Of a DNA stretch of 64,000 bases, positions 1-64,000 are shown piece by piece. Location: assembly GCA_028282805.1 (NCBI GenBank), contig JANQHD010000023.1:1-64000 (forward strand), read 5' to 3'. Position numbers and translations under genes: made by a program. Positions within the stretch are counted from its first letter, which is position 1; each line of letters opens with the position of its first letter. A model generated the notes under the pieces. The model was not told the DNA's origin. It searched no databases and saw only the letters and a list, made by a program, of their open reading frames with translations. Source of the DNA: Phycisphaeraceae bacterium. GTDB taxonomy: Bacteria > Planctomycetota > Phycisphaerae > Phycisphaerales > Zrk34.

Positions 1-3000
1 CAAGGCCATCAGGTTCTGCGGCTGGGCCTCGATCACGACCTCGTAGTACCGGCGAGACTCCTCGTAACGCCCCTGGTCATACATCGCCTTGGCCAGCAGC
101 TGCTGCGTCTGCAACAGGTTGACCGAGCCGGCTTCGAAGCGGGACTCGAAGGCCTTGAGCTTCTCCAGCGCCTTGTCGTACTGGTCGAGGGCCATGTAGC
201 ACTGCACCGCGCTCAGCTCAATGCGGCCGGTGGTGTCTTTTGCGATGAATGGCTCGAGCACGCGCAGCCGTTGCCCGGCGTCCGTCGAGGCGTTCAACTC
301 CACCAGCACGGCGTTGATCTGGTTCACCTGCTGGCCGGCGAGCGACAGGGCCAGCTCAAACGCCTTGAGCGCCTCGGGCGTCTTGCCAGTCGACGCGAGG
401 GCGTTGGCGCGCATGGCCTGCAGGAGCGCCGATTGCGCCAACTCGTCGGGGTAGTTGCGCAGCTCCGTGAGGAACGCGTCGTGCTTGCCGTTGACCATCA
501 ACGCCCGCCCGTAGTGCACAAACCGCGCCACGTTTCGCTGCAGCTCGTAGGCCTTGGCGAAGTCGCGCTCGGCGGCGGCGTTCTCGTTGGTCATCTGGCT
601 CTTGCGGCCGCGTAACTCGTACCACATCGCCTCGTTGGGGAACTGCGTGATCGAATCGTTGAGCACGCGTTCCGCCTCGTTCATGCGGCTGTGCTGCAGG
701 CAGAGCCGGACCAGGCTCACGCGCGCCGGGCGGTAGTTCGGGCGCACGCTGATCAGGCCGCGCAGCTCCCGCAGCGTCGAGTCGATGTCGTCGCGTTTGA
801 GGTGCCACCTGGCCATCAACTCGCGCGCGTCGATCGAGCTCGGGTCGAGCGATCTTGCGCGTTCGAGGTCGTCACGCACCTCGGCCATGACGATGTTGTC
901 CTCGCGGTTGAAGTAGTAACGCGCCCGCTGGATGTACGGCAGGGGGTTCGCCTGCGCCAGGTCCACCGCGCGGTCGAGCGTGCGCTCGAGCTTGGTGCGG
1001 ATCGGGGCCTTGGCGTTCTCGCTCAGGGTCTCGTCCTGCAAACGCTTGTACGCAAACGCCACCTGGAGCAACAACGCGTCCACGTTGTCCGGTTGCTCGG
1101 CGAGCATCCTCTCGACCATCGCGTCGGCGCGGTCGAGCTGGCCCGCGAGGCTGAGCGACCTGGCCAACGAGCTCCGCGCCGCCTGGCGCAGGCTGACGTC
1201 GGCGTCCGGTCCGAGGCCCTTGAGGATCCGCTCGTACTGCGCCGCCGACTCCGCGTAACGCTTCTGCGTGAAGTAGAAACCGGCCAGCTCCTGGCTCGCC
1301 GCCGAACTCGTGTCGCCGGATATCTCGATCGCCTTGCGGTAAGCCGCCTCCGCGCCATCGGGGTCGCCGGTCATCGCCAGGTAACGCCCGTAAGACATCC
1401 AGTGCAACACGTTGGGGTTGTCCGAGTGCGCTGCGAGGAACCGACGAAGCCGTTGGGCGCCTTCCTCGGTCCGGCCTTGAGCGCGCAACACGGTGGCCAT
1501 GCCGATCTCCGCGTTGAACTGGCCCGGGTCATCGTTCAGGATCGACTCGAACAGCTGGCGGGCGGTGTCGATCTGTCCCTGGTTGAGGTACAGCTGGCCC
1601 AGGGCCATGAGGTTCTCGATGTCTTTGGGGGCCACGGCCGCCTGCTTCTGGCGCAGCTTGACCGCGGTGTTCACGTCGCCGTGACGGCCCATGTACGCCA
1701 GGTAGCGGTTGTACAGGACCTTGTTCTGAGGCATGTGGGCCAACGCGCTGCGCAGGTCGAGCAGCGCCTGGTCGTGCCGCTGGAGGCGGTCGTGGATCTC
1801 GTGCAGCTGCAACCACGCGTCCACGTTGTTCGGCCGCATCGACAACGAGAACTGCACCGCCCGCTCGGCGCCCGAGAGGTTGCCCAGCGCCAAACGGGTC
1901 CGGCCGAGCAGCAGCGCCACGCGCGAGTCCTTCGGCAGCTGGTCCTGCACGGCGTCCAACACGCTCTCCGCCTCGGTGTACTTGCCCTGGACGAACAACA
2001 TCTGCCCACGCCACGACTCGCAGCCGGCGTAGTCGATGCCGCGCCCGTCGTGGACCGCCTTGGCCTGGGTGAGCACCTTCTCGGCCTCGGCCCATTGCTT
2101 GTCGTTCAACGCCTGCTCGAATCGCAGCCCGAGCACGCCCGGGTCGTTCGGGTCGAGCTCGATCGCGCGACGCATCGCTTGCTTTGATTTCTCTTCCTGA
2201 CCCAGTTGCTTGTAGTAGTTGTAGAGCTTGAGCTGCCGGCGAACCTCGTCGGCGTCCTGGGCAGTGATCACGTCTTCGCCAAGTTCCAGCAGCGATTCGG
2301 TGTCGGTGACGTTCAGCAACTTCAGGCGCGGCTCGTCGGGGTGCTTGGCCAACGCCTCGGCCAACAGGGCGTCGGCCTTGTCTTCCTGGTCCATCCGGCG
2401 GTGCAGCTGGATCAGCCGCGTCAGCACGTCCAGGTCGTCGGGGTGCTCGGCGTGGCACTTCTCGACCAGCGCCAACGCCTCGGCGTCACGGCCGAGCTTC
2501 AGCAGCAACTGCATCTGGTAGGACACGACCTCTTTGTCGTTCTTGTCGTTCAGCGGCTCGAGTATCTCCAAGGCCTTCTGCGCGGCCTTGTCCTGCTCGC
2601 CGCTGATCTGCCCGGCGATCGTCGTACGGTTGACCACCGCGCGGGCCTTGAGCAGCAGGAGGGGCTTGTCGTTGGGGAAATGCGTCTCGAGCTTCCGGAT
2701 CCGGTCGAGCGCGCTGTCGAACTGGTTGGACTCGATCAGCATCCGGACCAGGTCCAGTTGCAGCTTGTACTGGCCGGCGCGTTGGGGCAGGGAGGCCATG
2801 GCCTTGACCAGGTACTCCCTGGCTGCGCCCGTCTCACCCGCCAGGCGGTGCACGCGGTACAGCAGCAGCTGCGCCTCGCCGCTGACCTCGGTGCTGACCG
2901 ACTTGTCCGCTTTCAGCAGGTGGCTCTTGGCCAGCGCGTACTGCCCGTTATGGACGGCGAACTTGCCGCGCAGCAGTTCGGCGATGGTGGGATCGACCCC

Positions 3001-4278
3001 GGAGCTCTCGGCCAACTCGTCCAGCTTGGCGATCAGTTCTTCGATGACCTTCTTGTGCTCGGCTTTGTCCTGTTCACCTTCGGCCGCCGCCCACTTGAGG
3101 AAGTGCATATCGGCCAACCGGCGCATGGCCGTGGCCCGCAGGCTGATCGCGTGGGTCGCTTCGATGGAGATGGAGATGGGGCGGTCGCGCATGGCCTGGC
3201 CGAACACCTCGATCGCTTTGTCGGGCTGGGCCTGCCGCCAGTAGTTTTCCCCCAGCGCGAGCTGGAGCGAGATCTTTTCGGGGTTTTTTTCGCAGGCGTC
3301 TTTCAACAACGTCGCGCCGCGGTGTAGGCCGGAGAGGGTGGTGGTCCCGTCATCCAGCGTTAGCTGTTCGCGGTCGAGGATGTCGAAGTAGCGCTCGACC
3401 TCGCGCACCACCAAGGGGTCGTTGCTCTTGAGCAGCAGCGACTCGATCGCCGCCAGCTGCTCCATGGCGCCGGCACGCCATTGCTCGTTACCGAGTTCGG
3501 CGCCGGCGCTGATGTCCAAACGGAGCCGGCCGACCCGCGCCTGCACATCGTCCGGGCGCGTTTCGATGTACTGGTCGATCTCGGCGAAGGACTGGTCTTG
3601 GAGCTGGTCGGCGCGTTTGCGGTCGTTCAGCGCCCGGGCCTTCTTCGATTCGTTCAGGCGCCACATCGCGCTGTAGTAAGCCAGGCGGCCGTCATCGGGG
3701 AACAGCCCCATGGCGCGGTCCAGGTCCTCGCGTGCCTGCTTCACGTCGGCTTCGCCGAGGCTCCGCCGGGCCACGCGCTCGGTGCCGGAGATGGCGCGGT
3801 AGAGCGTGGCCTTCGGGTGGTCGGAGACGAAATCGAGCACCTGGTTGGACCGCTTGTACAACGCCTCCCACGTGTTGATGTGGGGGTAGATCTTGACCAG
3901 CTCGAACTGGTAGTCGAGTTGTTTTTCCGAGGCCCAGAGGTTGGCCTCGTCGAGCAACAGCGCGTTGGCGTAACAGTTCTGGATCTTGCCGGTCAGCTCG
4001 CGCGCAGCGGTCATGTTTTTCGGGGGGGTCTGCTCGTAGGTGGCCGCCAGCCGCTTGAGGATCTCGATGCGTTTGACCGGGTCGGTTTCCTTGCCGAAGG
4101 CCTTCTGCAAGTACGCCGCCGCCGGTTCGAACTCGCCGATGGCGAGCTTCGCCTCGGCCTTGGCGATGTACGTCTCGGGGCTGCGCCAGGACTTGGCGAC
4201 CACGTAGCCGGCGATGAGCACCACCAGCAGGATGGCGGCTACCAGAATGGCAAAACGTGTGTTGATCCGACTCGCCAT
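1..4278 (-). CDS. Giant TPR-repeat protein of the exosortase operon (3' end outside window)
   Basis: The reading frame starts at ATG 4278 and stays open to base 1, giving at least 1426 residues with no stop, so the C-terminus lies outside the window. The N-terminus has one membrane anchor (about residues 9-28) without a lipobox. The rest is a long run of TPR-like helical hairpins with typical spacing of A, G, Y and P residues. Family knowledge: large TPR proteins (PrsT-like, PEP-CTERM TPR family) accompany exosortase and exopolysaccharide loci and probably scaffold polysaccharide or protein export. The start overlaps the stop of the EpsI-like gene (TGATG), so translation is probably coupled. 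A precise role cannot be read from sequence. It differs from PrsT lipoproteins in having a transmembrane anchor. Confidence 0.88.
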   Translation of the reverse strand, partial: MASRINTRFAILVAAILLVVLIAGYVVAKSWRSPETYIAKAEAKLAIGEFEPAAAYLQKAFGKETDPVKRIEILKRLAATYEQTPPKNMTAARELTGKIQNCYANALLLDEANLWASEKQLDYQFELVKIYPHINTWEALYKRSNQVLDFVSDHPKATLYRAISGTERVARRSLGEADVKQAREDLDRAMGLFPDDGRLAYYSAMWRLNESKKARALNDRKRADQLQDQSFAEIDQYIETRPDDVQARVGRLRLDISAGAELGNEQWRAGAMEQLAAIESLLLKSNDPLVVREVERYFDILDREQLTLDDGTTTLSGLHRGATLLKDACEKNPEKISLQLALGENYWRQAQPDKAIEVFGQAMRDRPISISIEATHAISLRATAMRRLADMHFLKWAAAEGEQDKAEHKKVIEELIAKLDELAESSGVDPTIAELLRGKFAVHNGQYALAKSHLLKADKSVSTEVSGEAQLLLYRVHRLAGETGAAREYLVKAMASLPQRAGQYKLQLDLVRMLIESNQFDSALDRIRKLETHFPNDKPLLLLKARAVVNRTTIAGQISGEQDKAAQKALEILEPLNDKNDKEVVSYQMQLLLKLGRDAEALALVEKCHAEHPDDLDVLTRLIQLHRRMDQEDKADALLAEALAKHPDEPRLKLLNVTDTESLLELGEDVITAQDADEVRRQLKLYNYYKQLGQEEKSKQAMRRAIELDPNDPGVLGLRFEQALNDKQWAEAEKVLTQAKAVHDGRGIDYAGCESWRGQMLFVQGKYTEAESVLDAVQDQLPKDSRVALLLGRTRLALGNLSGAERAVQFSLSMRPNNVDAWLQLHEIHDRLQRHDQALLDLRSALAHMPQNKVLYNRYLAYMGRHGDVNTAVKLRQKQAAVAPKDIENLMALGQLYLNQGQIDTARQLFESILNDDPGQFNAEIGMATVLRAQGRTEEGAQRLRRFLAAHSDNPNVLHWMSYGRYLAMTGDPDGAEAAYRKAIEISGDTSSAASQELAGFYFTQKRYAESAAQYERILKGLGPDADVSLRQAARSSLARSLSLAGQLDRADAMVERMLAEQPDNVDALLLQVAFAYKRLQDETLSENAKAPIRTKLERTLDRAVDLAQANPLPYIQRARYYFNREDNIVMAEVRDDLERARSLDPSSIDARELMARWHLKRDDIDSTLRELRGLISVRPNYRPARVSLVRLCLQHSRMNEAERVLNDSITQFPNEAMWYELRGRKSQMTNENAAAERDFAKAYELQRNVARFVHYGRALMVNGKHDAFLTELRNYPDELAQSALLQAMRANALASTGKTPEALKAFELALSLAGQQVNQINAVLVELNASTDAGQRLRVLEPFIAKDTTGRIELSAVQCYMALDQYDKALEKLKAFESRFEAGSVNLLQTQQLLAKAMYDQGRYEESRRYYEVVIEAQPQNLMAL

Positions 4279-5189
4279 CAATGGACTCCAGTCGCTTGCT
4301 CAGAGGGTTGGTTGTCGTTGCCCGCCGGCACGGGGTACCGGCCCGCCTTGACCTCCTGCCAGTCGGGCAGGCAGAGCATGATCTCAGGCAGGGCGTACGA
4401 GAGGAACTCGCTGGTCAACCGGTTGGCGACCTCGAGGTCGTTGACCGCGGGGACGAAGACCGTCTCGCCCTTTTCGTTGGTGCCTTGCCGGCCGGGCATG
4501 ACCTCGACCTTGCAATAGTACGCGTAGCGGTCGGTGAAGTTGAACGCCTTGATGCGTACCCCCTCGGGCTTGGCGACCGCGGCGCCGTTGGCGATGAAGA
4601 AGTAGCTCACGCCGTACCTGTGGCTGGGCCGGTTGGCGTCCTCAAACAGCGCGAACGCGGCGTCGATCTGCCGGCCCGGCAGCGTCACGCGTTTCCGCTT
4701 GACCGTGGTGGCGATGACCCGGCCATCGTCGGCGGTGCCGATCCGGTCGCTGGTCAGCTGCATCGTCATCATCTTGCGGTCGGTCCGCTGCGCGCCGCCG
4801 GCGGTCCAGCAGCGGTCGGGCACGTGCGGCACGGTGTCGATCGTGCCCGAGTAATACGGCAGGTGCAGGCGGAACATCGAGCCCGGCTCGTCGGGCGCCT
4901 TGCTGTGGTCGCGGTAGACCCGGGTCAGGTACTGCTTGGTGCCCAGTTCCTCTTCCATGTCGGCGCCGAGCCGGGGCGCATCGTCGCCGTAGCGTTCGTA
5001 GCGGAAACGCCCGTCTTCGAGCATCGGCCCGAAACGGACGGCGAGCTTGTCCATGTTCTGGCGCGGCGGGATCTCTTCCTTGAGCAACACCCACTTGTTG
5101 AAGCTCACCACGGCCTTGAGGCTCACCGCGGACCCCAGCAGCACCAGGCAGGCAACGACGAACGGCGGGGTGGCCAGGCGCTTGATCAT
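4278..5189 (-). CDS. EpsI-like exosortase-associated protein
   Basis: This is a 303-residue protein with one N-terminal membrane segment (about residues 8-28) and a periplasmic domain. The motif HVPDRCW at residues 122-128 matches the conserved H-x-P-x-x-C-W stretch of the EpsI family, which is encoded next to or fused to exosortases. EpsI-type proteins are thought to act with the exosortase in exopolysaccharide production or protein sorting, but their chemistry is unknown. The gene overlaps the exosortase gene by four bases (ATGA) and shares one base with the TPR gene, so the three are one translational unit. Confidence 0.85.
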   Translation of the reverse strand: MIKRLATPPFVVACLVLLGSAVSLKAVVSFNKWVLLKEEIPPRQNMDKLAVRFGPMLEDGRFRYERYGDDAPRLGADMEEELGTKQYLTRVYRDHSKAPDEPGSMFRLHLPYYSGTIDTVPHVPDRCWTAGGAQRTDRKMMTMQLTSDRIGTADDGRVIATTVKRKRVTLPGRQIDAAFALFEDANRPSHRYGVSYFFIANGAAVAKPEGVRIKAFNFTDRYAYYCKVEVMPGRQGTNEKGETVFVPAVNDLEVANRLTSEFLSYALPEIMLCLPDWQEVKAGRYPVPAGNDNQPSEQATGVH

Positions 5190-6184
5190 GCCTCACCCCC
5201 CGACTCGGCCGGCGCCGGCGCTTCTTCTTCGGTGATCACCAGCCGGTTGAGCACCCACCCGATGAGCAGGAACACCCCCGCCGCCGGGATCAGCATGAGC
5301 ATGCCGATGAACACGTGCAGGTCGCCCTGGGTCCACTCTTTCTTGAACGGGTAGAGGAAGCCCATGACGGTCACGCGGCCGATGTTGACCATGACCGCCA
5401 CGGGGATCGTCGACAGCACCATGATCAGCCGCGCCCACCACGGCCGGCGCGCCAGGTACGCCACGGCGAAGCCCAGCGCGATGAAGGTCGTGAGCATCCG
5501 CAACCCGGCGCACGCCTCGGCGACGTTCATCGGCGCGTTGTGGGCGACCTTGCCCTTGTGGAAGATCGTGATCTGGTTGCCGGAGATGTCGGCGTTGATG
5601 TCGAGGAAGCCGCCGCACGAATCGAGGATGATGCCCGCCCAACTCGCGGCGATGTCCTGCAACGGGTTGGCCACGTACTTCCACGCCCCGTCGGAGATGC
5701 GGATGATGAACACGAGGTAGAAGACCGGGAACCACAGCAACCGGGCGACCTGCCAGCCGCCCAGCATCAGCACCAGCCCGCCCAGCGCCAGGATCATCGA
5801 GTAACCCTTGGCCATGTCGTTCTGGATCGGGTAGATGCCCAGCCAGTACCCGCAGATGCCCAGCACCAGCAGCCCCAGGCCCAGCCAGCTGGTTTTGGGC
5901 ACGGCCCGCAACAGCTCTTGCTTGTGCTGGTAGATGAAATAGACGCTGATGGCGGGGATGACCCAGGCGTGGGACCAGTCGTTGTCGGTCCAGGCGTAGC
6001 CGATGCCCTTGAAGCCGTGTTCGAGCGAGAGCTGGAAGCCGTAGGCCTTGTAGAGGCTGGACCAGAACATGGCGATGAACAACGCGCCGAGCACGCCGAT
6101 CTGCACCCACACGTGGGGCTTGATCAGCGGCCCGCTGCCGACAGCGAAACCACCGCTGTCTTTCGACATGCTCACCGTGCTCAT
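5186..6184 (-). CDS. Exosortase, PEP-CTERM sorting transpeptidase
   Basis: A 332-residue polytopic membrane protein with about eight hydrophobic segments. The three residues expected for exosortases are present: Cys225 in AEACAGLR, Arg270 in NIGR and His290 in GDLH. The family is proposed to cleave PEP-CTERM tails in the inner membrane and transfer the protein to a surface acceptor. Likely substrates in this window end near 12171, 13063, 35798, 36775, 38788 and 59080. The ATG at 6184 is preceded by AGAGGA and fits the start. I cannot assign an Xrt subfamily. The gene lies 181 bp after the export lipoprotein gene in the same direction. Confidence 0.93.
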   Translation of the reverse strand: MSTVSMSKDSGGFAVGSGPLIKPHVWVQIGVLGALFIAMFWSSLYKAYGFQLSLEHGFKGIGYAWTDNDWSHAWVIPAISVYFIYQHKQELLRAVPKTSWLGLGLLVLGICGYWLGIYPIQNDMAKGYSMILALGGLVLMLGGWQVARLLWFPVFYLVFIIRISDGAWKYVANPLQDIAASWAGIILDSCGGFLDINADISGNQITIFHKGKVAHNAPMNVAEACAGLRMLTTFIALGFAVAYLARRPWWARLIMVLSTIPVAVMVNIGRVTVMGFLYPFKKEWTQGDLHVFIGMLMLIPAAGVFLLIGWVLNRLVITEEEAPAPAESGGEA

Positions 6185-6365
6185 CCGGTCGGTCCTCTGC
6201 TACACCTGCGCTTTGCCGGTGGCGGGTTGAAGACGGGACCTGTACCCCAGCCTCCTGCTCCGTTATCTCCACCGATACGCTCTCTCATTGCCGGCGGTTC
6301 GCGGGAAAAACGAAGCCGCCCGTTATCCTCTTATTCTCCACCAATCGCTGTTTTTAAGCGTAAAA

Positions 6366-7880
6366 CTAGTTGTTGTTGTTATTGACCGGGCCAAACACGT
6401 CGGGGCCGAAGTTCCTGTCCAGCAGGAACCCGAAGCCGTAGGACATCCTAAAGCCGTTGCGGATCACCGCGAGGAAGGTCGCCGCCGGGTTGGTGCCGAT
6501 ATTGACCAGATCGTCGGGTTTCATGTAGATATCCGGCTGCACGCCTTCGAAGATTGCGCGGCCGTTCAGGCGGATGGTAGCCTCGGTGTTCTTGTCGATC
6601 CTGCGGACCAGGTCCACGCGCTCGGGGATCGCCAGGGGGCCGAACCCGCCGGCGGAGAAGATCAGCTGCTTGAGCGTCAGGCGGTTCTCACCCGGCAGGG
6701 CGTAGGTGCCCGGGCGGGCGATCTCGCCGCCGATGAACACGTTGCCGGTCGTCGGGCTGGGGATGCGGATGATGTCGCCGGGCCGGATGACGATGTTCCA
6801 CTTCGCGTCACCTTCCATCAGGGCCTTGGCGTCGATCTCGATGATGCGCTGGGTGACCAGCTGCTCGGCGGGGGGCAGGCCGTCCTCGTCGAGCGAGGGC
6901 TGCGCGGTGGTCGCGTCGTCGGGCGTCGGGGTGGTGCTGGTGACCTGAACCCACTTGCCGTTGATGTTAACCCAGCGACCGCTGCCGGTCTTGGTCGGCT
7001 CGAGCGCCTCTTCGAGCGTCGGGGATGCGGCGGGCTCGCCGGCGTCGGTCGCCCCTGCGCCGTCGACGGGCGCCTCGGCGTTGCCCTCGAGGCCTTCGAT
7101 GATATCCTCGATCTCGCTGCCGATGTCACCACCGGCGTCGGTGCCGGGGGCGCCCGTGCCTTCGGGGATCAGCGGCGGGGCGATCTCGCCGGGCTTGACC
7201 TCCTGCTCGTAGGCGTAGCCCTTCTCCACGATGTCGTTGAGCGGCACGTGGCGGATGACGTAGATCTTCTCGGTGTCGCCGGGGAAACCGCGCGACAACG
7301 CGATCGCGTCGATCAGGCGGAAGTTGCTCTTCAGCAGGTTGTACGTGCCCACCCCGCCGGCGGCGCCGATGACGTTGAACGTCTTCTGCCGCGCCTCGTT
7401 GACCAGCACCGTGACCGTCGGGTCGCGCAGGATGTTGGGGTGGAGGATGTTGATGATCTGCTGCTCGAGCTTCTTGGTCGTCAGGCCCGCGGCCTTGATC
7501 TGGCCGACCACCGGAAGGCGGATGAAGCCCAGCTCGTCGATCCGCCGCACGAGCTGCGACTCGGCGTTGGGCTGGATCAACTCGAAGACCGTCACGACCA
7601 CCTGGTCGCCGGGGCCCAGCACGTACTCGGCCACTTCGGGGATCAGGTCGCGCGACGTCGGCTCGCTGAGGCCTACGATCGGCGTGTCGGCGCGCTCGAT
7701 CACGTCCAGCCGCTCGAGGATCGGCATCGTGACCGGCGTGTGCTCGGCGCGGATCGGCTTCGACGGGTCCAGCCAGTTATCCACTTCGCACCCGGTCAGA
7801 CCCACCCACGTCAGCGTCAGGCCGATGACCAACCACCACCCCGATCGCTGCGAAGACCCGTTGCGTTGAGCTAAGGCCAT
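6366..7880 (-). CDS. Polysaccharide export lipoprotein (Wza/SLBB family)
   Basis: I place the start at ATG 7880 because AGGGAG precedes it at good spacing and it gives a normal lipoprotein signal with lipobox GLTGC (Cys31). A GTG farther upstream at 7952 is also open. Domains in order are a polysaccharide export domain beginning near YVLGPGDQV, a first SLBB domain, a long acidic Ala/Pro/Gly/Asp-rich linker, and a second SLBB domain (VFIGGEIARPGTY). Wza-type proteins form the outer-membrane channel for exopolysaccharide. As the first gene before the exosortase, it couples polymer export with PEP-CTERM sorting. The long low-complexity linker between the SLBB domains is unusual, and the C-terminus is a run of Asn. 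Confidence 0.9.
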   Translation of the reverse strand: MALAQRNGSSQRSGWWLVIGLTLTWVGLTGCEVDNWLDPSKPIRAEHTPVTMPILERLDVIERADTPIVGLSEPTSRDLIPEVAEYVLGPGDQVVVTVFELIQPNAESQLVRRIDELGFIRLPVVGQIKAAGLTTKKLEQQIINILHPNILRDPTVTVLVNEARQKTFNVIGAAGGVGTYNLLKSNFRLIDAIALSRGFPGDTEKIYVIRHVPLNDIVEKGYAYEQEVKPGEIAPPLIPEGTGAPGTDAGGDIGSEIEDIIEGLEGNAEAPVDGAGATDAGEPAASPTLEEALEPTKTGSGRWVNINGKWVQVTSTTPTPDDATTAQPSLDEDGLPPAEQLVTQRIIEIDAKALMEGDAKWNIVIRPGDIIRIPSPTTGNVFIGGEIARPGTYALPGENRLTLKQLIFSAGGFGPLAIPERVDLVRRIDKNTEATIRLNGRAIFEGVQPDIYMKPDDLVNIGTNPAATFLAVIRNGFRMSYGFGFLLDRNFGPDVFGPVNNNNN

Positions 7881-8201
7881 CTGTACCTGCTCCCTTGTAA
7901 GGCTGTCCGGTTCGACGCCGAACAGACCGGTGCTTGACGTTGTTCTCAGCACCCCTGCTCTCTACACCTGATCACGCCGGATCAGGCCGAGCCTTCGGAG
8001 TGCTCAACCCCTGTTCCGACAGGACGTTTTAGACTAACAGGGCCCCATAAACCGGGCAAATACCCCGCCGCGGTCCGCGTCTCGTCGAAACCGTGCTTAC
8101 TGAGCATCGGACAGTTCGTACGATCGCGTTAACGGACGTGTGCGACGATTTTCCCGCTCCCGTTATCGGCCCTGTGAGGACCGAAATACCCTGCCCCCAA
8201 G

Positions 8202-8228
8202 CCGGACCGCAGCGAAGCGCAGGTCCGG
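8202..8228. repeat. REP-like GC palindrome downstream of GNAT gene
   Basis: The arms CCGGACC (8202-8208) and GGTCCGG (8222-8228) enclose a loop containing GCAGCGAAGCGC. A related palindrome with the same AGCGAAG/CTTCGCT core lies at 11055-11082. It sits just past the stop of the minus-strand GNAT gene. The rest of the gap 7881-8240 shows no gene. It should hold the promoter of the polysaccharide operon; TTGCCC, 17 bases, TAGTCT on the minus strand near 8030-8065 is only a weak candidate. Confidence 0.6.
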
Positions 8229-8240
8229 ATCACCGTTGGA

Positions 8241-8810
8241 TCACCTCGACAGGTCATTGGGGGGATCGACCGAAGCGTACCGACACATCCCAGGCCCCAA
8301 GCCGAGCGCGACCGCCTCCGCTTTGGTCTCGACCTCGTCCACCAAACGCAACCCCGCCCGCTCGGCTGCCCGTCGGGAGGCGGTATTATCCGCCTCGATC
8401 AACACCCACAAAGGCGAAACACCGAAACGGTGCGCCAAGCCAACAATGAGGCGGATGGCCCGGCTCGCATAACCCTGACGACGATGCGCTTCGTCCACGG
8501 CGTAGCCGGTGTGACCGACGGCGTCGATCAACGCCGGGTCGTTGGTGTCACGCAGGTGAATCCGCCCCACACGCACCCCGTTATCGCACCGATGGATCGC
8601 AAACCGGTACTCGAACGCGCCCGCCAAAAACCGCTCTTCAGCGGGTCGGCTGGCGGCGTCATCGGGTCCCAGCACGCGGATCGAGCGGAGTTCGATCACA
8701 CCATCGGTCAACTCTTCCGGCGGTGGCAGCTGACGTGGGGCGACGGGCTCTGGCAACTGGATTCCATTCGGTAAATGCGAGCAATGGTGATACAGACACG
8801 ACGCCTGCAC
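8241..8810 (-). CDS. GNAT family N-acetyltransferase
   Basis: The protein is 189 residues from a GTG at 8810. It carries the GNAT acetyl-CoA binding region: VDEAHRRQGYASRAI corresponds to the pyrophosphate-binding loop (R-x-x-G-x-A pattern). EADNTASRRAAERAGL follows as the usual N-x-x-S-x-x-x-x-x-x-x-G motif. This subgroup resembles RimJ/RimL-type enzymes that modify protein N-termini or small amines; the substrate is unknown. The first 45 residues are not conserved-looking, so the true start may lie further in, but no ATG is available there. Confidence 0.8.
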   Translation of the reverse strand: MQASCLYHHCSHLPNGIQLPEPVAPRQLPPPEELTDGVIELRSIRVLGPDDAASRPAEERFLAGAFEYRFAIHRCDNGVRVGRIHLRDTNDPALIDAVGHTGYAVDEAHRRQGYASRAIRLIVGLAHRFGVSPLWVLIEADNTASRRAAERAGLRLVDEVETKAEAVALGLGPGMCRYASVDPPNDLSR

Positions 8811-8819
8811 CGACGGGTT

Positions 8820-8936
8820 TTACACCGCGTAGTGCGGGTAATTCGAGCTTGTGAATACTGCGACGGCTTTGTCGATCATGCCCCTGAATAAGCGGCTCAT
8901 GACCCTCGGCAGAAACTTGTACGCCCGTGCTTCCAT
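8820..8936 (-). pseudogene. Possible C-terminal gene fragment (38 codons)
   Basis: A short minus-strand frame from ATG 8936 to a TAA at 8820 encodes a peptide with protein-like composition (FLPRVMSRLFRGMIDKAV). It resembles the amphipathic terminal helix of SRPBCC-type proteins. The frame is open upstream for about a dozen more codons with no start or domain. It is either a decayed gene remnant or a chance frame. The rest of 8811-9027 shows only promoter-like sequence for the ACT gene. Confidence 0.2.
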
Positions 8937-9027
8937 GGCCAGCGTCAGCTCGGCTTGAGCCGGGCTTGGGCGGCTGTTTTAGAATCGGGCATTGCTTTAA
9001 GTGGGCCTTTTAGGCCACAATGGGGCG

Positions 9028-9534
9028 ATGCCCATCGAAGAACTGACCACGCACGGCTTCCTCCCCCCGTGTACCACCCAGTTCAGCGTCTTCCTCGACA
9101 ACCGCGTCGGCAAGCTCCTGGAGCTGCTGGAGGTGTTCGAGGGCCAGGCCCTGACGTTGGCGGGGTTGAGCGTGTTGGACACGACCGACCACGCGGTGGT
9201 GCGGATCATCACGTCCAACGCCGCGCTGGCCCGTCGGTTGCTGCAGAGGCACAACCTGCCGTATTCCGAGGTCGACGTGATCGTGGCGGAGCTGCCGGAG
9301 CTTTCGACGTTCACGCGCATGTGCATCGCGCTGTTCTCCGCGGAGATCAGCGTCAACTACACCTACCCCCTGCTGGTCCAACCGCGCGGCCACGCGGCGG
9401 TGGCCATCCACGTCGACGACCGCACGCTCGCCGGGCAAATCCTGCGGCGGAAAATGTTTACGCTGCTGGAAGAAAACGACCTCGGCGACAACGCCACCGG
9501 CTCCGACCCGCTCGACGAGAACCCCGGCTACTAA
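9028..9534 (+). CDS. Tandem ACT-domain protein
   Basis: The 168-residue protein has two ACT-like halves. The first begins at FSVFLDNRVGKLLELLEVF, a typical ligand-binding beta-alpha-beta entry with the conserved Asn/Gly turn, and the second begins near YTYPLLVQPRG. ACT domains bind amino acids and regulate metabolism; no catalytic domain is attached. The ATG at 9028 is chosen over an upstream GTG because a CACAAT hexamer lies exactly six bases before it, which fits a leaderless transcript. A second ACT protein with similar architecture occurs at 41298. The ligand and partner are unknown. Confidence 0.8.
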   Translation: MPIEELTTHGFLPPCTTQFSVFLDNRVGKLLELLEVFEGQALTLAGLSVLDTTDHAVVRIITSNAALARRLLQRHNLPYSEVDVIVAELPELSTFTRMCIALFSAEISVNYTYPLLVQPRGHAAVAIHVDDRTLAGQILRRKMFTLLEENDLGDNATGSDPLDENPGY

Positions 9535-9600
9535 CCCCCCAAGCCCGGCTCTGAGGTCCGCCGAAGACCGGTATCCCAAAATCGCCATCTCACAATCTCT

Positions 9601-11034
9601 TTACAACAAAGGACTTAACAACTTCGCAATATCCTCCGGCAACCGCCGCGCGTACGGCCGATCCCGCCACGCCGACGGGTCGACCTGCTCCGAACGGTCG
9701 ATGTACGACTGCTGCGCGAAGCGCAGCTCGGCGGTGACCTGCTGGCCGTACAGCAACAGGTTCAACTCAAAGTTGAGGTTGAACGAGCGGATGTCGAAGT
9801 TCGCCGAGCCGACCAGCGCAAACGCGTCGTCGACGGTCATGGTCTTCGCGTGCAACAGCCCGTCGCAGAACCGGTGGACACGGACGCCCGCGTCGAGCAG
9901 CTCGCCGTAGTAAGCCCGGCTCGCCGCGGCGACCAGCGGGTGATCGCCGCGCTTCGGCACCACCACGTCCACCTGCGCCCCACGCATCACCGCCGACTTC
10001 AGCGCCAGCATCGCCGGCTCGCTCGGCACGAAGTACGGCGTCGTGATGACCAGCCGCCGCCGCGCCCGGTGGATCGCGTCGACCACCAGGTGCTGCAGGT
10101 CCTCGTTCGGGCTCGACGGCCCCGAAGGCACCACGTGCACCGCCTGCTCCCCCGCGACCTGTGGCGCCGGCAACAGGTGCGCCTCGTTCAAGCCCTCGCC
10201 CACCGCCAGCCGGCGGTCCGACAGGTACACCACCTGCACGTGCAACGCCGAGGGCCCGACCACGCGCAACGTCAGGTCGTACCACGCCAAACTCTTGTGA
10301 CCGTAGTCCGCGTCGACCAGGTTCTGCGAACCCGCGTACGCGATCCGCCCGTCGATCACCGCGAGCTTCCGATGGTTGCGCAGGTCCATGCGCGACAGCA
10401 AACGACGCCACACGCCCACCGGCAGCATCGGCCGGCACTCCACGCCGTGCTCGTGCAGGTAGTGCGCCAGCTTGCCGATCGTGCGCCGGCTGCCGACCGC
10501 GTCGTACAACACCCGGCACCGCACCCCGCGCTGCTGCGCCCGCGCCAACGCTTCGGCCACCAGCCGGCCCGTCCTGTCGTCGCGCACGATGTAAAACAAC
10601 AGGTGCACGTGGTGCTCGGCCGACTCGACGTCGTCGATCAATCGGTCAATCACCTCGTCGGTGTCGGTCAGCATCTCCACCGAGTTGCCCGCGAGGATCG
10701 GCAACGCCCCCATGTTCTGCGCCAGGTTGATCAACGGCTGGTGCTGCTCGGCGATCTCCGGCACCACCGCGAAACCCTCGGTGATCGCCATGCGGTCGAC
10801 CCGCGCCATCGCCTCGAGCACACGCTCGTGCCGCGCCGCCTTGCGCCGGCCGAGCCACGTCTCGCCGATCAGCAGGTACATCAGCAACCCCGGCCAGGGC
10901 AGGAAGAAGATCACCAACAGCCACGCGACCGACGCGGCGGGCTGACCGCGACGCGTCACCACCGCCACCATCACGAGCCGGATCACCCACTCGCTGACGT
11001 AGTAAAGCGTCGACCACTCGAAGAGCGTCAGCAT
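9601..11034 (-). CDS. cls: Cardiolipin synthase (phospholipase D family)
   Basis: A 477-residue protein with two N-terminal transmembrane helices (about residues 8-24 and 35-55) and two HKD motifs, NHRKLAVID and HAKTMTVDD, each followed by G-S-x-N. This is the full domain order of ClsA-type enzymes, which join two phosphatidylglycerols into cardiolipin at the inner membrane. The start at ATG 11034 places the first helix at the N-terminus. Longer upstream reading would translate a repeat palindrome. A TAAAAT hexamer lies eight bases before the ATG. The gene is divergent from lipA. Confidence 0.93.
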   Translation of the reverse strand: MLTLFEWSTLYYVSEWVIRLVMVAVVTRRGQPAASVAWLLVIFFLPWPGLLMYLLIGETWLGRRKAARHERVLEAMARVDRMAITEGFAVVPEIAEQHQPLINLAQNMGALPILAGNSVEMLTDTDEVIDRLIDDVESAEHHVHLLFYIVRDDRTGRLVAEALARAQQRGVRCRVLYDAVGSRRTIGKLAHYLHEHGVECRPMLPVGVWRRLLSRMDLRNHRKLAVIDGRIAYAGSQNLVDADYGHKSLAWYDLTLRVVGPSALHVQVVYLSDRRLAVGEGLNEAHLLPAPQVAGEQAVHVVPSGPSSPNEDLQHLVVDAIHRARRRLVITTPYFVPSEPAMLALKSAVMRGAQVDVVVPKRGDHPLVAAASRAYYGELLDAGVRVHRFCDGLLHAKTMTVDDAFALVGSANFDIRSFNLNFELNLLLYGQQVTAELRFAQQSYIDRSEQVDPSAWRDRPYARRLPEDIAKLLSPLL

Positions 11035-11054
11035 CGCGCTGTATTTTAGGTGAT

Positions 11055-11082
11055 CCCGGCCTTCGCTGCGCTCAGGGCCGGG
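11055..11082. repeat. REP-like GC palindrome between cls and lipA
   Basis: The arms CCCGGCC (11055-11061) and GGCCGGG (11076-11082) enclose CTTCGCTGCGCTCAG. This is the same core, on the opposite strand, as the palindrome at 8202-8228. It lies in the divergent intergenic region between cardiolipin synthase and lipoyl synthase. Confidence 0.6.
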
Positions 11083-11134
11083 CTTGAAGACAGGGTTCGA
11101 CCCCGCCCCGCGCGCCGCTACAATGTCCCGCCGC

Positions 11135-12118
11135 ATGGTCAAGCTCAGTCTGACAGACCGCGTGCTCGACAACCGGCTGCCCGCCGAACGCTTCGTGCGC
11201 AAGGGCAAGCCCAAGTGGCTGCGCGCCGCGCTGCCCAGCACCGCCCGGTACGCCGACACCCTCAACCTCGTCAACGACCACGGCCTGCACACCGTCTGCC
11301 AGGAAGCCAAGTGCCCGAACCTCGGCGAGTGCTGGTCGGCCGGCGTCGCCACCCTCATGATCCTCGGCGACACCTGCACGCGCTCCTGCGGGTTCTGCCA
11401 CATCAAGACCGGCAAGCCCCCCACCCTCGACACCGACGAGCCCCGCCGCGTCGCCGAGGCCGTGGCCATCATGAACCTGCGCTACGTCGTGATCACCTCG
11501 GTCAACCGCGACGAGCTGCCCGACGGCGGCGCGGCGATCTGGGCCGACACTATCCGCCAAACGAAACAGTGCAACCCCGACACGCAGGTCGAGGTGCTCA
11601 TCCCCGACTTCTGCGGCGACTGGGACGCATTGCAAACCGTGCTCGACGCGCAACCCGACGTGCTCAATCACAACCTCGAAACCGTCCGCCGGTGCTACCG
11701 CTACGTCCGCCCGCAGGCCAAGTACGACCGCTCGCTCGAACTGCTCCGCCGCACGAAAGCCCAGGGCTTTGTCACCAAGACCGGCATCATGGTCGGCATC
11801 GGCGAGAAAGACGACGAAGTCACCGAATTGATGCAAGACCTGGTTAAATCCGGAATCCGGAATCCGGAATCCGGAATCACCCCAGAACCCGGAACCCGAG
11901 ACCCGGACCCCGATCCCATCTGCGACATCCTGACCATCGGCCAGTACCTACAACCGTCGCCCTACCACCTGCCGGTCGACCGCTTCGTGCATCCCGACAC
12001 GTTCGCCGAGTACAAAAGGACCGGCGAAGCGATGGGCCTGACCCACGTCGAGTCCGGCCCGATGGTGCGCTCCAGTTACCACGCCGACAAGCAGGCGCAG
12101 CTCGCCCGCGCCAAATAA
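11135..12118 (+). CDS. lipA: Lipoyl synthase with a repeat-derived insertion
   Basis: This radical SAM enzyme inserts two sulfurs into octanoyl groups on the E2 and H proteins of 2-oxoacid dehydrogenases and glycine cleavage. Both cluster motifs are present: Cys55, Cys60 and Cys66 (auxiliary 4Fe-4S) and Cys81, Cys85 and Cys88 (CTRSCGFC, SAM cluster). The conserved DILTIGQYLQPS and the terminal GPMVRSSYHA are also there. I choose ATG 11135 because TACAAT at 11119-11124 looks like a -10 box and overlaps an upstream ATG. Residues about 238-260, just before CDILTIGQ, are extra relative to the family. They are encoded by a tandem 7-base repeat inserted in frame, in what should be a surface loop. 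Confidence 0.95.
   Translation: MVKLSLTDRVLDNRLPAERFVRKGKPKWLRAALPSTARYADTLNLVNDHGLHTVCQEAKCPNLGECWSAGVATLMILGDTCTRSCGFCHIKTGKPPTLDTDEPRRVAEAVAIMNLRYVVITSVNRDELPDGGAAIWADTIRQTKQCNPDTQVEVLIPDFCGDWDALQTVLDAQPDVLNHNLETVRRCYRYVRPQAKYDRSLELLRRTKAQGFVTKTGIMVGIGEKDDEVTELMQDLVKSGIRNPESGITPEPGTRDPDPDPICDILTIGQYLQPSPYHLPVDRFVHPDTFAEYKRTGEAMGLTHVESGPMVRSSYHADKQAQLARAK
11846..11911 (+). repeat. Heptamer repeat inside lipA
   Basis: Four tandem copies of a 7-base unit (CCGGAAT) are followed by a degenerate stretch of the GGAACCC type. The array keeps the lipA frame and encodes a peptide containing [12 protein letters not shown]. The same unit appears in thiC (44336-44362) and between genes at 42807-42852. 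Confidence 0.9.
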
Positions 12119-12144
12119 AAAACCCGCGACCAACCGGCCGCGGG
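12113..12144 (-). terminator. Rho-independent terminator of the PEP-CTERM unit
   Basis: On the minus strand a GC stem (CCCGCG paired with CGCGGG, plus a CC/GG extension around loop GGTT) is followed by TTTTTTATTT. It closes the four-gene minus-strand unit that starts at 15489. The T-run overlaps the lipA stop codon on the other strand, so the two units converge tightly. Confidence 0.8.
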
Positions 12145-12170
12145 CTCCCCTCCTGTCAAACATCGGTTTA

Positions 12171-12959
12171 TCAAGCGCCGCGGTTCCGCCGCATCGCACA
12201 CAAGCCACCGACCAACAGCAGCGCCAGCGACGCCGGCTCCGGCACGACGCTCTCGGCGAAGAAGTCCACCGCCGCCTCGTGCTGCGGCTCGTTCTCGATG
12301 CCCACGCCGTGGACGAAGAAGACCGGCTCGCTCGTCGGGTTCACCGACAGCTCCATCCCCAGCGCGTAGAAGCCCGAAGGGATCGCGTCTTCCGCGCTGG
12401 CGCCCGTGCCTTCAAGGGTGAAGTCCAGGTGCTGGTGCAGGAAGCCGTCGGCGCTGGTGGTGTTGATCACAAAACCGGGAACGGTGGTGTTGGAACCGTT
12501 CGCCGTCGCGTTGAACGTAGCGAGGGGGTTCTTGGACACGGTCCACGTCACACCGCTGGCCGGGGCGAAGTCCACCGCGCCCACGCCGTCCCAGTACCAC
12601 AGGTTGGCCGACGTGCCGTCGATGTCGAACGACACGATGTCGAACGTCACCGCACTGTTGCCCGGCAGGGCGCTGAAGCCCGCTGGCACGTTCGCGCTCG
12701 ACAGCGCGTTGAAACCCGGCTCGTCGACCGTGTACTGGTACACGCCGCCGCCCAGGTCGAACGGCCCGAACTCGAACTCGCCCTCGTAGACGCGCTCGTC
12801 GGTGCTGGTCACCATGCCGGCGTCGAAGTCGTACGTACCGGTCACGAGCTCGCCGCCCTGTATCAGCAGCAGCAAGTCGGAGTGCTCGGCCTTGGCGGTG
12901 GTGGTGGCCGCGGCAACCGCGCAGAGCACCATCAAAGACTTAAACAAACTGGTTCTCAT
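12171..12959 (-). CDS. PEP-CTERM protein, copy 2 of a tandem pair
   Basis: A 262-residue exported protein with a signal peptide (about residues 1-24, ending near AKA). A beta-rich domain shares long stretches with the neighbour at 13063 (FNALSSANVPAGFSALPGN; LWYWDGVGAVDFAP). It ends in a PEP-CTERM signal: VPEPAS, a hydrophobic helix, then RRNRGA. The exosortase at 5186 is the likely processing enzyme. The start is ATG 12959 with AAAGGAG upstream. It resembles, at low confidence, PEP-CTERM proteins reported as Zur-repressed in other bacteria. Unlike copy 1 it lacks the dockerin-like insert. Function unknown. Confidence 0.85.
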   Translation of the reverse strand: MRTSLFKSLMVLCAVAAATTTAKAEHSDLLLLIQGGELVTGTYDFDAGMVTSTDERVYEGEFEFGPFDLGGGVYQYTVDEPGFNALSSANVPAGFSALPGNSAVTFDIVSFDIDGTSANLWYWDGVGAVDFAPASGVTWTVSKNPLATFNATANGSNTTVPGFVINTTSADGFLHQHLDFTLEGTGASAEDAIPSGFYALGMELSVNPTSEPVFFVHGVGIENEPQHEAAVDFFAESVVPEPASLALLLVGGLCAMRRNRGA

Positions 12960-12987
12960 CTTAATACTCCTTTTGTCTTAAAAAAGA

Positions 12988-13088
12988 CGGGGATGCGATC
13001 CGCTCGCTAACCCAGCGACCCGCGGATCAGTGTTGTTCATGTGGGTATCTGCAAACACTTCGTCAATTCCTACGCTCTCGGCGTCGCC
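12988..13088 (-). repeat. Duplicated remnant of the pseudopilin 3' end
   Basis: This stretch aligns almost base for base with 14284-14384, the last 20 or so codons of the pseudopilin gene plus the spacer after it. Read in the pilin frame it gives DEVFADTHMNNTDP, compared with EEVFTDIHMNKFDP in the intact gene. It sits exactly where the second PEP-CTERM copy begins, so it marks the junction of a tandem duplication. The last codons of the 13063 gene (RRRERRN) are read from this remnant in a different frame. Confidence 0.85.
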
Positions 13089-14256
13089 ACAGCGCCAAAG
13101 CGCCGCCGGCCACCAGCGCCAGGGCGTTGGGCTCCGGCACCGAGGGGCTGGGGCTGGCAAGCACGGACTGGCCGAAGCTCATGCCGAGCGCGTTGAGGTC
13201 CACCAGCGTGATATCGCCGCTGCCGTTGGAGTCACCCTGCGACCAGCCACCGGCCTGACCGAAGTTCATACCGAGCGTGTTGAGGTCCACCAGGGTGACC
13301 GATCCGTCTCGGTTCGAGTCACCGAACAGCGTGCCCTGGCCGGATTGGCCCCCGCCGTTGTCGTACCCCAGCAGGGTCTGGGCGTGCTGGTTGTAGTCGG
13401 CGAGTTCGATCAGGTTGTTGCCGTCCAGGTCAAACTTCTCGTCGCCCGGCGGGACCGCGGTGCCGAACAGCCCGATGTACTGGTCGATGTCGACGTCATC
13501 AACGTCACCGTCGGCATCGAAGTCGCCCGGCGCCGGCCCTGAGACGAGGTTGGTTTCGAAGTACTCGATCGCCGCCTCGTGTTGCGGCTCGGTGTGCGTG
13601 CCCGCGCCGTGAATGAAGTAGATCGGGTCGCTCGTCGGGTTCACCGAAAACTCCATCGCCAGCGCGTAGAAACCCGAGGGGATCGCGTCTTCCGCCGTGG
13701 CGCCCGTGCCTTCGAGGGTGAAGTCCAGGTGCTTGTGCAGGAAGCCATCGGGGCTGGTGGTGTCGATCGTAAAACCGGGCACGGTGGCGTTCGAGCCGGC
13801 GGCCGTGGCTTTAAACGCGAAGCTGGGCACCTTGGACACGGCCCACGTCACGCTGGCGGCCGGGGCGAAGTCCACCGCGCCCACGCCGTCCCAGTACCAC
13901 AGGTTGGCCGACGTGCCGTCGATGTCGAACGGCACGATGTCGAACGTCACATCGCTGTTGCCCGGCAGGGCGCTGAAGCCCGCCGGCACGTTCGCGCTCG
14001 ACAGCGCGTTGAAACCCGGCACGTCGGTCGTGTACTGGTACACGCCGCCGCCCAGATTGAACGGCCCGCCAAACTCGCCATCGTAGACGCGCTGGCCGGT
14101 GCTGGTCACCGCGTCTAGATCGAAGTCGAACGTACCGGTCACGAGCTCGCCGTCCTTCAACAGCATCAACAGGTCGATGTGCTCGGCCCTGGCGGTGGTG
14201 GTAGCCGCGACAACCGCACAGAGCATCGTCAACGACTTGATTAAACTCATTCTCAT
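13063..14256 (-). CDS. PEP-CTERM protein with dockerin-like repeats, copy 1
   Basis: The 397-residue protein has a signal peptide (residues 1-24, ARA cleavage). Residues about 25-225 form the same domain as the 12171 protein. An insert of about 110 residues follows with two calcium-loop dockerin-like units (DFDADGDVDDVDIDQY; GDSNRDGSVTLVDLNTLG and GDSNGSGDITLVDLNALG), and a PEP-CTERM tail (VPEPNALALVAGG, then WRRRERRN) ends it. Dockerin repeats bind calcium and often mediate protein contacts. The basic tail is encoded by out-of-frame pseudopilin remnant sequence. A GC hairpin (CCCGTC/GACGGG) lies just upstream of the start. Function unknown. Confidence 0.85.
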   Translation of the reverse strand: MRMSLIKSLTMLCAVVAATTTARAEHIDLLMLLKDGELVTGTFDFDLDAVTSTGQRVYDGEFGGPFNLGGGVYQYTTDVPGFNALSSANVPAGFSALPGNSDVTFDIVPFDIDGTSANLWYWDGVGAVDFAPAASVTWAVSKVPSFAFKATAAGSNATVPGFTIDTTSPDGFLHKHLDFTLEGTGATAEDAIPSGFYALAMEFSVNPTSDPIYFIHGAGTHTEPQHEAAIEYFETNLVSGPAPGDFDADGDVDDVDIDQYIGLFGTAVPPGDEKFDLDGNNLIELADYNQHAQTLLGYDNGGGQSGQGTLFGDSNRDGSVTLVDLNTLGMNFGQAGGWSQGDSNGSGDITLVDLNALGMSFGQSVLASPSPSVPEPNALALVAGGALALWRRRERRN

Positions 14257-14306
14257 CTGAAGCTCGTTTCGTCCCGTCGCACGACGGGGTGCATGCGATC
14301 CGCCTG

Positions 14307-15101
14307 CTATTGAGCGACCAACGGATCGAACTTGTTCATGTGGATGTCTGTAAATACTTCTTCAAACTTCAAGGTCTCGGCGTGGCCGTCGACGAAACCC
14401 CAATTGGTGCGCGCAGCCCACGACGCGTCGTTGTCCTCGTCGCCGTGGGCGTTGATCTCGACCTGCTGCGAGGCTTTGAGCGGTGGGCTGGGGTGCTCCA
14501 GCCAGTTCTCGACGTGCGGGTGGTCCGCGCCGGCGAAGTCGCCCTCGAACGCCATCATCAGGAAGTGCACCGTCGACGAGGGCTTCGGCACCCGGCTGAT
14601 CCGGTCGTACGCCTTGCCGTTTCCGCCGGGCCAATCCGCGGAGAAACCCGCGGGGGCCTTGCCGAAGGGGTTCAAGCCGTTGCCGTTGATGTCGGTCAGG
14701 AAATTGTTCACGCCGTAGCTGGTGCGTCGGAACTGGGTCGTGGTGCCCGGTACCGGCTCGCCCCGCCCGCCGTCTTCGATCGACCAGTGCGGCGAATCGT
14801 CCACGGGCGAGCGGTGCAGCAGCGGGTTGCCGTACTGCTCCTCGAGGGTGGTGATCCAGGCGCCCTGCTCGTTGGCGTGCATGCCGCCGTGCGCCAGGCC
14901 GACGTTGACGAACCGCCCGCGATACTCGCTGATGTACATCTGGTGCGCGACCTCCATGTTGCGGAGGTTGCCCAGGCACTTGGCCGTCTTCGCGAGCTGT
15001 CGCACCTTGGAGATCGCCGGCAACAGGATGCCGAGCAGCAGGGCGATGATCGCGACGACCACCAACAGTTCAACCAACGTAAAAGCGCAGCGCGGACGCA
15101 T
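14307..15101 (-). CDS. Type II-like pseudopilin with His-rich body
   Basis: The 264-residue protein begins with a class III prepilin leader and methylation site: basic MRPR, then FTLVELLVVVAIIALLLGILLPA. It ends with a DG-type C-terminus (NWGFVDGHAETLKF), as in planctomycete DUF1559-like and H-x9-DG proteins. The body contains many histidines (AHGGMHANEQGAW, DHPHVENWLEH). It would be processed by a prepilin peptidase and be part of a cell-envelope pseudopilus or be anchored there. It is followed at 50 bp by the first PEP-CTERM gene and preceded at 52 bp by the Cys/His-rich gene, all on one strand. Confidence 0.88.
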   Translation of the reverse strand: MRPRCAFTLVELLVVVAIIALLLGILLPAISKVRQLAKTAKCLGNLRNMEVAHQMYISEYRGRFVNVGLAHGGMHANEQGAWITTLEEQYGNPLLHRSPVDDSPHWSIEDGGRGEPVPGTTTQFRRTSYGVNNFLTDINGNGLNPFGKAPAGFSADWPGGNGKAYDRISRVPKPSSTVHFLMMAFEGDFAGADHPHVENWLEHPSPPLKASQQVEINAHGDEDNDASWAARTNWGFVDGHAETLKFEEVFTDIHMNKFDPLVAQ

Positions 15102-15153
15102 GGTGCGTCTCCCAAACCGAGTGTCACGAGAAAACGTTCAACGGGATGAGCGC

Positions 15154-15489
15154 TCAGCAAGCCGGCGGGCCACGCGCAGCGGTCTTGGCTTGGAACTGGC
15201 AAACGATGCGCGACGCGATCGTGGTCACGCGGTCGCATTCGTGAAGGTCGAAGCAGAACGCCGCGACGCCCAGGTCGAGCGTGTCGGCTTGGAGGTGCGC
15301 GATCGCCGAACAGACCGCACAACCCTCGTGCGGCTCGCCGGGCTGGTCGGTCGGCTCGCACGGGTGGTTGCAGCCGTGGTGCGCGTCAGGGTCGGCGTGA
15401 TCGAGGCGCAAGTGCAGCGCGGCCGGTGTGCCCGTGGCAAACAGGCACACCGCAAACAGTGCCGCGTATTGGGTAAAACACTTGATCAT
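15154..15489 (-). CDS. Small exported Cys/His-rich protein
   Basis: The 111-residue protein has a signal peptide (about residues 1-23) followed by a stretch dense in metal-ligand residues: DHADPDAHHGCNHPC, then PHEGCAVC with a C-x-x-C pair. Later cysteines include FCFDLHEC and VCQF. No enzyme family is recognised; the pattern suggests metal binding in the periplasm. It is the first gene after a strong TTGACA promoter with an operator-like inverted repeat (15529-15556), so its expression is probably regulated. It leads the unit that continues with the pseudopilin and two PEP-CTERM genes. Confidence 0.7.
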   Translation of the reverse strand: MIKCFTQYAALFAVCLFATGTPAALHLRLDHADPDAHHGCNHPCEPTDQPGEPHEGCAVCSAIAHLQADTLDLGVAAFCFDLHECDRVTTIASRIVCQFQAKTAARGPPAC

Positions 15490-15528
15490 GAGCGAGCATA
15501 CGCACCCTCACTTCCTCGACCCGGCCAA

Positions 15529-15556
15529 ATGATATCACATTATCAATTGGTGTCAA
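15529..15556 (-). promoter_or_regulatory. Promoter with operator-like inverted repeat
   Basis: On the minus strand TTGACA (15556-15551), a 16-base spacer and TATCAT (15534-15529) form a near-consensus promoter. The inverted repeat TGATA-N6-TATCA (15530-15545) overlaps the spacer and the -10 box, the classic place for a repressor. TGATA half sites resemble Fur/Zur-family boxes, but that identification is an inference. Confidence 0.7.
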
Positions 15557-15560
15557 GCGC

Positions 15561-15595
15561 AAAAAAAGACGCGGGGAACGGCTTGTCGCCCCGCG
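15561..15595 (-). terminator. Rho-independent terminator without an obvious gene
   Basis: On the minus strand CGCGGGG and CCCCGCG form a 7-bp stem followed by TCTTTTTTT. The only upstream minus-strand sequence before the divergent C26 gene is 15596-15810, which holds no recognisable protein. It may end a small RNA, or isolate the regulated promoter at 15529 from readthrough. Confidence 0.7.
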
Positions 15596-15810
15596 CCAGA
15601 GAAGAGGGAATCGATCAACTTCATGCGCCGGCGCGGGTTATCGCCCGCCACCGACACCCCCGGAACTAAACCCGGAAACCGCTCCGGCTGACACCACAAA
15701 CCACCGATATAACCCCGACGGACGCAACAGGTTTTTCGCGCCGCACGCCGATCGCTATCGGCCATAGCGGTTGTGCGGTTTGCGCGGGCGGCAACCGTTA
15801 CAATCCGACC

Positions 15811-16503
15811 GTGCGACCGATCATCGGCATCACGTGCGACACCACCGCCGCGCCCCCGCGGCGCGGTTTCGTCGATGGCCAAGCCGAGCACCGCATGGTC
15901 ATGTCGTACGCGCTAAGCGCCGCGATCATCGAAGCCGGGGGCACGCCCGTGCTGCTGCCGCACGAGGTTGCGCGCGTCGACGATTACCTGAAGCTGTGCG
16001 ACGGCGTCGTGCTCGCCGGCGGCGACGACCCCGACACCACACCGTTCGGCCAAGCGGTGCACGACAAGGCCGAACCGGTCACACCACAGCGGCAGGCGTT
16101 TGAGTTGGCCGTGCTCGCGGCCCTCGACGGCAGCGACCACCCGGTGCTGGGCGTGTGCCTGGGCATGCAGTACATGGCGTTGCACCACGGCGGCCGGCTG
16201 CACCAACACCTGGGCGACGTGCTCGACGAAGCGCAAGCCGCGCTGCACGCACACGGGGAACACGCGGTCGAATCGCTCGACGAATCGCTGCTCGACAGCG
16301 GTGTCGTGTTCAGCCACCACCACCAGGCCGTGGCCGACGCGGGCTCGATGCGGGTGGTCGCCGTGGCCGACGAGGTGATCGAGGCGATCGCCCTGCCGCA
16401 CACCGACCGGTTCTACCTCGGCGTGCAGTGGCACCCCGAACGCGGCGGCGACGCGGCGATGGGGCGGCGGTTGTTCGGTCGCCTGGTCAGCGCATGCGGC
16501 TGA
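15811..16503 (+). CDS. Class I glutamine amidotransferase-like peptidase C26 (PuuD-like)
   Basis: The 230-residue protein has the glutamine amidotransferase nucleophile elbow GVCLGMQ (Cys116) and the His/Glu pair in VQWHPER near the C-terminus. The N-terminus IGITCD is typical of gamma-glutamyl-GABA hydrolase-like proteins. The family hydrolyses gamma-glutamyl amides in polyamine breakdown or related pathways; the substrate here is not determined. The start is GTG 15811. TACAAT at 15799-15804 lies exactly six bases before it, so the mRNA may be leaderless. Confidence 0.88.
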   Translation: MRPIIGITCDTTAAPPRRGFVDGQAEHRMVMSYALSAAIIEAGGTPVLLPHEVARVDDYLKLCDGVVLAGGDDPDTTPFGQAVHDKAEPVTPQRQAFELAVLAALDGSDHPVLGVCLGMQYMALHHGGRLHQHLGDVLDEAQAALHAHGEHAVESLDESLLDSGVVFSHHHQAVADAGSMRVVAVADEVIEAIALPHTDRFYLGVQWHPERGGDAAMGRRLFGRLVSACG

Positions 16504-16509
16504 AAAAGT

Positions 16510-18543
16510 TCAGTCGCGTTCGCGGCGCAGCACCCAGTTGAGTTCGGGCGCGCGGAGCGCGAGGCAGGCGGCGAGCATGACGGCCGCACCGGTGGCGACG
16601 GCCGCGACGCACGCGAGGATGTGGCCCATCCGCGTGGTCACGTCGCCGAGCGCCCCGAGCACACCGAGCACGACGGCGCCCATCAGCGCGGCGGCCAGCA
16701 GGCTTCGCAACCACCCGCCGAGCACCGGGCCGTCGATCGGCTTGGGCACGTACTTGCGTACGAGCAGCAGCAACACGCCGCACTGCAGGATGGCGCAGGC
16801 GGCGGTGGACCACGCGAGGCCGGCTGCGCCGAGGCGCTGGCCGTCGCCGACGGGCACCCAGATCAGCGTCAGGTTCAGCGCGACGTTGAGCACGACCATG
16901 GCGATGGAGACGCGCATGGGGGTTTTGGGGTTTTTCTGCGCGTAGAAGGTGCGAACGAGGGTGTGGTTCATGGAGTAGGCCCAGATCGCCGGGGCGTAGC
17001 CGAGCAGCACCCAGGCGATGCGCGTCGCGTCGTCGGCCTTGATCCGGCCGCCCTCGGCGTAGATCGCGCCCACGGCGTGGTGGCGGATGAGGATCAACCC
17101 GACCGTGGCGGGCACGCCGATGAACACCGCCAGGCGCAACCCGCGCCGCAGCAGTTCGCCGAACGCGCCCGGCTCGTCGACGGTGCGCGACAGCGCGGGG
17201 AAGATCGCGGTGGCGATGGCGATGCCGAACACGCCGAGCGGGAACTCGTACAGCCGCGCCGCGGCGCCGAGCACGGCGACCGAGCCGGCCTGCATGGGGT
17301 AGTCGAGCACGTGGCCGAACAGCTTGAAACTGGTGGCGGCGCCGGCCTCGTTGGGGGTGGAAAAGAAGGTGGCGATCATCACGTCGGCGAGGGTATTGAT
17401 TTGGAACACGGCCAGGCCGAGCACGGTAGGCAGCCATTGGCGGAGCATGGCGCGGGCGGTTTCGCGGAGCATGCGGTGGCGTCGGTAGGCGGCGTCGGCG
17501 TGCTTCCAGCGGGGCAGGTTCGCGCCGGCGTCGCGCAGGGCGGCGGCGTGCCAGGTGACCTGCGCCAGGCCGGCGACGACGACGGACGCGATGACGATCG
17601 CGGCGGCGTAACGGGTGTCGACCGACTCTTCGAAGAAGAGCACGCAGAACAGGCACGCGCCGATGACGCACAGGTTGAGCAGGATGGGCGAGGCGGAGGG
17701 CACGGCGAACCGGCCGTGGACCTGAAGGACCGCGCCGAGGACCGCGGCGAGGCAGACCAGCGGCATGTACCAGATCGACACCACGGTCAGCGACGCCATG
17801 AGCTGGCCGCGCTGGTCGAGTGTGCCGGTCAGCAACAGCATGACGAGGATCAGGCTGCCGAGCAGCGCGATCCACACCAGCAGGCGCGCCAGCCAGTGGA
17901 CGACGAGCACGGCGAAGCTGAGCGCGATCTCGGCGCGGAGTTTTTTCAGGTCGGTGTAGTGCGGCACGAACGCCCCGGCCAGCGCACCTTCGCCGAACAA
18001 CCGGCGGAAGAGGTTGGGGATCATGAACGCGACGGCGTAGGCGTCGAGCACCCACCCGAAGCCGAAGAGGAACGCCAGCGCCCAGTCGCGCACCAGCCCG
18101 AAGCACCGGCTGAGCAGGGTCAGCCCGCTCATGACGCGCGCGTGCGAGACGAAGCTCTTGGTCGGTTTGTCGATCCACAGCAGGAAGCGCCAGAGCAACA
18201 CCCCGAAGCCCACGCCGAGGCTCGAGGCAAGGATGTCGGAGACGCTGAAGAAGCGGCCGGGGAGGAAGATGCCCTGCGTGACCTCGTCGACGATGGCGTA
18301 GGCGATGCCGAGGATCAGCGCGGTCCACGCGGCGCGGCGGTTTTTCATGCCCAGCCAGCGCGTGGCCAGCAGCAGCAACGACCAGCCGGCGAAGGTGCCG
18401 ACGTGGCCCCACTTGTCGATGCCGAACCAGATGGAATTGTTGTCGAAGACCGAGTCGAGCTTGGGCCAATGGGTCAGCGTCGCCAGCGCCAGTGCGTAGA
18501 CAACGAAGCCGACGCGCACCACGGCGATCGGGGCGCGGATCAT
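16510..18543 (-). CDS. murJ: VanZ-MurJ fusion: lipid II flippase with N-terminal VanZ domain
   Basis: One continuous 677-residue frame joins two membrane proteins. Residues about 1-122 are a VanZ-like domain with its acidic and polar signature (DKWGH 43-47, DEVTQ 86-90, PGR 95-97, D103). From about residue 134 it is MurJ/MviN, starting with LTLLSRCFGLVRDWALA and FMIPNLFRRLFGEGALAGAF, with the expected run of about 14 helices. MurJ flips lipid II across the inner membrane for peptidoglycan synthesis; VanZ domains are linked to glycopeptide tolerance. A normal MurJ is about 500-550 residues, so the extra length is the fusion. The start overlaps the parA stop. Confidence 0.9.
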   Translation of the reverse strand: MIRAPIAVVRVGFVVYALALATLTHWPKLDSVFDNNSIWFGIDKWGHVGTFAGWSLLLLATRWLGMKNRRAAWTALILGIAYAIVDEVTQGIFLPGRFFSVSDILASSLGVGFGVLLWRFLLWIDKPTKSFVSHARVMSGLTLLSRCFGLVRDWALAFLFGFGWVLDAYAVAFMIPNLFRRLFGEGALAGAFVPHYTDLKKLRAEIALSFAVLVVHWLARLLVWIALLGSLILVMLLLTGTLDQRGQLMASLTVVSIWYMPLVCLAAVLGAVLQVHGRFAVPSASPILLNLCVIGACLFCVLFFEESVDTRYAAAIVIASVVVAGLAQVTWHAAALRDAGANLPRWKHADAAYRRHRMLRETARAMLRQWLPTVLGLAVFQINTLADVMIATFFSTPNEAGAATSFKLFGHVLDYPMQAGSVAVLGAAARLYEFPLGVFGIAIATAIFPALSRTVDEPGAFGELLRRGLRLAVFIGVPATVGLILIRHHAVGAIYAEGGRIKADDATRIAWVLLGYAPAIWAYSMNHTLVRTFYAQKNPKTPMRVSIAMVVLNVALNLTLIWVPVGDGQRLGAAGLAWSTAACAILQCGVLLLLVRKYVPKPIDGPVLGGWLRSLLAAALMGAVVLGVLGALGDVTTRMGHILACVAAVATGAAVMLAACLALRAPELNWVLRRERD

Positions 18544-19463
18544 AGTTCGGAGTGTTCGGGCTCGGCCGGCGGCGACGGCGCGGGTGGCGCGGGTGGCGCG
18601 GCCACCTCGATGTGTAGCTGCGGTGCTTGGGGCGCGTCGGCTTGGTCGTCAGCCGACCCGGCTTCGGCTTGCGACTCGGCCAACAGCGTTTGCGCGAGCA
18701 TCATGTAGCTGCGCGCCCCGGGGCAGGTCGGCTCGTACTGGAAGATGGTCTGGCCGAAGCTCGGGCACTCGGCGAGCTTGATGTTCCGGCGGATCGGCGG
18801 CTCGTACACCTTCGCGCCGGCCCACGGCACGGGCTGGTCGGCGGATTGCTCGAAGAACGCGTGCAGGTCGCCGACCACCTCGCGCGAGAGGTTGGTGTGC
18901 GGCTCGTGCATGCAGAGGATCACGCCCGCCACCGACAGGTTCGGGTTCACCCCGCCGCGCACCAGCTGCACGGTCTCCAACAGCTTGCTGAGGCCCTGCA
19001 ACGCCAGGAACTGCGCCTGCATCGGCACGATGACCTCGTCGGCAAGCGCCAGCGCGTTCATGGTGAGCATGCCCAAAGACGGCGGGCAGTCGATGAGGAT
19101 GAAATCGAAACGGTCGAACGCCGGGGCCAGTTTGTGCCGCAGCACGCGCTGCCGGTCGGCGGCGTGGGTCAGCTCCGCCTCGGCCCCGGCGAGGTTCACC
19201 TCGGCGGGGACCACGGCCAAGCGCTCGTCGACCCGGCGGAGGACCGCGTCGAGCTCGGCCCCCTCATCGGTCAACAGGTCGTACACGCTCGCCGCCTCGA
19301 GGTCCGTCGGGTCGATGCCCACGTGCAGCGTCAGGTGCGCCTGCGGGTCGAGGTCCACCATCAACACACGCTGACCCAGCGAGGCCAACGCGGCCCCGAG
19401 GTTCACGGCGGTCGTCGTCTTCCCGACGCCACCCTTCTGGTTCATGAAAGCGATCCGACGCAT
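18540..19463 (-). CDS. ParA/Soj family ATPase
   Basis: From ATG 19463 the protein is 307 residues. It starts at once with the deviant Walker A motif (QKGGVGKTT) and continues with DLDPQAH and the Walker B-like FILIDCPPSLG. The last 50 residues are Ala/Pro/Glu-rich. ParA ATPases position chromosomes, plasmids or other cargo on the nucleoid. No parB gene lies next to it. It precedes and overlaps the VanZ-MurJ gene, which suggests co-expression with cell-wall synthesis. TATACT on the minus strand near 19515 may be its -10 box. Confidence 0.9.
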   Translation of the reverse strand: MRRIAFMNQKGGVGKTTTAVNLGAALASLGQRVLMVDLDPQAHLTLHVGIDPTDLEAASVYDLLTDEGAELDAVLRRVDERLAVVPAEVNLAGAEAELTHAADRQRVLRHKLAPAFDRFDFILIDCPPSLGMLTMNALALADEVIVPMQAQFLALQGLSKLLETVQLVRGGVNPNLSVAGVILCMHEPHTNLSREVVGDLHAFFEQSADQPVPWAGAKVYEPPIRRNIKLAECPSFGQTIFQYEPTCPGARSYMMLAQTLLAESQAEAGSADDQADAPQAPQLHIEVAAPPAPPAPSPPAEPEHSEL

Positions 19464-19583
19464 CGTCGAAGGTCCGGCATCCGTTCCGTAAAGGTGTGCG
19501 AGTCCACCCGCGAGTATAACACACCGCCGCCCCCCTGCCCGAGCGCCAAACCCCACAGCCCGACCGCCCGGCCTGATCGGCGC

Positions 19584-19619
19584 AAAAAAAGAAACGGGCG
19601 ACTCGTGTGAGTCGCCCGT
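19584..19619 (-). terminator. Strong rho-independent terminator
   Basis: A perfect 11-bp stem (ACGGGCGACTC with GAGTCGCCCGT, 4-base loop) is followed on the minus strand by a U-rich tail including seven T. No protein-coding gene precedes it on that strand. Confidence 0.85.
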
Positions 19620-19780
19620 CGTTGCAGGTTAAGAGGCGGGAAGGAAGGCGCCTCTCTCTCGATCAAACTTGTCGTGGACCAAAAGCCAAACAAACACAAA
19701 GGCTTGGGGTTTCAATCCGGTTTTCAAGAGAGGTTCGCCGGGCGGTCGCCCAATAGAACACTCTCTCATCTCTTACTACC
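19584..19780 (-). ncRNA. Candidate small RNA of about 190 nt
   Basis: A good promoter (19787-19814) and a strong intrinsic terminator (19584-19619) bracket a stretch with no credible protein frame. The RNA can fold: its first bases (GGU...AAGAG) pair with CUCUU...ACC just before the terminator. Internal hairpins are GAGAGAG with CUCUCU around GGGC/GCCC, AAGCC with GGCUU, and GAGGCG with CGCCUC. The length and the closed ends recall 6S RNA, but I do not see enough to name it. It could also be a leader for parA downstream. The remainder of 19464-20008 shows no gene. Confidence 0.45.
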
Positions 19781-19786
19781 GCCCCA

Positions 19787-19814
19787 ACTATACCCCATGG
19801 CCTCGGCAAGTCAA
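19787..19814 (-). promoter_or_regulatory. Sigma-70-like promoter of the candidate small RNA
   Basis: Minus strand TTGACT (19814-19809), 16 bases, TATAGT (19792-19787). Transcription would start near 19780 and run to the terminator at 19584. Confidence 0.6.
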
Positions 19815-20008
19815 TGCAAAAATGGGTGAACGAACGTTTTATTGGCTAAGCGGCCCGCCAAACGGCGCATGTGACCGCCAAACAATGATTTATGACATCA
19901 TAAAAACCATCTGACAACCGTACGATCACATCACCGGGCCACCCCCTTTGCGCCTGCGGGCAAAACGCTAGAATGCCCGCTCACGGGTTGCCTGGTGAGG
20001 AAATAGCC

Positions 20009-20920
20009 ATGGATATCGTTGTCAGCGGATCGACTGGTCTGGTCGGATCGGCCCTGTGCCGGCACCTCATGGACGCCGGGCACCAAGTGCGCCGGCTGGT
20101 GAGGCCCAACAGCCTGACCAACCCCAACAAGGCCCCGCTCGGCACCACCATCCAGTGGGACCCCGACGCCGGCACCATCGACGCGGCGCAGCTCGAGGGC
20201 TGCGACGCCGTGATCAACCTCGCAGGCGAATCGATCGTCGGCTATTGGTCGATCAACAAAAAGTACCGCATCCTCGACAGCCGCGTCGACGGCACCGCCC
20301 TGCTGGCCAACACGCTGCCCAAGCTCATTACCCCGCCCAAGCTGCTGCTCAACGCCTCGGCCACGGGCTTCTACGGCAACCGCAAGGACGAAACGCTCGA
20401 CGAAGACTCCCAATCCGGCGGCGGGTTCCTCGCCGAGGTCTGCCGGCGCTGGGAAGCCGCCGCTAAGCCCGCGGCCGACACCGGCATCCGCGTCGCCTTC
20501 CTCCGCCTCGGCATGGTGCTCAGCCCGCTCGGCGGCGCACTAAAATCCATGCTCCCCGCCTACAAGCTCGGCTTCGGCGGCCCGGTCGGCCACGGCAGGC
20601 AGTACTGGCCCTGGATCTCCATCAACGACACGGTCGGCGCGATCGCGTACCTCGCCGAGCGCGACGACACGCGGGGCGCGTACAACCTCGTGGCGCCGCA
20701 AACGGTGACCAGCGACCAGTTCGCTCAAGCCCTCGGCAAGGTGCTGCACCGCCCGACCGTCTGCCGGGTGCCGGAGACCTGGCTCACGCTGCTGGCCGAC
20801 GGGCTGGCCGACGAGCTGCTGCTCAGCTCGCAGCGTGCCGTGCCGCGCCGCCTGACCGAGGCGGGCTTCGCCTTCGAGCACGCCGACCTCGCCGACGCGC
20901 TGCGGGCGCTGGCGGCTTAA
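20009..20920 (+). CDS. TIGR01777 family SDR epimerase (YfcH-like)
   Basis: The 303-residue protein starts with a Rossmann fold (IVVSGSTGLVGSAL). The family markers NLAGESI and SATGFYG follow, with a conserved C-terminal part (WPWISINDTVGAI). Members are NAD(P)-dependent, epimerase-like and of unknown substrate, and are called cell-division inhibitor SulA-like in old annotations. ATG 20009 is preceded by GTGAGG. TAGAAT near 19970 is a plausible -10 box. Confidence 0.92.
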   Translation: MDIVVSGSTGLVGSALCRHLMDAGHQVRRLVRPNSLTNPNKAPLGTTIQWDPDAGTIDAAQLEGCDAVINLAGESIVGYWSINKKYRILDSRVDGTALLANTLPKLITPPKLLLNASATGFYGNRKDETLDEDSQSGGGFLAEVCRRWEAAAKPAADTGIRVAFLRLGMVLSPLGGALKSMLPAYKLGFGGPVGHGRQYWPWISINDTVGAIAYLAERDDTRGAYNLVAPQTVTSDQFAQALGKVLHRPTVCRVPETWLTLLADGLADELLLSSQRAVPRRLTEAGFAFEHADLADALRALAA

Positions 20921-21026
20921 AGTCACAAACCTTTCGCAAGACCGCGTGTGTTTTAGCGCTATAATCGTGCCACCCGTTCACGCCGCCGGTGGGCCGCCGC
21001 GCGCCGTGAAGTGAAAGGAACACACG

Positions 21027-21494
21027 ATGCCCGACGAAACCAAAGCCTTGATCATCGAACTGCTCCGCCGCGCCTACAACGCCGAGGTCGAGACGATCGC
21101 CAACTACATCGCCAACTCCGTCCAGCTCGACGGCTTCCGCGCCAAGCACATCAAGGACTCGCTCGCCGCCGACGTCGCCGAGGAGCTCGGCCACGCCCAG
21201 CAATTGGCCAACCGCATCCACGTGATCGGCGGCGACGTGCCCGGCTCGCTCGAACTGAAAATGACCCAAACCACCCTGCAACCGCCTGCCGACCGCCTCG
21301 ACGTGGTCAGCGTGATCAACGGCGTGATCGACGCCGAACGCTCGGCGATCGCCACCTACCAAGAGCTGATCGACGCATCCGGCGGCGTCGACCCGGTCAC
21401 CGAAGACCTGGCCATCACGCTCAAGGGCGACGAGGAAGAACACCTCCGCGAGTTCGAGGGCTTCCTCGCCGAAGCCAAGGCGCAGGGGTTGTAA
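21027..21494 (+). CDS. Ferritin-like diiron protein
   Basis: The 155-residue four-helix protein has paired helix motifs of the ferritin-like superfamily: AEVETIANYIANS in helix 1 and EELGHAQQLANRIHVIGG in helix 2. A second E-x-x-x-x-x-Y pattern (DAERSAIATYQELI) and E-E-E-H near the C-terminus follow. It is close in size to bacterioferritin and Dps-like proteins and may store iron or oxidise it. TATAAT near 20951 probably drives it. The integrated element begins right after its stop, so the gene itself is intact. Confidence 0.85.
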   Translation: MPDETKALIIELLRRAYNAEVETIANYIANSVQLDGFRAKHIKDSLAADVAEELGHAQQLANRIHVIGGDVPGSLELKMTQTTLQPPADRLDVVSVINGVIDAERSAIATYQELIDASGGVDPVTEDLAITLKGDEEEHLREFEGFLAEAKAQGL

Positions 21495-21900
21495 GGCAAG
21501 CCATTCGACCGCTCACGCTGAATGCCGTGAACCTACCGGAGCGGAGCGCAGGCAGCTTCTCTGTAATCGAGGCCAGATCAGCGCCGCCACGCTCCAGCCT
21601 GCCTACAAGATCAATGGCGTCGTGGGTTGAGCGGGCCAATCGCGACAAGGAGTAGACCACCAACACACCCCGATGGCGCATTACCGTGTCAAGCGCCGCC
21701 TGCAATCCGGGTCGGTTGTCAGCCCGCTTTCCGCTAAGACCTTCATCCGCGCACACCTTAGCCAATCGCAGCTCGTGCAATGCGGCGTATTGGTTGATAC
21801 GGTCTCGCTGCTGGGCAAGGCTGACCCCATCGGCCGCCTGATCCTTGGTGCTAACCCGGACGTAGCCCACCGCCACTTTTTGGTCCTTTGATGTCGCCAT
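21421..21900 (-). pseudogene. Serine recombinase, truncated at the element edge
   Basis: The start at ATG 21900 has GGAGG at ideal spacing. Residues 1-115 match the resolvase catalytic domain: YVRVSTKDQ with the nucleophile Ser17, DEGLSGKRADNRPGL and YSLSRLARS. After TEK at about base 21557 similarity stops. The frame then runs through the flanking DNA into the antisense of the ferritin gene, so the C-terminal helix, and any DNA-binding domain, is lost. It is probably inactive. The break point marks the likely left boundary of the integrated element. Confidence 0.8.
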
Positions 21901-21969
21901 ATCGCGCCTCCGATGCATGGTCACAATACGCCATTGTCCACAAGGGTTCGGTTGTGGACAACGATGCGT

Positions 21970-22188
21970 CTAATTCCCGGCAATCAGGTCGTCATCAAGT
22001 ATCTGGTTGCCGTAGTCGTCCACCCCCATTAAGCCCATCAAAACCAAGCGCCGTGCGTGGGTATCGCCGTTATGGGCGCGGTGCTTCAACTCAAGCAGTT
22101 TTTCATCTACTTCCTCATCCGTCAGGCCATCTAACAGCTCGACCATCTCGCGCTTGTACTGCCTGACATCCATGCGGGGCTCCGGCAT
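21970..22188 (-). CDS. Small acidic hypothetical protein of the element
   Basis: A 72-residue protein with an acidic helical centre (LLDGLTDEEVDEKLLELKHRA). The start at ATG 22188 overlaps the stop of the upstream gene by one base (TAATG), so it is translationally coupled to it. No family recognised. Confidence 0.55.
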   Translation of the reverse strand: MPEPRMDVRQYKREMVELLDGLTDEEVDEKLLELKHRAHNGDTHARRLVLMGLMGVDDYGNQILDDDLIAGN

Positions 22189-22901
22189 TACAGGTACTCC
22201 TCCCACCCGTCGCCTTCGTCATCAAACACCTCGGGCGTTTCCACGGGCTTGCGGCGGCCGAACTGGTCGGTATCCAGCCGTTCCAGCATAGTGAGCCCAA
22301 GCTGGGCGGCCGATGCGGCCAGCGTAGTGTGCAGTGCGGCCCGTTCTCCCTCGCAACGCAGTAGCAACCGGGCGCAGGGCGTGGAACGCCTGCCTGCGTC
22401 GATGTCGGCCTTGCCAGACCGCAGCCACTTGTCGAGCTGGTCGTCCAGCAGGCCCAACCGGCTGGCGGTGGTGGTCACGGGCAAACCCAGCCCGGTCAGC
22501 GCCGACGCCTGGTCGATCAACAGGTTGTCCGGCTGCTTGGGCAGCTTGCGGGTGGGGTCGATGGCCAGCGCCGTCATCAAGTACGTAGCCACGCGCTGCA
22601 CGGCGGCGGCTTGGCCCTCGCTGACCTCCGGCTCCTCCACCGTGCGCGGGGCGGGTCGGCCCAGCGTGCGGTTGAAGAACTCGTGGACGGCCCAGTCGCG
22701 CCCGGCCTTCGCGTGCTCCACCAGCATGAAGATGATGCGGTCCACGTCCGCGTCGGGCACCTCGTACAGCTTGCGTTGGATCTCCGCGCGTCGGCGCGCG
22801 AACTTGGGGCCGCGGCCCACGGCAATCTGGTTGCCCCTGGCGAACCTGCCGTTAGGCTTGCGCCCGGTTGAACCGTCCTGTAACCGTTTCCGTTTAGCCA
22901 T
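22188..22901 (-). CDS. Hypothetical element protein with DUF5681-like N-terminus
   Basis: From ATG 22901 (AAGG upstream) the protein is 237 residues. The N-terminus KRKRLQDGSTGRKPNGRFARGNQ resembles the G-x-F-x-x-G-N pattern of phage-type DUF5681 proteins. The rest is helical and charged, ending in an acidic tail (FDDEGDGWEEYL). Such proteins may be terminase-associated, but that is an analogy only. It is coupled to the small gene that follows. Confidence 0.55.
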   Translation of the reverse strand: MAKRKRLQDGSTGRKPNGRFARGNQIAVGRGPKFARRRAEIQRKLYEVPDADVDRIIFMLVEHAKAGRDWAVHEFFNRTLGRPAPRTVEEPEVSEGQAAAVQRVATYLMTALAIDPTRKLPKQPDNLLIDQASALTGLGLPVTTTASRLGLLDDQLDKWLRSGKADIDAGRRSTPCARLLLRCEGERAALHTTLAASAAQLGLTMLERLDTDQFGRRKPVETPEVFDDEGDGWEEYL

Positions 22902-23007
22902 TCGTATCATCCTTGATTGAAAAAGTCCGGGACGGGCGGTCCACAGGAGCAAACACGGAGATGCGAGTCGTTTCCAATCAACCCAAACCGCCCGCCCCGG
23001 CGAGTGC

Positions 23008-23826
23008 CTAGAGCTTCGACAAGAGCATTTCGATCTCGACGTTGGAGCTGCGCAGCTCGGGCAGCTCCACCAGCATGTCGGCCAGCTCGCGCCGCCGTTC
23101 GACAAGCGGCTGGAGGATGACGGTTTTGCGGTTGGCGAGGCCTGCGCCCATTTGCTGCCAAACCGAAGATTCTGTGCCGCTGCCGACTTGCTTCGTCGTA
23201 GTCGCGATATTGAATATCAGGGTTCCAACGTACTCTTCCGCCGCTGTCAGCTTGTTTACCAACGTGGCGTTGGTCGCACGCACGTAGAGGGCGCGCGCCT
23301 TGATTATCGCCTCGGGCGTGAACAACATGCGCGACGCGGGTATGGTGGACGCCTGCGCCAATTGCGCAAGTGATGGGTCGCCCTCATTGGCAAACGCCAA
23401 GAGCAGACGGTCGCGCTCCTCTCGCTTCTTCGTGGAATCCAAGAGCAGACTCTGTAGGCGGGCCAGTTTGGGCTCGTCGTCCCTACCAGCAACGGGTACG
23501 GTGGCGTTGTCAAAACGAGCCTTGGCGTCCTTTGTGATGCGGGCTTCAGCGGCCAGTTCAGCATCGCGGATGGTACCCAGTTGCCCTTCCAGGTCGTCGA
23601 TAATGCGTGTGATTTCGTGCTGTACTACGGCGTTTTTGAAGGTGTCGTGGGCTTCACGTAAATGGGCACGGCCTGTCTCGATCAGGTCGCTGAGGCTCTC
23701 GTTGACCTTGGACAAGCGGTTGGAAAACACTTCGCTGTCGGGCGTGTTCATGTCGGTCATTAAAGCGTAACGGTGGAGCACTTTTGCTACACCATGTTCA
23801 TTGCTAAACGTATCTGCTGTTGTCAT
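23008..23826 (-). CDS. Hypothetical coiled-coil protein of the element
   Basis: From ATG 23826 (GGAAAG upstream) the protein has 272 residues, almost all predicted helix with heptad-like stretches (LSKVNESLSDLIETGRAHL; RRRELADMLVELPEL). No signal peptide, membrane segment or known domain. It may be structural or DNA-associated; no function can be assigned. Confidence 0.5.
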   Translation of the reverse strand: MTTADTFSNEHGVAKVLHRYALMTDMNTPDSEVFSNRLSKVNESLSDLIETGRAHLREAHDTFKNAVVQHEITRIIDDLEGQLGTIRDAELAAEARITKDAKARFDNATVPVAGRDDEPKLARLQSLLLDSTKKREERDRLLLAFANEGDPSLAQLAQASTIPASRMLFTPEAIIKARALYVRATNATLVNKLTAAEEYVGTLIFNIATTTKQVGSGTESSVWQQMGAGLANRKTVILQPLVERRRELADMLVELPELRSSNVEIEMLLSKL

Positions 23827-23915
23827 TGTCTTTCCAATCATGTGTACGGTGTTAGTGTTACGGGTGATTAGTGTGGTGCGCGTTGTTTTCTGCGCCGTTA
23901 ACACTGGTCATGCGG

Positions 23916-24707
23916 TTAAGGTAGGAGGTGCCCGACATCCACTCTGCGCAGGGCGTAGCGGAGGTCGATCCACGGTAAGTTCGGCGCAAGGCTGCGCAGC
24001 GCCTGCGCGGTGATGATTGGTTCGCCGTCGGGGCGGTGTTCTGATGCCAGCCTGCGTACCACGCCAAGTGCCCGGCGCTGCTGGCCTTGGCCGAATTTGC
24101 GGGTGTACTGGCGCGCAACTGCGTCCCAGTTGGCCTCCTCCAAAACGAGCCGCCGCGACCAGAACGCGCGGTGGCCGAACGCTACCAAGTCCAACGGCTC
24201 CACCACGCCCAGCGCCACGACCTGCGCCCGTCCGCGCGCTCGCCACTCTAAATGAAGGCATGGCGATCCGGTGACTTTGGAGGGTCGATCGGCGTAGGCG
24301 ACGACTTGTTGCGACCTCCACTTCCGCTGGCTCGTGTAACGGCCTTCGCCTACCCAGTTCGCACGCCGGCCGCGGTTCCACAAGATCACAAACCGCGCGT
24401 TCACCCAGTCGGCGAGTTCGGCCGCATCCTTGGCTGTGGCCGTACATAGGTCGAGAGCGAGATGCACCTCGTGGATCATGCCCATCTTTTCCGAAATCAA
24501 CTGATCCAGCAGTCGCAGCACCTCCGGCTGCGGTTGATGAACGACGAACCGAACACGTGCGATTGGGTGCTGACTGCGACGCAGCGTGCAGCTTCCACAA
24601 TATCTCTTGATTGCACGGTAGAGTTCGTTGACCGGCCGCCTGCTCACAAGCAGCCCGACAGTATCGACATAGCTTGATGCGTACACAGGGGGGCGCAGTT
24701 CGCACAA
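23916..24707 (-). CDS. Possible replication initiator-like protein of the element
   Basis: A frame of 263 residues with weak start choices: TTG 24707 or GTG 24686, neither with a clear ribosome binding site. The order of features recalls replication initiation factors of small phages and plasmids. There is an early YVDTVGLLV strand, then HEVHLALDL, a QVVAYADRPSK stretch and CLHLEWRARG. The family link is tentative. If right, the element once replicated on its own. Confidence 0.45.
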   Translation of the reverse strand: MCELRPPVYASSYVDTVGLLVSRRPVNELYRAIKRYCGSCTLRRSQHPIARVRFVVHQPQPEVLRLLDQLISEKMGMIHEVHLALDLCTATAKDAAELADWVNARFVILWNRGRRANWVGEGRYTSQRKWRSQQVVAYADRPSKVTGSPCLHLEWRARGRAQVVALGVVEPLDLVAFGHRAFWSRRLVLEEANWDAVARQYTRKFGQGQQRRALGVVRRLASEHRPDGEPIITAQALRSLAPNLPWIDLRYALRRVDVGHLLP

Positions 24708-24764
24708 ATCAACACTCCATCGCCCGCGCGCCTAGCCACAAAAACCTGGCGCGCGGGCTGTTTA

Positions 24765-25055
24765 TCAAATGCCAGCACGCTCCAGCACGCGCACGTCTTG
24801 GTCGTCCAAACGGTGGCGTTTACGCGCGCGACGGTGGTACCTCTCGTCCGCTGACGTGACCGCCTCAGCAAATTCTGCCAGCCACATCGCAGTCGTGAAA
24901 ACGCAACCCCCGTACCGGCGAACACGCAGATAGACGCGCTCCCCATCGCGGGCGAGGACGCCCTTGCGAGCCCAACGCCAAACCGTAGCGCGATGCGGGC
25001 GGTTGGGTAGGGTGTTTGCAGCTTGGGCTAGCGTGATTAGGGCTTCATCCGTCAT
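24765..25055 (-). CDS. DUF1580-type DNA-binding protein (excisionase-like)
   Basis: The 96-residue protein begins ITLAQAANTLPNRPHRATVWRWARKGV, a helix-turn-helix of the kind found in the planctomycete family DUF1580 and in excisionases. ATG 25055 is preceded by GGAG. Such proteins usually control the integrase or promote excision. A C-terminal charged tail (RRARKRHRLDDQDVRVLE) follows. Confidence 0.75.
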   Translation of the reverse strand: MTDEALITLAQAANTLPNRPHRATVWRWARKGVLARDGERVYLRVRRYGGCVFTTAMWLAEFAEAVTSADERYHRRARKRHRLDDQDVRVLERAGI

Positions 25056-25132
25056 GGCAACAACTCCAACAGGAATTAATGCCCGTTGTAGTGGTTGCGC
25101 AAGTGTTAGTGCTGCCGGAGTTCTGCCAAGAA

Positions 25133-25741
25133 CTAGCTACTGTTATCTTTGGTGGTTTCGAACGCACCCTCAATGTGCTTCACTACGATGTGACCCAATG
25201 CGGTCAACCATACGCGGCTTACAGAACCTTGTGGGTTCTGTATGAGCCGCATATCTTTCAGCTTCTTGGTTACGTCATACAAACTATTCGGCTCTTGCCT
25301 ACACGCTTTGGACGCTATGTGCTGCATGGTTTGAGCGCTTGCCATGTCGAAGCAACGCGACTCCCGCAGAGCGATGAGAATAGCTTCGCCGCGATCGGTG
25401 ACTTTCTGGACAAGCACATCAACACGGCTACGCCAATACCCCAAATAGGCAATAGCCTTGGGCGTGTTCCGTATCCACAACGGGTGATTAGGCGAGACGT
25501 GCCGTCCTTTTTCGATCCAAGGCTCCACGCCGACACGGTAACGCACGGGTACCCACTCGGCCTCGTCGCTTTCGGGCTCCCCCAACCAATAACCTAATTC
25601 CACCAGCTCACACGCCAGCATGTATGCCACCGTCTCCTTCTTGCGTATAGCCTCAGGCAGATTCACAACTGGTGTATGCGCCCTTGGGTGACCTAAGGTA
25701 AGCAGCAGTTCTAAAACGTCAGCGGGTGGTTCAGAAAACAT
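25133..25741 (-). CDS. Hypothetical protein coupled to the integrase
   Basis: A 202-residue protein whose ATG at 25741 overlaps the integrase stop (TGATG). It has a Trp/Pro-rich centre (YWLGEPESDEAEWVPVRYRVG) and a helical C-terminal half (SLYDVTKKLKDMRLIQN) that may be a winged helix. Codon use is less GC-rich than in flanking genes. No family recognised. Confidence 0.55.
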   Translation of the reverse strand: MFSEPPADVLELLLTLGHPRAHTPVVNLPEAIRKKETVAYMLACELVELGYWLGEPESDEAEWVPVRYRVGVEPWIEKGRHVSPNHPLWIRNTPKAIAYLGYWRSRVDVLVQKVTDRGEAILIALRESRCFDMASAQTMQHIASKACRQEPNSLYDVTKKLKDMRLIQNPQGSVSRVWLTALGHIVVKHIEGAFETTKDNSS

Positions 25742-26934
25742 CAACCCACCTCCTTCATCACCTGCATGGCGCGTTCATGGTCGTGCTCGGCGTACAGCTC
25801 CGTCGTCTGCGGTGCGTTATGCCCCAGCACCAGCCGGGCCACTTCAATACCGTAACGCGCCCGCAACCAGGTCGCCCGTGTGTGCCGCAACTGGTGGGCG
25901 GTCCACTTGGGCACGTCGGCCTTGGCGCAACCCCGGACGATGGCCCGCGTGTAGGTCTGCGAGTCGTAGCGGTCGCGGGGCAGGCGTTTGGGCTTGACCG
26001 CCCGATTGGTGCCGGGCCGATTGCCGCAGTTCAGCGGTGTGACGCGCTGGGCGTGATTCCGCTCCCGCCGGTCCTGCTCGGCCTCCGATGGACTGAACAG
26101 GTAGGCGTGCGTCGGCCTGCCCGCCAAGAAAGGCTGGATGGCGGCTTGGGCTTGGGGACCGAGGTAGATCACCCGCTCCTCGCCCCGGTAGGCGGTCTTG
26201 TGCTGGAGCGGGCGGTACAGCCACACCTCCCCGCTCATGTCTAAGTCGATAGGCCGCATGATGACCAGCTCGCCGCCCCGCGCTCCGGTCAGCAGTTGCA
26301 GTTGCACCAGCGCCCACACCTGCGGGCTGACGTGCGACTGGATGGCGTCCACGTGCGCCACGGGTACCGGCCGGACCCGGCCCGGCTCGGGGGCGGGGCA
26401 GCGGCCGCGCTTCAGTGATTCCACCGCCTTGAGGTCCTGCCACACCCGGCCGGGCACCAGCTCGCTTTCCGCCGCCCACTTAAACATGCGGACGATCCAC
26501 TTCACGCGCTTGTTGACGGTGCTGCGGTTCCATCCCTTTTCGACCATCAGGTCGCGCACCAGCTTCAGCTTCTTGGGGCCGAACTGCTCGGCGGCGGTGC
26601 TGGCGTACAGCTTCCGCAGCGGGCGCAGGGCGTGGCAGACGTCCTGCAAGGTGGACGTGGGCAGGCCGTCGGGGCCGGTGTAGTACGCTTGGGCGTGTTC
26701 CCAGTACCGGGCCATGACGTTGACCAGCCGCACGCCGGAATCGCCCGCGTCCGGGCGTCGGGTGGCCCAGTCGGGTACCCGCCGCCCGTTGTGCAGGTAC
26801 TCGGCGATCAGCCGTTCGTAGCGCTCGCGGCTTTCGGGTGTGCCGTGCGCGCCCAAGTAGATGCGGCGTCCGGCCAGCTCGACGAGGGCTTGGCCTGTGG
26901 GTTTGTGGTGACGGTACGTGGGGATGCGTGGCAT
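25741..26934 (-). CDS. Tyrosine recombinase / integrase
   Basis: The 397-residue protein has the full catalytic set: Arg in LLTGARGGEL, His-x-x-Arg in HQLRHTRATW, His in VLGHNAPQTTE and Tyr in LYAEHD. The N-terminus (PRIPTYRHHKPTGQALVEL) is typical of the integrases that are abundant in planctomycete genomes. It starts 122 bp from the tRNA-Arg 3' end and points away from it, the usual layout for a tRNA-targeted integrase. A perfect palindrome lies just upstream (26958-26979). Confidence 0.92.
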   Translation of the reverse strand: MPRIPTYRHHKPTGQALVELAGRRIYLGAHGTPESRERYERLIAEYLHNGRRVPDWATRRPDAGDSGVRLVNVMARYWEHAQAYYTGPDGLPTSTLQDVCHALRPLRKLYASTAAEQFGPKKLKLVRDLMVEKGWNRSTVNKRVKWIVRMFKWAAESELVPGRVWQDLKAVESLKRGRCPAPEPGRVRPVPVAHVDAIQSHVSPQVWALVQLQLLTGARGGELVIMRPIDLDMSGEVWLYRPLQHKTAYRGEERVIYLGPQAQAAIQPFLAGRPTHAYLFSPSEAEQDRRERNHAQRVTPLNCGNRPGTNRAVKPKRLPRDRYDSQTYTRAIVRGCAKADVPKWTAHQLRHTRATWLRARYGIEVARLVLGHNAPQTTELYAEHDHERAMQVMKEVG

Positions 26935-26957
26935 CGGCGGGCCTCCCTTGCCTTGCG

Positions 26958-26979
26958 AATCGGGTAGTACTACCCGATT
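26958..26979. promoter_or_regulatory. Perfect 22-bp palindrome upstream of the integrase
   Basis: Two 11-base arms (AATCGGGTAGT and its exact complement) meet with no spacer, 23 bases before the integrase start. This is consistent with a dimeric regulator or recombination-directionality site. Confidence 0.6.
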
Positions 26980-27055
26980 GCGGGTTGGGGTTACGGCCGC
27001 GCCGCCACGTTGGCGGGTTGCCCTAAAGACGGGCGTCGGCGGGACTTACTTTTAA

Positions 27056-27129
27056 TATCCGCGGCAGGATTCGAACCTGCGACCTCGTGCTCCGGAGGCA
27101 CGCGCTCTATCCAGCTGAGCTACGCGGAC
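27056..27129 (-). tRNA. tRNA-Arg (anticodon CCG)
   Basis: On the minus strand a full cloverleaf is visible: acceptor GTCCGCG/CGCGGAT (one G-U pair), D arm GCTC/GAGC, and anticodon stem CGTGC/GCACG around loop CTCCGGA. The T arm is GCAGG/CCTGC with TTCGAAT. The anticodon CCG reads Arg CGG codons. CCA is not encoded. Confidence 0.95.
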
Positions 27130-27175
27130 GCGATCGGTGTGCGGGGATTATAGCAAGTTCCACCGGACCGGCTCA

Positions 27176-29287
27176 CTACCCGTTTTCACCCTCGGCGGGC
27201 GATGATCCCTCGCCGCTCGCCGGCTTAGCGTCTTCCGACTCTTCCGGGGCTTCGTCGGTTTTGGGCTTCTCTTGTTGCGCTTCGTACTCTTCCGCTTGCT
27301 TGGCGGTGGGGTTGAGCACGATGAGCATCTTTTCGATCACGAAGCCGTTGGGGTCGAAGTTGCCCTCGGCGGTCCACTTGTAGATCGCGATGCGCAGCGG
27401 GGCGTCGATGTTGTCCCAGCCCGACGAGCGCACGTAGTGCACGCGGATGACCTTGCCGTCGCCGTCGAACTCGATGCGGACGATCGGGTTGAACGGGTAA
27501 GTGGTCAGGCGTGCCGCGGGCGAGAAGCGCGGACGGACGGTCTTGAGGCGCACGCCCTGCTTGGCCCAGACCCGGCCGGGGATGATGAGCGATTGCTCGA
27601 AGCGCGTGGCGGCGGGCGCCTCGGCGTCGGCGCGCGGCGCGATGGTGGGGTTGGCGTCGCTGGCGGTGCTGGGCATCAGCGCGGGTTGTTCGACCGCGGC
27701 CTCGCGCGGTTCGACGGCGTCGGTCATCGCCACTTCGACCGGCTCGGTGAGCTGGTCGGATTCGCTGTCGACCGACTCGGCGGGCTCGGTCGGCTGCGTC
27801 GCGTGGTCTTCCGGGTCGGCTTGTTCGCTGGTCGCATCGACGGGTTGCTCGCCGGGCGGGCCGGGCTTGGGGCGCGTGGCGTCGGCGAGGTCGGGCGCGT
27901 CGGCGCGGGCGGCCTCGGGCGATTCACGGCGAACCTCGTCGTCCAACAGCGTGTCGGGCCGGGGCGTGACGGTGTCCGGTTGGTCGTCGGTCGGCAACGG
28001 CGGGGCCGGGTCGGTGATGACCACGGTGGGCGAGCTGGTGGGGTCGATCGGCGAGGCGTTGTCGGGCTCGAGCGCGGGCGTTGGGTCGAGCACGTCCACG
28101 TCGGCGCTCACGTCGACCGGCAACGGCGGGCGGCCGACCGCGTCGCGGGGGTTGTCCTGTTCTTGCGCCAGCGCGATCTCGTCGGGCTGATCGGCGGCGG
28201 TGCCCGCGGCGGGCGCGGGCGTGTGGCTGATGTCGGTCTGCGGCTGGGGCTTCGAGGGCGAAGCGCCGAGCTGCGGCTTGCTGACCAGCGCCGGCGGCGT
28301 CGGGTCGACCGGCTCGCGTTGCGCGGTCGGGTCGGGCTCGGTGGTCATCTGCACGGTCGGCTGGTCGAACCACAGCTTCTCCGTGGCCAACAGTGCTTCG
28401 AAATGCTCGTAGCTGATCGTGTTCATCGACAACACGCTGGGCTCGGCCATGCCGACGTCGCTGCGCGGCTTTTCGATGTAAAGCTTGGCGCAGGCGCGGT
28501 TGTTGGTCTCGTCGGCCTCGGGCACGCGGTTGTCCGGGTCGACCTCGGCGCAGAACTCGTACACGCCCGATTCGTCGACGGTGATCGTGGCGTGCGAAAC
28601 GACGATCTCGCCCCGGCCGAACGTGGGCAGCGTTTCGGTCTCGACGGGCAGGCGTTTGATCGGCTTGCCGTCGAGGGTCAGCTCGACATCGGCCACATCG
28701 ACTTCGGCGTCGCCGAGGTTGGCGATGAACAGCTCGACCGGCACGCGCTGCCCGACCTTGGCGCGCTGCGGCAGGTTCAACCGGTAGATCATCAGGTCCG
28801 CCATGCGCGGGCCGGGGTTTTCGGGCAGCAGCCAGACGGCGTCCTGCGCCAGCGCGTTGTTGGTTTCGTCGGCTTCGCGCAGGCGGTCGCGTGGGTCGAC
28901 GACGAGTTGCACGACGTGCAGGCCGGGCTCGGTCACGTGCAGCGCGGCTGTCAGTTCGAGCGATGCGCCGGCGGGCAAGCGTTGGTCGACGGTGGCGCGC
29001 TTGTGGGTCTGGCCGTCGACGAGCAGTTCGTAATCGAACCCGTCGGCGTCGCGCGAGCCGGCGTTGGTGACGGTCAGCGCGACGGGCGCGGCCCGCTGGG
29101 CGACGGGGGCCAGATCAAAGCGGATCGCGGCCGCGACGAGGTCGGGGCTTGGCCCGGCGGGTGGGTCGGGCGGGCCGGTGGTGCGATCGCCGGACCACCA
29201 GCCGTAGCTGGCGGCGACCAGCAGGTGCAGCGTGACCGACAGCACGAGGCCAACGGTCAGGGGCAGCATGGTTTCGCGTTCGAACAT
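27176..29287 (-). CDS. Membrane-anchored CARDB protein with TonB-like C-terminus
   Basis: A 703-residue protein: one N-terminal transmembrane helix (residues 7-31), then two CARDB adhesion-like domains. The first spans about residues 45-150 (LTVTNAG, EADETNN) and the second about 160-275 (LFIANLG, EADETNN). A long Pro/Asp/Glu/Thr-rich stretch to about 590 is followed by a C-terminal domain with the TonB-C pattern (IVRIEFDGDGKVIRVHYVRSSGWDNID is its core). TonB transfers proton-motive energy from ExbB/ExbD to outer-membrane receptors. The gene follows exbD at 21 bp. Extracytoplasmic CARDB domains within a TonB are unusual, and no exbB lies nearby. Confidence 0.75.
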   Translation of the reverse strand: MFERETMLPLTVGLVLSVTLHLLVAASYGWWSGDRTTGPPDPPAGPSPDLVAAAIRFDLAPVAQRAAPVALTVTNAGSRDADGFDYELLVDGQTHKRATVDQRLPAGASLELTAALHVTEPGLHVVQLVVDPRDRLREADETNNALAQDAVWLLPENPGPRMADLMIYRLNLPQRAKVGQRVPVELFIANLGDAEVDVADVELTLDGKPIKRLPVETETLPTFGRGEIVVSHATITVDESGVYEFCAEVDPDNRVPEADETNNRACAKLYIEKPRSDVGMAEPSVLSMNTISYEHFEALLATEKLWFDQPTVQMTTEPDPTAQREPVDPTPPALVSKPQLGASPSKPQPQTDISHTPAPAAGTAADQPDEIALAQEQDNPRDAVGRPPLPVDVSADVDVLDPTPALEPDNASPIDPTSSPTVVITDPAPPLPTDDQPDTVTPRPDTLLDDEVRRESPEAARADAPDLADATRPKPGPPGEQPVDATSEQADPEDHATQPTEPAESVDSESDQLTEPVEVAMTDAVEPREAAVEQPALMPSTASDANPTIAPRADAEAPAATRFEQSLIIPGRVWAKQGVRLKTVRPRFSPAARLTTYPFNPIVRIEFDGDGKVIRVHYVRSSGWDNIDAPLRIAIYKWTAEGNFDPNGFVIEKMLIVLNPTAKQAEEYEAQQEKPKTDEAPEESEDAKPASGEGSSPAEGENG

Positions 29288-29308
29288 GGGTTTAACCGCT
29301 CGCGGGCC

Positions 29309-29740
29309 TTACTCGGTATCGGCCTGGGGGCTGCCGACGATGTTGAAATCCTCCACGCCGGCCGCGTCGAGCATGTTCATCAGGCGCCACATGATCGGCC
29401 CACGATCGACGTGGCTCTCGCCGGCTTCCATCGCCAGGTAGACGCGGGGCGGTTCGTCGGTGTTCATCGCTTTTTCGAGCTGTGCGCCGAGCTGCGCCTC
29501 GGTCAGGGGCTTGCGGTTGAGGTAGACCTGGCCCTGCACGTCGATGGTGATGGCGAACATCGACGGGATGGGGGCCGACTCGCCGCCGCTGACCTGCGCG
29601 AGCTTGACCGGCAGCACTTCGGCGCGGACGACCATCACCTGGCTGTATATGAAGAAGGTCAACAGCAGGAAGATCACGTCGAGCAACGGGGTCAGCTCGA
29701 TGCGGGTCTGGTGCCGGCGGCGTCGCAGTGTGAAGGCCAT
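29309..29740 (-). CDS. exbD: ExbD/TolR family protein
   Basis: From ATG 29740 the protein is 143 residues. It has a basic N-terminus, IELTPLLDVIFLLLTFF with the conserved Asp in the transmembrane helix, and a periplasmic domain. It is the proton-channel partner in Ton/Tol systems. TACAAT (29752-29747 on the minus strand) sits exactly six bases before the start, so the mRNA may be leaderless. Only the TonB-like gene accompanies it; ExbB must come from elsewhere. Confidence 0.88.
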   Translation of the reverse strand: MAFTLRRRRHQTRIELTPLLDVIFLLLTFFIYSQVMVVRAEVLPVKLAQVSGGESAPIPSMFAITIDVQGQVYLNRKPLTEAQLGAQLEKAMNTDEPPRVYLAMEAGESHVDRGPIMWRLMNMLDAAGVEDFNIVGSPQADTE

Positions 29741-29823
29741 GGCGGTATTGTACCCGTGGGTGGATCGGTGCGGCGTGTCCGCGTCAGCCACGCGCCGAAA
29801 CGCGACAGGCGCTTATGTTACAA

Positions 29824-29839
29824 CGGACAAACGTGTCCG
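29824..29839. promoter_or_regulatory. Inverted repeat upstream of exbD
   Basis: CGGACA and TGTCCG flank AACG about 72 bp upstream of the exbD-tonB-like promoter. It may be an operator. The rest of 29753-30159 holds no gene. It includes TATACT at 30059-30064 followed by a small CTGGAC/GTCCAG hairpin, likely the promoter and leader of the 30160 gene. Confidence 0.4.
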
Positions 29840-30159
29840 ACTTGTCTCTTTATTTTGGGGGATTGAACCCGACCGCGGCGCGCGTGGCCTGCGCGATTGG
29901 CCCCAACGCAGCGCGTCCCACACGCAAAGCCTGCAGCGTCGGCGCGCGGCAACGCGGTTTAAAAGTGTTGAAGCGTATTGACGGTTTGAACGCCCGCGTT
30001 GGCACGTGTTTCGCGTAAACAAATCTGGCAATGTGCGACACACACTTATCAAAACTGCTATACTGGACGCGGGTCCAGAGGAGAATGACCTGCAGGGTAC
30101 AGGTCCACTTCTAGTTGGGTTATTCATCTACTTTTTGCCCAGAGAAAAGGGGTATCGAA

Positions 30160-31707
30160 ATGAGAGTCACGCATACGCTATCGATTCCTGCGCTCGTGCT
30201 GGCCTGCGGGCTGATGGGGCTGGCCGGTTGCCAGAGCTCGCAATCCACCGCGACCGCCGAAGCGCCCAAGTCCAAGCCGGCCCCCAAGCCGGTCAAGGTC
30301 GCCCAGCCGGGCATGGTTTCGACCGCCATCGCGCTGCCCACCGGCGATAAGCGCACCAGCGGGCTTTACGTCGAGAAGATGGCCCCCGCCGAGGTCTCGC
30401 TGAACCAGGAATACACCTACACCATCCGCGTGACCAACCTCGCCAGCACCTCGCTGAGCAACGTCAAGGTCGTTGACCAGCTGCCCAGCGACGGCTTTAC
30501 GGTCACGTCGACCGAGCCCGCCGCCCGGCAGGCCGACGGCAACCTGCACTTCGACCTGGGCACCATGAAGCCCGGGCAGGTGCTGATCCTCGTGGTCAAG
30601 GGCAAGGCCACCAAGGTCGGCGAGCTGACCAACTGCGTGACCGGTTCGTACGACCTGGTCGGCTGCCTGACCGTCGCTGTCACCCAGCCCGACCTGAAGA
30701 TGACCAAGACCCTGCCCCAGCAGGTGCTGATCTGCGACGACATCCCCTTCACCGCCACCGTCTCCAACAACGGCACCGGCGTGGCGCGCAACGTCAAGTT
30801 CGTCGACAACCTGCCCGACGGCCTCGTGGTCAAGGACGGCGGCAAGTCCAGCCTCTCGCTCGACCTCGGCGACCTGATGCCCGGCAAGAGCAAGACCGTC
30901 ACCACCACCCTCAAGGCCAAGCGCACCGGCACGTTCAAGAACACCGCCAACGCCTCGGCCGCGGGCGGCCTCAAGGCCACCGCGTCCGACTCGGTCAAGG
31001 TGCTCCAGCCCGTGCTCGCGATCACCAAGACCGGCACCAAGACCACCTACGCCGGGCGGAACATCGACTACACCATCACCGTCAAGAACACCGGCGACGG
31101 CGTGGCGAAGAACCTGATGGTCAACGACGGCGTGCCCGCCGGCACGACCTACGTCGCGTCGAACATGAACGGCGCCTACGCCAACGGCTCGGTCACCTGG
31201 AAGCTCGGCGACCTGCAGCCCGGCCAGACCAAGACCGTGAAGATGACCGTCAAGGCCAACAAGATCATGACCGTGCACAACGCCGCGGCCGCCGACGCCG
31301 ATTGCGCCAAGGCCGTCACCGCCAAGGCCACCACCGAGGTCAAGGGCATCCCCGCCATCCTGCTCGAGGTCGTCGACGTCGAAGACCCGATCGAGGTCGG
31401 CTCCAACGTGACCTACGTGATCACCGCCACCAACCAGGGCTCGGCGACCGGCACCGGCATCAAGATCAACGCGATGCTCGAGAAGGCCCAGCAGTACGTC
31501 TCCAGCACCGGCGCCACCAAGGGCACGCACGCCGGCGGCAAGGTGACCTTCACCCCGCTGGCCAAGCTCGCCCCGGGCGCCAAGGCCAGTTGGAAGGTGA
31601 CCGTCAAGGCCGCCGAAGCCGGCGACATCCGCTTCACCGTCACCATGAACACCGACCAGCTCACCCGCGAGGTGCGCGAGACCGAAGCGACGAACTTCTA
31701 CAAGTAA
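30160..31707 (+). CDS. DUF11-repeat lipoprotein (OmcB-like architecture)
   Basis: The 515-residue protein starts at ATG 30160 with AAAAGGGG upstream. It has a lipoprotein signal (lipobox GLAGC, Cys24) and a Lys/Pro/Ala-rich linker. Four or five repeats of about 95 residues follow, of the DUF11 type (YTYTIRVTNLAST; DIPFTATVSNNGTGVARNV; IDYTITVKNTGDGVAKN; NVTYVITATNQGSATG). Such repeats form stacked beta-sandwiches in large envelope proteins, including chlamydial OmcB. This suggests a lipid-anchored structural envelope protein. Very regular Lys/Thr-rich composition implies high expression. A terminator follows at 31766. Confidence 0.85.
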   Translation: MRVTHTLSIPALVLACGLMGLAGCQSSQSTATAEAPKSKPAPKPVKVAQPGMVSTAIALPTGDKRTSGLYVEKMAPAEVSLNQEYTYTIRVTNLASTSLSNVKVVDQLPSDGFTVTSTEPAARQADGNLHFDLGTMKPGQVLILVVKGKATKVGELTNCVTGSYDLVGCLTVAVTQPDLKMTKTLPQQVLICDDIPFTATVSNNGTGVARNVKFVDNLPDGLVVKDGGKSSLSLDLGDLMPGKSKTVTTTLKAKRTGTFKNTANASAAGGLKATASDSVKVLQPVLAITKTGTKTTYAGRNIDYTITVKNTGDGVAKNLMVNDGVPAGTTYVASNMNGAYANGSVTWKLGDLQPGQTKTVKMTVKANKIMTVHNAAAADADCAKAVTAKATTEVKGIPAILLEVVDVEDPIEVGSNVTYVITATNQGSATGTGIKINAMLEKAQQYVSSTGATKGTHAGGKVTFTPLAKLAPGAKASWKVTVKAAEAGDIRFTVTMNTDQLTREVRETEATNFYK

Positions 31708-31765
31708 GCCGCTGCGACAACCGAAACGAATTGGTCGCTGCCGTAGCGGCCAAGTCACGGACGAT

Positions 31766-31800
31766 AGGCGATGCGGCGGAACTCCGTCGCATCGCCTTTT
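31766..31800 (+). terminator. Rho-independent terminator after the DUF11 lipoprotein
   Basis: A stem of about 14 bp (AGGCGATGCG paired with CGCATCGCCT, extended by CGG/CCG, loop AACT) is followed by a short T run. An in-frame ATG at 31771 for the next gene lies inside this hairpin, which argues for its later GTG start. Confidence 0.8.
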
Positions 31801-31815
31801 CACTTGGATTTGGAC

Positions 31816-32397
31816 GTGAACACACCCCGTCACACCTTGCTCTTGCTGCTCGCGCTGGCGCTGGGCGCCTGCGGGCCCCAGCGCGTCGAGCGCGCCGCCA
31901 TCACCGACCCGGCGCTGGTGCGGATCGTCGACGCCTGGTCCGACGCCGTCGACGCGGCGCACCGCGACCCCGACACCGAGTGGCACGCCGGCTGGGGCGG
32001 CAACTTCGCCGTCGCGCTCGGCGGAGAAAAACGCAACGCCGGCCGGTGCACCGAGTGGCAGGAGCTGGCCTACCGCGCCGTGCGCGACGTCGCGCCCGCC
32101 GTCGGCTGGCGCGTCATGATGGCACGCATCAACGGCCAAGGCCCCTTCGAACACGACGCGGTCGTGGTGTTCGACCCCGAAGTGCTGACCGTCGAGCACC
32201 TGTTCTTCGTCGAGCCCGGCGACCCGGCCTACATCCTCGACGGCTGGGTGCGCGGCAAGGCCGACGTGTACACCCTGCACGAGTGGTCGCAGAACCACGG
32301 CGTGCTCTACCGCCAACTCGAAGTCTTCTGCGGCGACGCCGAGATCAAGCTGCGCGGAGAGAAAAGCCTCGTCACCTCCGGCCGGGCGCCCGGATGA
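31816..32397 (+). CDS. Hypothetical lipoprotein
   Basis: From GTG 31816 the protein has 193 residues with a lipoprotein signal (LLLLLALALGAC). The mature part has a well-conserved look (WHAGWGGNFAVALGG; GRCTEWQELAYRAVRD; FEHDAVVVFDP) reminiscent of small transglutaminase-like or cysteine-peptidase folds, with Cys and His at suitable places. No family can be named. The start was chosen because the upstream ATG lies inside a terminator. Confidence 0.65.
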   Translation: MNTPRHTLLLLLALALGACGPQRVERAAITDPALVRIVDAWSDAVDAAHRDPDTEWHAGWGGNFAVALGGEKRNAGRCTEWQELAYRAVRDVAPAVGWRVMMARINGQGPFEHDAVVVFDPEVLTVEHLFFVEPGDPAYILDGWVRGKADVYTLHEWSQNHGVLYRQLEVFCGDAEIKLRGEKSLVTSGRAPG

Positions 32398-32492
32398 CGG
32401 GGCGGTGCTGATTCATAGTTGAGCGCCGTGGCGAACCGCAAAGCCGGTTGTTATGCTCGCGCGCCCGCACACCCGATCGCGTGAGGTTTCGC

Positions 32493-33125
32493 ATGTTTGA
32501 CGCCATCAACGACCAACTCGCTCAGCTCCGCATCGTGCCCGTGGTGGTGCTCAACGATGCGCAAGGCGCCGACCCGTTGGGTGAGGCGCTGGTCGCCGGC
32601 GGGCTGCCGTGCGCGGAGGTGACGTTCCGCACGGACGCGGCGCGGGCGTCGATCAAGACGCTGGCCAAGCGCGGCGACCTGTTGGTGGGCGCGGGCACGG
32701 TGCTCAGCGCCGACCAGGTGAAGCAGGCGCAGGACGCGGGCGCGAGGTTCGTCGTCTCGCCGGGCTTCAACCCGAAGACGGTGCGGGCGTGCCTCGACGC
32801 GGGCTTGCCGATCTTTCCGGGGGTGTCGAACCCGACCGACATCGAGATGGCGCTCGACATGGGGTTAGACACCGTCAAGTTCTTCCCCGCCGAGGCGTTC
32901 GGGGGTGTGAAGACTTTGAAGGCGATCGCCGGGCCTTACAAGCGGGTGCGCTTCGTGCCCACCGGCGGGATCGGTGCGGGCAACCTGCTCGACTATTTGA
33001 GCTTCGAGCCCGTGCTCGCGTGTGGCGGCAGTTGGATGGTCAAGGCCGAGCTGATCGACGCCGGCGACTTTGATCGGGTCACGGCGCTGACGCGCGAAGC
33101 GGTCGCGCTGGCGGCGAGCGTGTGA
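32493..33125 (+). CDS. eda: KDPG/KHG aldolase
   Basis: The 210-residue TIM-barrel aldolase splits 2-keto-3-deoxy-6-phosphogluconate into pyruvate and glyceraldehyde 3-phosphate in the Entner-Doudoroff and uronate pathways. The catalytic Glu42 (AEVTFRT) and the Schiff-base Lys129 (TVKFFPAE) are in place, with GAGTV and the phosphate-binding PTGGI. The length matches the family. ATG 32493 is preceded by GTGAGG. No edd or other sugar-acid gene is adjacent. Confidence 0.95.
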   Translation: MFDAINDQLAQLRIVPVVVLNDAQGADPLGEALVAGGLPCAEVTFRTDAARASIKTLAKRGDLLVGAGTVLSADQVKQAQDAGARFVVSPGFNPKTVRACLDAGLPIFPGVSNPTDIEMALDMGLDTVKFFPAEAFGGVKTLKAIAGPYKRVRFVPTGGIGAGNLLDYLSFEPVLACGGSWMVKAELIDAGDFDRVTALTREAVALAASV

Positions 33126-33174
33126 ACGCATCGTGTTATAATCGTCCCGGCACACACCCACGCGGGGACGAGGC

Positions 33175-33753
33175 ATGTCTAAAGAACGTTCGCTCGAATC
33201 GGCCACGGCCGAAACCGAATCCGAGGTCATCCGCAAGAAGCACAAGTTCGGCGTCCTGTCGCTGGTCTTCGGGATCGTGGCGTTGGGCTGCGCGATCATC
33301 CCGATGGTGGCGTTGGACCAGCCGATGCCCTTCTTCGGCGAGGACGAACGGCGGGCGGAAGAAGAGCGCGCCAAGGCGGAGGGCGAGGCGAAGTTCTCGT
33401 TCAAGATCAACGACACCACCTTCTCGTTCGGCAAGAAGAAAGCCGAGGAAGAAGCGCCGGCCGAAGGCGAGCAAGCCGAGGCCGAACCAACCGAGCCCGA
33501 CGACCAGCCGATGACGCCGGCCGACAAGCGGCGCATGGCCAAGTGGTTCACCGTGGGCGCGATCGGCTTGGCGCTGGTGGGGCTGACGTTCGCGCCGTTC
33601 GCGTACCTGCGCGAGGACCACAAGGCGCTGGCGATCAGCTCGACGGGCCTGTGCTGCGCGGCGATCGCGTGGCAGTACATCCTCATCGGCATCGGCATCG
33701 GCGTGGCCCTGGCGATCCTCATCCTCATCCTCCACGCGTTCAGCTTCGGTTGA
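33175..33753 (+). CDS. Three-helix membrane protein with charged central domain
   Basis: The 192-residue protein has a transmembrane segment at about residues 25-47. A strongly acidic and Lys-rich region (about 55-120, with EEERAKAEGEAKFSF and EEEAPAEGEQAEAEPTE) follows, then two more hydrophobic segments. TATAAT at about 33136 and GGGACGAGG before the ATG support the call. No family recognised. Confidence 0.65.
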   Translation: MSKERSLESATAETESEVIRKKHKFGVLSLVFGIVALGCAIIPMVALDQPMPFFGEDERRAEEERAKAEGEAKFSFKINDTTFSFGKKKAEEEAPAEGEQAEAEPTEPDDQPMTPADKRRMAKWFTVGAIGLALVGLTFAPFAYLREDHKALAISSTGLCCAAIAWQYILIGIGIGVALAILILILHAFSFG

Positions 33754-33872
33754 TCAATTCGCCCGATCGCCACGAATTGCGGCCCTTCAAGCCCCGGGGC
33801 GGGTGTAACCGATGGGGTCGATATCGCACCAAAAGCGTACTAGAATGCCGCCGAAACCACGGGAGCAACGCG

Positions 33873-34220
33873 ATGGCCACCGAGACGGCTGAAATCATCC
33901 TCACCGACACCGCCGCACGCGAGATCAGGTCGATCTGCCAGCAGCAGGACCTCCAACTCGAAAACGTCTACCTCAAGGTCGGCGTCAAGGGCGGCGGGTG
34001 CTCGGGCTTTTCCTACATCCTCGACCTGACCGAGACCAAGCACGAGCAGGACCACGAGTTCGAGCTCCACGGCGTCCGCGTGATCTGCGACCCCAAGAGC
34101 TTCCTCTACCTCAACGGCACCGAGGTCGACTTCAAGGACGAGATCATGGGACGCGGGTTCGTGTTCAAGAACCCCAACGCCACCAGCACCTGCGGCTGCG
34201 GCTCGTCGTTCAGCGCCTGA
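33873..34220 (+). CDS. HesB/IscA/ErpA-type iron-sulfur carrier
   Basis: The 115-residue A-type carrier has all three conserved cysteines: Cys43 in GGGCSGFSY and Cys107 and Cys109 in the terminal CGCGSSF. It holds and delivers Fe-S clusters or iron to apo-proteins, including lipoyl synthase. The ribosome site GGGAG precedes the ATG and TAGAAT near 33842 is a likely -10 box. It stands alone without isc or suf genes. Confidence 0.93.
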   Translation: MATETAEIILTDTAAREIRSICQQQDLQLENVYLKVGVKGGGCSGFSYILDLTETKHEQDHEFELHGVRVICDPKSFLYLNGTEVDFKDEIMGRGFVFKNPNATSTCGCGSSFSA

Positions 34221-34442
34221 CACGCCAGATCGATCCTTCAGTAAATCCACCGCCTACGTACAATCGGCGCCCACCCGCGCGGCAAACCCCCGTTTTCCCC
34301 CAGCAAAACGAGGCGAAAGCTAAATCCCTGAAATATTGTCGATTTCACCCCACGTTGGTGTATATTGACGGTATAGGGAGTTCTCGTTCGAAACCTCCGG
34401 GAAGCCTGAGAGAGAGTAGTTAGGGAGGTCGATCCCTCAGCC

Positions 34443-34562
34443 ATGCGTGAGCTGCGCCGCGTGTTTGCCCGTGCGCCAGCTCGCACACGCCGACCGGGTG
34501 CGGTCGCTGGGGCTTTGGGTTCGATGGAGTTGGAGCGCCACTTCTCTCGAAGGGATGAGTAA
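34443..34562 (+). CDS. Possible 39-residue Arg-rich upstream peptide
   Basis: An ATG-started frame with many Arg residues (MRELRRVFARAPARTRRPG at its start) ends with a TAA three bases before the ATG of the metalloprotease gene. Its own GGGAGG lies upstream. It may be a leader peptide or a coupled small protein, or a chance frame. The rest of 34221-34442 has no gene but includes TATATT and TATAGG near 34362-34377 as promoter candidates. Confidence 0.3.
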   Translation: MRELRRVFARAPARTRRPGAVAGALGSMELERHFSRRDE

Positions 34563-34565
34563 GAC

Positions 34566-35798
34566 ATGCAGAACCCCATTCATTCACGCCGTCTGTCGAG
34601 CCGCGTCCGGGGCGTGGTGATCGCCGCGGGTTTGTGCCTCGCCATGCTCACGTCGAGCGCGCGGGGATTGACGTTCGACATCGAGTTCTCGCCCGGCGTC
34701 GCTTCACTGCCCGCGCCGGTTGCCAGCGGGATCATGGCCAACGTCGGCGCCGCGGCGGGGTTGTACTCGGCCACGTTCTTCGACGACGCGACCATCAAGG
34801 TGCTCGTCGCGATGGACTCCGAGGAGGGCGAGATCCTCGGCAGCTCGCCTTTCGTGTTCGGCGCGGCGCTGATCAAGTACGAGGAACACATCTACACCGA
34901 CGTCGCCACCGCGCTCAGCGGCGATGCGCTTTCCCCGGCCGACACCGATTCGTTGAGCTTGCTCCAGACCGGGCCGTTCATCGAGGCGATCACCCACGAC
35001 ACCTCGCTGACGCCCGGCGACCTGGGCCCCGGCGTGCCCTCACCCGAGATCCGCCTCGGCTCGCTCGCCGTCGGCACCACCGGCGCCAAGGCCGAGGCCA
35101 CCTGGAACTCCGTGCTCCGCGTGGCCCGCGCCAACAGCAAGGCGCTGGGCCTGCCCGTCACCGTCGACGGCATGCACGACTTCACCTTCGTGATCCAGGA
35201 CGAGGCGCTGCCCGGCTTCGACTTCGACCGCGGCGACGGCATCGCGCCCGGCACGTTCGACTTCGAAGCCATCGCCAAGCACGAGTTCGGCCACGGCCTC
35301 GGCTTCAAGAGCGGGGTCGACGATGTCGACTACGCCGGCGTCGACCCCGCCGGCCCCGCCCCCGACAACCCGCACGACTTCTCCGACGAGGCGATCTTCA
35401 CCACGCTCGACCTGTTCCGCACCAACACCGACACGCGCGCCCCCGGCATCGCGCTCGGCCAACCGGTCGGCGGCGGGTTCGTGCTCGACTGGCGCTTCGG
35501 CCCGCCGCCCGGGCCGTTCTCCAAGCCGTTCTTCTCGCTCGACAGCACCCTCGTCGACCCGCTCGACAAGACGCCTTACGCCACCGGCTCCGAACTCGGC
35601 GACGGCTTCCAGGCCAGCCACTGGGCCGACTTCCCCATCGGTTTGATGGTGCCCGACCTCGACCCCGGCATCATCCTCGACATCAGCCCCACCGACATCG
35701 ACGCGTTCGACGTGATCGGTTACGACACCGTGCCCGAGCCGGCGAGCGCGGCGTTGTTGCTGCTCGGTGGCCTAGTCGTCGCGCGACGCCGGCGCTGA
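34566..35798 (+). CDS. PEP-CTERM zinc metalloprotease (NF038122-like)
   Basis: The 410-residue protein has a signal peptide (about residues 1-34). A catalytic domain contains the metzincin-like motif HEFGHGLGF near residue 240, where the two His and the Glu form the zinc site, and a PEP-CTERM tail (VPEPASAALLLLGG then ARRRR) ends it. It matches the general layout of NF038122 family metalloproteases found with exosortases. It is probably surface-anchored after processing by the exosortase. The gene converges with the methyltransferase at 35800 with a 1-base gap. Confidence 0.88.
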   Translation: MQNPIHSRRLSSRVRGVVIAAGLCLAMLTSSARGLTFDIEFSPGVASLPAPVASGIMANVGAAAGLYSATFFDDATIKVLVAMDSEEGEILGSSPFVFGAALIKYEEHIYTDVATALSGDALSPADTDSLSLLQTGPFIEAITHDTSLTPGDLGPGVPSPEIRLGSLAVGTTGAKAEATWNSVLRVARANSKALGLPVTVDGMHDFTFVIQDEALPGFDFDRGDGIAPGTFDFEAIAKHEFGHGLGFKSGVDDVDYAGVDPAGPAPDNPHDFSDEAIFTTLDLFRTNTDTRAPGIALGQPVGGGFVLDWRFGPPPGPFSKPFFSLDSTLVDPLDKTPYATGSELGDGFQASHWADFPIGLMVPDLDPGIILDISPTDIDAFDVIGYDTVPEPASAALLLLGGLVVARRRR

Positions 35799-35799
35799 A

Positions 35800-36762
35800 T
35801 CACGACGTCGATGCGCGCTTGACCAGCTTGGCCAGATAAAACGCGGTCATCCGACCGTCCGGCAGCACCCGTCGCGTGTGCGCGACCAACGCGTCGTACG
35901 CCTTGCCCCGCCAACCGCTCAGGCCCGGTTGCACGTTGTCGATCGGCAGTTCGATCGGCTCGACCGCCACCGACTCGCCCACCCGGCGGAGCGTGTGGTC
36001 GATCACGCCCTCGTTCTCTTCGGGGCCGAGCGTGCACGTGGCGTACACGATGCGCCCGCCGACCCTCGTCGCGTCGATCGCCGAGCGCAGCAGCGCCTTC
36101 TGCATCGACGCGTTCCGCTTGATCTTCTTCTCTGACCAGTAGCGCCAAGCCCCGGGCTCGCGCGGGCCGAAGCGCGCCTCGCCGCTGCACGGCGCATCAA
36201 CCAACACGGCGTCGAACGCCTCGCGTTGCTTGCGCCCCACGTAGCGCCCGTCGGCGCAGTAGCAGTCGACACACGTCGCGCACGCCGCTTCGACGTTGGC
36301 CTTCAACTTGTAGTACCGCGGCCGCGCCGACTCGACGGCGGCGATGCGCCCTTCGTTGTTCATCAAGGCCGCCATGTGCAGCGTCTTGCCGCCCGGCGCC
36401 GCGGCCAAATCTAAAACCCGCTCGCCCGCCCGCGGCCGCAGCGCCAGCGCCGCCAGCAGGCTCGACAAGCCCTGCACGTACACCCGCCCGTCGCCCACCG
36501 CCGATGCGTGCGTCAGCGCCTCGCGCTGCTCGCGCGGCACGGTGTACGCGTGCTCACACCAACCGACGGGTTCGGGGGTGAGGCCGACCTGTTTCAACTC
36601 GTCGAGCGCCGCGCCGGCGTTGCCGCGTAACGGGTTGATACGAAACGCGGCCGGCCGTTCGACGCCGAAGCTCGAAACGACCGGCCCGCGTTGTTCGGGC
36701 GCCACGATCTCGTTCAATCGCTCGACAAACAGCGGCGGCAGTTCGTGGCGCTGATCACCCAT
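35800..36762 (-). CDS. RsmB/Nop2-family RNA m5C methyltransferase
   Basis: The 320-residue protein shows the SAM site VLDLAAAPGGKT, the catalytic cysteine in DAPCSGEARF and the release cysteine in YATCTLGPEENEGVI. These enzymes methylate cytosine-5 in rRNA or tRNA. The N-terminal NusB-like domain of full RsmB is absent; a short PUA-less form is present, so the target could be 16S rRNA (RsmF/RsmB-like) or tRNA. TACAGT lies six bases before the start on the minus strand, consistent with a leaderless mRNA. Confidence 0.92.
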   Translation of the reverse strand: MGDQRHELPPLFVERLNEIVAPEQRGPVVSSFGVERPAAFRINPLRGNAGAALDELKQVGLTPEPVGWCEHAYTVPREQREALTHASAVGDGRVYVQGLSSLLAALALRPRAGERVLDLAAAPGGKTLHMAALMNNEGRIAAVESARPRYYKLKANVEAACATCVDCYCADGRYVGRKQREAFDAVLVDAPCSGEARFGPREPGAWRYWSEKKIKRNASMQKALLRSAIDATRVGGRIVYATCTLGPEENEGVIDHTLRRVGESVAVEPIELPIDNVQPGLSGWRGKAYDALVAHTRRVLPDGRMTAFYLAKLVKRASTS

Positions 36763-36774
36763 GCCACCACTGTA

Positions 36775-38547
36775 TCACGCGCGCCGTCGGCGTAACACGC
36801 CCAACACCCCCAGCGCCAGCAGCGCACACGCCGCCGGCTCGGGCACGGCAGCCGCGTCGCCGGCGGGCAGGGCGCTGCGCCCGAAGTTCACGCCCACCGC
36901 GTTGAGGTCCGCCAAACTCACCACGCCGTCGCCGGTAAAGTCGGCGTTCCGCCAGCCGGTCAGCGGTTGACCGAAGTTGCGCCCCACGATGTCGAGGTCC
37001 GACAGGCCCACAGCGTAGTCCATGTCCGCGTCGCCGAGCACCGTGGGTGTCCACAGCACCACCGCCTGCCGGTTGTCAGCCAGCAGCACGCGCAACGCCA
37101 CCTGGCCGATCGCGTTCATCGTGTTACTCAGGTTGTTCAACGCGTTGGGCTCGGCCAACTCGAACGCAACGACGGTGCTGCCGAGCAGTGCATCGCCCTT
37201 GCGGATCACCGGCTGGCAACCGAGCGCGTCGTCGCAAAACAGCAGCGCTCGGTCGTCCGCCTCGCCACCGGGCGTGCCGCTGTACAACACGTCGACCAGC
37301 ACCTGCCCCCGGTGGTTGAAGTCTTCCACCTGAAAGTCTTTGATTGCGCCTTCACCGACCGGTGGCGTGCTGAACTGTTCCGACAAGTTGACAAACGCAT
37401 CGCCGTCGACGCGGAACAGCGTCGGCTGCTGCTTCGAAGCCGTAAACAGCACCTGCCCGGCGTCGTTGAAGCCCTGAAGGTCGGACGCACCGGCTTGATC
37501 TTGGAACGCCAGAACCACAAGTTCGTTCTGCCCCAACACGTTGGTGAACAAGCCCCTGCCCACCGCGCCATCGCCGAAAAACTCCGCGTCGAACGCGGCG
37601 TGGCTAAGGTTGTTGAAACCGAAGCCCGGCCCGAAGAACGTGAATAAACCGCCGGCTTCCGGTGGCGCCAGGTCGTCGAGCTGGGCCAAGGTGATCAGCC
37701 CGCCGTGCGTTGCGAAGAACAAGCCGACCTGCGTGTCGTGCACGGCGGCCTGCCCGGCGTGGTTGAGCAGCACCGCGGTGGTGTCGATGGCGATCGTGTC
37801 GCCGCAATGAGGCGTGGGTTGGTTGTCTTCCACGATCGGCCTCAACGCGTCGGCCGAGGCCAGGTACCAGCCCCGCCGACCGTCTCGATCCAGCAGCAGC
37901 GCGGTCTGGTTGAGGTCGTTGATCACACCCGGCCCGGCGAGCAAGCCGAACGCGCCGCCCCCCGGCGCGGCTTGCCCGTCGCGCAGCAATTCGTCGAGCG
38001 CGCCGCCGTCGCCGGTGTACACGCCCTGCGTTTCGTTGGTCGCCGCATCTATCACGCGCGAGGCAAACGCGGCCCGGCCGAGGTTGTTGATCGACGCCTC
38101 GGGCAGTTTGTTCAAGAACGTGGTGCTGTCGGACTCGGGCCCGGCGGGCTGCGGCGAGAACGGGCCCGGCGGGAAGGAATTGAGGAACTGGAATGTGCCG
38201 TCGCCGTCGGGCGTCGCCTGCCCTTCGCGCAGGATTGTCGTGATCGCGCCGGCCGTGCCGCGCAGGATCACGCCGTTGTCTAAGTTGTTCAGGTCGGTGC
38301 CCCTGAGGTTCGCGCTGAAGGCGACCTGGCCGAGGTCGTTGAGGGTGGGGCGGGTGAACGAGACGAACTCGCCGTTGCCGTCGGGCATGTGCCCGTACCG
38401 GACGGCGACGACCTGCGTGGTGCCGAAGCCCGAACCGTCGGGCGGTTGTGTGCCTGCGCCCGACGCGGTCGTCGGCGCCACGAGCACAAGACCGCAGGTC
38501 AGCGCCAGCGCGCAGGCGCGACTGATGTGATGATGAATGCGTAGCAT
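36775..38547 (-). CDS. NxxGxxAF-repeat, dockerin-like PEP-CTERM protein (copy A)
   Basis: From ATG 38547 (GGAGG upstream) the protein has 590 residues. A signal peptide is followed by eight or so repeats containing a loose N-x-x-G-x-x-A-F motif (LNDLGQVAFSA, INNLGRAAFAS, FNDAGQVLFTA, MNAIGQVALRV). A dockerin-like pair (GDADMDYAVGLSDLDIVGRN; DFTGDGVVSLADLNAVG) and a PEP-CTERM tail ending VLRRRRA complete it. The repeats probably form a beta-propeller-like surface domain. It is a close paralogue of the 38788 gene and is probably a duplicate. TATAAT lies at 38691-38686 on the minus strand. Confidence 0.87.
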   Translation of the reverse strand: MLRIHHHISRACALALTCGLVLVAPTTASGAGTQPPDGSGFGTTQVVAVRYGHMPDGNGEFVSFTRPTLNDLGQVAFSANLRGTDLNNLDNGVILRGTAGAITTILREGQATPDGDGTFQFLNSFPPGPFSPQPAGPESDSTTFLNKLPEASINNLGRAAFASRVIDAATNETQGVYTGDGGALDELLRDGQAAPGGGAFGLLAGPGVINDLNQTALLLDRDGRRGWYLASADALRPIVEDNQPTPHCGDTIAIDTTAVLLNHAGQAAVHDTQVGLFFATHGGLITLAQLDDLAPPEAGGLFTFFGPGFGFNNLSHAAFDAEFFGDGAVGRGLFTNVLGQNELVVLAFQDQAGASDLQGFNDAGQVLFTASKQQPTLFRVDGDAFVNLSEQFSTPPVGEGAIKDFQVEDFNHRGQVLVDVLYSGTPGGEADDRALLFCDDALGCQPVIRKGDALLGSTVVAFELAEPNALNNLSNTMNAIGQVALRVLLADNRQAVVLWTPTVLGDADMDYAVGLSDLDIVGRNFGQPLTGWRNADFTGDGVVSLADLNAVGVNFGRSALPAGDAAAVPEPAACALLALGVLGVLRRRRA

Positions 38548-38725
38548 GACAAAGCCTCCACACATGGGGGATAAAGGAACGGGATAATCACGTTGGAGAC
38601 AGGGCGGCGCACAGACAACACACAACACCCCCGCGGGGCGTTCGTGGATTGTGTTGCGCTAACCCTGGTGTGGACTGACCGCCCGATTATATCGGATCAC
38701 ACCGCCCGGCCGCACGTGAATTTAT

Positions 38726-38758
38726 AAAACCGCACCCATGCGTCGTGGGTGCGGTTTT
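38726..38758 (-). terminator. Terminator after the copy B gene
   Basis: A perfect 13-bp stem (AAAACCGCACCCA with TGGGTGCGGTTTT, 7-base loop) has T runs on both strands, so it could work in either direction. It separates the two paralogous genes. Confidence 0.85.
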
Positions 38759-38787
38759 CTCGTGGGTGTTGGCCACAACGGTATGTC

Positions 38788-40572
38788 TCAGGTCCGTCGC
38801 CGCAACACGCCCAGCGTCCCCAGCGCCAGCAGCGCAAGCGTCGCGGGCTCGGGCACGCTCGCCGGCGCGCCGGCCGGCAGGGCGCTTTGCCCGAAGTGCG
38901 CGCCCAGCGCGTCGAGGTCCGACAGGCTCACCACGCCGTCGCCGTTGAAGTCGGCGTGCCGCCAGCCGCGCATCGCTTGGCCGAAGTGCTGTCCGACGAT
39001 GTCGAGGTCCGACAGGCCGACGACGTGGTCCATGTCCGCGTCGCCGAGCACGGTCGGCGTCCACAACACCACGGCGTGGCGGCCGTCGTCGAGGACCACG
39101 GTCATCGCGACTTGGCCCAGGTCGTTCATCGTGTTGCGCAGGTTGTCGCGCGCTTGCTTGGCCGGGTAGATAAATCGGCTGATCGTGCCGCCGAGCAGCG
39201 TGTCGCCCACGCGCATGACGCTCTGGCACCCGAGCGCATCGTCACAGAACAGAAAACCAAACCCGCTGTCCGAATCTCCGTAGGTTATGAAAACGAGCGA
39301 TTGCCCGGCCTGGTTGAACTCCTCGGGAATGATGTTGCTGACCCAACCGTCGCCTTCGGGCGCCGCGCTGCCGCGTTCGAGCACGAGGTCAACCGTCCCG
39401 CCTTCGGCGCGGAACAAGCTGCGCCCATAAACGATGGAGGCGGTGAACAGCACCTGCCTGGCGTCGTTGAACCCGAAGAGCGTGGGACGATGCGCCGGCG
39501 CGGTCGAGCCGTCCGACCTCGGCAGCAGGTCGTCGTTCCTGATGACGAACTCGTTGAGCCCCGCCGACTGGACCACGATGAACCGGTCGTTGGTTCCCTC
39601 GACCTGCCCCTCGTAGGCGATGTCGGCGTTCTCGTTCATCGTGAACACCCGTTCGACGTCTTCGATCATAAGGCCGCCCAAGCCCGGGGGCGTGGCGCCG
39701 TTCTGCACGAGCGTCACCGGCCCGGTGTCTGTGCCGAGGAAGACGCCGCGCGCACCAGGAGGCGTGGGCGCTGAATCGGCTTCGGGGGCGAAGATGGGGG
39801 GAAAGGGGTCGCTGAAGGTGACCTGACCACCCTGGGTCAACCGGGCCACGCTGGCTCGTATATCGAAGGTGTGATCGCCGTCGGGGATGTATTGGCCATC
39901 TTCCACAACCAGCGTCAACGCATCGTCGCCGGCCCGGTACCAACCGCTCGTGCCGTCGCGCGTGATGGACACCAGCGTCTGGCCGGCGTCGTTCAATTGC
40001 TTGGCGCCGCTGACGAACTCGGCCACGCCGCCGCCGGGCATGGCCTGGCCCTCGCGCACCACGCGGTCGAGCGCGCCGCCCGCGCCGAGGTAAACGCCCG
40101 TGTCGTCAGCCTGATCGCCAGCGGTCAAAGCGAGTTGGCCCTCGAACGCGACCCGGCCGAGGTTGTTGATCGAATAGCCCCCGAACTCGTTGGCGTAGTT
40201 CACCGCGGGATCGACCGGGATCTTGTTGGGGGTGTCTTCAACGAACCGGAACACGCCGTTGCCGTCGGGCGCGGCCTGCCCCTCGCGCATGATCGCCGTC
40301 AGGCCGGTGGGCGTGCCGCGGAAGATGACGCCGTTGTCGTCGTTGCCCAAGTCGGTGCCCGACAGGTTCGCGCCGAACACGACCTGCCCCGTGCTGTTGA
40401 CCAGCGGCGCGGCGAAGGTGGCGTAAACCCCGTTGCCGTCGGGCGCGGCTTCGCCAGAAGTGGCGACCACCTGCAACGTGCCGAAAGCCTCGACGGACGA
40501 AGCGATACCGGCCAGCGCGACGGCGAAAGCCAACACGCGCAGCGCCACGGACGGTTGAGCGTTCATAAACAT
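38788..40572 (-). CDS. NxxGxxAF-repeat, dockerin-like PEP-CTERM protein (copy B)
   Basis: The 594-residue paralogue of the 36775 protein has the same order: signal peptide, N-x-x-G-x-x-A-F repeats (VNSTGQVVFGA, INNLGRVAFEG, FNDARQVLFTA, MNDLGQVAMTV), dockerin-like pair (GDADMDHVVGLSDLDIVGQH; DFNGDGVVSLSDLDALG) and PEP-CTERM tail ending VLRRRT. ATG 40572 and ATG 40566 are both possible. TATAAT at 40607-40602 on the minus strand is a likely -10 box. The two copies each have their own promoter. Confidence 0.87.
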   Translation of the reverse strand: MFMNAQPSVALRVLAFAVALAGIASSVEAFGTLQVVATSGEAAPDGNGVYATFAAPLVNSTGQVVFGANLSGTDLGNDDNGVIFRGTPTGLTAIMREGQAAPDGNGVFRFVEDTPNKIPVDPAVNYANEFGGYSINNLGRVAFEGQLALTAGDQADDTGVYLGAGGALDRVVREGQAMPGGGVAEFVSGAKQLNDAGQTLVSITRDGTSGWYRAGDDALTLVVEDGQYIPDGDHTFDIRASVARLTQGGQVTFSDPFPPIFAPEADSAPTPPGARGVFLGTDTGPVTLVQNGATPPGLGGLMIEDVERVFTMNENADIAYEGQVEGTNDRFIVVQSAGLNEFVIRNDDLLPRSDGSTAPAHRPTLFGFNDARQVLFTASIVYGRSLFRAEGGTVDLVLERGSAAPEGDGWVSNIIPEEFNQAGQSLVFITYGDSDSGFGFLFCDDALGCQSVMRVGDTLLGGTISRFIYPAKQARDNLRNTMNDLGQVAMTVVLDDGRHAVVLWTPTVLGDADMDHVVGLSDLDIVGQHFGQAMRGWRHADFNGDGVVSLSDLDALGAHFGQSALPAGAPASVPEPATLALLALGTLGVLRRRT

Positions 40573-40670
40573 GGCCTACCCCAGAGTGTGGTGGGGCGTG
40601 AATTATACCACACGCCCCGGGCGCAGCACGGGGGTATTTTCCGGTGAGGCAAGGCTGCGATCGGGTGCGC

Positions 40671-41132
40671 TTAGTGCGGGTGGCCGTGCTCGAGTTCGCT
40701 CTCGGTCGCTTCGCGGACCTCGACGATCGTCACGTCGAAGTGCAGGTTCTGCCCGGCCAACGGGTGGTTGGCGTCGATGGTGACCGCGTCGTCTTCGATC
40801 TTGGTGACGGTCACGACGTGGTCGCCGTGCTCGGTGGCGGCCTGGAACTGCATACCGACCTCGATCTCGTCGACGCCCTGGAACAATTCGCGCGACACCG
40901 ACTCGACCAGCGCCGCGTCGTGCTCGCCGTAGCCCTGCGCCGGCTCGACGTCGACGGCCAGCGTGTCGCCCTGCGCCTTGCCGACCAGCGCGTCCTCGAG
41001 GCCCGGGATGATGTTGCCCGCGCCGTGCAGGTACGCCAACGGCTCGCGGCCTTCGGAGCTGTCGATCACCTCGCCCGCGTCGTCGGTGAGCTTGTAATTG
41101 ATCGACACGACGGTGTTGTCCTGGACCTGCAT
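40671..41132 (-). CDS. slyD: FKBP-type peptidyl-prolyl isomerase, SlyD-like
   Basis: The 153-residue protein has an FKBP domain interrupted by an IF chaperone insert, as in SlyD (YKLTDDAGEVIDSS; LAYLHGAGNIIPGLEDAL; PAQGYGEHDAALVESV). The C-terminus ends HGHPH, a very short version of the metal-binding His tail. It catalyses prolyl isomerisation and has chaperone activity in the cytoplasm. GAAGGAA precedes the ATG. It is divergent from the ACT gene at 41298. Confidence 0.93.
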   Translation of the reverse strand: MQVQDNTVVSINYKLTDDAGEVIDSSEGREPLAYLHGAGNIIPGLEDALVGKAQGDTLAVDVEPAQGYGEHDAALVESVSRELFQGVDEIEVGMQFQAATEHGDHVVTVTKIEDDAVTIDANHPLAGQNLHFDVTIVEVREATESELEHGHPH

Positions 41133-41297
41133 GGCGGTTCCTTCAAAGGAGGGTGGGTTTCCCGCAGCCTATCCGCGTTGCCGTGTTTTGGGAAACGCCC
41201 CCGCCCGTTTTTTATTCGATTTTCCCCGCGCCCCCGCGATACGATGAGTGTGGTGGGTCGCGTCACAACTTTTCTCCACAGAAAGGGGGTCAACCCC

Positions 41298-41696
41298 ATG
41301 CTCCGTGCACAGATCGGCAAGGAGCTCGTCGTCTGCTCGGCCGACGAGATCGGCGTGCTCGCGAGCCTCGCCAAAGTCCTCAGCGAAAGGGGCATCAACA
41401 TACAAGCCATGGGCGCCTGGGTCGACGACGGCATGGGCACCATGCGCCTGGTCACCGACGACCACCTGCGGGCCAGCGAGGCGCTCGCCAACCGGTTCGA
41501 GGTCTCCGAGGCGATGGTCATCATGATCGAAGTCGAGCACAAACCCGGCATCCTCCGCACGCTCAGCGACACCCTCGCCGGCGAACGCATCAACGTCACG
41601 CACCTCTACGCCAGCGCCGCCGCGGGCCAAGGCAACTGCCTGGTCGTGCTCAACACCTCCGACAACGAACGCGCCCTCGTCCTGCTCAACGACTGA
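41298..41696 (+). CDS. Tandem ACT-domain protein
   Basis: The 132-residue protein has two ACT domains: VVCSADEIGVLASLAKVLSE... and VEHKPGILRTLSDTLAGE..., each with the conserved ligand-binding G/D turn. This size and layout match stand-alone amino-acid sensing ACT proteins. AAAGGGGG precedes the ATG. A composite repeat follows directly after the stop. Ligand unknown. Confidence 0.82.
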   Translation: MLRAQIGKELVVCSADEIGVLASLAKVLSERGINIQAMGAWVDDGMGTMRLVTDDHLRASEALANRFEVSEAMVIMIEVEHKPGILRTLSDTLAGERINVTHLYASAAAGQGNCLVVLNTSDNERALVLLND

Positions 41697-41721
41697 CCGC
41701 GCACCCCGGTGACGCACACGC

Positions 41722-41907
41722 CAAGCCCCGGCCCGAGCCCGCGAGGGCCGGGGGTCTTTGGAACTCGGATTCCGGGCGCCGGGTTCCGGGTTTCGGGTTT
41801 CGGGTTCCGGGTTCCGGGTTTCGGGCGCCGGGTTCCGCCATTGTGAGTTTTGAGTTTTGCCCTTTGCCATTCCCCCTCACCCCTCAAGACTCAAGACTCA
41901 AGACTCG
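41722..41907 (+). repeat. Composite dispersed repeat, copy 1
   Basis: In order: a GC palindrome (CCCCGGCCC with GGGCCGGGG), GTCTTTGGAACTCGG, a tandem array of 7-base GGGTTCC-type units, TTTTGCCCTTTGCCATT, and three AAGACTC heptamers. The same parts in the same order form copy 2 at 42405-42542. The palindrome right after the ACT stop may also act as a terminator. The last heptamers lead into the TACAAT of the next gene. Confidence 0.9.
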
Positions 41908-41921
41908 TATACAATCCCCCC

Positions 41922-42392
41922 ATGACCGACACCGCCGACATCGTGCCCAAGCTCAACGATCTGCTCACCGCGATCCGCGCATCTGGCGACCCCCGCCGGG
42001 CCGCCGCCGAATGGAAGCAGGCGTTTAACCTGCTGAAAAAAACCGACCTGCCCGCCAACCGCGTGGCCAACGTCGTGGCCATGCGTGGCGTCGACCAATT
42101 GGCCGAGCTCATCGAATCCCTCGCCGGCCCACCGCAGGTCGCCGAGGAAGATCGGCCCGACGAAGAGACCTGCAAAGCCGCGCTGCGCGCCTTCCGCAAA
42201 CGCCTCAAGCTCACCCGCCTCGACGACGAGTCGCAGATCGACAACCGCAACCACCTGTCCAAGGGCGCCGTCTCCGAGATCAACGCGATCATCCCCCCCG
42301 CCGATTGGCCCGCCGCCGTCTGGCAGGAACTCGCCCGCCAAGGCAAGCTCCGCGCGTTAGGCAAGGGCTTCTACGAGCTCGCCGAAACCTGA
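41922..42392 (+). CDS. Hypothetical protein between two composite repeats
   Basis: The 156-residue soluble protein is helix-rich and charged (LRAFRKRLKLTRLDDESQI), with a tryptophan-rich C-terminal part (PPADWPAAVWQELARQGKL) that may be a winged helix. ATG 41922 follows TACAAT by exactly six bases, so the mRNA may be leaderless. The gene is flanked on both sides by direct copies of the composite repeat. No family recognised. Confidence 0.65.
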   Translation: MTDTADIVPKLNDLLTAIRASGDPRRAAAEWKQAFNLLKKTDLPANRVANVVAMRGVDQLAELIESLAGPPQVAEEDRPDEETCKAALRAFRKRLKLTRLDDESQIDNRNHLSKGAVSEINAIIPPADWPAAVWQELARQGKLRALGKGFYELAET

Positions 42393-42404
42393 TCGCAGCC
42401 ACCC

Positions 42405-42542
42405 CCAAGCCCAGGCCCGAGCCCGCGAGGGCCGGGGGTCTTTGGAACTCGGCTTCCGGGTTCCGGGTTCCGGGTTCCGGGTTCCGCCATTTTGAGTTTT
42501 GCCCTTTGCCCTTTGCCATTCCCACTCACCCCTCAAGACTCG
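42405..42542 (+). repeat. Composite dispersed repeat, copy 2
   Basis: It has the same modules as 41722-41907: a slightly decayed GC palindrome, GTCTTTGGAACTCGG, GGGTTCC heptamers, a doubled TTTGCCC stretch, and a single AAGACTC. It differs from copy 1 in the number of heptamers. From here to 42967 there is no credible gene; the sequence is Arg/Ala-coding GC-rich DNA in several frames. Confidence 0.9.
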
Positions 42543-42806
42543 TTCGCGCATCAACATTGCGCTTCGGGATCGGGCCTTCGAGCCGCCCCCGTTTTCAGCG
42601 TAAAAACAACACCCACTCCCTCCGCCGACCCGTCGGTGCGCAGCACGACTCGTATGCGCGCAAACCGCCGCGCACCGAAGTGTCGCCGTGCGCGCGCCAC
42701 GACAAACGCCCCCCCGCTGGCGCGACCGAAAACCCACGCGACCGCGCGATGCGCACCGCACCGCGGTGCGCAGATCACGAACGATCCGCTATTACGCGTT
42801 GAATGA

Positions 42807-42852
42807 AATCCGGAATCCGGAATCCGGAGTTCGGAGTTCGGAGTTCGGAGTT
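42807..42852 (+). repeat. Heptamer array switching unit type
   Basis: About three CCGGAAT units pass into about four GGAGTTC units. The first type is the one inside lipA and thiC. It sits in the gap before the GIY-YIG gene. TATAAT at 42939-42944, after this array, is a plausible -10 box for that gene. Confidence 0.85.
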
Positions 42853-42967
42853 GCCCAGGTTGATTGTTTAGCCGCGACCCGAAGGGGAGCGCGTCGATCG
42901 CCGGCCCGCAGAGCCGAAACCCTGATCCGTTCCTACCTTATAATATCTCGTAAACAGCGAGAGCCAC

Positions 42968-43474
42968 ATGATTGACAAATGTTCTTATACATTTCGGGAG
43001 TTAACAGACCACGTCCTACCAGAGCGTATGCGAGAGCTGCACGCCGCGATACGTACACCTTATCCGATGGCTGATTTCAATCAGCACGGAGTCGGGGTCA
43101 AGACACTTCTAAAGCGTTATGAGTATACGTCAGACATTCATGGCTGTTATGTGATAATTGATGGCGTACCGAATTATGTTGGCATCAGTAAGAAGATTGT
43201 AGCGCGCCTTCGTGGTCATGTTCGCGGCACGAATCACTACGCTGCCACCCTTGCTTACACGATGGCATCCAAAGCAACACCTCACGCCTTTACGCGCAAC
43301 GATGCCATGAAAGACCCGGGATTCATGCAAAGTTTTGAGGAAGCAAAAGCTAAGATATGTGATATGTATGTTGCATGGATCGAGATCAAGAATCCGCTTG
43401 TTCTGTACTTATTCGAAGCTTATGCCGCGATGGAATTGAACACAAAAGAATGGAATACATTCGAAACGCATTAA
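42968..43474 (+). CDS. GIY-YIG-like domain protein, probably acquired
   Basis: A 168-residue protein with the pattern GCYVIIDGVPNYVGISKKI...RLRGHV, which fits the GIY-YIG nuclease core: strand, YVG turn, then Arg and His helix positions. The C-terminal half is helical and has KNPLVLYLFEAYAAMELNT with a conserved Glu position. Codon use is clearly less GC-rich than the surroundings, a sign of transfer. It lies alone between repeats. It could be a homing-type or restriction-type nuclease; the target is unknown. Confidence 0.65.
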   Translation: MIDKCSYTFRELTDHVLPERMRELHAAIRTPYPMADFNQHGVGVKTLLKRYEYTSDIHGCYVIIDGVPNYVGISKKIVARLRGHVRGTNHYAATLAYTMASKATPHAFTRNDAMKDPGFMQSFEEAKAKICDMYVAWIEIKNPLVLYLFEAYAAMELNTKEWNTFETH

Positions 43475-43537
43475 CCAACCGAGTTGAGTTGTCTTGCCGT
43501 TAGCCGCCGGTTTGACCGGCGGGTTCCGGAAGCCCCC

Positions 43538-43568
43538 GGAACCCCCGGGTGGAACCCGGGGCTAATGG
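43538..43568 (-). repeat. GC palindrome repeat, 3' copy
   Basis: On the minus strand CCATTAGCCCCGGG, TTCCA, CCCGGGGGTTCC. It supplies the TAG stop of the 43562 gene. A direct copy lies at 44152-44183 near its start. Confidence 0.85.
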
Positions 43569-44203
43569 GCGGATGCGGGTTGTTCGACTTGCCACGACGA
43601 GCTGCCGCGGGAGCCGGTGATGGTGCAGCCGAGGCGCTGGAGCCAGTCGGCGACGACGTGGTTGGAACCATGAAGGTAGCTGTAGCTGTCGGGGTGGGGG
43701 ACGAAGGTTAAGCCGTACGCGGGGTTGTACACCATCGACGCTTGGTGGTCGGTGAAGATCTGTTCCAGTTCGTTGCGCAGGTGTGCGACCTTGTGTCGCT
43801 CGACGGTGATCCGCCAGTGGGCTTCGGTGGCGGGGACGCGGAACGACGTGGCGACATTGGCGGGCGTGGCGTCTTCGCCGAGCCATTGGCGGCCCAGCGC
43901 GGCGGAGGAGGGGACGAGCAGCGCGCCCATCGCTTCGATCGCGCCGGTCTGGTTCAGCGCGTACCACTGCCAGTCGCCGTAGGCGTATCGGATCATCCCC
44001 GCATCCTCGGCGGGCAGGGCCAGTGAGGTGTGTCGGCCGTGGTCGAGCAGCACGACCTCGACGGGGTCGGCGACGTCGGCGGGCGGGCGCACGATCGTGC
44101 TGCACCCGGTCAAGGCGATGCACAGCGCGAGCGCAAACGTTGCGGCGGAGAGGGGAACCCCCGGGTAGAACCCGGGGCTAATGGACAGAGGATCATGGGG
44201 CAT
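43562..44203 (-). CDS. DUF2459-like lipoprotein coupled to thiC
   Basis: From ATG 44203, which shares a base with the thiC stop (TGATG), the protein has 213 residues. Its signal ends in the lipobox IALTGC. The mature part has features of the DUF2459 family: VVLLDHGRHTSLALP at the start, YAYGDWQWYALN, and a Cys-bearing end (SNHVVADWLQRLGCTITG). The first 18 residues (ISPGFYPGVP) are encoded by a dispersed repeat and lack the usual Lys/Arg of a signal n-region. The stop codon lies in a second copy of that repeat. Function unknown; family assignment is moderate. Confidence 0.7.
   Translation of the reverse strand: MPHDPLSISPGFYPGVPLSAATFALALCIALTGCSTIVRPPADVADPVEVVLLDHGRHTSLALPAEDAGMIRYAYGDWQWYALNQTGAIEAMGALLVPSSAALGRQWLGEDATPANVATSFRVPATEAHWRITVERHKVAHLRNELEQIFTDHQASMVYNPAYGLTFVPHPDSYSYLHGSNHVVADWLQRLGCTITGSRGSSSWQVEQPASAH
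44152..44183 (-). repeat. GC palindrome repeat, 5' copy
   Basis: On the minus strand CCATTAGCCCCGGG, TTCTA, CCCGGGGGTTCCCC. It is in the same orientation as the copy at 43538-43568 and lies inside the N-terminal coding part of the lipoprotein gene. Confidence 0.85.
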
Positions 44204-46137
44204 CAAATCACGGAGTCGTTCTTGCTCAGGCCGTGCGCGGGGCGGGTGTCGACTTGGACGGTTTTTTCGGCTTGGAGCTTCTTCGCTTCATCGTCGTCGA
44301 CGTAATCCGAGTGACACGACGGCTTGGTTGACTCCGGATTCCGGATTCCGGATTCCGGATTCTCTTGCGTCTTGTCCCGCTCCGCTGAAGCGGAGCTCGC
44401 CATGGCTTGCTTCGTTTTTGAAGCTAGGCGGTGGATCTCGTCGGGGCTCAGGTTGCCGCGGGATTCGAGGATGGCGCGTTGTTCGTCCGTTAAGGCGGCG
44501 GTGAGTTTGGGTTTGTCCCAAGACATCTCGTCGTCTTTGCCGGAGGCCCATTGTTGGATTTCCTTGGAGATGCGGACGGAGCACCAGTCGTGGCCGCACA
44601 TGGCGCAGAAATCGGTGTCGACGTCGAGGTCTTCGTCGTGGTAGGCGCGGGCGGTGTCGGGGTCGAAGGACAGCTCGAAGTGTTTTTCCCAGTTCAAAGC
44701 GGCGCGGGCCTTGGTCAGCTCGTCGTCCCAGTCGCGTGTGCCGGGGATGCCGAGGGCGACGTCGGCGGCGTGGGCGGCGATCTTGTAGGCGATGCAGCCC
44801 TGTTTGACGTCGTCCTTCTTGGGCAGGCCGAGGTGTTCCTTGGGGGTGACGTAGCAGAGCATCGAGGCGCCGTGGTAGGCGATGGCGGTGGCGCCGATGC
44901 AGGAGGTGATGTGGTCGTAGCCGGGGAAGGTGTCGGTGACGAGGGGGCCGAGCACGTAGAACGGCGCGCCGTGGCAGAGGCGGCGTTGGAGCTTGGCGTT
45001 GTATTCGATCTGGTCGAACGGGACGTGGCCGGGGCCCTCGACCATGACCTGGCACCCCTTGCGCCAGGCGCGTTCGGTCAGTTCACCGATGGCTTCGAGC
45101 TCGCGGAGTTGGAGGTCGTCGGTGGCGTCGGCCAGGCCGCCGGGTCGGCAGCCGTCGCCGATGGAGAAGGTCACGTCGTACGCCCGGCAGATGTCGCAGA
45201 TTTTTTCCCACGCGGTGTACATGGGGTTCTGTTGGTTGTGGGTGAGCATCCACTTGGCCAGCAGCGACCCGCCGCGGGAGACAAGGCCGATGAGCCGGTC
45301 CCTGGCGAAGCGCAGGTGCTCGCGCAGGACGCCGGCGTGGATGGTCATGTAATCGACGCCTTGTTTGGCCTGGTGTTCGACGCCTTGCAGGATGGTGGCT
45401 TCGTCGAGGTCTTCGATCTTGCGTCCGATGATCATCGAGTAGATGGGCACGGTGCCGATGGGGACGTTGGCGTTTTGGATGATCGCTTGGCGGCAGGCGT
45501 CGAGGTCGCCACCTGTGCTTAAGTCCATGACGGTGTCGGCGCCCCAGCGCTCGGCCCACTGGAGCTTTTCGACTTCCTCGTCGGTGCCGGACGAGACGGG
45601 CGAGGCGCCCATGTTGGCGTTGACCTTGGTTTTGGTCGCCCGGCCGATCGCCATGGGGTCGAGCTTGTAACCAAGGTGCACGGTGTTGGCGGGGATGACG
45701 AGGCGGCCGGCGGCGACCTCGTCGCGCACCTGCTGAGCGGTCAGGTGCGGCTCGCGTTCGGCGACGCGGCGCATCTGCGGGGTGATGTGCCCGAGGCGCG
45801 CGTGTTCGAGTTGGGTAATCGGTTTGAATTCCGGGGGCGCAATCGCGCGGATGGGTTGGTCGCCGTGGTTGTGGCCGAGGCAGCCGAGGTCGGTTGAGTC
45901 GACGGTTTCGATCGACCAGCCATGGGGCAAAAAGTCCCACGCGGTCTTGTCGCTGGGCCGGGGCATGTGGGGGGTGTCGGGTGAGCTGAAGGCCCAGGGC
46001 GAACCGATGCGCGGCGGGTTGGCGAACGAGCCGGGCGTGGTGGCGGCCGGTTCGCTGCCGGGGTTGGCGCCGACGGGCGGCAATTGGTAGTTGCCCCAGC
46101 GGTCGTCGTTGTGGTCGGGCGTGTGTGGCTTGATCAT
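44203..46137 (-). CDS. thiC: Phosphomethylpyrimidine synthase with repeat insertion
   Basis: The 644-residue radical SAM enzyme converts aminoimidazole ribotide to HMP-phosphate for thiamine. The C-terminal cluster motif C-x2-C-x4-C is at Cys511, Cys514 and Cys519 ([10 protein letters not shown]), and long conserved stretches such as [12 protein letters not shown] and [14 protein letters not shown] are intact. Residues about 592-603 ([11 protein letters not shown]) are encoded by the heptamer repeat and interrupt the tail before CHSDYVD. A TPP riboswitch precedes the gene, so thiamine pyrophosphate represses it. The DUF2459-like gene is coupled at its 3' end. Confidence 0.96.
44336..44362 (-). 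repeat. Heptamer repeat inside thiC
   Basis: Three and a half tandem GGATTCC units (GGAATCC on the coding strand) keep the thiC frame and encode the same [11 protein letters not shown] peptide as the lipA repeat. Confidence 0.9.
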
Positions 46138-46148
46138 TTAAGGTCCGC

Positions 46149-46250
46149 CTTCCTACGCAGCTCGCGCCGGTCGGCGCTGGCTGATCAGGTTCCAGGGTCT
46201 GTTCTCAGCCGGTCGCTACGTTTTGCGATCGGCACCCCTGGCGGAGGTGT
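46149..46250 (-). promoter_or_regulatory. TPP riboswitch (THI element)
   Basis: On the minus strand the conserved blocks appear in order: CAGGGGTGCC, GGCTGAGA, ACCCTGGAACCTGATCAG and GCGTAGGAAGG. These are the P1-P5 core of the thiamine pyrophosphate riboswitch. It lies 12 bases before the thiC start, so control is probably at translation initiation. Confidence 0.95.
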
Positions 46251-46317
46251 AGCCACAGCATAGAGCGGCCTGGCAAGGCGGACAACCGTTTTCATGTAGA
46301 AGCGGCTACCGCACCCG

Positions 46318-46806
46318 TCAGGCGGGGGCGACGAGCGGGCGGGCCCAGTCGGTGGTGGCCAGGCCGACGCCGGCGTGGTCGCCGAGCTCGACGGCGGGGG
46401 TGAAACCGAGCGCCTGGTAAAACGCGCGCGTGCGTTCGAACGGCGCGTAGTCGACGGTGTCGCTCATCGTTTCGACGCGCAGCTCGGTCAGGCCCGCGGC
46501 CCGCGCCTCGCCGATGATGTAATCGAACATGGCCCGGCCGACGCCCCGGCGCTGAGCGCTCGCATCGACGCCCGCCCAGGCGATCCGGCCGACCGCGTCG
46601 CGCTCGATGCGTACGACGACGAAACCGATCACACGCTGCGCACCGTCGACGGCGAGCAGCGTGGTGTCGGGGGCGAGCGTGGTTTTGATCGTGTCCCACG
46701 CGGCGGGCTCGAACCAGTCGTCGAGCCGACCGACCAGGTCGCGCAGCGCCGCGCGGTGGGTCGGGTCGTACTCTTCGAGCCGGTATGACAGCATCGGGGG
46801 CTTCAT
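46318..46806 (-). CDS. GNAT family N-acetyltransferase
   Basis: From ATG 46806 the protein is 162 residues. It has the acetyl-CoA loop QRRGVGRAMFDYIIGEARAAG and the C-terminal FYQALGFTPA typical of GNAT enzymes. Substrate unknown. TATACT on the minus strand near 46876 may be its -10 box. An alternative ATG lies at 46794. Confidence 0.85.
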   Translation of the reverse strand: MKPPMLSYRLEEYDPTHRAALRDLVGRLDDWFEPAAWDTIKTTLAPDTTLLAVDGAQRVIGFVVVRIERDAVGRIAWAGVDASAQRRGVGRAMFDYIIGEARAAGLTELRVETMSDTVDYAPFERTRAFYQALGFTPAVELGDHAGVGLATTDWARPLVAPA

Positions 46807-46920
46807 CGGTCGTGGCGGGCGGGGTAAGCCTCGGCTGGCCGGTCTACAACGCTCGGCCGGGTGCGGGGCGGGCAGTATAGCCAACCACCCCCGGCCGGAT
46901 CAAGCGCGAGCGATGGGCGA

Positions 46921-48333
46921 CTACTCTTGCGGTTGTTGCCCAATGATCCGCTTAAACTCCGCTTCGTCGGCGATGCACTCCACGTGCCCGTCGACAAAGC
47001 CGATATTGCAACCGAGCTTGGGCCAGTTGTCGTACGCCTCGTAAACCAACGCCGTCTTTCCTGTGTCCTTGATCTTGCTCAGCGGCACGCCGGGCTTGAG
47101 GTAGACGTACGCCCGCTTGTCGGTCAGGTTGCGCGGGTTGTCTTCCACCAAGCGCTTGTCGATCAACCCCGCCTTCACGAGCTGCGCCAGCGAGTCGGGC
47201 AACCGTCCTTGGTGATCGTTCGCGTAGACGAAGCACACCGTTACGATCTGCCTGATCTGGGTGGCGCTCTGTGTCGCCAACGCCTTCTCGCGTGCATGCA
47301 TCACCGACTGCATCGCCGGGCCGAGAATGGTCATCGCCGCATCGTCGAGCTTCTGTTGATCGAGCTCCATCCTGATCGTCGTGCCCCGCGGCTCGGGCAA
47401 CAGCTTGACCGCCTGTCGGAGCATCTCGACGAAGACCTTCTCGTCCTCGGACAGGCCGCGGTGTCCGGCCGACAGGTGCGCCGCCAGGTCGGGCAGCCCC
47501 CGCACAAACACGTGCAACGCCTTGGCGTGCTGCGGGGTGGCGGCCTCGTCGACCAGCACGAAGCGCGGCGAAGCGCCGACATCGACCCCCACCGCCATCC
47601 ACTGGATGCCGCGCGTGAAGGTCGTGGTCGGCTCGCCCCCGAGCCGCGCCGGCAGGTTGGGCATCATCTCGTCGATCACCCGGCGCATGTCTTTCGTGGG
47701 GATCAGCACCGCCCGCGCCGCCCGGCCCTCGACGGCGGCCAACGCCTCGGCCAACTCAGGCCGCGTCGCCGCGTCGCGCCCGTTGACGATCGCCGACAGC
47801 GCCGCGCCGCTGCCGATGAGCACCACGTCGCCGCGCGCCACCTTGTACAGCCGGCCGGGGTCCGTTTCGCCGCGGTACGCCTGCACGTGGGGCACGGCCT
47901 CGAGCAGCCGGTCGACGTTGCCGCCGGGCTCGACGGGCACGACCACCAGCGGCATCGGCTCGGCGATCACCTCGGGCAGCGAAAACGTGACGTACACGTG
48001 CCGCCCGCCCGCGACCACGAATTGCGCGCGGAACACCTCCGCCACCATCGGCGCGAACTTGATCTGCGCGATCTCGGCGTTGTGCTCGCCGGCGAAAACC
48101 CGGTCCGCCACCCCGCCCCACCACTTCGTGAAGCCCGGCAGGTCCACGCGGGCCGCGTCGAGGTAGCCGACGAACACCGTCTGCTCGGTCAGGTACGGCG
48201 CGACCGCCTTGGTGATGTGCGCGGTGTTCACCGGCTCGGGCGCCTTGCGGGTTTCGTCTTGGGCCAGCGCCGCGCCGCCGCACAGCGTCATCATCAGCGC
48301 TAAGCCGCAAGCGGCTGTGTGTATGCGATCCAT
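46921..48333 (-). CDS. Exported protein with DG-type C-terminus
   Basis: The 470-residue protein has a signal peptide (about residues 1-25, ALAQ). The central region is of unknown fold. The C-terminal part is like that of planctomycete pseudopilin-related proteins (YANDHQGRLPDSLAQLVKAG; IGFVDGHVECIADEAEFKRI), although the prepilin N-terminus is missing. It is the last gene of the unit sigma factor, anti-sigma-like, 48337 protein, with a 3-base gap to the previous gene. Function unknown. Confidence 0.75.
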   Translation of the reverse strand: MDRIHTAACGLALMMTLCGGAALAQDETRKAPEPVNTAHITKAVAPYLTEQTVFVGYLDAARVDLPGFTKWWGGVADRVFAGEHNAEIAQIKFAPMVAEVFRAQFVVAGGRHVYVTFSLPEVIAEPMPLVVVPVEPGGNVDRLLEAVPHVQAYRGETDPGRLYKVARGDVVLIGSGAALSAIVNGRDAATRPELAEALAAVEGRAARAVLIPTKDMRRVIDEMMPNLPARLGGEPTTTFTRGIQWMAVGVDVGASPRFVLVDEAATPQHAKALHVFVRGLPDLAAHLSAGHRGLSEDEKVFVEMLRQAVKLLPEPRGTTIRMELDQQKLDDAAMTILGPAMQSVMHAREKALATQSATQIRQIVTVCFVYANDHQGRLPDSLAQLVKAGLIDKRLVEDNPRNLTDKRAYVYLKPGVPLSKIKDTGKTALVYEAYDNWPKLGCNIGFVDGHVECIADEAEFKRIIGQQPQE

Positions 48334-48336
48334 GGC

Positions 48337-49821
48337 TTATCCCTTCTCGTTGTCCGCCGGTGGGCGGAGCGTCACCTTGTAACCGATCTGCTGGTGCGGC
48401 CGAACCCCGGGCAACCGCTCGCATTCGACGTAGAACACGTTGCCCTCGACCTTGTACAAAAACGGCTCGCCCGTCATCGGGTCGTCGGGCACGGACAGGT
48501 CGGTGATGTCGTCCAACGACGCGGGCAGCTTGCCGCCGTGCGTCGCCGCGTGGTGGCGCACGGCCTCGATCACGCGGAACGCCTTGACCTGCCGGTCGGT
48601 CTGCCAGGCGATCATGTTCGCACCGTCAAGCGCGGGTATCAGCATCGCCAGCGGGTTGCCGCCCGCCCACAGCTTAGCCGCGAGGTCTGCGTCGCGACCC
48701 CTCCCACGCCGGGCCTCGTGGTAGGGCAGGCTAAACCACTTGTACATCTCACCCCGAGCGATGTCGTACTCGCGCAGCATCTGCGTGAACACCACCTTGG
48801 CCACCGGCATCTTTTCGACTTCTTCGGCGCTGAGGCCCGAAGCGATGAGTTGCTTCTTGTAGCGCGGGTAGCTGACCAGGGTCAGCCCCGTGATCAGGGC
48901 GCGGGCCTCGTCGGCGTCGTCGCCCCCACCCCGGATCGCCGGGGCGATCTTCCGGCATAGCCGGTCCAGCGCCACACGCCATTGCTCGGCGGTCCAGCTC
49001 TTGTCGGTCGCTTCGGCAAGCTCGGGCGCCCACAGGTACACCAAGTCCGACTCGGTGCGCAGCGCCTTGTTCAGACGCACCGGCGGCGAGGGCAGCTCCG
49101 CCAACGCCCAGTACAGGTTCGGCGCGTCCGGCTGCTGCATCAGCGTCTCGAACTGCTTGAGCGTGTGCGCGCTGACCGCGATGCCCACCAGCCCCTCGAT
49201 CAGCGTCACGCCCTCCTCGAGGTGCCGCCCCATCGCCAGCGCGGTCTGCATGTCGCGCAGCGCCCCCTTGTAGTCGCCTTGCGCCATCTGCCAGCGCGCG
49301 TCGAGCATCAGCAGCTGGGCCCCCCGCCGCATGTACTGAAGGTCCGGCATCAACAACGCGAACCCCTTGCTGATGTCGCGCTGCCAGTCGCACGACCGGT
49401 ACCGCGCCGCGTCGTGAAACGCCCGCAGCGCCGATCGGTTCTGCCAGAGCACCTGCTCGATCGACCACGTTTGGGTCTCGTCGTCGCGCAGGCCGACCCG
49501 GGCGGCCGCCAACTCGTCCAGCGGCAGGGCGAACGCCGCCTGGTAGTCGTAATCCCGCGCATCACGCAACAGGTTGATCGCCTGCTGGTACGCAAGCGCC
49601 GCGTTGCCGTGACGCATCTCGCGCGGCGGCGGCAACAACGTCCAGCGCACCAGCACCTCCGGCGGCTCGGCCGCGCTGACCGTCAGCTCCGTGAGCTTGG
49701 GCGCCGAGGCGGTTTTGCCCGCATGCATCGGCCGCGTGGCCGCGACCGCCTGGCCCCAAGCCGGGCCGGCCAGCACCAGGCACAACGTCGAGGCCGTGAC
49801 TTGTAACGCTAGCTTGTTCAT
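48337..49821 (-). CDS. Exported hypothetical protein of the ECF unit
   Basis: From ATG 49821 the protein has 494 residues with a signal peptide (ending AWGQA). A mostly helical body (YQQAINLLRDARDYDYQAAF; GDYKGALRDMQTALAMGRHLEEG) may be TPR-like. The C-terminal stretch PDDPMTGEPFLYKVEGNVFYVE is often seen in planctomycete secreted proteins. Its start overlaps the stop of the anti-sigma-like gene by four bases. Function unknown. Confidence 0.75.
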   Translation of the reverse strand: MNKLALQVTASTLCLVLAGPAWGQAVAATRPMHAGKTASAPKLTELTVSAAEPPEVLVRWTLLPPPREMRHGNAALAYQQAINLLRDARDYDYQAAFALPLDELAAARVGLRDDETQTWSIEQVLWQNRSALRAFHDAARYRSCDWQRDISKGFALLMPDLQYMRRGAQLLMLDARWQMAQGDYKGALRDMQTALAMGRHLEEGVTLIEGLVGIAVSAHTLKQFETLMQQPDAPNLYWALAELPSPPVRLNKALRTESDLVYLWAPELAEATDKSWTAEQWRVALDRLCRKIAPAIRGGGDDADEARALITGLTLVSYPRYKKQLIASGLSAEEVEKMPVAKVVFTQMLREYDIARGEMYKWFSLPYHEARRGRGRDADLAAKLWAGGNPLAMLIPALDGANMIAWQTDRQVKAFRVIEAVRHHAATHGGKLPASLDDITDLSVPDDPMTGEPFLYKVEGNVFYVECERLPGVRPHQQIGYKVTLRPPADNEKG

Positions 49822-50384
49822 CCGTCGTCTCCCGGCGAAAGCCAGTTCAACACCTTCATCGTTCGGTTCAGCTCGGTACCCGACGGGTACAGCGCACGTT
49901 GCCATTGCTCCAACTGCTCGTCCGGCCGACGTGGCTGGGCGCGGGCCTTGCTCGCCATCACCTTGTCCACGCCGTCGTCCAACATCGCCGTCGCGGGGTT
50001 CGACGGCTTGATGATCCGATCCAGCACCGTGGGCTTCTCTTCGCCGCGCTCGGCCACGAGCACGACCGGCGCCTCCCGCGGCGGTGCGACGGGCTCTTGA
50101 TCCGACTCGACCGGTTGTTCGACCAGCCGCGCACCGCCCGCGTCGCTCACCGCGCCGCCGTCGCCCGGCACCGCCGCCCACCACGCGCCGACGTTCAACA
50201 CCAGCAACACCCCCATCGCACCCGACAGCACGCGGCGTGCCCGCCGGTTCGCCGCACGCCGGCCCGACTCGAACATGACCCGGTCGCGGTCGAGCGCACT
50301 AGCCGCGGGCTTCAAGCTGCCCAGCGCCAGCGCCAGCTCGCGCTCGGCCCCGTTCAACGCGTCTGGGTTTTCCTTGCCTTGCAT
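49818..50384 (-). CDS. Single-pass membrane protein, likely anti-sigma factor
   Basis: From ATG 50384 the protein has 188 residues: a cytoplasmic acidic/basic N-terminus (about 1-52), one transmembrane helix (VLSGAMGVLLVLNVGAWWAA), and a periplasmic part rich in Pro/Glu. It overlaps the ECF sigma gene by 31 bases, which is typical of sigma/anti-sigma pairs. No zinc anti-sigma motif (H-x3-C-x2-C) is present, so the role is inferred from position and topology. Confidence 0.65.
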   Translation of the reverse strand: MQGKENPDALNGAERELALALGSLKPAASALDRDRVMFESGRRAANRRARRVLSGAMGVLLVLNVGAWWAAVPGDGGAVSDAGGARLVEQPVESDQEPVAPPREAPVVLVAERGEEKPTVLDRIIKPSNPATAMLDDGVDKVMASKARAQPRRPDEQLEQWQRALYPSGTELNRTMKVLNWLSPGDDG

Positions 50385-50887
50385 GATCCACGCTCCAGGT
50401 GTTTGCGTATCCCCGCCAACCCCTTGCGGTACCGGTCGAACGCCGCCGACGTCGACACCCCCATCACCGCCGCCGCCTCGCTCAACGTCATCCCGCCCCA
50501 CGTCCGAAGCACCACCGCCTCCCGCTGATTGTCGTTCAACGCCCGCAGCGCCGCCGCCACCTCTTCGCTGTCCGCCAGCGCATCCCGCGCCGGCTCGAAC
50601 CACGCCCGCGACTGCTGGGCGATCTTCTCGTCGTGCTTGCTCCGACGCTTGCGGTTGCGCAACACGTTCATCGCTTCGTTGCGCACCACCCGGTAAAGCC
50701 ACGCCTTCGGGTAGTCCGGCTCGTCCGCTGCGCCCATCAGCTTGATGAACGCACGCTGCACCGCGTCTTCCGCGCCCTCGGCGCTGAGCCATTGCCGGGC
50801 GTACAACACCAGCGCCGAGCCGCACCGCTCGAACAGGTCCGCGGCCAAACGCCGCCGTCGCTCCGCCTTGTTGTCCACTCCGGCCAT
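50354..50887 (-). CDS. ECF RNA polymerase sigma factor
   Basis: From ATG 50887 the protein has 177 residues (a GTG at 50914 is also open). Region 2 (AEDAVQRAFIKLMGAADEPDYPKAWLYRVVRNEAMNVLRNRKR) and region 4 (LNDNQREAVVLRTWGGMTLSEAAAVMGVSTSAAFDRYRKGLAGI) are both clear. It probably controls its own operon, which continues with an anti-sigma-like membrane protein and two exported proteins. Confidence 0.88.
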   Translation of the reverse strand: MAGVDNKAERRRRLAADLFERCGSALVLYARQWLSAEGAEDAVQRAFIKLMGAADEPDYPKAWLYRVVRNEAMNVLRNRKRRSKHDEKIAQQSRAWFEPARDALADSEEVAAALRALNDNQREAVVLRTWGGMTLSEAAAVMGVSTSAAFDRYRKGLAGIRKHLERGSCKARKTQTR

Positions 50888-50993
50888 GTGTTCGCTCGCC
50901 ACAGCGATAGACACCCGACCCCCGAGTTTTTACGGGTGTTTCCGGGGCCGTGTGAAATTATTGTCCGCGGGCGTGCGGGGCGTGTCGAGCCGT

Positions 50994-52550
50994 TTACGGC
51001 TTAGCGCTCAGGTCCGTCTCATCCTTGTAATGCTTCCGCAACGCCTCGAGCTGCGCCTTAAGCTCCGCCACCGTCGCCGCCACCGCCGGGTCCCCATAAC
51101 GGTTGTTCAGCTCGTCCGGGTCGGTCTTCAAGTCGTAAAACTCCCACTCGCCGAGCTGGTAAAAGTGCATCAGCTTGTAACGCTCGGTGCGAATACCGAC
51201 GTGCCGCGCCACCGCGTGCGGGCCGGGGTACTCGTGGTAGTGGTAGTAAATGCTCTTGCGCCAATCGCTTGGCGACTCGCCCCGAAGCAGCGGCACCAGC
51301 GAAGCGCCCTGCATCTCCTTCGGCGCATCGGCGCCCGCGATCTCCAAAAAAGTCTGCGCGTAGTCGATGTTCTGCACCATCTGATCCACGCGCTTGCCCC
51401 TCGGCGTCACGCCCGGCCAACTCACAACCAGCGGCATCCTCAGCGACTCCTCGTACATCCAACGCTTGTCGTACCACCCGTGGTCGCCGAGGTAAAAGCC
51501 CTGGTCCGAGCTGTAAATCACGATCGTGTTCTCGGCCAGCCCGTTGGCTTCGAGGTACGCCACCAGCCGACCGACCGACTCGTCCACGCCCGCGATGCAC
51601 CGCAGGTAGTTCTTCAGGTAACGCTGGTACTTCCAACGCCACAGGTCTTTGCCCCCCAGGTTCGCCGCGCGAAACTTTTCGTTGTAAACCACGAAGTGCT
51701 CATCCCACGCCGCGCGCTGCTCGGCGTTCATCCGCCGGAACATGTGCGGCAACGTCTTATCCGGCGTCGTCGCCAGCGGCGGCGTGACCATCAAGTCCTC
51801 CGCCATCCGCATGTGGTGGTTGATCGTCATCTTCTGGTTGCGCGCGGCGCTGGCGTTGTCCGACCAGTCGTCGAACAGCGTCGGCGCTTCCGGCAAATCC
51901 TCGTCGGCGAACAGCGACAGGTGACGCGTGGCCGGCAACCACGAACGGTGCGGCGCCTTGTGCTGCATCATCAGCATGAACGGCTTGCCCTTGTCACGCC
52001 CCTCGCTCAGCCATTTCAACGCCAAATCCGTGACCACGTCCGTGCAGTGGCCCGTGTAACGCCTCTTGCCCTCGGCGCTGATCAGGTCCGGGTTGTAGTA
52101 CGAGCCCTGGCCCGGCAGCACGTGCCAGTAATCGAAGCCCGTCGGCTCGCTCCGCAGGTGCCACTTGCCGATCATCGCGGTGGTGTAGCCCGCCCGGCGC
52201 AGCAGCTTGGGGAACGTGGTCTGCGAGCCGTCGAACTTGTTGCCGTTGCGTACGAACCCGTTGAGGTGGCTGTGCTTGCCGGTCAGTATGTTCGCCCGGC
52301 TCGGGCCGCAGATCGAGTTCGCGCAAAAGCTGTTCGTGAACAGCACGCCGCGCTCGGCCAGCTTGTCGATGTTCGGCGTCGGCGCCGCCCTCGCCAGCCA
52401 GCCGCCGTACGCCCCGATCGCGTGCGGCGCGTGGTCGTCGGTAAATATGAACACGATGTTCGGCCGGCCCGCCGCGCTCGCCACCCCACACACGCACAAC
52501 ACCAGCGCCACCGCAACCAACCACGCACGCCTCATCCGCCCTTTGTTCAT
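50994..52550 (-). CDS. Type I sulfatase, exported
   Basis: The 518-residue protein has a signal peptide (about residues 1-27). The metal site FTDDH and the sulfatase motif C-x-P-S-R (Cys81, CGPSRANILTGK) follow, where Cys is oxidised to formylglycine. The C-terminal part (SSDQGFYLGDHGWYDKRWMYEESLRMP) matches sulfatases acting on sulfated glycans. Substrate unknown; planctomycetes use many such enzymes on algal polysaccharides. An in-frame ATG at 52568 is an alternative start. The gene lies between the ECF unit and recQ, all on the minus strand. Confidence 0.93.
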   Translation of the reverse strand: MNKGRMRRAWLVAVALVLCVCGVASAAGRPNIVFIFTDDHAPHAIGAYGGWLARAAPTPNIDKLAERGVLFTNSFCANSICGPSRANILTGKHSHLNGFVRNGNKFDGSQTTFPKLLRRAGYTTAMIGKWHLRSEPTGFDYWHVLPGQGSYYNPDLISAEGKRRYTGHCTDVVTDLALKWLSEGRDKGKPFMLMMQHKAPHRSWLPATRHLSLFADEDLPEAPTLFDDWSDNASAARNQKMTINHHMRMAEDLMVTPPLATTPDKTLPHMFRRMNAEQRAAWDEHFVVYNEKFRAANLGGKDLWRWKYQRYLKNYLRCIAGVDESVGRLVAYLEANGLAENTIVIYSSDQGFYLGDHGWYDKRWMYEESLRMPLVVSWPGVTPRGKRVDQMVQNIDYAQTFLEIAGADAPKEMQGASLVPLLRGESPSDWRKSIYYHYHEYPGPHAVARHVGIRTERYKLMHFYQLGEWEFYDLKTDPDELNNRYGDPAVAATVAELKAQLEALRKHYKDETDLSAKP

Positions 52551-52608
52551 GGTTCGCCTTTCCGTCATGACACCAGAAAGACGCCCCCCGCCCACCGGTT
52601 CGTGCAAG

Positions 52609-54432
52609 CTATCCCGCGCCGTCGCCCACCGGCGCATCGCCGCACAACACCTCCAAAAACGCCTCGCCGTAACGCTCGAGCTTCGCCTCGCCCACGCCCG
52701 TGATGTGCCGCAGCGCCCCCAAATCCCGCGGCCGTTCCAGCGTCATCTCCATCAGTGTCGCGTCGTTGAACACGATGTACGGCGGCACGTCCTGCTCCTT
52801 CGCCAACGCCGACCGCTTCGCCCGCAACGCCTCGTACAGTTCGCTCTGCTCGACCGACTCAAATCTCATCGCCTCGCGCCGCGCCTTCTTCGCCTTGCGC
52901 TCGCGCTTCAGTTTCGGGTCCTTGCGCAGCATCAGCTCACGCTCGCCCCGCAACACCGGCATCGCCTTCGCCGTCAACCGAAGCGAACCGTGCTCGCCGT
53001 CGACCGCTAACAACCCCATCGCGATCAGCTGTCGGTACACGCTCTGCCAGCTCTTGCGCGTCATCTCCGTGCCGATGTTGAACGTCGACACCCGGTGGTG
53101 ACCGAACCGCAGCACCTTCTCGGTCTCCACGCCGAGCAGCACGTCGATCAGGTGCGACGCCCCGAACACCTGGTCCGTACGGTACGCACAGCTGATCGCC
53201 TTCTGCGCCGCGACCGTCGCGTCCCACGTCTCGACCGGCCGCAAGCACGTGTCGCAGTTGCCGCACGGCTCGTCGCGCTGTTCACCGAAATATTCGAGCA
53301 ACACCCGCCGCCGGCAGCGCGTCGTCTCGCAATACGCCAGCAGCGTGTCGAGCTTGCGGTGTTCGAGGCGTTTCTGCGCATCGGGCGCTTCCGAGCGTTC
53401 GATGAAGTTGCGCATCGTCGCCGCGTCTTGCAGGCCGTACGCCATCCACGCGTTCGCCGGCAACCCGTCGCGCCCCGCCCGGCCCGTCTCCTGGTAATAC
53501 GCCTCCATCGACTTCGGCAGATCCAAATGCGCCACGAACCGCACGTCCGGCTTGTCGATGCCCATGCCGAACGCGATCGTCGCCACGATGATCAACCGGT
53601 CCTCCAACAAAAACCGCCGCTGGTGCTCGTCGCGCGTCGCGCCGTCCAACCCCGCGTGGTAAGGCAGCGCATCGTGGCCGTGCTCGTTCAAAAACCCCGC
53701 CACCTGCTCCGTGCGGTTGCGCGACAGGCAATACACGATCCCGCTGTCGTTCGGGTGCTCGGTGTCGATCAGCCGCAGCAGTTGCTTCTTCGGGTTGTCC
53801 TTCGGCACAACCGTGTACCTGATGTTCGGCCGATCGAACCCGCTGACAAACCGCTCCGCTTCGCGCAGGTCGAGCTGCTCGACGATGTCCTCGCGCGTCG
53901 GCTCGTCCGCCGTCGCCGTCAACGCCAGCCGCGGCACCGACGGAAACCGCTCGTGCAACACCGCCAGCTGCCGGTACTCCGGCCGAAAGTCGTGCCCCCA
54001 CTGGCTCACGCAGTGCGCCTCGTCGATCGCAAACAGCGCCAGCGGCGTCGCCTCGAGGTGCTGCAAAAACCGCGGCGTGCACAGCCGTTCGGGCGCCACG
54101 TACACCAGGTCCAACTCGCCCGCACGCATCTGCTGTTCGACGGCGTACGCCTCGGCCGCGCTCAGCGACGAGTTGACCTGCGCCGCACGCACGCCGAGCT
54201 GCCGCAGCGCGTCGACCTGGTCCTTCATCAGCGCGATCAGCGGGCTGACCACCACGCCCACACCCGCCCGCGCCAACGCCGGCACCTGGTAGCACAACGA
54301 CTTGCCCCCGCCCGTCGGCATCAGCACCAGCGCATCGCCCCCCCCGATCACGTGCTCGACGATCGCCCGCTGGTTGTCGCGGAACGACTCGTAACCGAAC
54401 ACCTCGCTCAAAATCTCGCTCGGGTCACGCAT
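52609..54432 (-). CDS. recQ: ATP-dependent DNA helicase RecQ
   Basis: The 607-residue protein is complete. It has motif 0 and Walker A (MPTGGGKSLCYQVPA), DEAH with HCVSQWGHDFRPEY, and motif VI (QETGRAGRDG). The zinc-binding RQC region is C-x-x-x-C...C-G-N-C-x-x-C, and an HRDC domain lies at the C-terminus. It unwinds DNA in recombination and replication-fork repair. CATAAT lies six bases before the start on the minus strand, consistent with a leaderless mRNA. Confidence 0.96.
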   Translation of the reverse strand: MRDPSEILSEVFGYESFRDNQRAIVEHVIGGGDALVLMPTGGGKSLCYQVPALARAGVGVVVSPLIALMKDQVDALRQLGVRAAQVNSSLSAAEAYAVEQQMRAGELDLVYVAPERLCTPRFLQHLEATPLALFAIDEAHCVSQWGHDFRPEYRQLAVLHERFPSVPRLALTATADEPTREDIVEQLDLREAERFVSGFDRPNIRYTVVPKDNPKKQLLRLIDTEHPNDSGIVYCLSRNRTEQVAGFLNEHGHDALPYHAGLDGATRDEHQRRFLLEDRLIIVATIAFGMGIDKPDVRFVAHLDLPKSMEAYYQETGRAGRDGLPANAWMAYGLQDAATMRNFIERSEAPDAQKRLEHRKLDTLLAYCETTRCRRRVLLEYFGEQRDEPCGNCDTCLRPVETWDATVAAQKAISCAYRTDQVFGASHLIDVLLGVETEKVLRFGHHRVSTFNIGTEMTRKSWQSVYRQLIAMGLLAVDGEHGSLRLTAKAMPVLRGERELMLRKDPKLKRERKAKKARREAMRFESVEQSELYEALRAKRSALAKEQDVPPYIVFNDATLMEMTLERPRDLGALRHITGVGEAKLERYGEAFLEVLCGDAPVGDGAG

Positions 54433-54573
54433 GGCCGCATTATGACGGGCGTTCCGCCAACCGCCAACGCCGGTTCGTGACACCCGCGGCCGGGCAATCC
54501 TGTAAAAATATCAGACAACCTTGATCACCTTCGCCCGAGCCGCCGTCTAACCGGGTAGTTCACGAGTTGCACC

Positions 54574-55176
54574 ATGACGGACCCCACCATGCCCACCGAA
54601 CTTAACACCCCCGACGCCGACCCGGCGATCGCCCAGCGCGTGGCCGCCGGCGACGTCGAGGCCTTCGCCGTGCTGGTCCGGCGCTACGCCCGGCCGCTGT
54701 CGGCGTACATCGCCGGCCGCATCGGCGACCGGCACACCGCCGACGACCTCACGCAAGACGTGTTCCTCCGGGCGTACCGCAGCTTGAGCCGCGGCGCGTT
54801 CGCCGGCGCAGCCTCGCTGAAAACCTGGCTGTTCACCATCGCCAACAACGCCGTGATCGACCACCACCGCCACCGCGCCCGCCGGCCGAAAACCACAAGC
54901 CAGAAGCCGGCGCACGACCGCGCCGATGCCGCGAGCGACCCGGCGCACCTCACCGAACAGGCCGAGCAGGCCGAACGCGCCCGCCGGCTCATCGCCAAAC
55001 TGCCCGACGCCCAACAGCAGGTGATCACCATGAAGCTGCTGGGGCAACTGAGTTTCGCCGAGATCGCCGAGGTGCTCGGCTGCCCCGTCGCCACGGCCCG
55101 CTCGCGCATGCGCTACGGGCTGATGAAGATCCACGAACAGCTCATGACCGACACCGAGCAGGAGGTGGCCCGATGA
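54574..55176 (+). CDS. ECF RNA polymerase sigma factor
   Basis: The 200-residue protein has region 2 (ADDLTQDVFLRAYRSLSRG; SLKTWLFTIANNAVIDHHRHRAR), a low-complexity linker, and region 4 (LPDAQQQVITMKLLGQLSFAEIAEVLGCPVATARSRMRYGLMKI). It overlaps the next gene by four bases (ATGA), which is likely its anti-sigma partner. Confidence 0.92.
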   Translation: MTDPTMPTELNTPDADPAIAQRVAAGDVEAFAVLVRRYARPLSAYIAGRIGDRHTADDLTQDVFLRAYRSLSRGAFAGAASLKTWLFTIANNAVIDHHRHRARRPKTTSQKPAHDRADAASDPAHLTEQAEQAERARRLIAKLPDAQQQVITMKLLGQLSFAEIAEVLGCPVATARSRMRYGLMKIHEQLMTDTEQEVAR

Positions 55177-58022
55177 ACCGCCCCGACCGCCAGCAACAGA
55201 TGATCGATTACGTGACCGGCGAGATGACCGCCGACGAGCGGGCCGAGTTCCGCGCCGCGCTCAACGGCGACGCCGAGCTGCACGACCAGCTCGCCGCGCT
55301 GACGGGGGCCATGAATGCCGTGCAAACCGACCGCAACAACGCCGCCACCACCGACCTCGAAACCAACATCATGCGGGCCGTGCGCCGGGAAGCGGCGACA
55401 AGTGATCAGCCCGCGCACCGTGCGCCGTCGCGGTGGCGTGTGTGGGGCCCGCTGGCCGCGGCCGCGGCGGTGGTGATGTTTGTCGTGCTCATCACCAGCC
55501 CCGACCAGCCGGGCGGCGGCGGGTTCGGCGCGTCGGTCGCGTGGGCCGAGGTGGTCGAGGCGATGAACGGGGTCGCCTCGTTCCACGCCGTGGCGTGGGC
55601 CGACGAACCGCGCAACGCCCGCACGCCAAAGATGTACAAGATCGAGATGTACTACCGCGCACCGGGCAAGTACCGCGCCCACGGTTTCGACCACGTGCAG
55701 TTCCACGCCGACGGCGAGTCGCGCATCTACAACGCCGCCGAGCGCAAGTGGCTGGGCCCCGATGAGACGCGCTTCCGGTTCATCCCGCCGGAGTACATCG
55801 ACACGTTCGAGAAGAAGGGCATGCTCGACGCGCTGCTTGGCATGATGTTCCGCGGCAACCCGCCGCAAGGCCAGCCGGTGAGAAGCGCCACCGTCGCGGC
55901 CAGCGCGGGCATCGAGGTGTTCGACTACGCCCACGACCCCAACCAGCAGTGGGCCCGCATCTGGGTGCTCAAGGAGTCGAAGCTGCCCATCCGCATGAAG
56001 CTCTACCACCCGCAGAGCGACGACTTCATGCTGGTCTCGTTCGACTACACCGACCCGCAGCCGGCGTCGTTCTTCGACCCCGACCACTTCGAGAAGGTGG
56101 TCACCGAGCGCGACCTGCGCGGCGTGCGGCAGGTCATGCGGGCCGGGGCGGAGAAGCTCGAAGGCAAGCCCGTGGGCATCGAGCAGAACTTCGACCCGCA
56201 GCGCGGCATCAAGGTGCCGGAGTTGGTGAGCATCGCGTCGGCCGACACCGGCGACCTGCTCATCACGGCCAAGCACCCGAAGAACCTGCGGCCCAACGGC
56301 CGGGCGTACGCACCGAGCTACGCCGAGCAGCTGTTCGACAACTGGGGCAACACGTACTACCGCGTGGCGCCGCAGATGCACCGGTTCAACGGCGCCGGCG
56401 AGTTCACCGACAAGCCGATCCGCATGGCGTACATGGCCGTGCCGCCGTTTGTGCGGGGCAGCGGCGAGCGCAGGGTGAAGCTGCGCTACGTGGTGTTCGA
56501 CCGGTTCGAGGACACGCAGATGAACGCGGACATCGTGGTGGGCGAGCCCGAAGCGGTCGTGCCGGCGCCGGCGGGCGCGGGCATCCCCGCAAACTGGCCC
56601 GGGCGCGACGCGCTGACCGACCCGGCCAAGCGGCGCGAGGCGATGCGCAAGTTCCATGCGAGGCGTAGCCCGCTTTGGGTGCAGCTCGACACGCTGAGCG
56701 CCCTAAAACCTTTCGACCCGTACGGCTACTACTTGTTGCGCTCATACGATTTGTGGGATGAGTACATGGCGATCTACGAACGCGATCACCTCGACAAGGT
56801 GCTGGCCGATCCGTTCGAAAACTGGAACCGGATGGACCGGTTGGGCTATTACCTGTTGCACCTGCACCGCGCCGGACGTCACGACGAGTTCGATGCCCTG
56901 CACCAACGGCTCAAGCCGCTGGAGGCGAAGTTCCTTGCGGGCGCCGACCCCAGACGGAGCGGGTTCCGCGAGGGCTACCAGCGATACCACTTCAGACTGC
57001 CGGTCGCCATGGCGCTGCCGACCGCGATCGAGGCGGTGAACAACGGCGCCCGCGCGAAGGTGCTCGAGGTATCGCGCAGCAAGGACGGGTACGCGGTGGT
57101 GGTGATCGAGACGCCGCCAAGCCGCAAGAACGTGATGGGGACCGATACCTGGGGGTGGGGCCGGTTGGACAGCGACCAGCCGTGGCAATTCGTCGCGGGC
57201 GACACCGAAGGCGCTCACCGGCGCAGCGAGCCCACCGTGCGGACGTGGTTGATCAAGGGCGACGCGGAGCGCGTGCGGTTCGGCTACGACGTGCTGATCA
57301 CGGGCGTGTTGCCCGAGCCCGAGGGGCGTGCGGCACACAACGGCGACCGTTTCCGCTGGCATCTGGACGTTAACCTGCCGGCCCCGCAGCACGAGACCCG
57401 CGACGAGCTGATCGCCAAGTACCCGAAGCTGGCCGAGGATGTGAAACGCGCTGACACGCCGTACATGCAACACGGCAAGCGCATCGCCCAGCACCGAGAT
57501 GCCGGGCGCTACGCCGAGGCGATCGCCGAGGCCGAGGCGCTGCTGGCCCTGCCGCACGAGCAGTGGCCCGAGCACTACCGCGAAAACGACAAGGCTTACC
57601 GCATGGCCCGCGAGAACTACGAGGTCGACATCGCAGGATGCCGCGCGGCGCTGGGGCAGTTCGACGAGGCGCTGGCGGCCATCGACCGCGTCGCCGAGGC
57701 CACCCCCCGGCCCGTCTACGAGCGCGGCGAGCATTATTACCGCTGGTACTACCTGCACAGCGCGTACGCCGACGTGGTTGATGAACTGATCGCCCGCGAG
57801 CAGTACGACCGGGCCGAGGTGGTGCTGCGCCGGCTCGAAACCCGCCGACCCGATGCGCGGCTGTACGTAGACGAGAACACCGGCGCCCACACCGAAGACG
57901 GCATCCGAATCAAGAACCCCGCATACACCGTGTGGCGTTTGTGGAAGCCCGTTGACACCGCATGGCTGCGGCTGGCCCAGGCGCGCACAGGCGAGGTGCT
58001 GCCGGAGAAGATCGGGCCTTGA
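55173..58022 (+). CDS. Very large membrane-anchored anti-sigma-like protein
   Basis: The 949-residue protein has a short cytoplasmic N-terminus of anti-sigma type (MIDYVTGEMTADERAEFRAAL). A transmembrane helix at about residues 90-108 is followed by a periplasmic region of about 840 residues. The first periplasmic part (about 120-310) resembles LolA/outer-membrane-lipoprotein-sorting-like folds found in planctomycete anti-sigma proteins. The later part (about 780-930) is TPR-like. Most anti-sigma factors have 150-300 residues, so the sensing part is exceptionally big. The role is inferred from position and topology. Confidence 0.75.
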   Translation: MNRPDRQQQMIDYVTGEMTADERAEFRAALNGDAELHDQLAALTGAMNAVQTDRNNAATTDLETNIMRAVRREAATSDQPAHRAPSRWRVWGPLAAAAAVVMFVVLITSPDQPGGGGFGASVAWAEVVEAMNGVASFHAVAWADEPRNARTPKMYKIEMYYRAPGKYRAHGFDHVQFHADGESRIYNAAERKWLGPDETRFRFIPPEYIDTFEKKGMLDALLGMMFRGNPPQGQPVRSATVAASAGIEVFDYAHDPNQQWARIWVLKESKLPIRMKLYHPQSDDFMLVSFDYTDPQPASFFDPDHFEKVVTERDLRGVRQVMRAGAEKLEGKPVGIEQNFDPQRGIKVPELVSIASADTGDLLITAKHPKNLRPNGRAYAPSYAEQLFDNWGNTYYRVAPQMHRFNGAGEFTDKPIRMAYMAVPPFVRGSGERRVKLRYVVFDRFEDTQMNADIVVGEPEAVVPAPAGAGIPANWPGRDALTDPAKRREAMRKFHARRSPLWVQLDTLSALKPFDPYGYYLLRSYDLWDEYMAIYERDHLDKVLADPFENWNRMDRLGYYLLHLHRAGRHDEFDALHQRLKPLEAKFLAGADPRRSGFREGYQRYHFRLPVAMALPTAIEAVNNGARAKVLEVSRSKDGYAVVVIETPPSRKNVMGTDTWGWGRLDSDQPWQFVAGDTEGAHRRSEPTVRTWLIKGDAERVRFGYDVLITGVLPEPEGRAAHNGDRFRWHLDVNLPAPQHETRDELIAKYPKLAEDVKRADTPYMQHGKRIAQHRDAGRYAEAIAEAEALLALPHEQWPEHYRENDKAYRMARENYEVDIAGCRAALGQFDEALAAIDRVAEATPRPVYERGEHYYRWYYLHSAYADVVDELIAREQYDRAEVVLRRLETRRPDARLYVDENTGAHTEDGIRIKNPAYTVWRLWKPVDTAWLRLAQARTGEVLPEKIGP

Positions 58023-58045
58023 AAGTGGCCCGTTTTTTAAAACCA

Positions 58046-58074
58046 TTGACTCCGACAATCCCGACGTGTAGCTT
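58046..58074 (+). promoter_or_regulatory. Sigma-70-like promoter before a PEP-CTERM gene
   Basis: TTGACT (58046-58051), 17 bases, TAGCTT (58069-58074), ending about 37 bases before the ATG at 58112. Confidence 0.5.
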
Positions 58075-58111
58075 GCATTTAATCACCGGGCTTTTACGTG
58101 GGGGCTGAGCA

Positions 58112-59080
58112 ATGAGAGAGCGTACGGGGAATCGTCATCACTCGTCCCAAATCGCGTGGCTGTGCGTGTTTGTCGTGTTTGGGTTGTGCGGCGCCGTGGC
58201 GGAAGCGAGCTACCTGATCGGTCGGGGCAGCTACCCTGACCTGTCCGCTGAACCGGCAAGCGCCTCGACGGGGGGCGGCTCGGTCAGGGTTCACCGCATC
58301 GACGGTGTCACCGGTGCGGGCAGCCTGATCACCAATACCGCTTCGGTCGGAGTTGATTGGTCAGCCGACTCACATGGCCGGCTCTACAGCCGCATGCGAT
58401 TGCGCCCGGACGACGTATCCCCAAGCGGTTCCTCGGGGGCATCGGGTGCGCCTGGCATGCTCTGCTTCGACTGCGTCGAGTTCCTCACAACCAGCGACGC
58501 TTCGCTACAGGTGACCGACTCGCATACCCAGTTGGTGTTTGATAGCAACAAGTACGCGTATCGCCGACAGGCGTTCGCGTTTGATCCGAACGATGTGTTG
58601 TACGTGGTCTGGGATTTGACCGCGCAGTCGCTGGCGAGAGTGAACCCCACAACGGGTGCGGTCACCAAGCTGTTCGAGCTGTCGCCCGGCTTCGGCCTGA
58701 TCGACATCGACTTCGCACCCGACGGCCAATTGTTCGGCCTATCGTGGAACTCAGGGCTCGTGCGCATCGACACCACCAACGGCGCAGTGACCCAGGTGAG
58801 CGACGCGATCCTCGACCACTTCGTTATAAACGGACAATACCTGGGCGGCATGGCTTTCGACGACGCGGGCACGCTCTACGTGGCCAACGAATCGTTGTTC
58901 ATCGTCGACACGACCACCGGCAACGTCACCGACCTCGGGGTGATCGTCGATGACGGGTACATCTTTACCGAACTGGTTTACATCCCCGAACCGACCTCGG
59001 TCGCGATGCTCGTGGTGGGTGTGTGCTTCGCGATGCGCCGTCGGCTTACTCCTTCTTCGCCGGGGCGCGGCGGAGCTTGA
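58112..59080 (+). CDS. PEP-CTERM beta-propeller-like protein
   Basis: The 322-residue protein has a signal peptide (about residues 1-32). Repeated strands of a propeller-type domain follow (FAFDPNDVLYVVW...LARVNPTTGAVTKLF; IDFAPDGQLFGLSWNSGLVRIDTTNGAVTQV; MAFDDAGTLYVANESLFIVDTTTGNVTDLG). The PEP-CTERM tail is IPEPTSVAMLVVG then MRRRL. Ten extra residues after the basic cluster come from read-through into the 3' end of the convergent sulfatase gene, with a 35-base overlap. It is probably a substrate of the exosortase. Confidence 0.85.
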   Translation: MRERTGNRHHSSQIAWLCVFVVFGLCGAVAEASYLIGRGSYPDLSAEPASASTGGGSVRVHRIDGVTGAGSLITNTASVGVDWSADSHGRLYSRMRLRPDDVSPSGSSGASGAPGMLCFDCVEFLTTSDASLQVTDSHTQLVFDSNKYAYRRQAFAFDPNDVLYVVWDLTAQSLARVNPTTGAVTKLFELSPGFGLIDIDFAPDGQLFGLSWNSGLVRIDTTNGAVTQVSDAILDHFVINGQYLGGMAFDDAGTLYVANESLFIVDTTTGNVTDLGVIVDDGYIFTELVYIPEPTSVAMLVVGVCFAMRRRLTPSSPGRGGA

Positions 59081-60356
59081 GCGACTCTTGCGGGAACGAA
59101 TCGAGCACGGCACGCAACTTGTTGCGGGCCGTTTTTGTTTCGGCCGTGTCGTCGTCGGGCGCAATAGGCGACTTCTCTTGCACGTCGCGGGTCACGTCGT
59201 AAAGCTCACCGGTTCGGTAGAGCTTGAAGCGTTTGTCGCGTGCCCAAGCCTTGCCCAGGCTCGTTTGGTCCGGGCGGGGGTGGTAATAGCAGAACAGCCA
59301 CTGGCGCGGCGTGCCGGTTTCGCCGCGCAGCTGTGGGGCGAAGCTGACGCCGTCGAACTCGTGGTCGGCGGGCACGCTTACGCCGGTGAAGTCGGCGAGC
59401 GTGGGCATCACGTCGGAGAAATCGACCAGGTCGTCGCACACGCCCGCCTTGACCGTGCCGGGCATCGAGGCGATCAGCGCGACGCGCGTGCCGTCGTCGG
59501 TCATCTTGCCTTTGCCGCCACGGATGAGGCGGCCGTTGTGTTGCGTTTTGATGCCCCCGGGCGTGCCGTTGTCGCCGGTGACGATGATGAGCGTGTCGTT
59601 GCGCAGGTTGAGTTCGTCGAGCTTGTCGACGATGCGGCCGACGCACTTATCCATGTAGGCGACCATGTCTTCGTAGTTCCGCTGGGCGTTTTTGCGCTTG
59701 CGGTCGGCGCTGTCGGGCGTCGGCGTCATCGGGCCGTGGGTGAGGATCATGGGGTAGTACACGAAGAACGGCTCGTCGCGGTGGCGTTCGATGAAGCCGT
59801 TGATGAAGTCGACGCACACGTCGGGGCCGTAGGTGTTTTCATCGAAGCGTTTGAGTTGGCCGTTGATGCGCAGCGTGGGTTTCCAGAAGCGCGGCTCCTT
59901 GACCGCGACCTGCCACAGGCAGTGCTCGTCGAAGCCGGCCTGCTCGGGCAGCGCACCGTAGCCGTGGTTGGTTTTGACGGCCTCGGCGAACGAGCCGTGC
60001 AGCTGCCACTTGCCGGCGACGGCGGTGGCGTAGCCGGCCCGCTGGAACATGTGGCCGAAGGTGTGTTCGTTCTTGTCGATGATGCCGAACGCGAGGTAAT
60101 TGCGCGCGTTGCTCTTGCCGGTCATGATCTTGATCCGGCTTGGCGTGCACAGCGGCTGCGCATACGCGTGGGTGAAGCGCACGCCGTCTTTCGCCAGCGC
60201 GTCGAGGCGCGGGGTCTTGTACCGCTTCGAGCCGTACGCGCCGTAGCAGGTGTGGCCGATGTCGTCGGCCATGATGACGATCACGTTGGGCTTGCGATCG
60301 GCGAGGGCGACGGCGGCGAGCAGGCCGACGAGCACGAGGGGCGGCAGGCGTTTCAT
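59046..60356 (-). CDS. Type I sulfatase, exported
   Basis: The 436-residue protein has a short signal peptide (about 1-19), the metal site IMADDIGH and the C-x-P-S-R motif at Cys70 (LCTPSRIKIMTG). GKWQLHG, IVTGDNGTPGG and a C-terminal SLGKAWARDKRFKLYRTGELYD follow. It lies 9 bases after the 60366 sulfatase in the same direction, so they form an operon. Substrate unknown. Confidence 0.93.
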   Translation of the reverse strand: MKRLPPLVLVGLLAAVALADRKPNVIVIMADDIGHTCYGAYGSKRYKTPRLDALAKDGVRFTHAYAQPLCTPSRIKIMTGKSNARNYLAFGIIDKNEHTFGHMFQRAGYATAVAGKWQLHGSFAEAVKTNHGYGALPEQAGFDEHCLWQVAVKEPRFWKPTLRINGQLKRFDENTYGPDVCVDFINGFIERHRDEPFFVYYPMILTHGPMTPTPDSADRKRKNAQRNYEDMVAYMDKCVGRIVDKLDELNLRNDTLIIVTGDNGTPGGIKTQHNGRLIRGGKGKMTDDGTRVALIASMPGTVKAGVCDDLVDFSDVMPTLADFTGVSVPADHEFDGVSFAPQLRGETGTPRQWLFCYYHPRPDQTSLGKAWARDKRFKLYRTGELYDVTRDVQEKSPIAPDDDTAETKTARNKLRAVLDSFPQESLKLRRAPAKKE

Positions 60357-60365
60357 GTCGGCTCC

Positions 60366-62120
60366 TTACGGCAGCGCGGCGACGAGTTTGACGACGACGC
60401 TGTGCGGCGCGACGGGCCGGCCGGCGGCGTCGAACACCGCGCAGTACACGTCAACGTCGCCGGGGGCGGCGGCGAACTGCTCGAAAACGATGCGCGCGGT
60501 GGGCTTGGCGAACTCGAGCGTTTTGCTGCGCGGGCCGAGCTTCAGCGTGACCCTGCCGGCGATCGGCTTGTGCAGCACCACGGTCGCGTTAAACACCGCG
60601 GGCCGGTCGATGCGCGCCTTCCACGTGCAGCGCGTGCCCCAGCCGGTGTCGTTCGGGTGCCGGCGCGCGTCCTGGCGCGTGAGCGTCGTCACGCGTTCGT
60701 GCTCGGTGCCCAGCACGATGCGCGGCGGCGCGTAGTTGTCGGGCCGGGCCGATGAAACATCTTTGAACCACGTGTCGTAAAACTCAAGCAGTTTCGCCGA
60801 CTCGGGGTGGGGGTGCAGGTTGTTCGCTTCGCCGGGGTCGTTGGCGATGTCGTACAGCTCCCACGGCGTTTCGCCCGCCGCGTGCGGGTCGCCGCCGGCG
60901 AAGCCGGTGGGGTGCACGAGCTTGTAGCGTTGGCCGATGACGGCGACGTGCTGCGCGGGGTGCGGCGCGTCGCCGCGGTGCGCTTGGATCACGATCGTGC
61001 GGTCGGGCCATTCGACGTCGCGCCCTTCCAGCAGCGGCAGCACGCTGCGGCCGTCGAGCTTGACGCCCTTCGGCGGCGTGGCGCCGGCGGCTTCGAGCAG
61101 CGTGGGCATGATGTCGATGTGCGCCGCGACGCGGTCGCTGGCCGTGCCCGGTTTGAGCCGCGCCGGCCAGCGCACCCACAGCGGGCTGCGGATGCCGCCC
61201 TCGTGCACGTGCGTCTTCTGCCCGCGGAACGGGCCGACGTAGCGCGTCGTGTTCGGGCCGTTGTCGACCATGAACACCACGACCGTCTGGTCGGCGATGC
61301 CGAGGCGGTCGAGCTCCGCCACGAGCCGGCCGACGTTCTGGTCGACGTTCTCGATCATCGCAAAGATACGGGCGAGCTTGTCGTGGTGCTTGCGGCCGCC
61401 CTTGGCCACCGGCGACAGGTCCGTCGCCTTGTACTTGCGGTACAGCTCGTCGGGCACGTCGTGGAACGGCCCGTGCGGCGCGTTGGTGGCGATGTACGCG
61501 AAGAACGGGCGACCCGCTTGTTTGCGTTCGCGTATAAACCGCATCGCCGCGTCGAAGTACACGTCGGTGCAGTAGCCCTTCGTTAGCACCCGCTTGTTGT
61601 TGCGATAAAGGATCGCGTCGGTGTAGCGGCCCTTGTTTTCGAGCGGCTCGGAGGGCTGGGCGAGGCCGCCGCCACGGTGCACGAGTGATTCGTCGAAGCC
61701 TTGGTCGCTCGGTCGCATCGGGTAGCAGTCGCCGAGGTGCCACTTGCCGAAGATGCCCGTTGCGTAGCCGGCGTCGCGCAGCGTCTCAGCGATCGTGACC
61801 TCGTCGGGTTCCATCATGGATCGGCCGACCCACGTGTCGACGACGCGCGTGCGGTAGTTGTAGCGCCCGGTCATCAGGCTGGCGCGGGTCGGCGAGCAGA
61901 CGGGGCTGACGTAGAACCGGCTCATCGTGGCGCTGCCGCGCGCCAGTGCGTCGAGGTGCGGCGTGTGGATCACGGGGTTGCCGGTGGCGCCGAAGTCGCC
62001 GTAGCCCTGGTCGTCGGTCATGATCAGCACGATGTTCGGCCGGTCACCACGGGCGGCGGCGAGCAGCAACAGGGCCGCGACGATGCATCGGATGGCGTGG
62101 TTGTGTGGCACGATGCGCAT
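60366..62120 (-). CDS. Type I sulfatase with C-terminal extension
   Basis: From ATG 62120 the protein has 584 residues: signal peptide (about 1-25), IMTDDQGYGDFG, the motif at Cys75 (VCSPTRASLMTGR), GKWHLGD and VDNGPNTTRY. The last 130 residues (after LEFYDTWFKDV) form an extra beta-rich domain, sometimes seen in arylsulfatase A-like planctomycete enzymes. The ATG has a weak ribosome site. A longer frame upstream would translate a dispersed repeat, so it is rejected. Confidence 0.92.
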   Translation of the reverse strand: MRIVPHNHAIRCIVAALLLLAAARGDRPNIVLIMTDDQGYGDFGATGNPVIHTPHLDALARGSATMSRFYVSPVCSPTRASLMTGRYNYRTRVVDTWVGRSMMEPDEVTIAETLRDAGYATGIFGKWHLGDCYPMRPSDQGFDESLVHRGGGLAQPSEPLENKGRYTDAILYRNNKRVLTKGYCTDVYFDAAMRFIRERKQAGRPFFAYIATNAPHGPFHDVPDELYRKYKATDLSPVAKGGRKHHDKLARIFAMIENVDQNVGRLVAELDRLGIADQTVVVFMVDNGPNTTRYVGPFRGQKTHVHEGGIRSPLWVRWPARLKPGTASDRVAAHIDIMPTLLEAAGATPPKGVKLDGRSVLPLLEGRDVEWPDRTIVIQAHRGDAPHPAQHVAVIGQRYKLVHPTGFAGGDPHAAGETPWELYDIANDPGEANNLHPHPESAKLLEFYDTWFKDVSSARPDNYAPPRIVLGTEHERVTTLTRQDARRHPNDTGWGTRCTWKARIDRPAVFNATVVLHKPIAGRVTLKLGPRSKTLEFAKPTARIVFEQFAAAPGDVDVYCAVFDAAGRPVAPHSVVVKLVAALP

Positions 62121-62136
62121 GAAGACGCTTGACGGC

Positions 62137-62218
62137 AAGGGCAAATGACAAAGGGCAAAGCTCAAAACCAGTAGCAAGCCGCCGATTTTTGGGTTTTGCC
62201 CTTTGTCATTTGCCCTTA
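62137..62218. repeat. Long inverted repeat between divergent sulfatase genes
   Basis: Two arms of about 23 perfectly matched bases (TTTGCCCTTTGTCATTTG core) face each other across about 30 bases. The TTTTGCCCTTTG module also occurs in the composite repeats at 41722 and 42405. Confidence 0.85.
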
Positions 62219-62306
62219 CCATCTGCGCACCGAGCTTGCATCGCCCGCACCGCACGAACCAGCGCCGGGCGAACGGTCGTCATTCGATGAAACGAAAGGC
62301 CTGCCC

Positions 62307-63725
62307 ATGCGTGCTGCGCTGTGTTTGATGATCGTGTGCCTCGCCCTCACCGCCCCGGCCTGCGCCGAAAAGCCCGTGCTGTACAACTACGTGGTCATCC
62401 TCACCGACGACCAGGGCTGGGGCACGACGTCGATGGTGTACGACCCGGCCGTGGCGGAGTCGGCCAGCGACTTTTTCGAAACGCCCCACCTGGCGCGGCT
62501 GGCCGAGCGCGGCATGCGGTTCACCCAGGCCTACGCGGCGCACCCGAACTGCTCGCCGACGCGCGCGGCGTTGCAGACCGGCAAAAGCCCCGCCGCCCTG
62601 CACCTGACCGACATCGTCGAACGCCACCGCGGCCCGCTCTACGAGGGCAACCGACTCATCCCGCCGACGCACATCAGCGGCCTGCCCGCCAGCGAACAAA
62701 CCATCGCCGAGCTGCTCAAAGCCAAACACCCCCAGTACCGCGCCGCCCACTTCGGCAAGTGGCACCTCGGCGCCGGCGGGCCCGAAAAGCACGGCTACGA
62801 CGCGTCCGACGGCAACGTCGGCAACGGCCCCGGCTACCGCAAGACCAACCTGCCCGACGACCCCAAGCTCGCGTTCAGCATGACCCGCAGCGCCAACGAC
62901 TGGATGACGGCGCAGGTCGAAGAAGGCCGACCGTTTTACTTGCAGGTCTCGCACTACGCCACGCACCTGCCCTACCAGTCGCGCCCGGCGACGGAGCGGC
63001 GTTTTCGGAACAAGGCCCCGGGCGAGCGGCACCAGAACGTCGCGTTCGCGGCGATGATCGCCGACATGGACGAGGCGATCGGCCAACTGATCGCGCACAT
63101 CGACGAGCTGGGCATCGGCGACCGCACGTACATCATTTACACCGCCGACAACGGCACGTTCCCCACGAACGACGCGGGCAACATCAACGGCCCGCTGCGC
63201 GGCAGCAAGGCGACGGTGTGGGAAGCGGGCGTGCGCGTGCCGTTCGTGGTGGTGGGGCCCGGCGTGGCCAAGGGCTCGGTCAGCCGGCAGCCGGTGATCA
63301 CGATGGATGTGTTGCCGACGATCTGCGAGCTGGCGGGCATCGACGCCGTGCCCGCGGGCGTCGAGGGCGGCAGCGTGGTGGGCGTGATCGAATCGAAGCC
63401 CGGCGCGGAGGTCGAGCGCGTGCGCGACGTGTTCGTGTTTCACTGGCCGCACTACCAGCACCAGAAGAAGAGCAAGCCCGACACGACCCTCATCGACTTA
63501 GCGACCAACCACAAGCTGCACTACTGGTGGGAGACGGGCACGGTGCAGCTGTTCGACTTGAAGACCGACCTCGCCGAATCGCGCGACCTGGCGGCGACCC
63601 AGCCGCGGCGCGCCGCGCAGTTGAAGGCGAAGCTGCACGATTACCTGCGAGACGTCGACGCGCGGCTGCCGGAGCCGAACCCCGATTTCGACCCCGCGAA
63701 AGACCCGGCGCTGAAGCACAAGTGA
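62307..63725 (+). CDS. Type I sulfatase, exported
   Basis: The 472-residue protein has a signal peptide (about 1-20, PACA), ILTDDQGWGTTS and the motif at Cys82 (NCSPTRAALQTGK). GKWHLGAGG and YTADNGTFPT follow. GAAAGG precedes the ATG. The end is Asp/Pro-rich (PEPNPDFDPAKDPALKHK). It is divergent from the other two sulfatases across the inverted repeat. Substrate unknown. Confidence 0.93.
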   Translation: MRAALCLMIVCLALTAPACAEKPVLYNYVVILTDDQGWGTTSMVYDPAVAESASDFFETPHLARLAERGMRFTQAYAAHPNCSPTRAALQTGKSPAALHLTDIVERHRGPLYEGNRLIPPTHISGLPASEQTIAELLKAKHPQYRAAHFGKWHLGAGGPEKHGYDASDGNVGNGPGYRKTNLPDDPKLAFSMTRSANDWMTAQVEEGRPFYLQVSHYATHLPYQSRPATERRFRNKAPGERHQNVAFAAMIADMDEAIGQLIAHIDELGIGDRTYIIYTADNGTFPTNDAGNINGPLRGSKATVWEAGVRVPFVVVGPGVAKGSVSRQPVITMDVLPTICELAGIDAVPAGVEGGSVVGVIESKPGAEVERVRDVFVFHWPHYQHQKKSKPDTTLIDLATNHKLHYWWETGTVQLFDLKTDLAESRDLAATQPRRAAQLKAKLHDYLRDVDARLPEPNPDFDPAKDPALKHK

Positions 63726-63829
63726 ACCGAGCGGGGGCGTGTTCTTGGCCAAGTGCTCCACCTTCACCCAGCGTCGCCGGCATCGGCAATGAAAACCCAC
63801 GGCGGGGGCGGCAAACCCACGGAGTTTGC

Positions 63830-63858
63830 TTGGTCACGCCGGGGGCGGGCGGTATACT
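63830..63858 (+). promoter_or_regulatory. Sigma-70-like promoter for the last gene
   Basis: TTGGTC (63830-63835), 17 bases, TATACT (63853-63858), about 70 bases before the ATG at 63928. Confidence 0.55.
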
Positions 63859-63927
63859 GGCTCTGTGCCGCGTCGGGCGGGAGCCGCGTTGCCGGTGTGG
63901 GTCTCTTTGGGGAGAGGGAGTTCAAAC

Positions 63928-64000
63928 ATGCGTCACCGAGTTTTCGCCGTATTCGCGTCCGCGGTGGTTTTGATTTGCCTCATCGACCGTGCGGGCGGCG
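63928..64000 (+). CDS. Start of an exported protein (cut by window end)
   Basis: ATG 63928 with GGAGAGGGAG upstream begins a basic then hydrophobic stretch (MRHRVFAVFASAVVLICL), which looks like a signal peptide. Only 24 codons are visible, so the product cannot be named. Confidence 0.6.
   Translation, partial: MRHRVFAVFASAVVLICLIDRAGG

Follow-up and report, generated by a model that had tools for sequence, protein, structure and literature searches.

An ExbD gene and a CARDB-bearing TonB-like gene in a Phycisphaeraceae genome: probable parts of a split Ton-type machine with a solitary ExbB

In models of the Ton motor, ExbB holds TonB by the transmembrane (TM) helix, and ExbD takes hold of it at the D-box, which follows after a few residues. 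In the accessible part of PMC12204202, SHLS is given as the motor-binding motif of the TonB TM helix, and proline-rich TolA is called virtually indistinguishable from TonB. The accessible part of PMC3422733, a survey of 12 planctomycetes, reports TonB only in the four that have receptors; the survey makes no use of the term Phycisphaera. Here we analyse a pair of ExbD and TonB-like genes of a Phycisphaeraceae bacterium (genome size 3.9 Mb), carried by a 64 kb stretch of contig C52 that we call the window. The pair is real and conserved, and it is a variant of the Ton kind; the literature searched, some of it as extracts, yielded no description of the triad of ExbB, ExbD and TonB-like protein discussed below or of a CARDB-TonB fusion. 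From its sequence, the pair probably belongs to a split, proton-driven machine of the Ton type, in which ExbD and a CARDB-bearing TonB-like protein work with an unlinked, solitary ExbB.

Table 1. Features discussed in the text (positions in the window unless another contig is named)
Feature	Position	Strand	Length or residues	Remarks
ExbD/TolR-type motor subunit	29309..29740	-	143 aa from ATG	PF02472 68 bits (cut-off 25.4)
TonB-like force transducer	27176..29287	-	703 aa	21 bp downstream of ExbD
N-terminal TM helix	29189..29269	-	7-33	AF2 helix
CARDB domain 1	28829..29146	-	~48-153	PF07705 best stretch 48-147; AF2 strands; solved-CARDB match
CARDB domain 2	28472..28795	-	~165-272	second PF07705 stretch; AF2 strands
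D-box-like motif, presumed ExbD docking site	28349..28453	-	279-313	G279 and Q309 in 69/69
Pro-rich, acidic, disordered linker	27608..28348	-	314-560	AF2 model
TonB-fold C-terminal domain (predicted)	27314..27607	-	~561-658	
Short helix and charged tail past C-terminal domain	27179..27304	-	662-703	
A-type Fe-S carrier (IscA/ErpA family)	33873..34220	+		TIGR00049 124 bits; 4.1 kb from ExbD
Solitary ExbB	G000:C47:60370-60969		200 aa	PF01618 102 bits; no ExbD near

The ExbD protein qualifies as such by both its PF02472 match and its TM aspartate; this residue, D21, lies within 'TPLLDVIFLLLTFF' and is invariant in all seven relatives aligned. The NCBIfam tolR model gives it 30 bits against 26 for exbD, all below cut-off. 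ExbD and the TonB-like gene probably form one operon with ExbD first. As the preliminary description had it, no ExbB lies beside them: the upstream neighbour is a DUF11-repeat protein, and downstream are a tRNA-Arg and an integrase. The DUF11/B_ant-repeat gene (30115-31707, with a lipobox-like start, LAGCQ) is divergent from ExbD, so the two possibly have a common promoter region. The phage-type integrase gene (25741-27129 region) directly adjoins the tRNA-Arg(CCG) (27056-27129, - strand) and looks like an integrated element. The window was searched for a direct repeat of the tRNA end of at least 14 bp, which could mark an att site, and has none. Further to the right (47337-63725) are several genes that on inspection are sulfatase-like (starts such as NIVFIFTDD). 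Genes were called with a simple caller throughout, except that ORF lists were used for genome G005.

The TonB-like protein, which has a match in eight of the nine genomes of the window's family, begins with a TM helix, which is followed by two CARDB domains, then a Pro-rich linker and finally a C-terminal domain (Table 1). If residues are placed by what we take to be the spacing of SHLS, the TM helix has S17xxxH21 and S32, with Tyr28 at the Leu position. Its relatives were compared in alignment A5, which holds 69 full-length proteins (69 ORFs with the C-terminal domain, less L240, L252 and L254, which were truncated or had no TM helix found, plus the window protein, L036 and L041, giving 69 again). 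The TM His is present in 67 of these and is Asn in the other two, and position 17 is S or A in every one; the Leu and second Ser positions of SHLS vary. A motif with the consensus TLTWIGYEEY...H.A...EQAA follows the TM helix in all 69; its Gly and Gln are invariant, and its Trp is found in 65, but is Thr (T290) in the window protein. The motif's position is right for a D-box and its hydrophobic pattern fits in part; segment 279-313 is plausibly a D-box that binds ExbD. The linker has 47 Pro in its 247 residues (19%) and is disordered in the AF2 model, and the tail beyond the C-terminal domain recurs in L035 and is missing from the other six family members aligned.

The C-terminal domain had been described beforehand as TonB-C-like, with failure of a TonB-C profile search named as the observation that would count against it. 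Such a failure is what the window protein itself gives, with 13.6 bits against Pfam TonB_2 in the full protein and 16.6 for the C-terminus alone (cut-off 22), but it is overturned by the protein's relatives and by its predicted fold. Among 38 aligned relatives at E<=1, TonB_2 matches 19 (best 3.2e-5) and TonB_C ten (best 5.5e-6). An AF2 model of the domain from the 38-row alignment has a pLDDT of 88; Foldseek places TonB-type C-terminal domains at ranks 1-14 (best E 2.2e-4; the FusB C-terminal domain is among the fold matches) and TolA III at rank 15, and VIA-align gives a Z of 8.2 for Neisseria TonB (rmsd 2.6, 81 aligned) against 5.1 for the best TolA. As modelled, then, the domain has a TonB fold and is nearer TonB than TolA, although the fold by itself gives no function.

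A scan of genome contigs with the TonB-like protein returned no relative; the TonB-like alignment A1 has no sufficiently conserved stretch. Relatives were gathered by a scan with the ExbD alignment (A2), and the matching records are mostly Phycisphaeraceae, Phycisphaerales or Phycisphaerae, the rest being broader assignments, mostly Planctomycetota. Among 80 ExbD loci a TonB-like domain is encoded within 2.5 kb in 67, and an ExbB in one, where it stands beside its own ExbD, so that the pairing of a TonB-like protein with ExbD in the absence of ExbB, first noticed in the window, is kept. The genome as a whole has seven MotA/ExbB and seven ExbD matches. The search for ExbB homologues that had been proposed earlier led to the solitary ExbB of Table 1, whose orthologues are found in all nine family genomes (52-67% identity, at least 205 bits, every other match scoring at most 83). 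The window ExbD likewise has an orthologue in all nine (at least 159 bits, other ExbDs at most 53). At 30 solitary-ExbB loci, nine from the family and 21 from other genomes, no ExbD of this type is encoded in the ~1.5 kb on each side, and in G008, whose sequence is one contig of 5.71 Mb, the solitary ExbB is at least 2.2 Mb from ExbD. T125, E154 and T159 of the solitary ExbB are invariant in the nine family genomes; we take them to be the equivalents of T148, E176 and T181 of E. coli ExbB. The gene often adjoins bacillithiol genes in the family (BshA 465 bits). In genome G001 even the TonB-like protein and ExbD come from different contigs (L036, L093), which leaves the three parts of that genome unlinked or fragmented.

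The two motor genes also occur together across the order. In 301 order genomes, with ExbD scored by A2 at E<=1e-20 and ExbB by A3 at E<=1e-30 (absence being a score threshold, so that fast-evolving orthologues may count as losses), ExbD is present in 222 and the solitary ExbB in 239; 216 have both, six ExbD only, 23 ExbB only and 56 neither (Fisher 4e-35, relatedness uncorrected). Within one family, f2, the corresponding numbers for 110 genomes, leaving out nine negative genomes not assignable to a family, are 56, 0, 9 and 45 (3e-22, relatedness again uncorrected). Presence of the TonB-like protein, whose profile, A1, loses strength in distant families, does not track ExbB (Fisher p=0.55) and hardly tracks ExbD (p=0.10) in the order. 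It is likely that the solitary ExbB, though encoded apart, is dedicated to the ExbD-TonB pair. The three parts would then form an ExbB(5)ExbD(2)-TonB complex, the TM anchor bearing the presumed motor-binding His; proton flow would move ExbD, which would grip the D-box-like motif and pull the linker, and the C-terminal domain would pull an outer-membrane client.

What that client might be differs between this genome and the class. The window genome has five receptor plugs, one of which, on C53, adjoins the genome's second Ton operon, a complete one, and the four receptor genes outside that operon may be the clients here. In the order, a TonB-dependent-receptor plug (PF07715, which may miss divergent receptors) is found in 90 of the 301 genomes; 187 genomes have all three parts of the machine, 56 with a plug and 131 with none, and plug and motor genes show no association across the order (p=0.78). 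Of 26 near-finished genomes picked from listings, 20 have the triad, 13 of them without a plug; in 1,573,313 bases of the ~2.2 Mb genome G119 the triad was found, and a local receptor profile gave no match. Class-wide, a client other than receptors would have to exist. The protein might instead be a transducer of the TolQRA type, acting via a Pal-like lipoprotein to keep the outer membrane stable, in a system lacking TolB. This is possible, if somewhat unlikely. It would suit the retention of the system in most order genomes and the many complete triads without a plug, the fact that tolQ and tolR are the best-scoring names (ExbB and ExbD both score slightly better on TolQ/TolR than on ExbB/ExbD models), the cited resemblance of TolA to TonB, and an OmpA/Pal-like lipoprotein gene (L362:13191-14651) that in G119 lies ~7 kb away from the solitary ExbB. 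On the other hand, no counterpart of this Pal-like gene turned up around the other ExbB loci examined, TolB_N is found in none of the nine family genomes (controls are positive in E. coli, Caulobacter and Bacteroides), and the modelled C-terminal fold ranks TonB above TolA.

The lack of an adjacent ExbB had been taken beforehand to suggest a shared motor, a suggestion that is probably wrong, as a conserved, solitary ExbB elsewhere tracks the window type of ExbD. We consider it unlikely that the pair borrows ExbB from another ExbB-ExbD operon while the solitary ExbB does something else, since the joint presence and absence of the two genes in the order and the want of an own ExbD at all 30 solitary-ExbB loci both speak against it. 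Other ExbB-ExbD operons do exist in the genome, and in family f2 sharing seems to occur: 43 of the 45 genomes without the solitary ExbB and the ExbD keep the TonB-like protein, so that the transducer there seems to use another motor, and six such genomes that were checked hold 2-5 other ExbDs each. Judged by their coordinates, in five of these six all the copies are in tandem pairs, and G058 has one unpaired copy; with the other ExbDs nearly all so paired, loss of the window type is plausible.

The D-box-like motif itself differs between f2 genomes with and without the motor genes. Among the matches listed (23 of the 56 genomes with motor genes and 22 of the 45 without), the median motif profile score is 39.5 bits with the motor genes against 15.8 without (Mann-Whitney 1.3e-4), and the residue two before the motif Trp is hydrophobic in 21/22 with and 1/22 without (Fisher 4.6e-10; truncated row L322 was left out of this count). 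When presence of the motor genes is mapped on the best tree of the C-terminal domains, five changes are needed, only one of which well-supported branches enforce, and a sign test on independent pairs is not significant (p=1). The association of this residue with the motor genes fits a contact with ExbD and may rest on few events.

The two CARDB domains reported previously in the window protein are borne out by its 96 bits with PF07705 (cut-off 22.7), in two stretches, and by solved CARDB domains that match the full-length model (3idu_B, TMt 0.87; 2kl6, TMt 0.89 and 26% identity). The solved structure 3idu is titled as a di-metal complex. It had also been said that absence of CARDB from all relatives would tell against the arrangement; PF07705 matches 11 of the 69 proteins, the window protein included. 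Between the TM His and the motif Gly, 58 of the 69 proteins have a spacing of 31-57 residues; it is 151-177 in five, 257-300 in four (257 in the window protein) and 400-405 in two, so that among the 11 long-spacer proteins the length rises in steps resembling one, two or three inserted domains; a local CARDB profile matches eight of these, and the insert of the other three is not identified by profile. Within the window's family there are two CARDB copies in the window protein, L038 and L040, one in L036, L037 and L041, and none in L035 and L039. Since the D-box-like motif follows the CARDB domains in the window protein, they lie between the two presumed motor contacts. To judge from the alignment, CARDB is optional, inserted after the TM anchor and ahead of the D-box-like motif, and, because most relatives are without it, not the basis of the machine; the domains probably serve as a spacer, or else some other envelope component docks on them. 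It had been proposed that they may bind the cell wall or a partner, and the protein would then be a Ton variant that spans the wall or is anchored in it. The good prediction of two CARDB domains close to the membrane side would agree with that, but their restriction to 11 of 69 relatives, and copy numbers of 0, 1 or 2 within a single family, which point to dispensability, make a wall variant improbable, and we do not favour it. That the pair is a decaying remnant, as the missing adjacent ExbB might suggest, is very improbable in view of the intact reading frames, conserved key residues and class-wide conservation.

The gene neighbourhood suggests a link to iron in the window's family. Fe-S assembly genes lie within 4.2 kb of the pair in eight of the nine family genomes, and an IscA, IscS, IscU or Rrf2-type gene is at most 2.5 kb from ExbD or TonB in seven; the isc names are backed by NCBIfam where checked. 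In L039 and L040 a gene for an Rrf2-family regulator is divergent from ExbD, and in G001 no isc gene was found in the stretches around the pair's genes. From these neighbours we infer co-regulation with iron supply, as the data suggest for the ExbD-TonB pair of this family; among the 80 named loci Fe-S neighbours occur in six, all of the window's family, so the link is family-specific. The neighbours at these 80 loci, named by inspection, are mostly housekeeping genes (gyrA-like 24, STAS protein 18, surE-like 15), and envelope genes near the pair (lolC/E-like 12, lpxI-like 11, waaA-like 9) are suggestive; the one member each of lpxI, lolCE, waaA and STAS that was checked scores below the curated cut-offs.

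Taken more widely, and tentatively, the triad might be a core, receptor-independent Ton machine of the Phycisphaerae: a dedicated, split set of three parts whose client would be something other than TolB or a TonB-dependent receptor, and with a transducer that tolerates 0 to 3 Ig-like (CARDB-type) domains between its motor contacts, so that the D-box could lie far from the TM anchor. Among these related proteins ~110-360 extra residues separate the two presumed contacts, in steps, which bears on how the motor pulls TonB, and the keeping of the triad where no receptor plug is detected suggests that the outer membrane hosts an energised process not yet recognised.

Compared with known systems, the machine resembles ExbB-ExbD-TonB of E. 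coli in the TM Asp of ExbD, the TM His of SHLS, the D-box-like strand, the Pro-rich linker and the predicted TonB-fold C-terminus. It differs in its unlinked and solitary ExbB, in the CARDB domains between the TM helix and the D-box-like motif, in the extended, Trp-containing motif found class-wide, and in that most of its relatives' genomes have no detected receptor plug. It is like TolQ-TolR-TolA in its motor type, in the best NCBIfam names and in being widespread in the order, and unlike it in the lack of TolB_N in all nine family genomes, in that no tol-pal cluster was seen, and in a C-terminal fold nearer that of TonB. With HasB and FusB it shares the status of a TonB paralogue beside a second Ton system, and FusB also appears among its fold matches; we know of no CARDB domain in TonB paralogues such as these. 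Two further ExbB-ExbD-ExbD operons of the genome (L030, L031) are accompanied by a protein that is vWA-like on inspection, and so resemble the transducers described in the accessible part of PMC12204202. Like those PVC-group vWA force transducers, as that part presents them, the TonB-like protein appears to be an anchor coupled to a motor of the Ton/Tol type; unlike them, it has a predicted TonB fold at its C-terminus in place of vWA.
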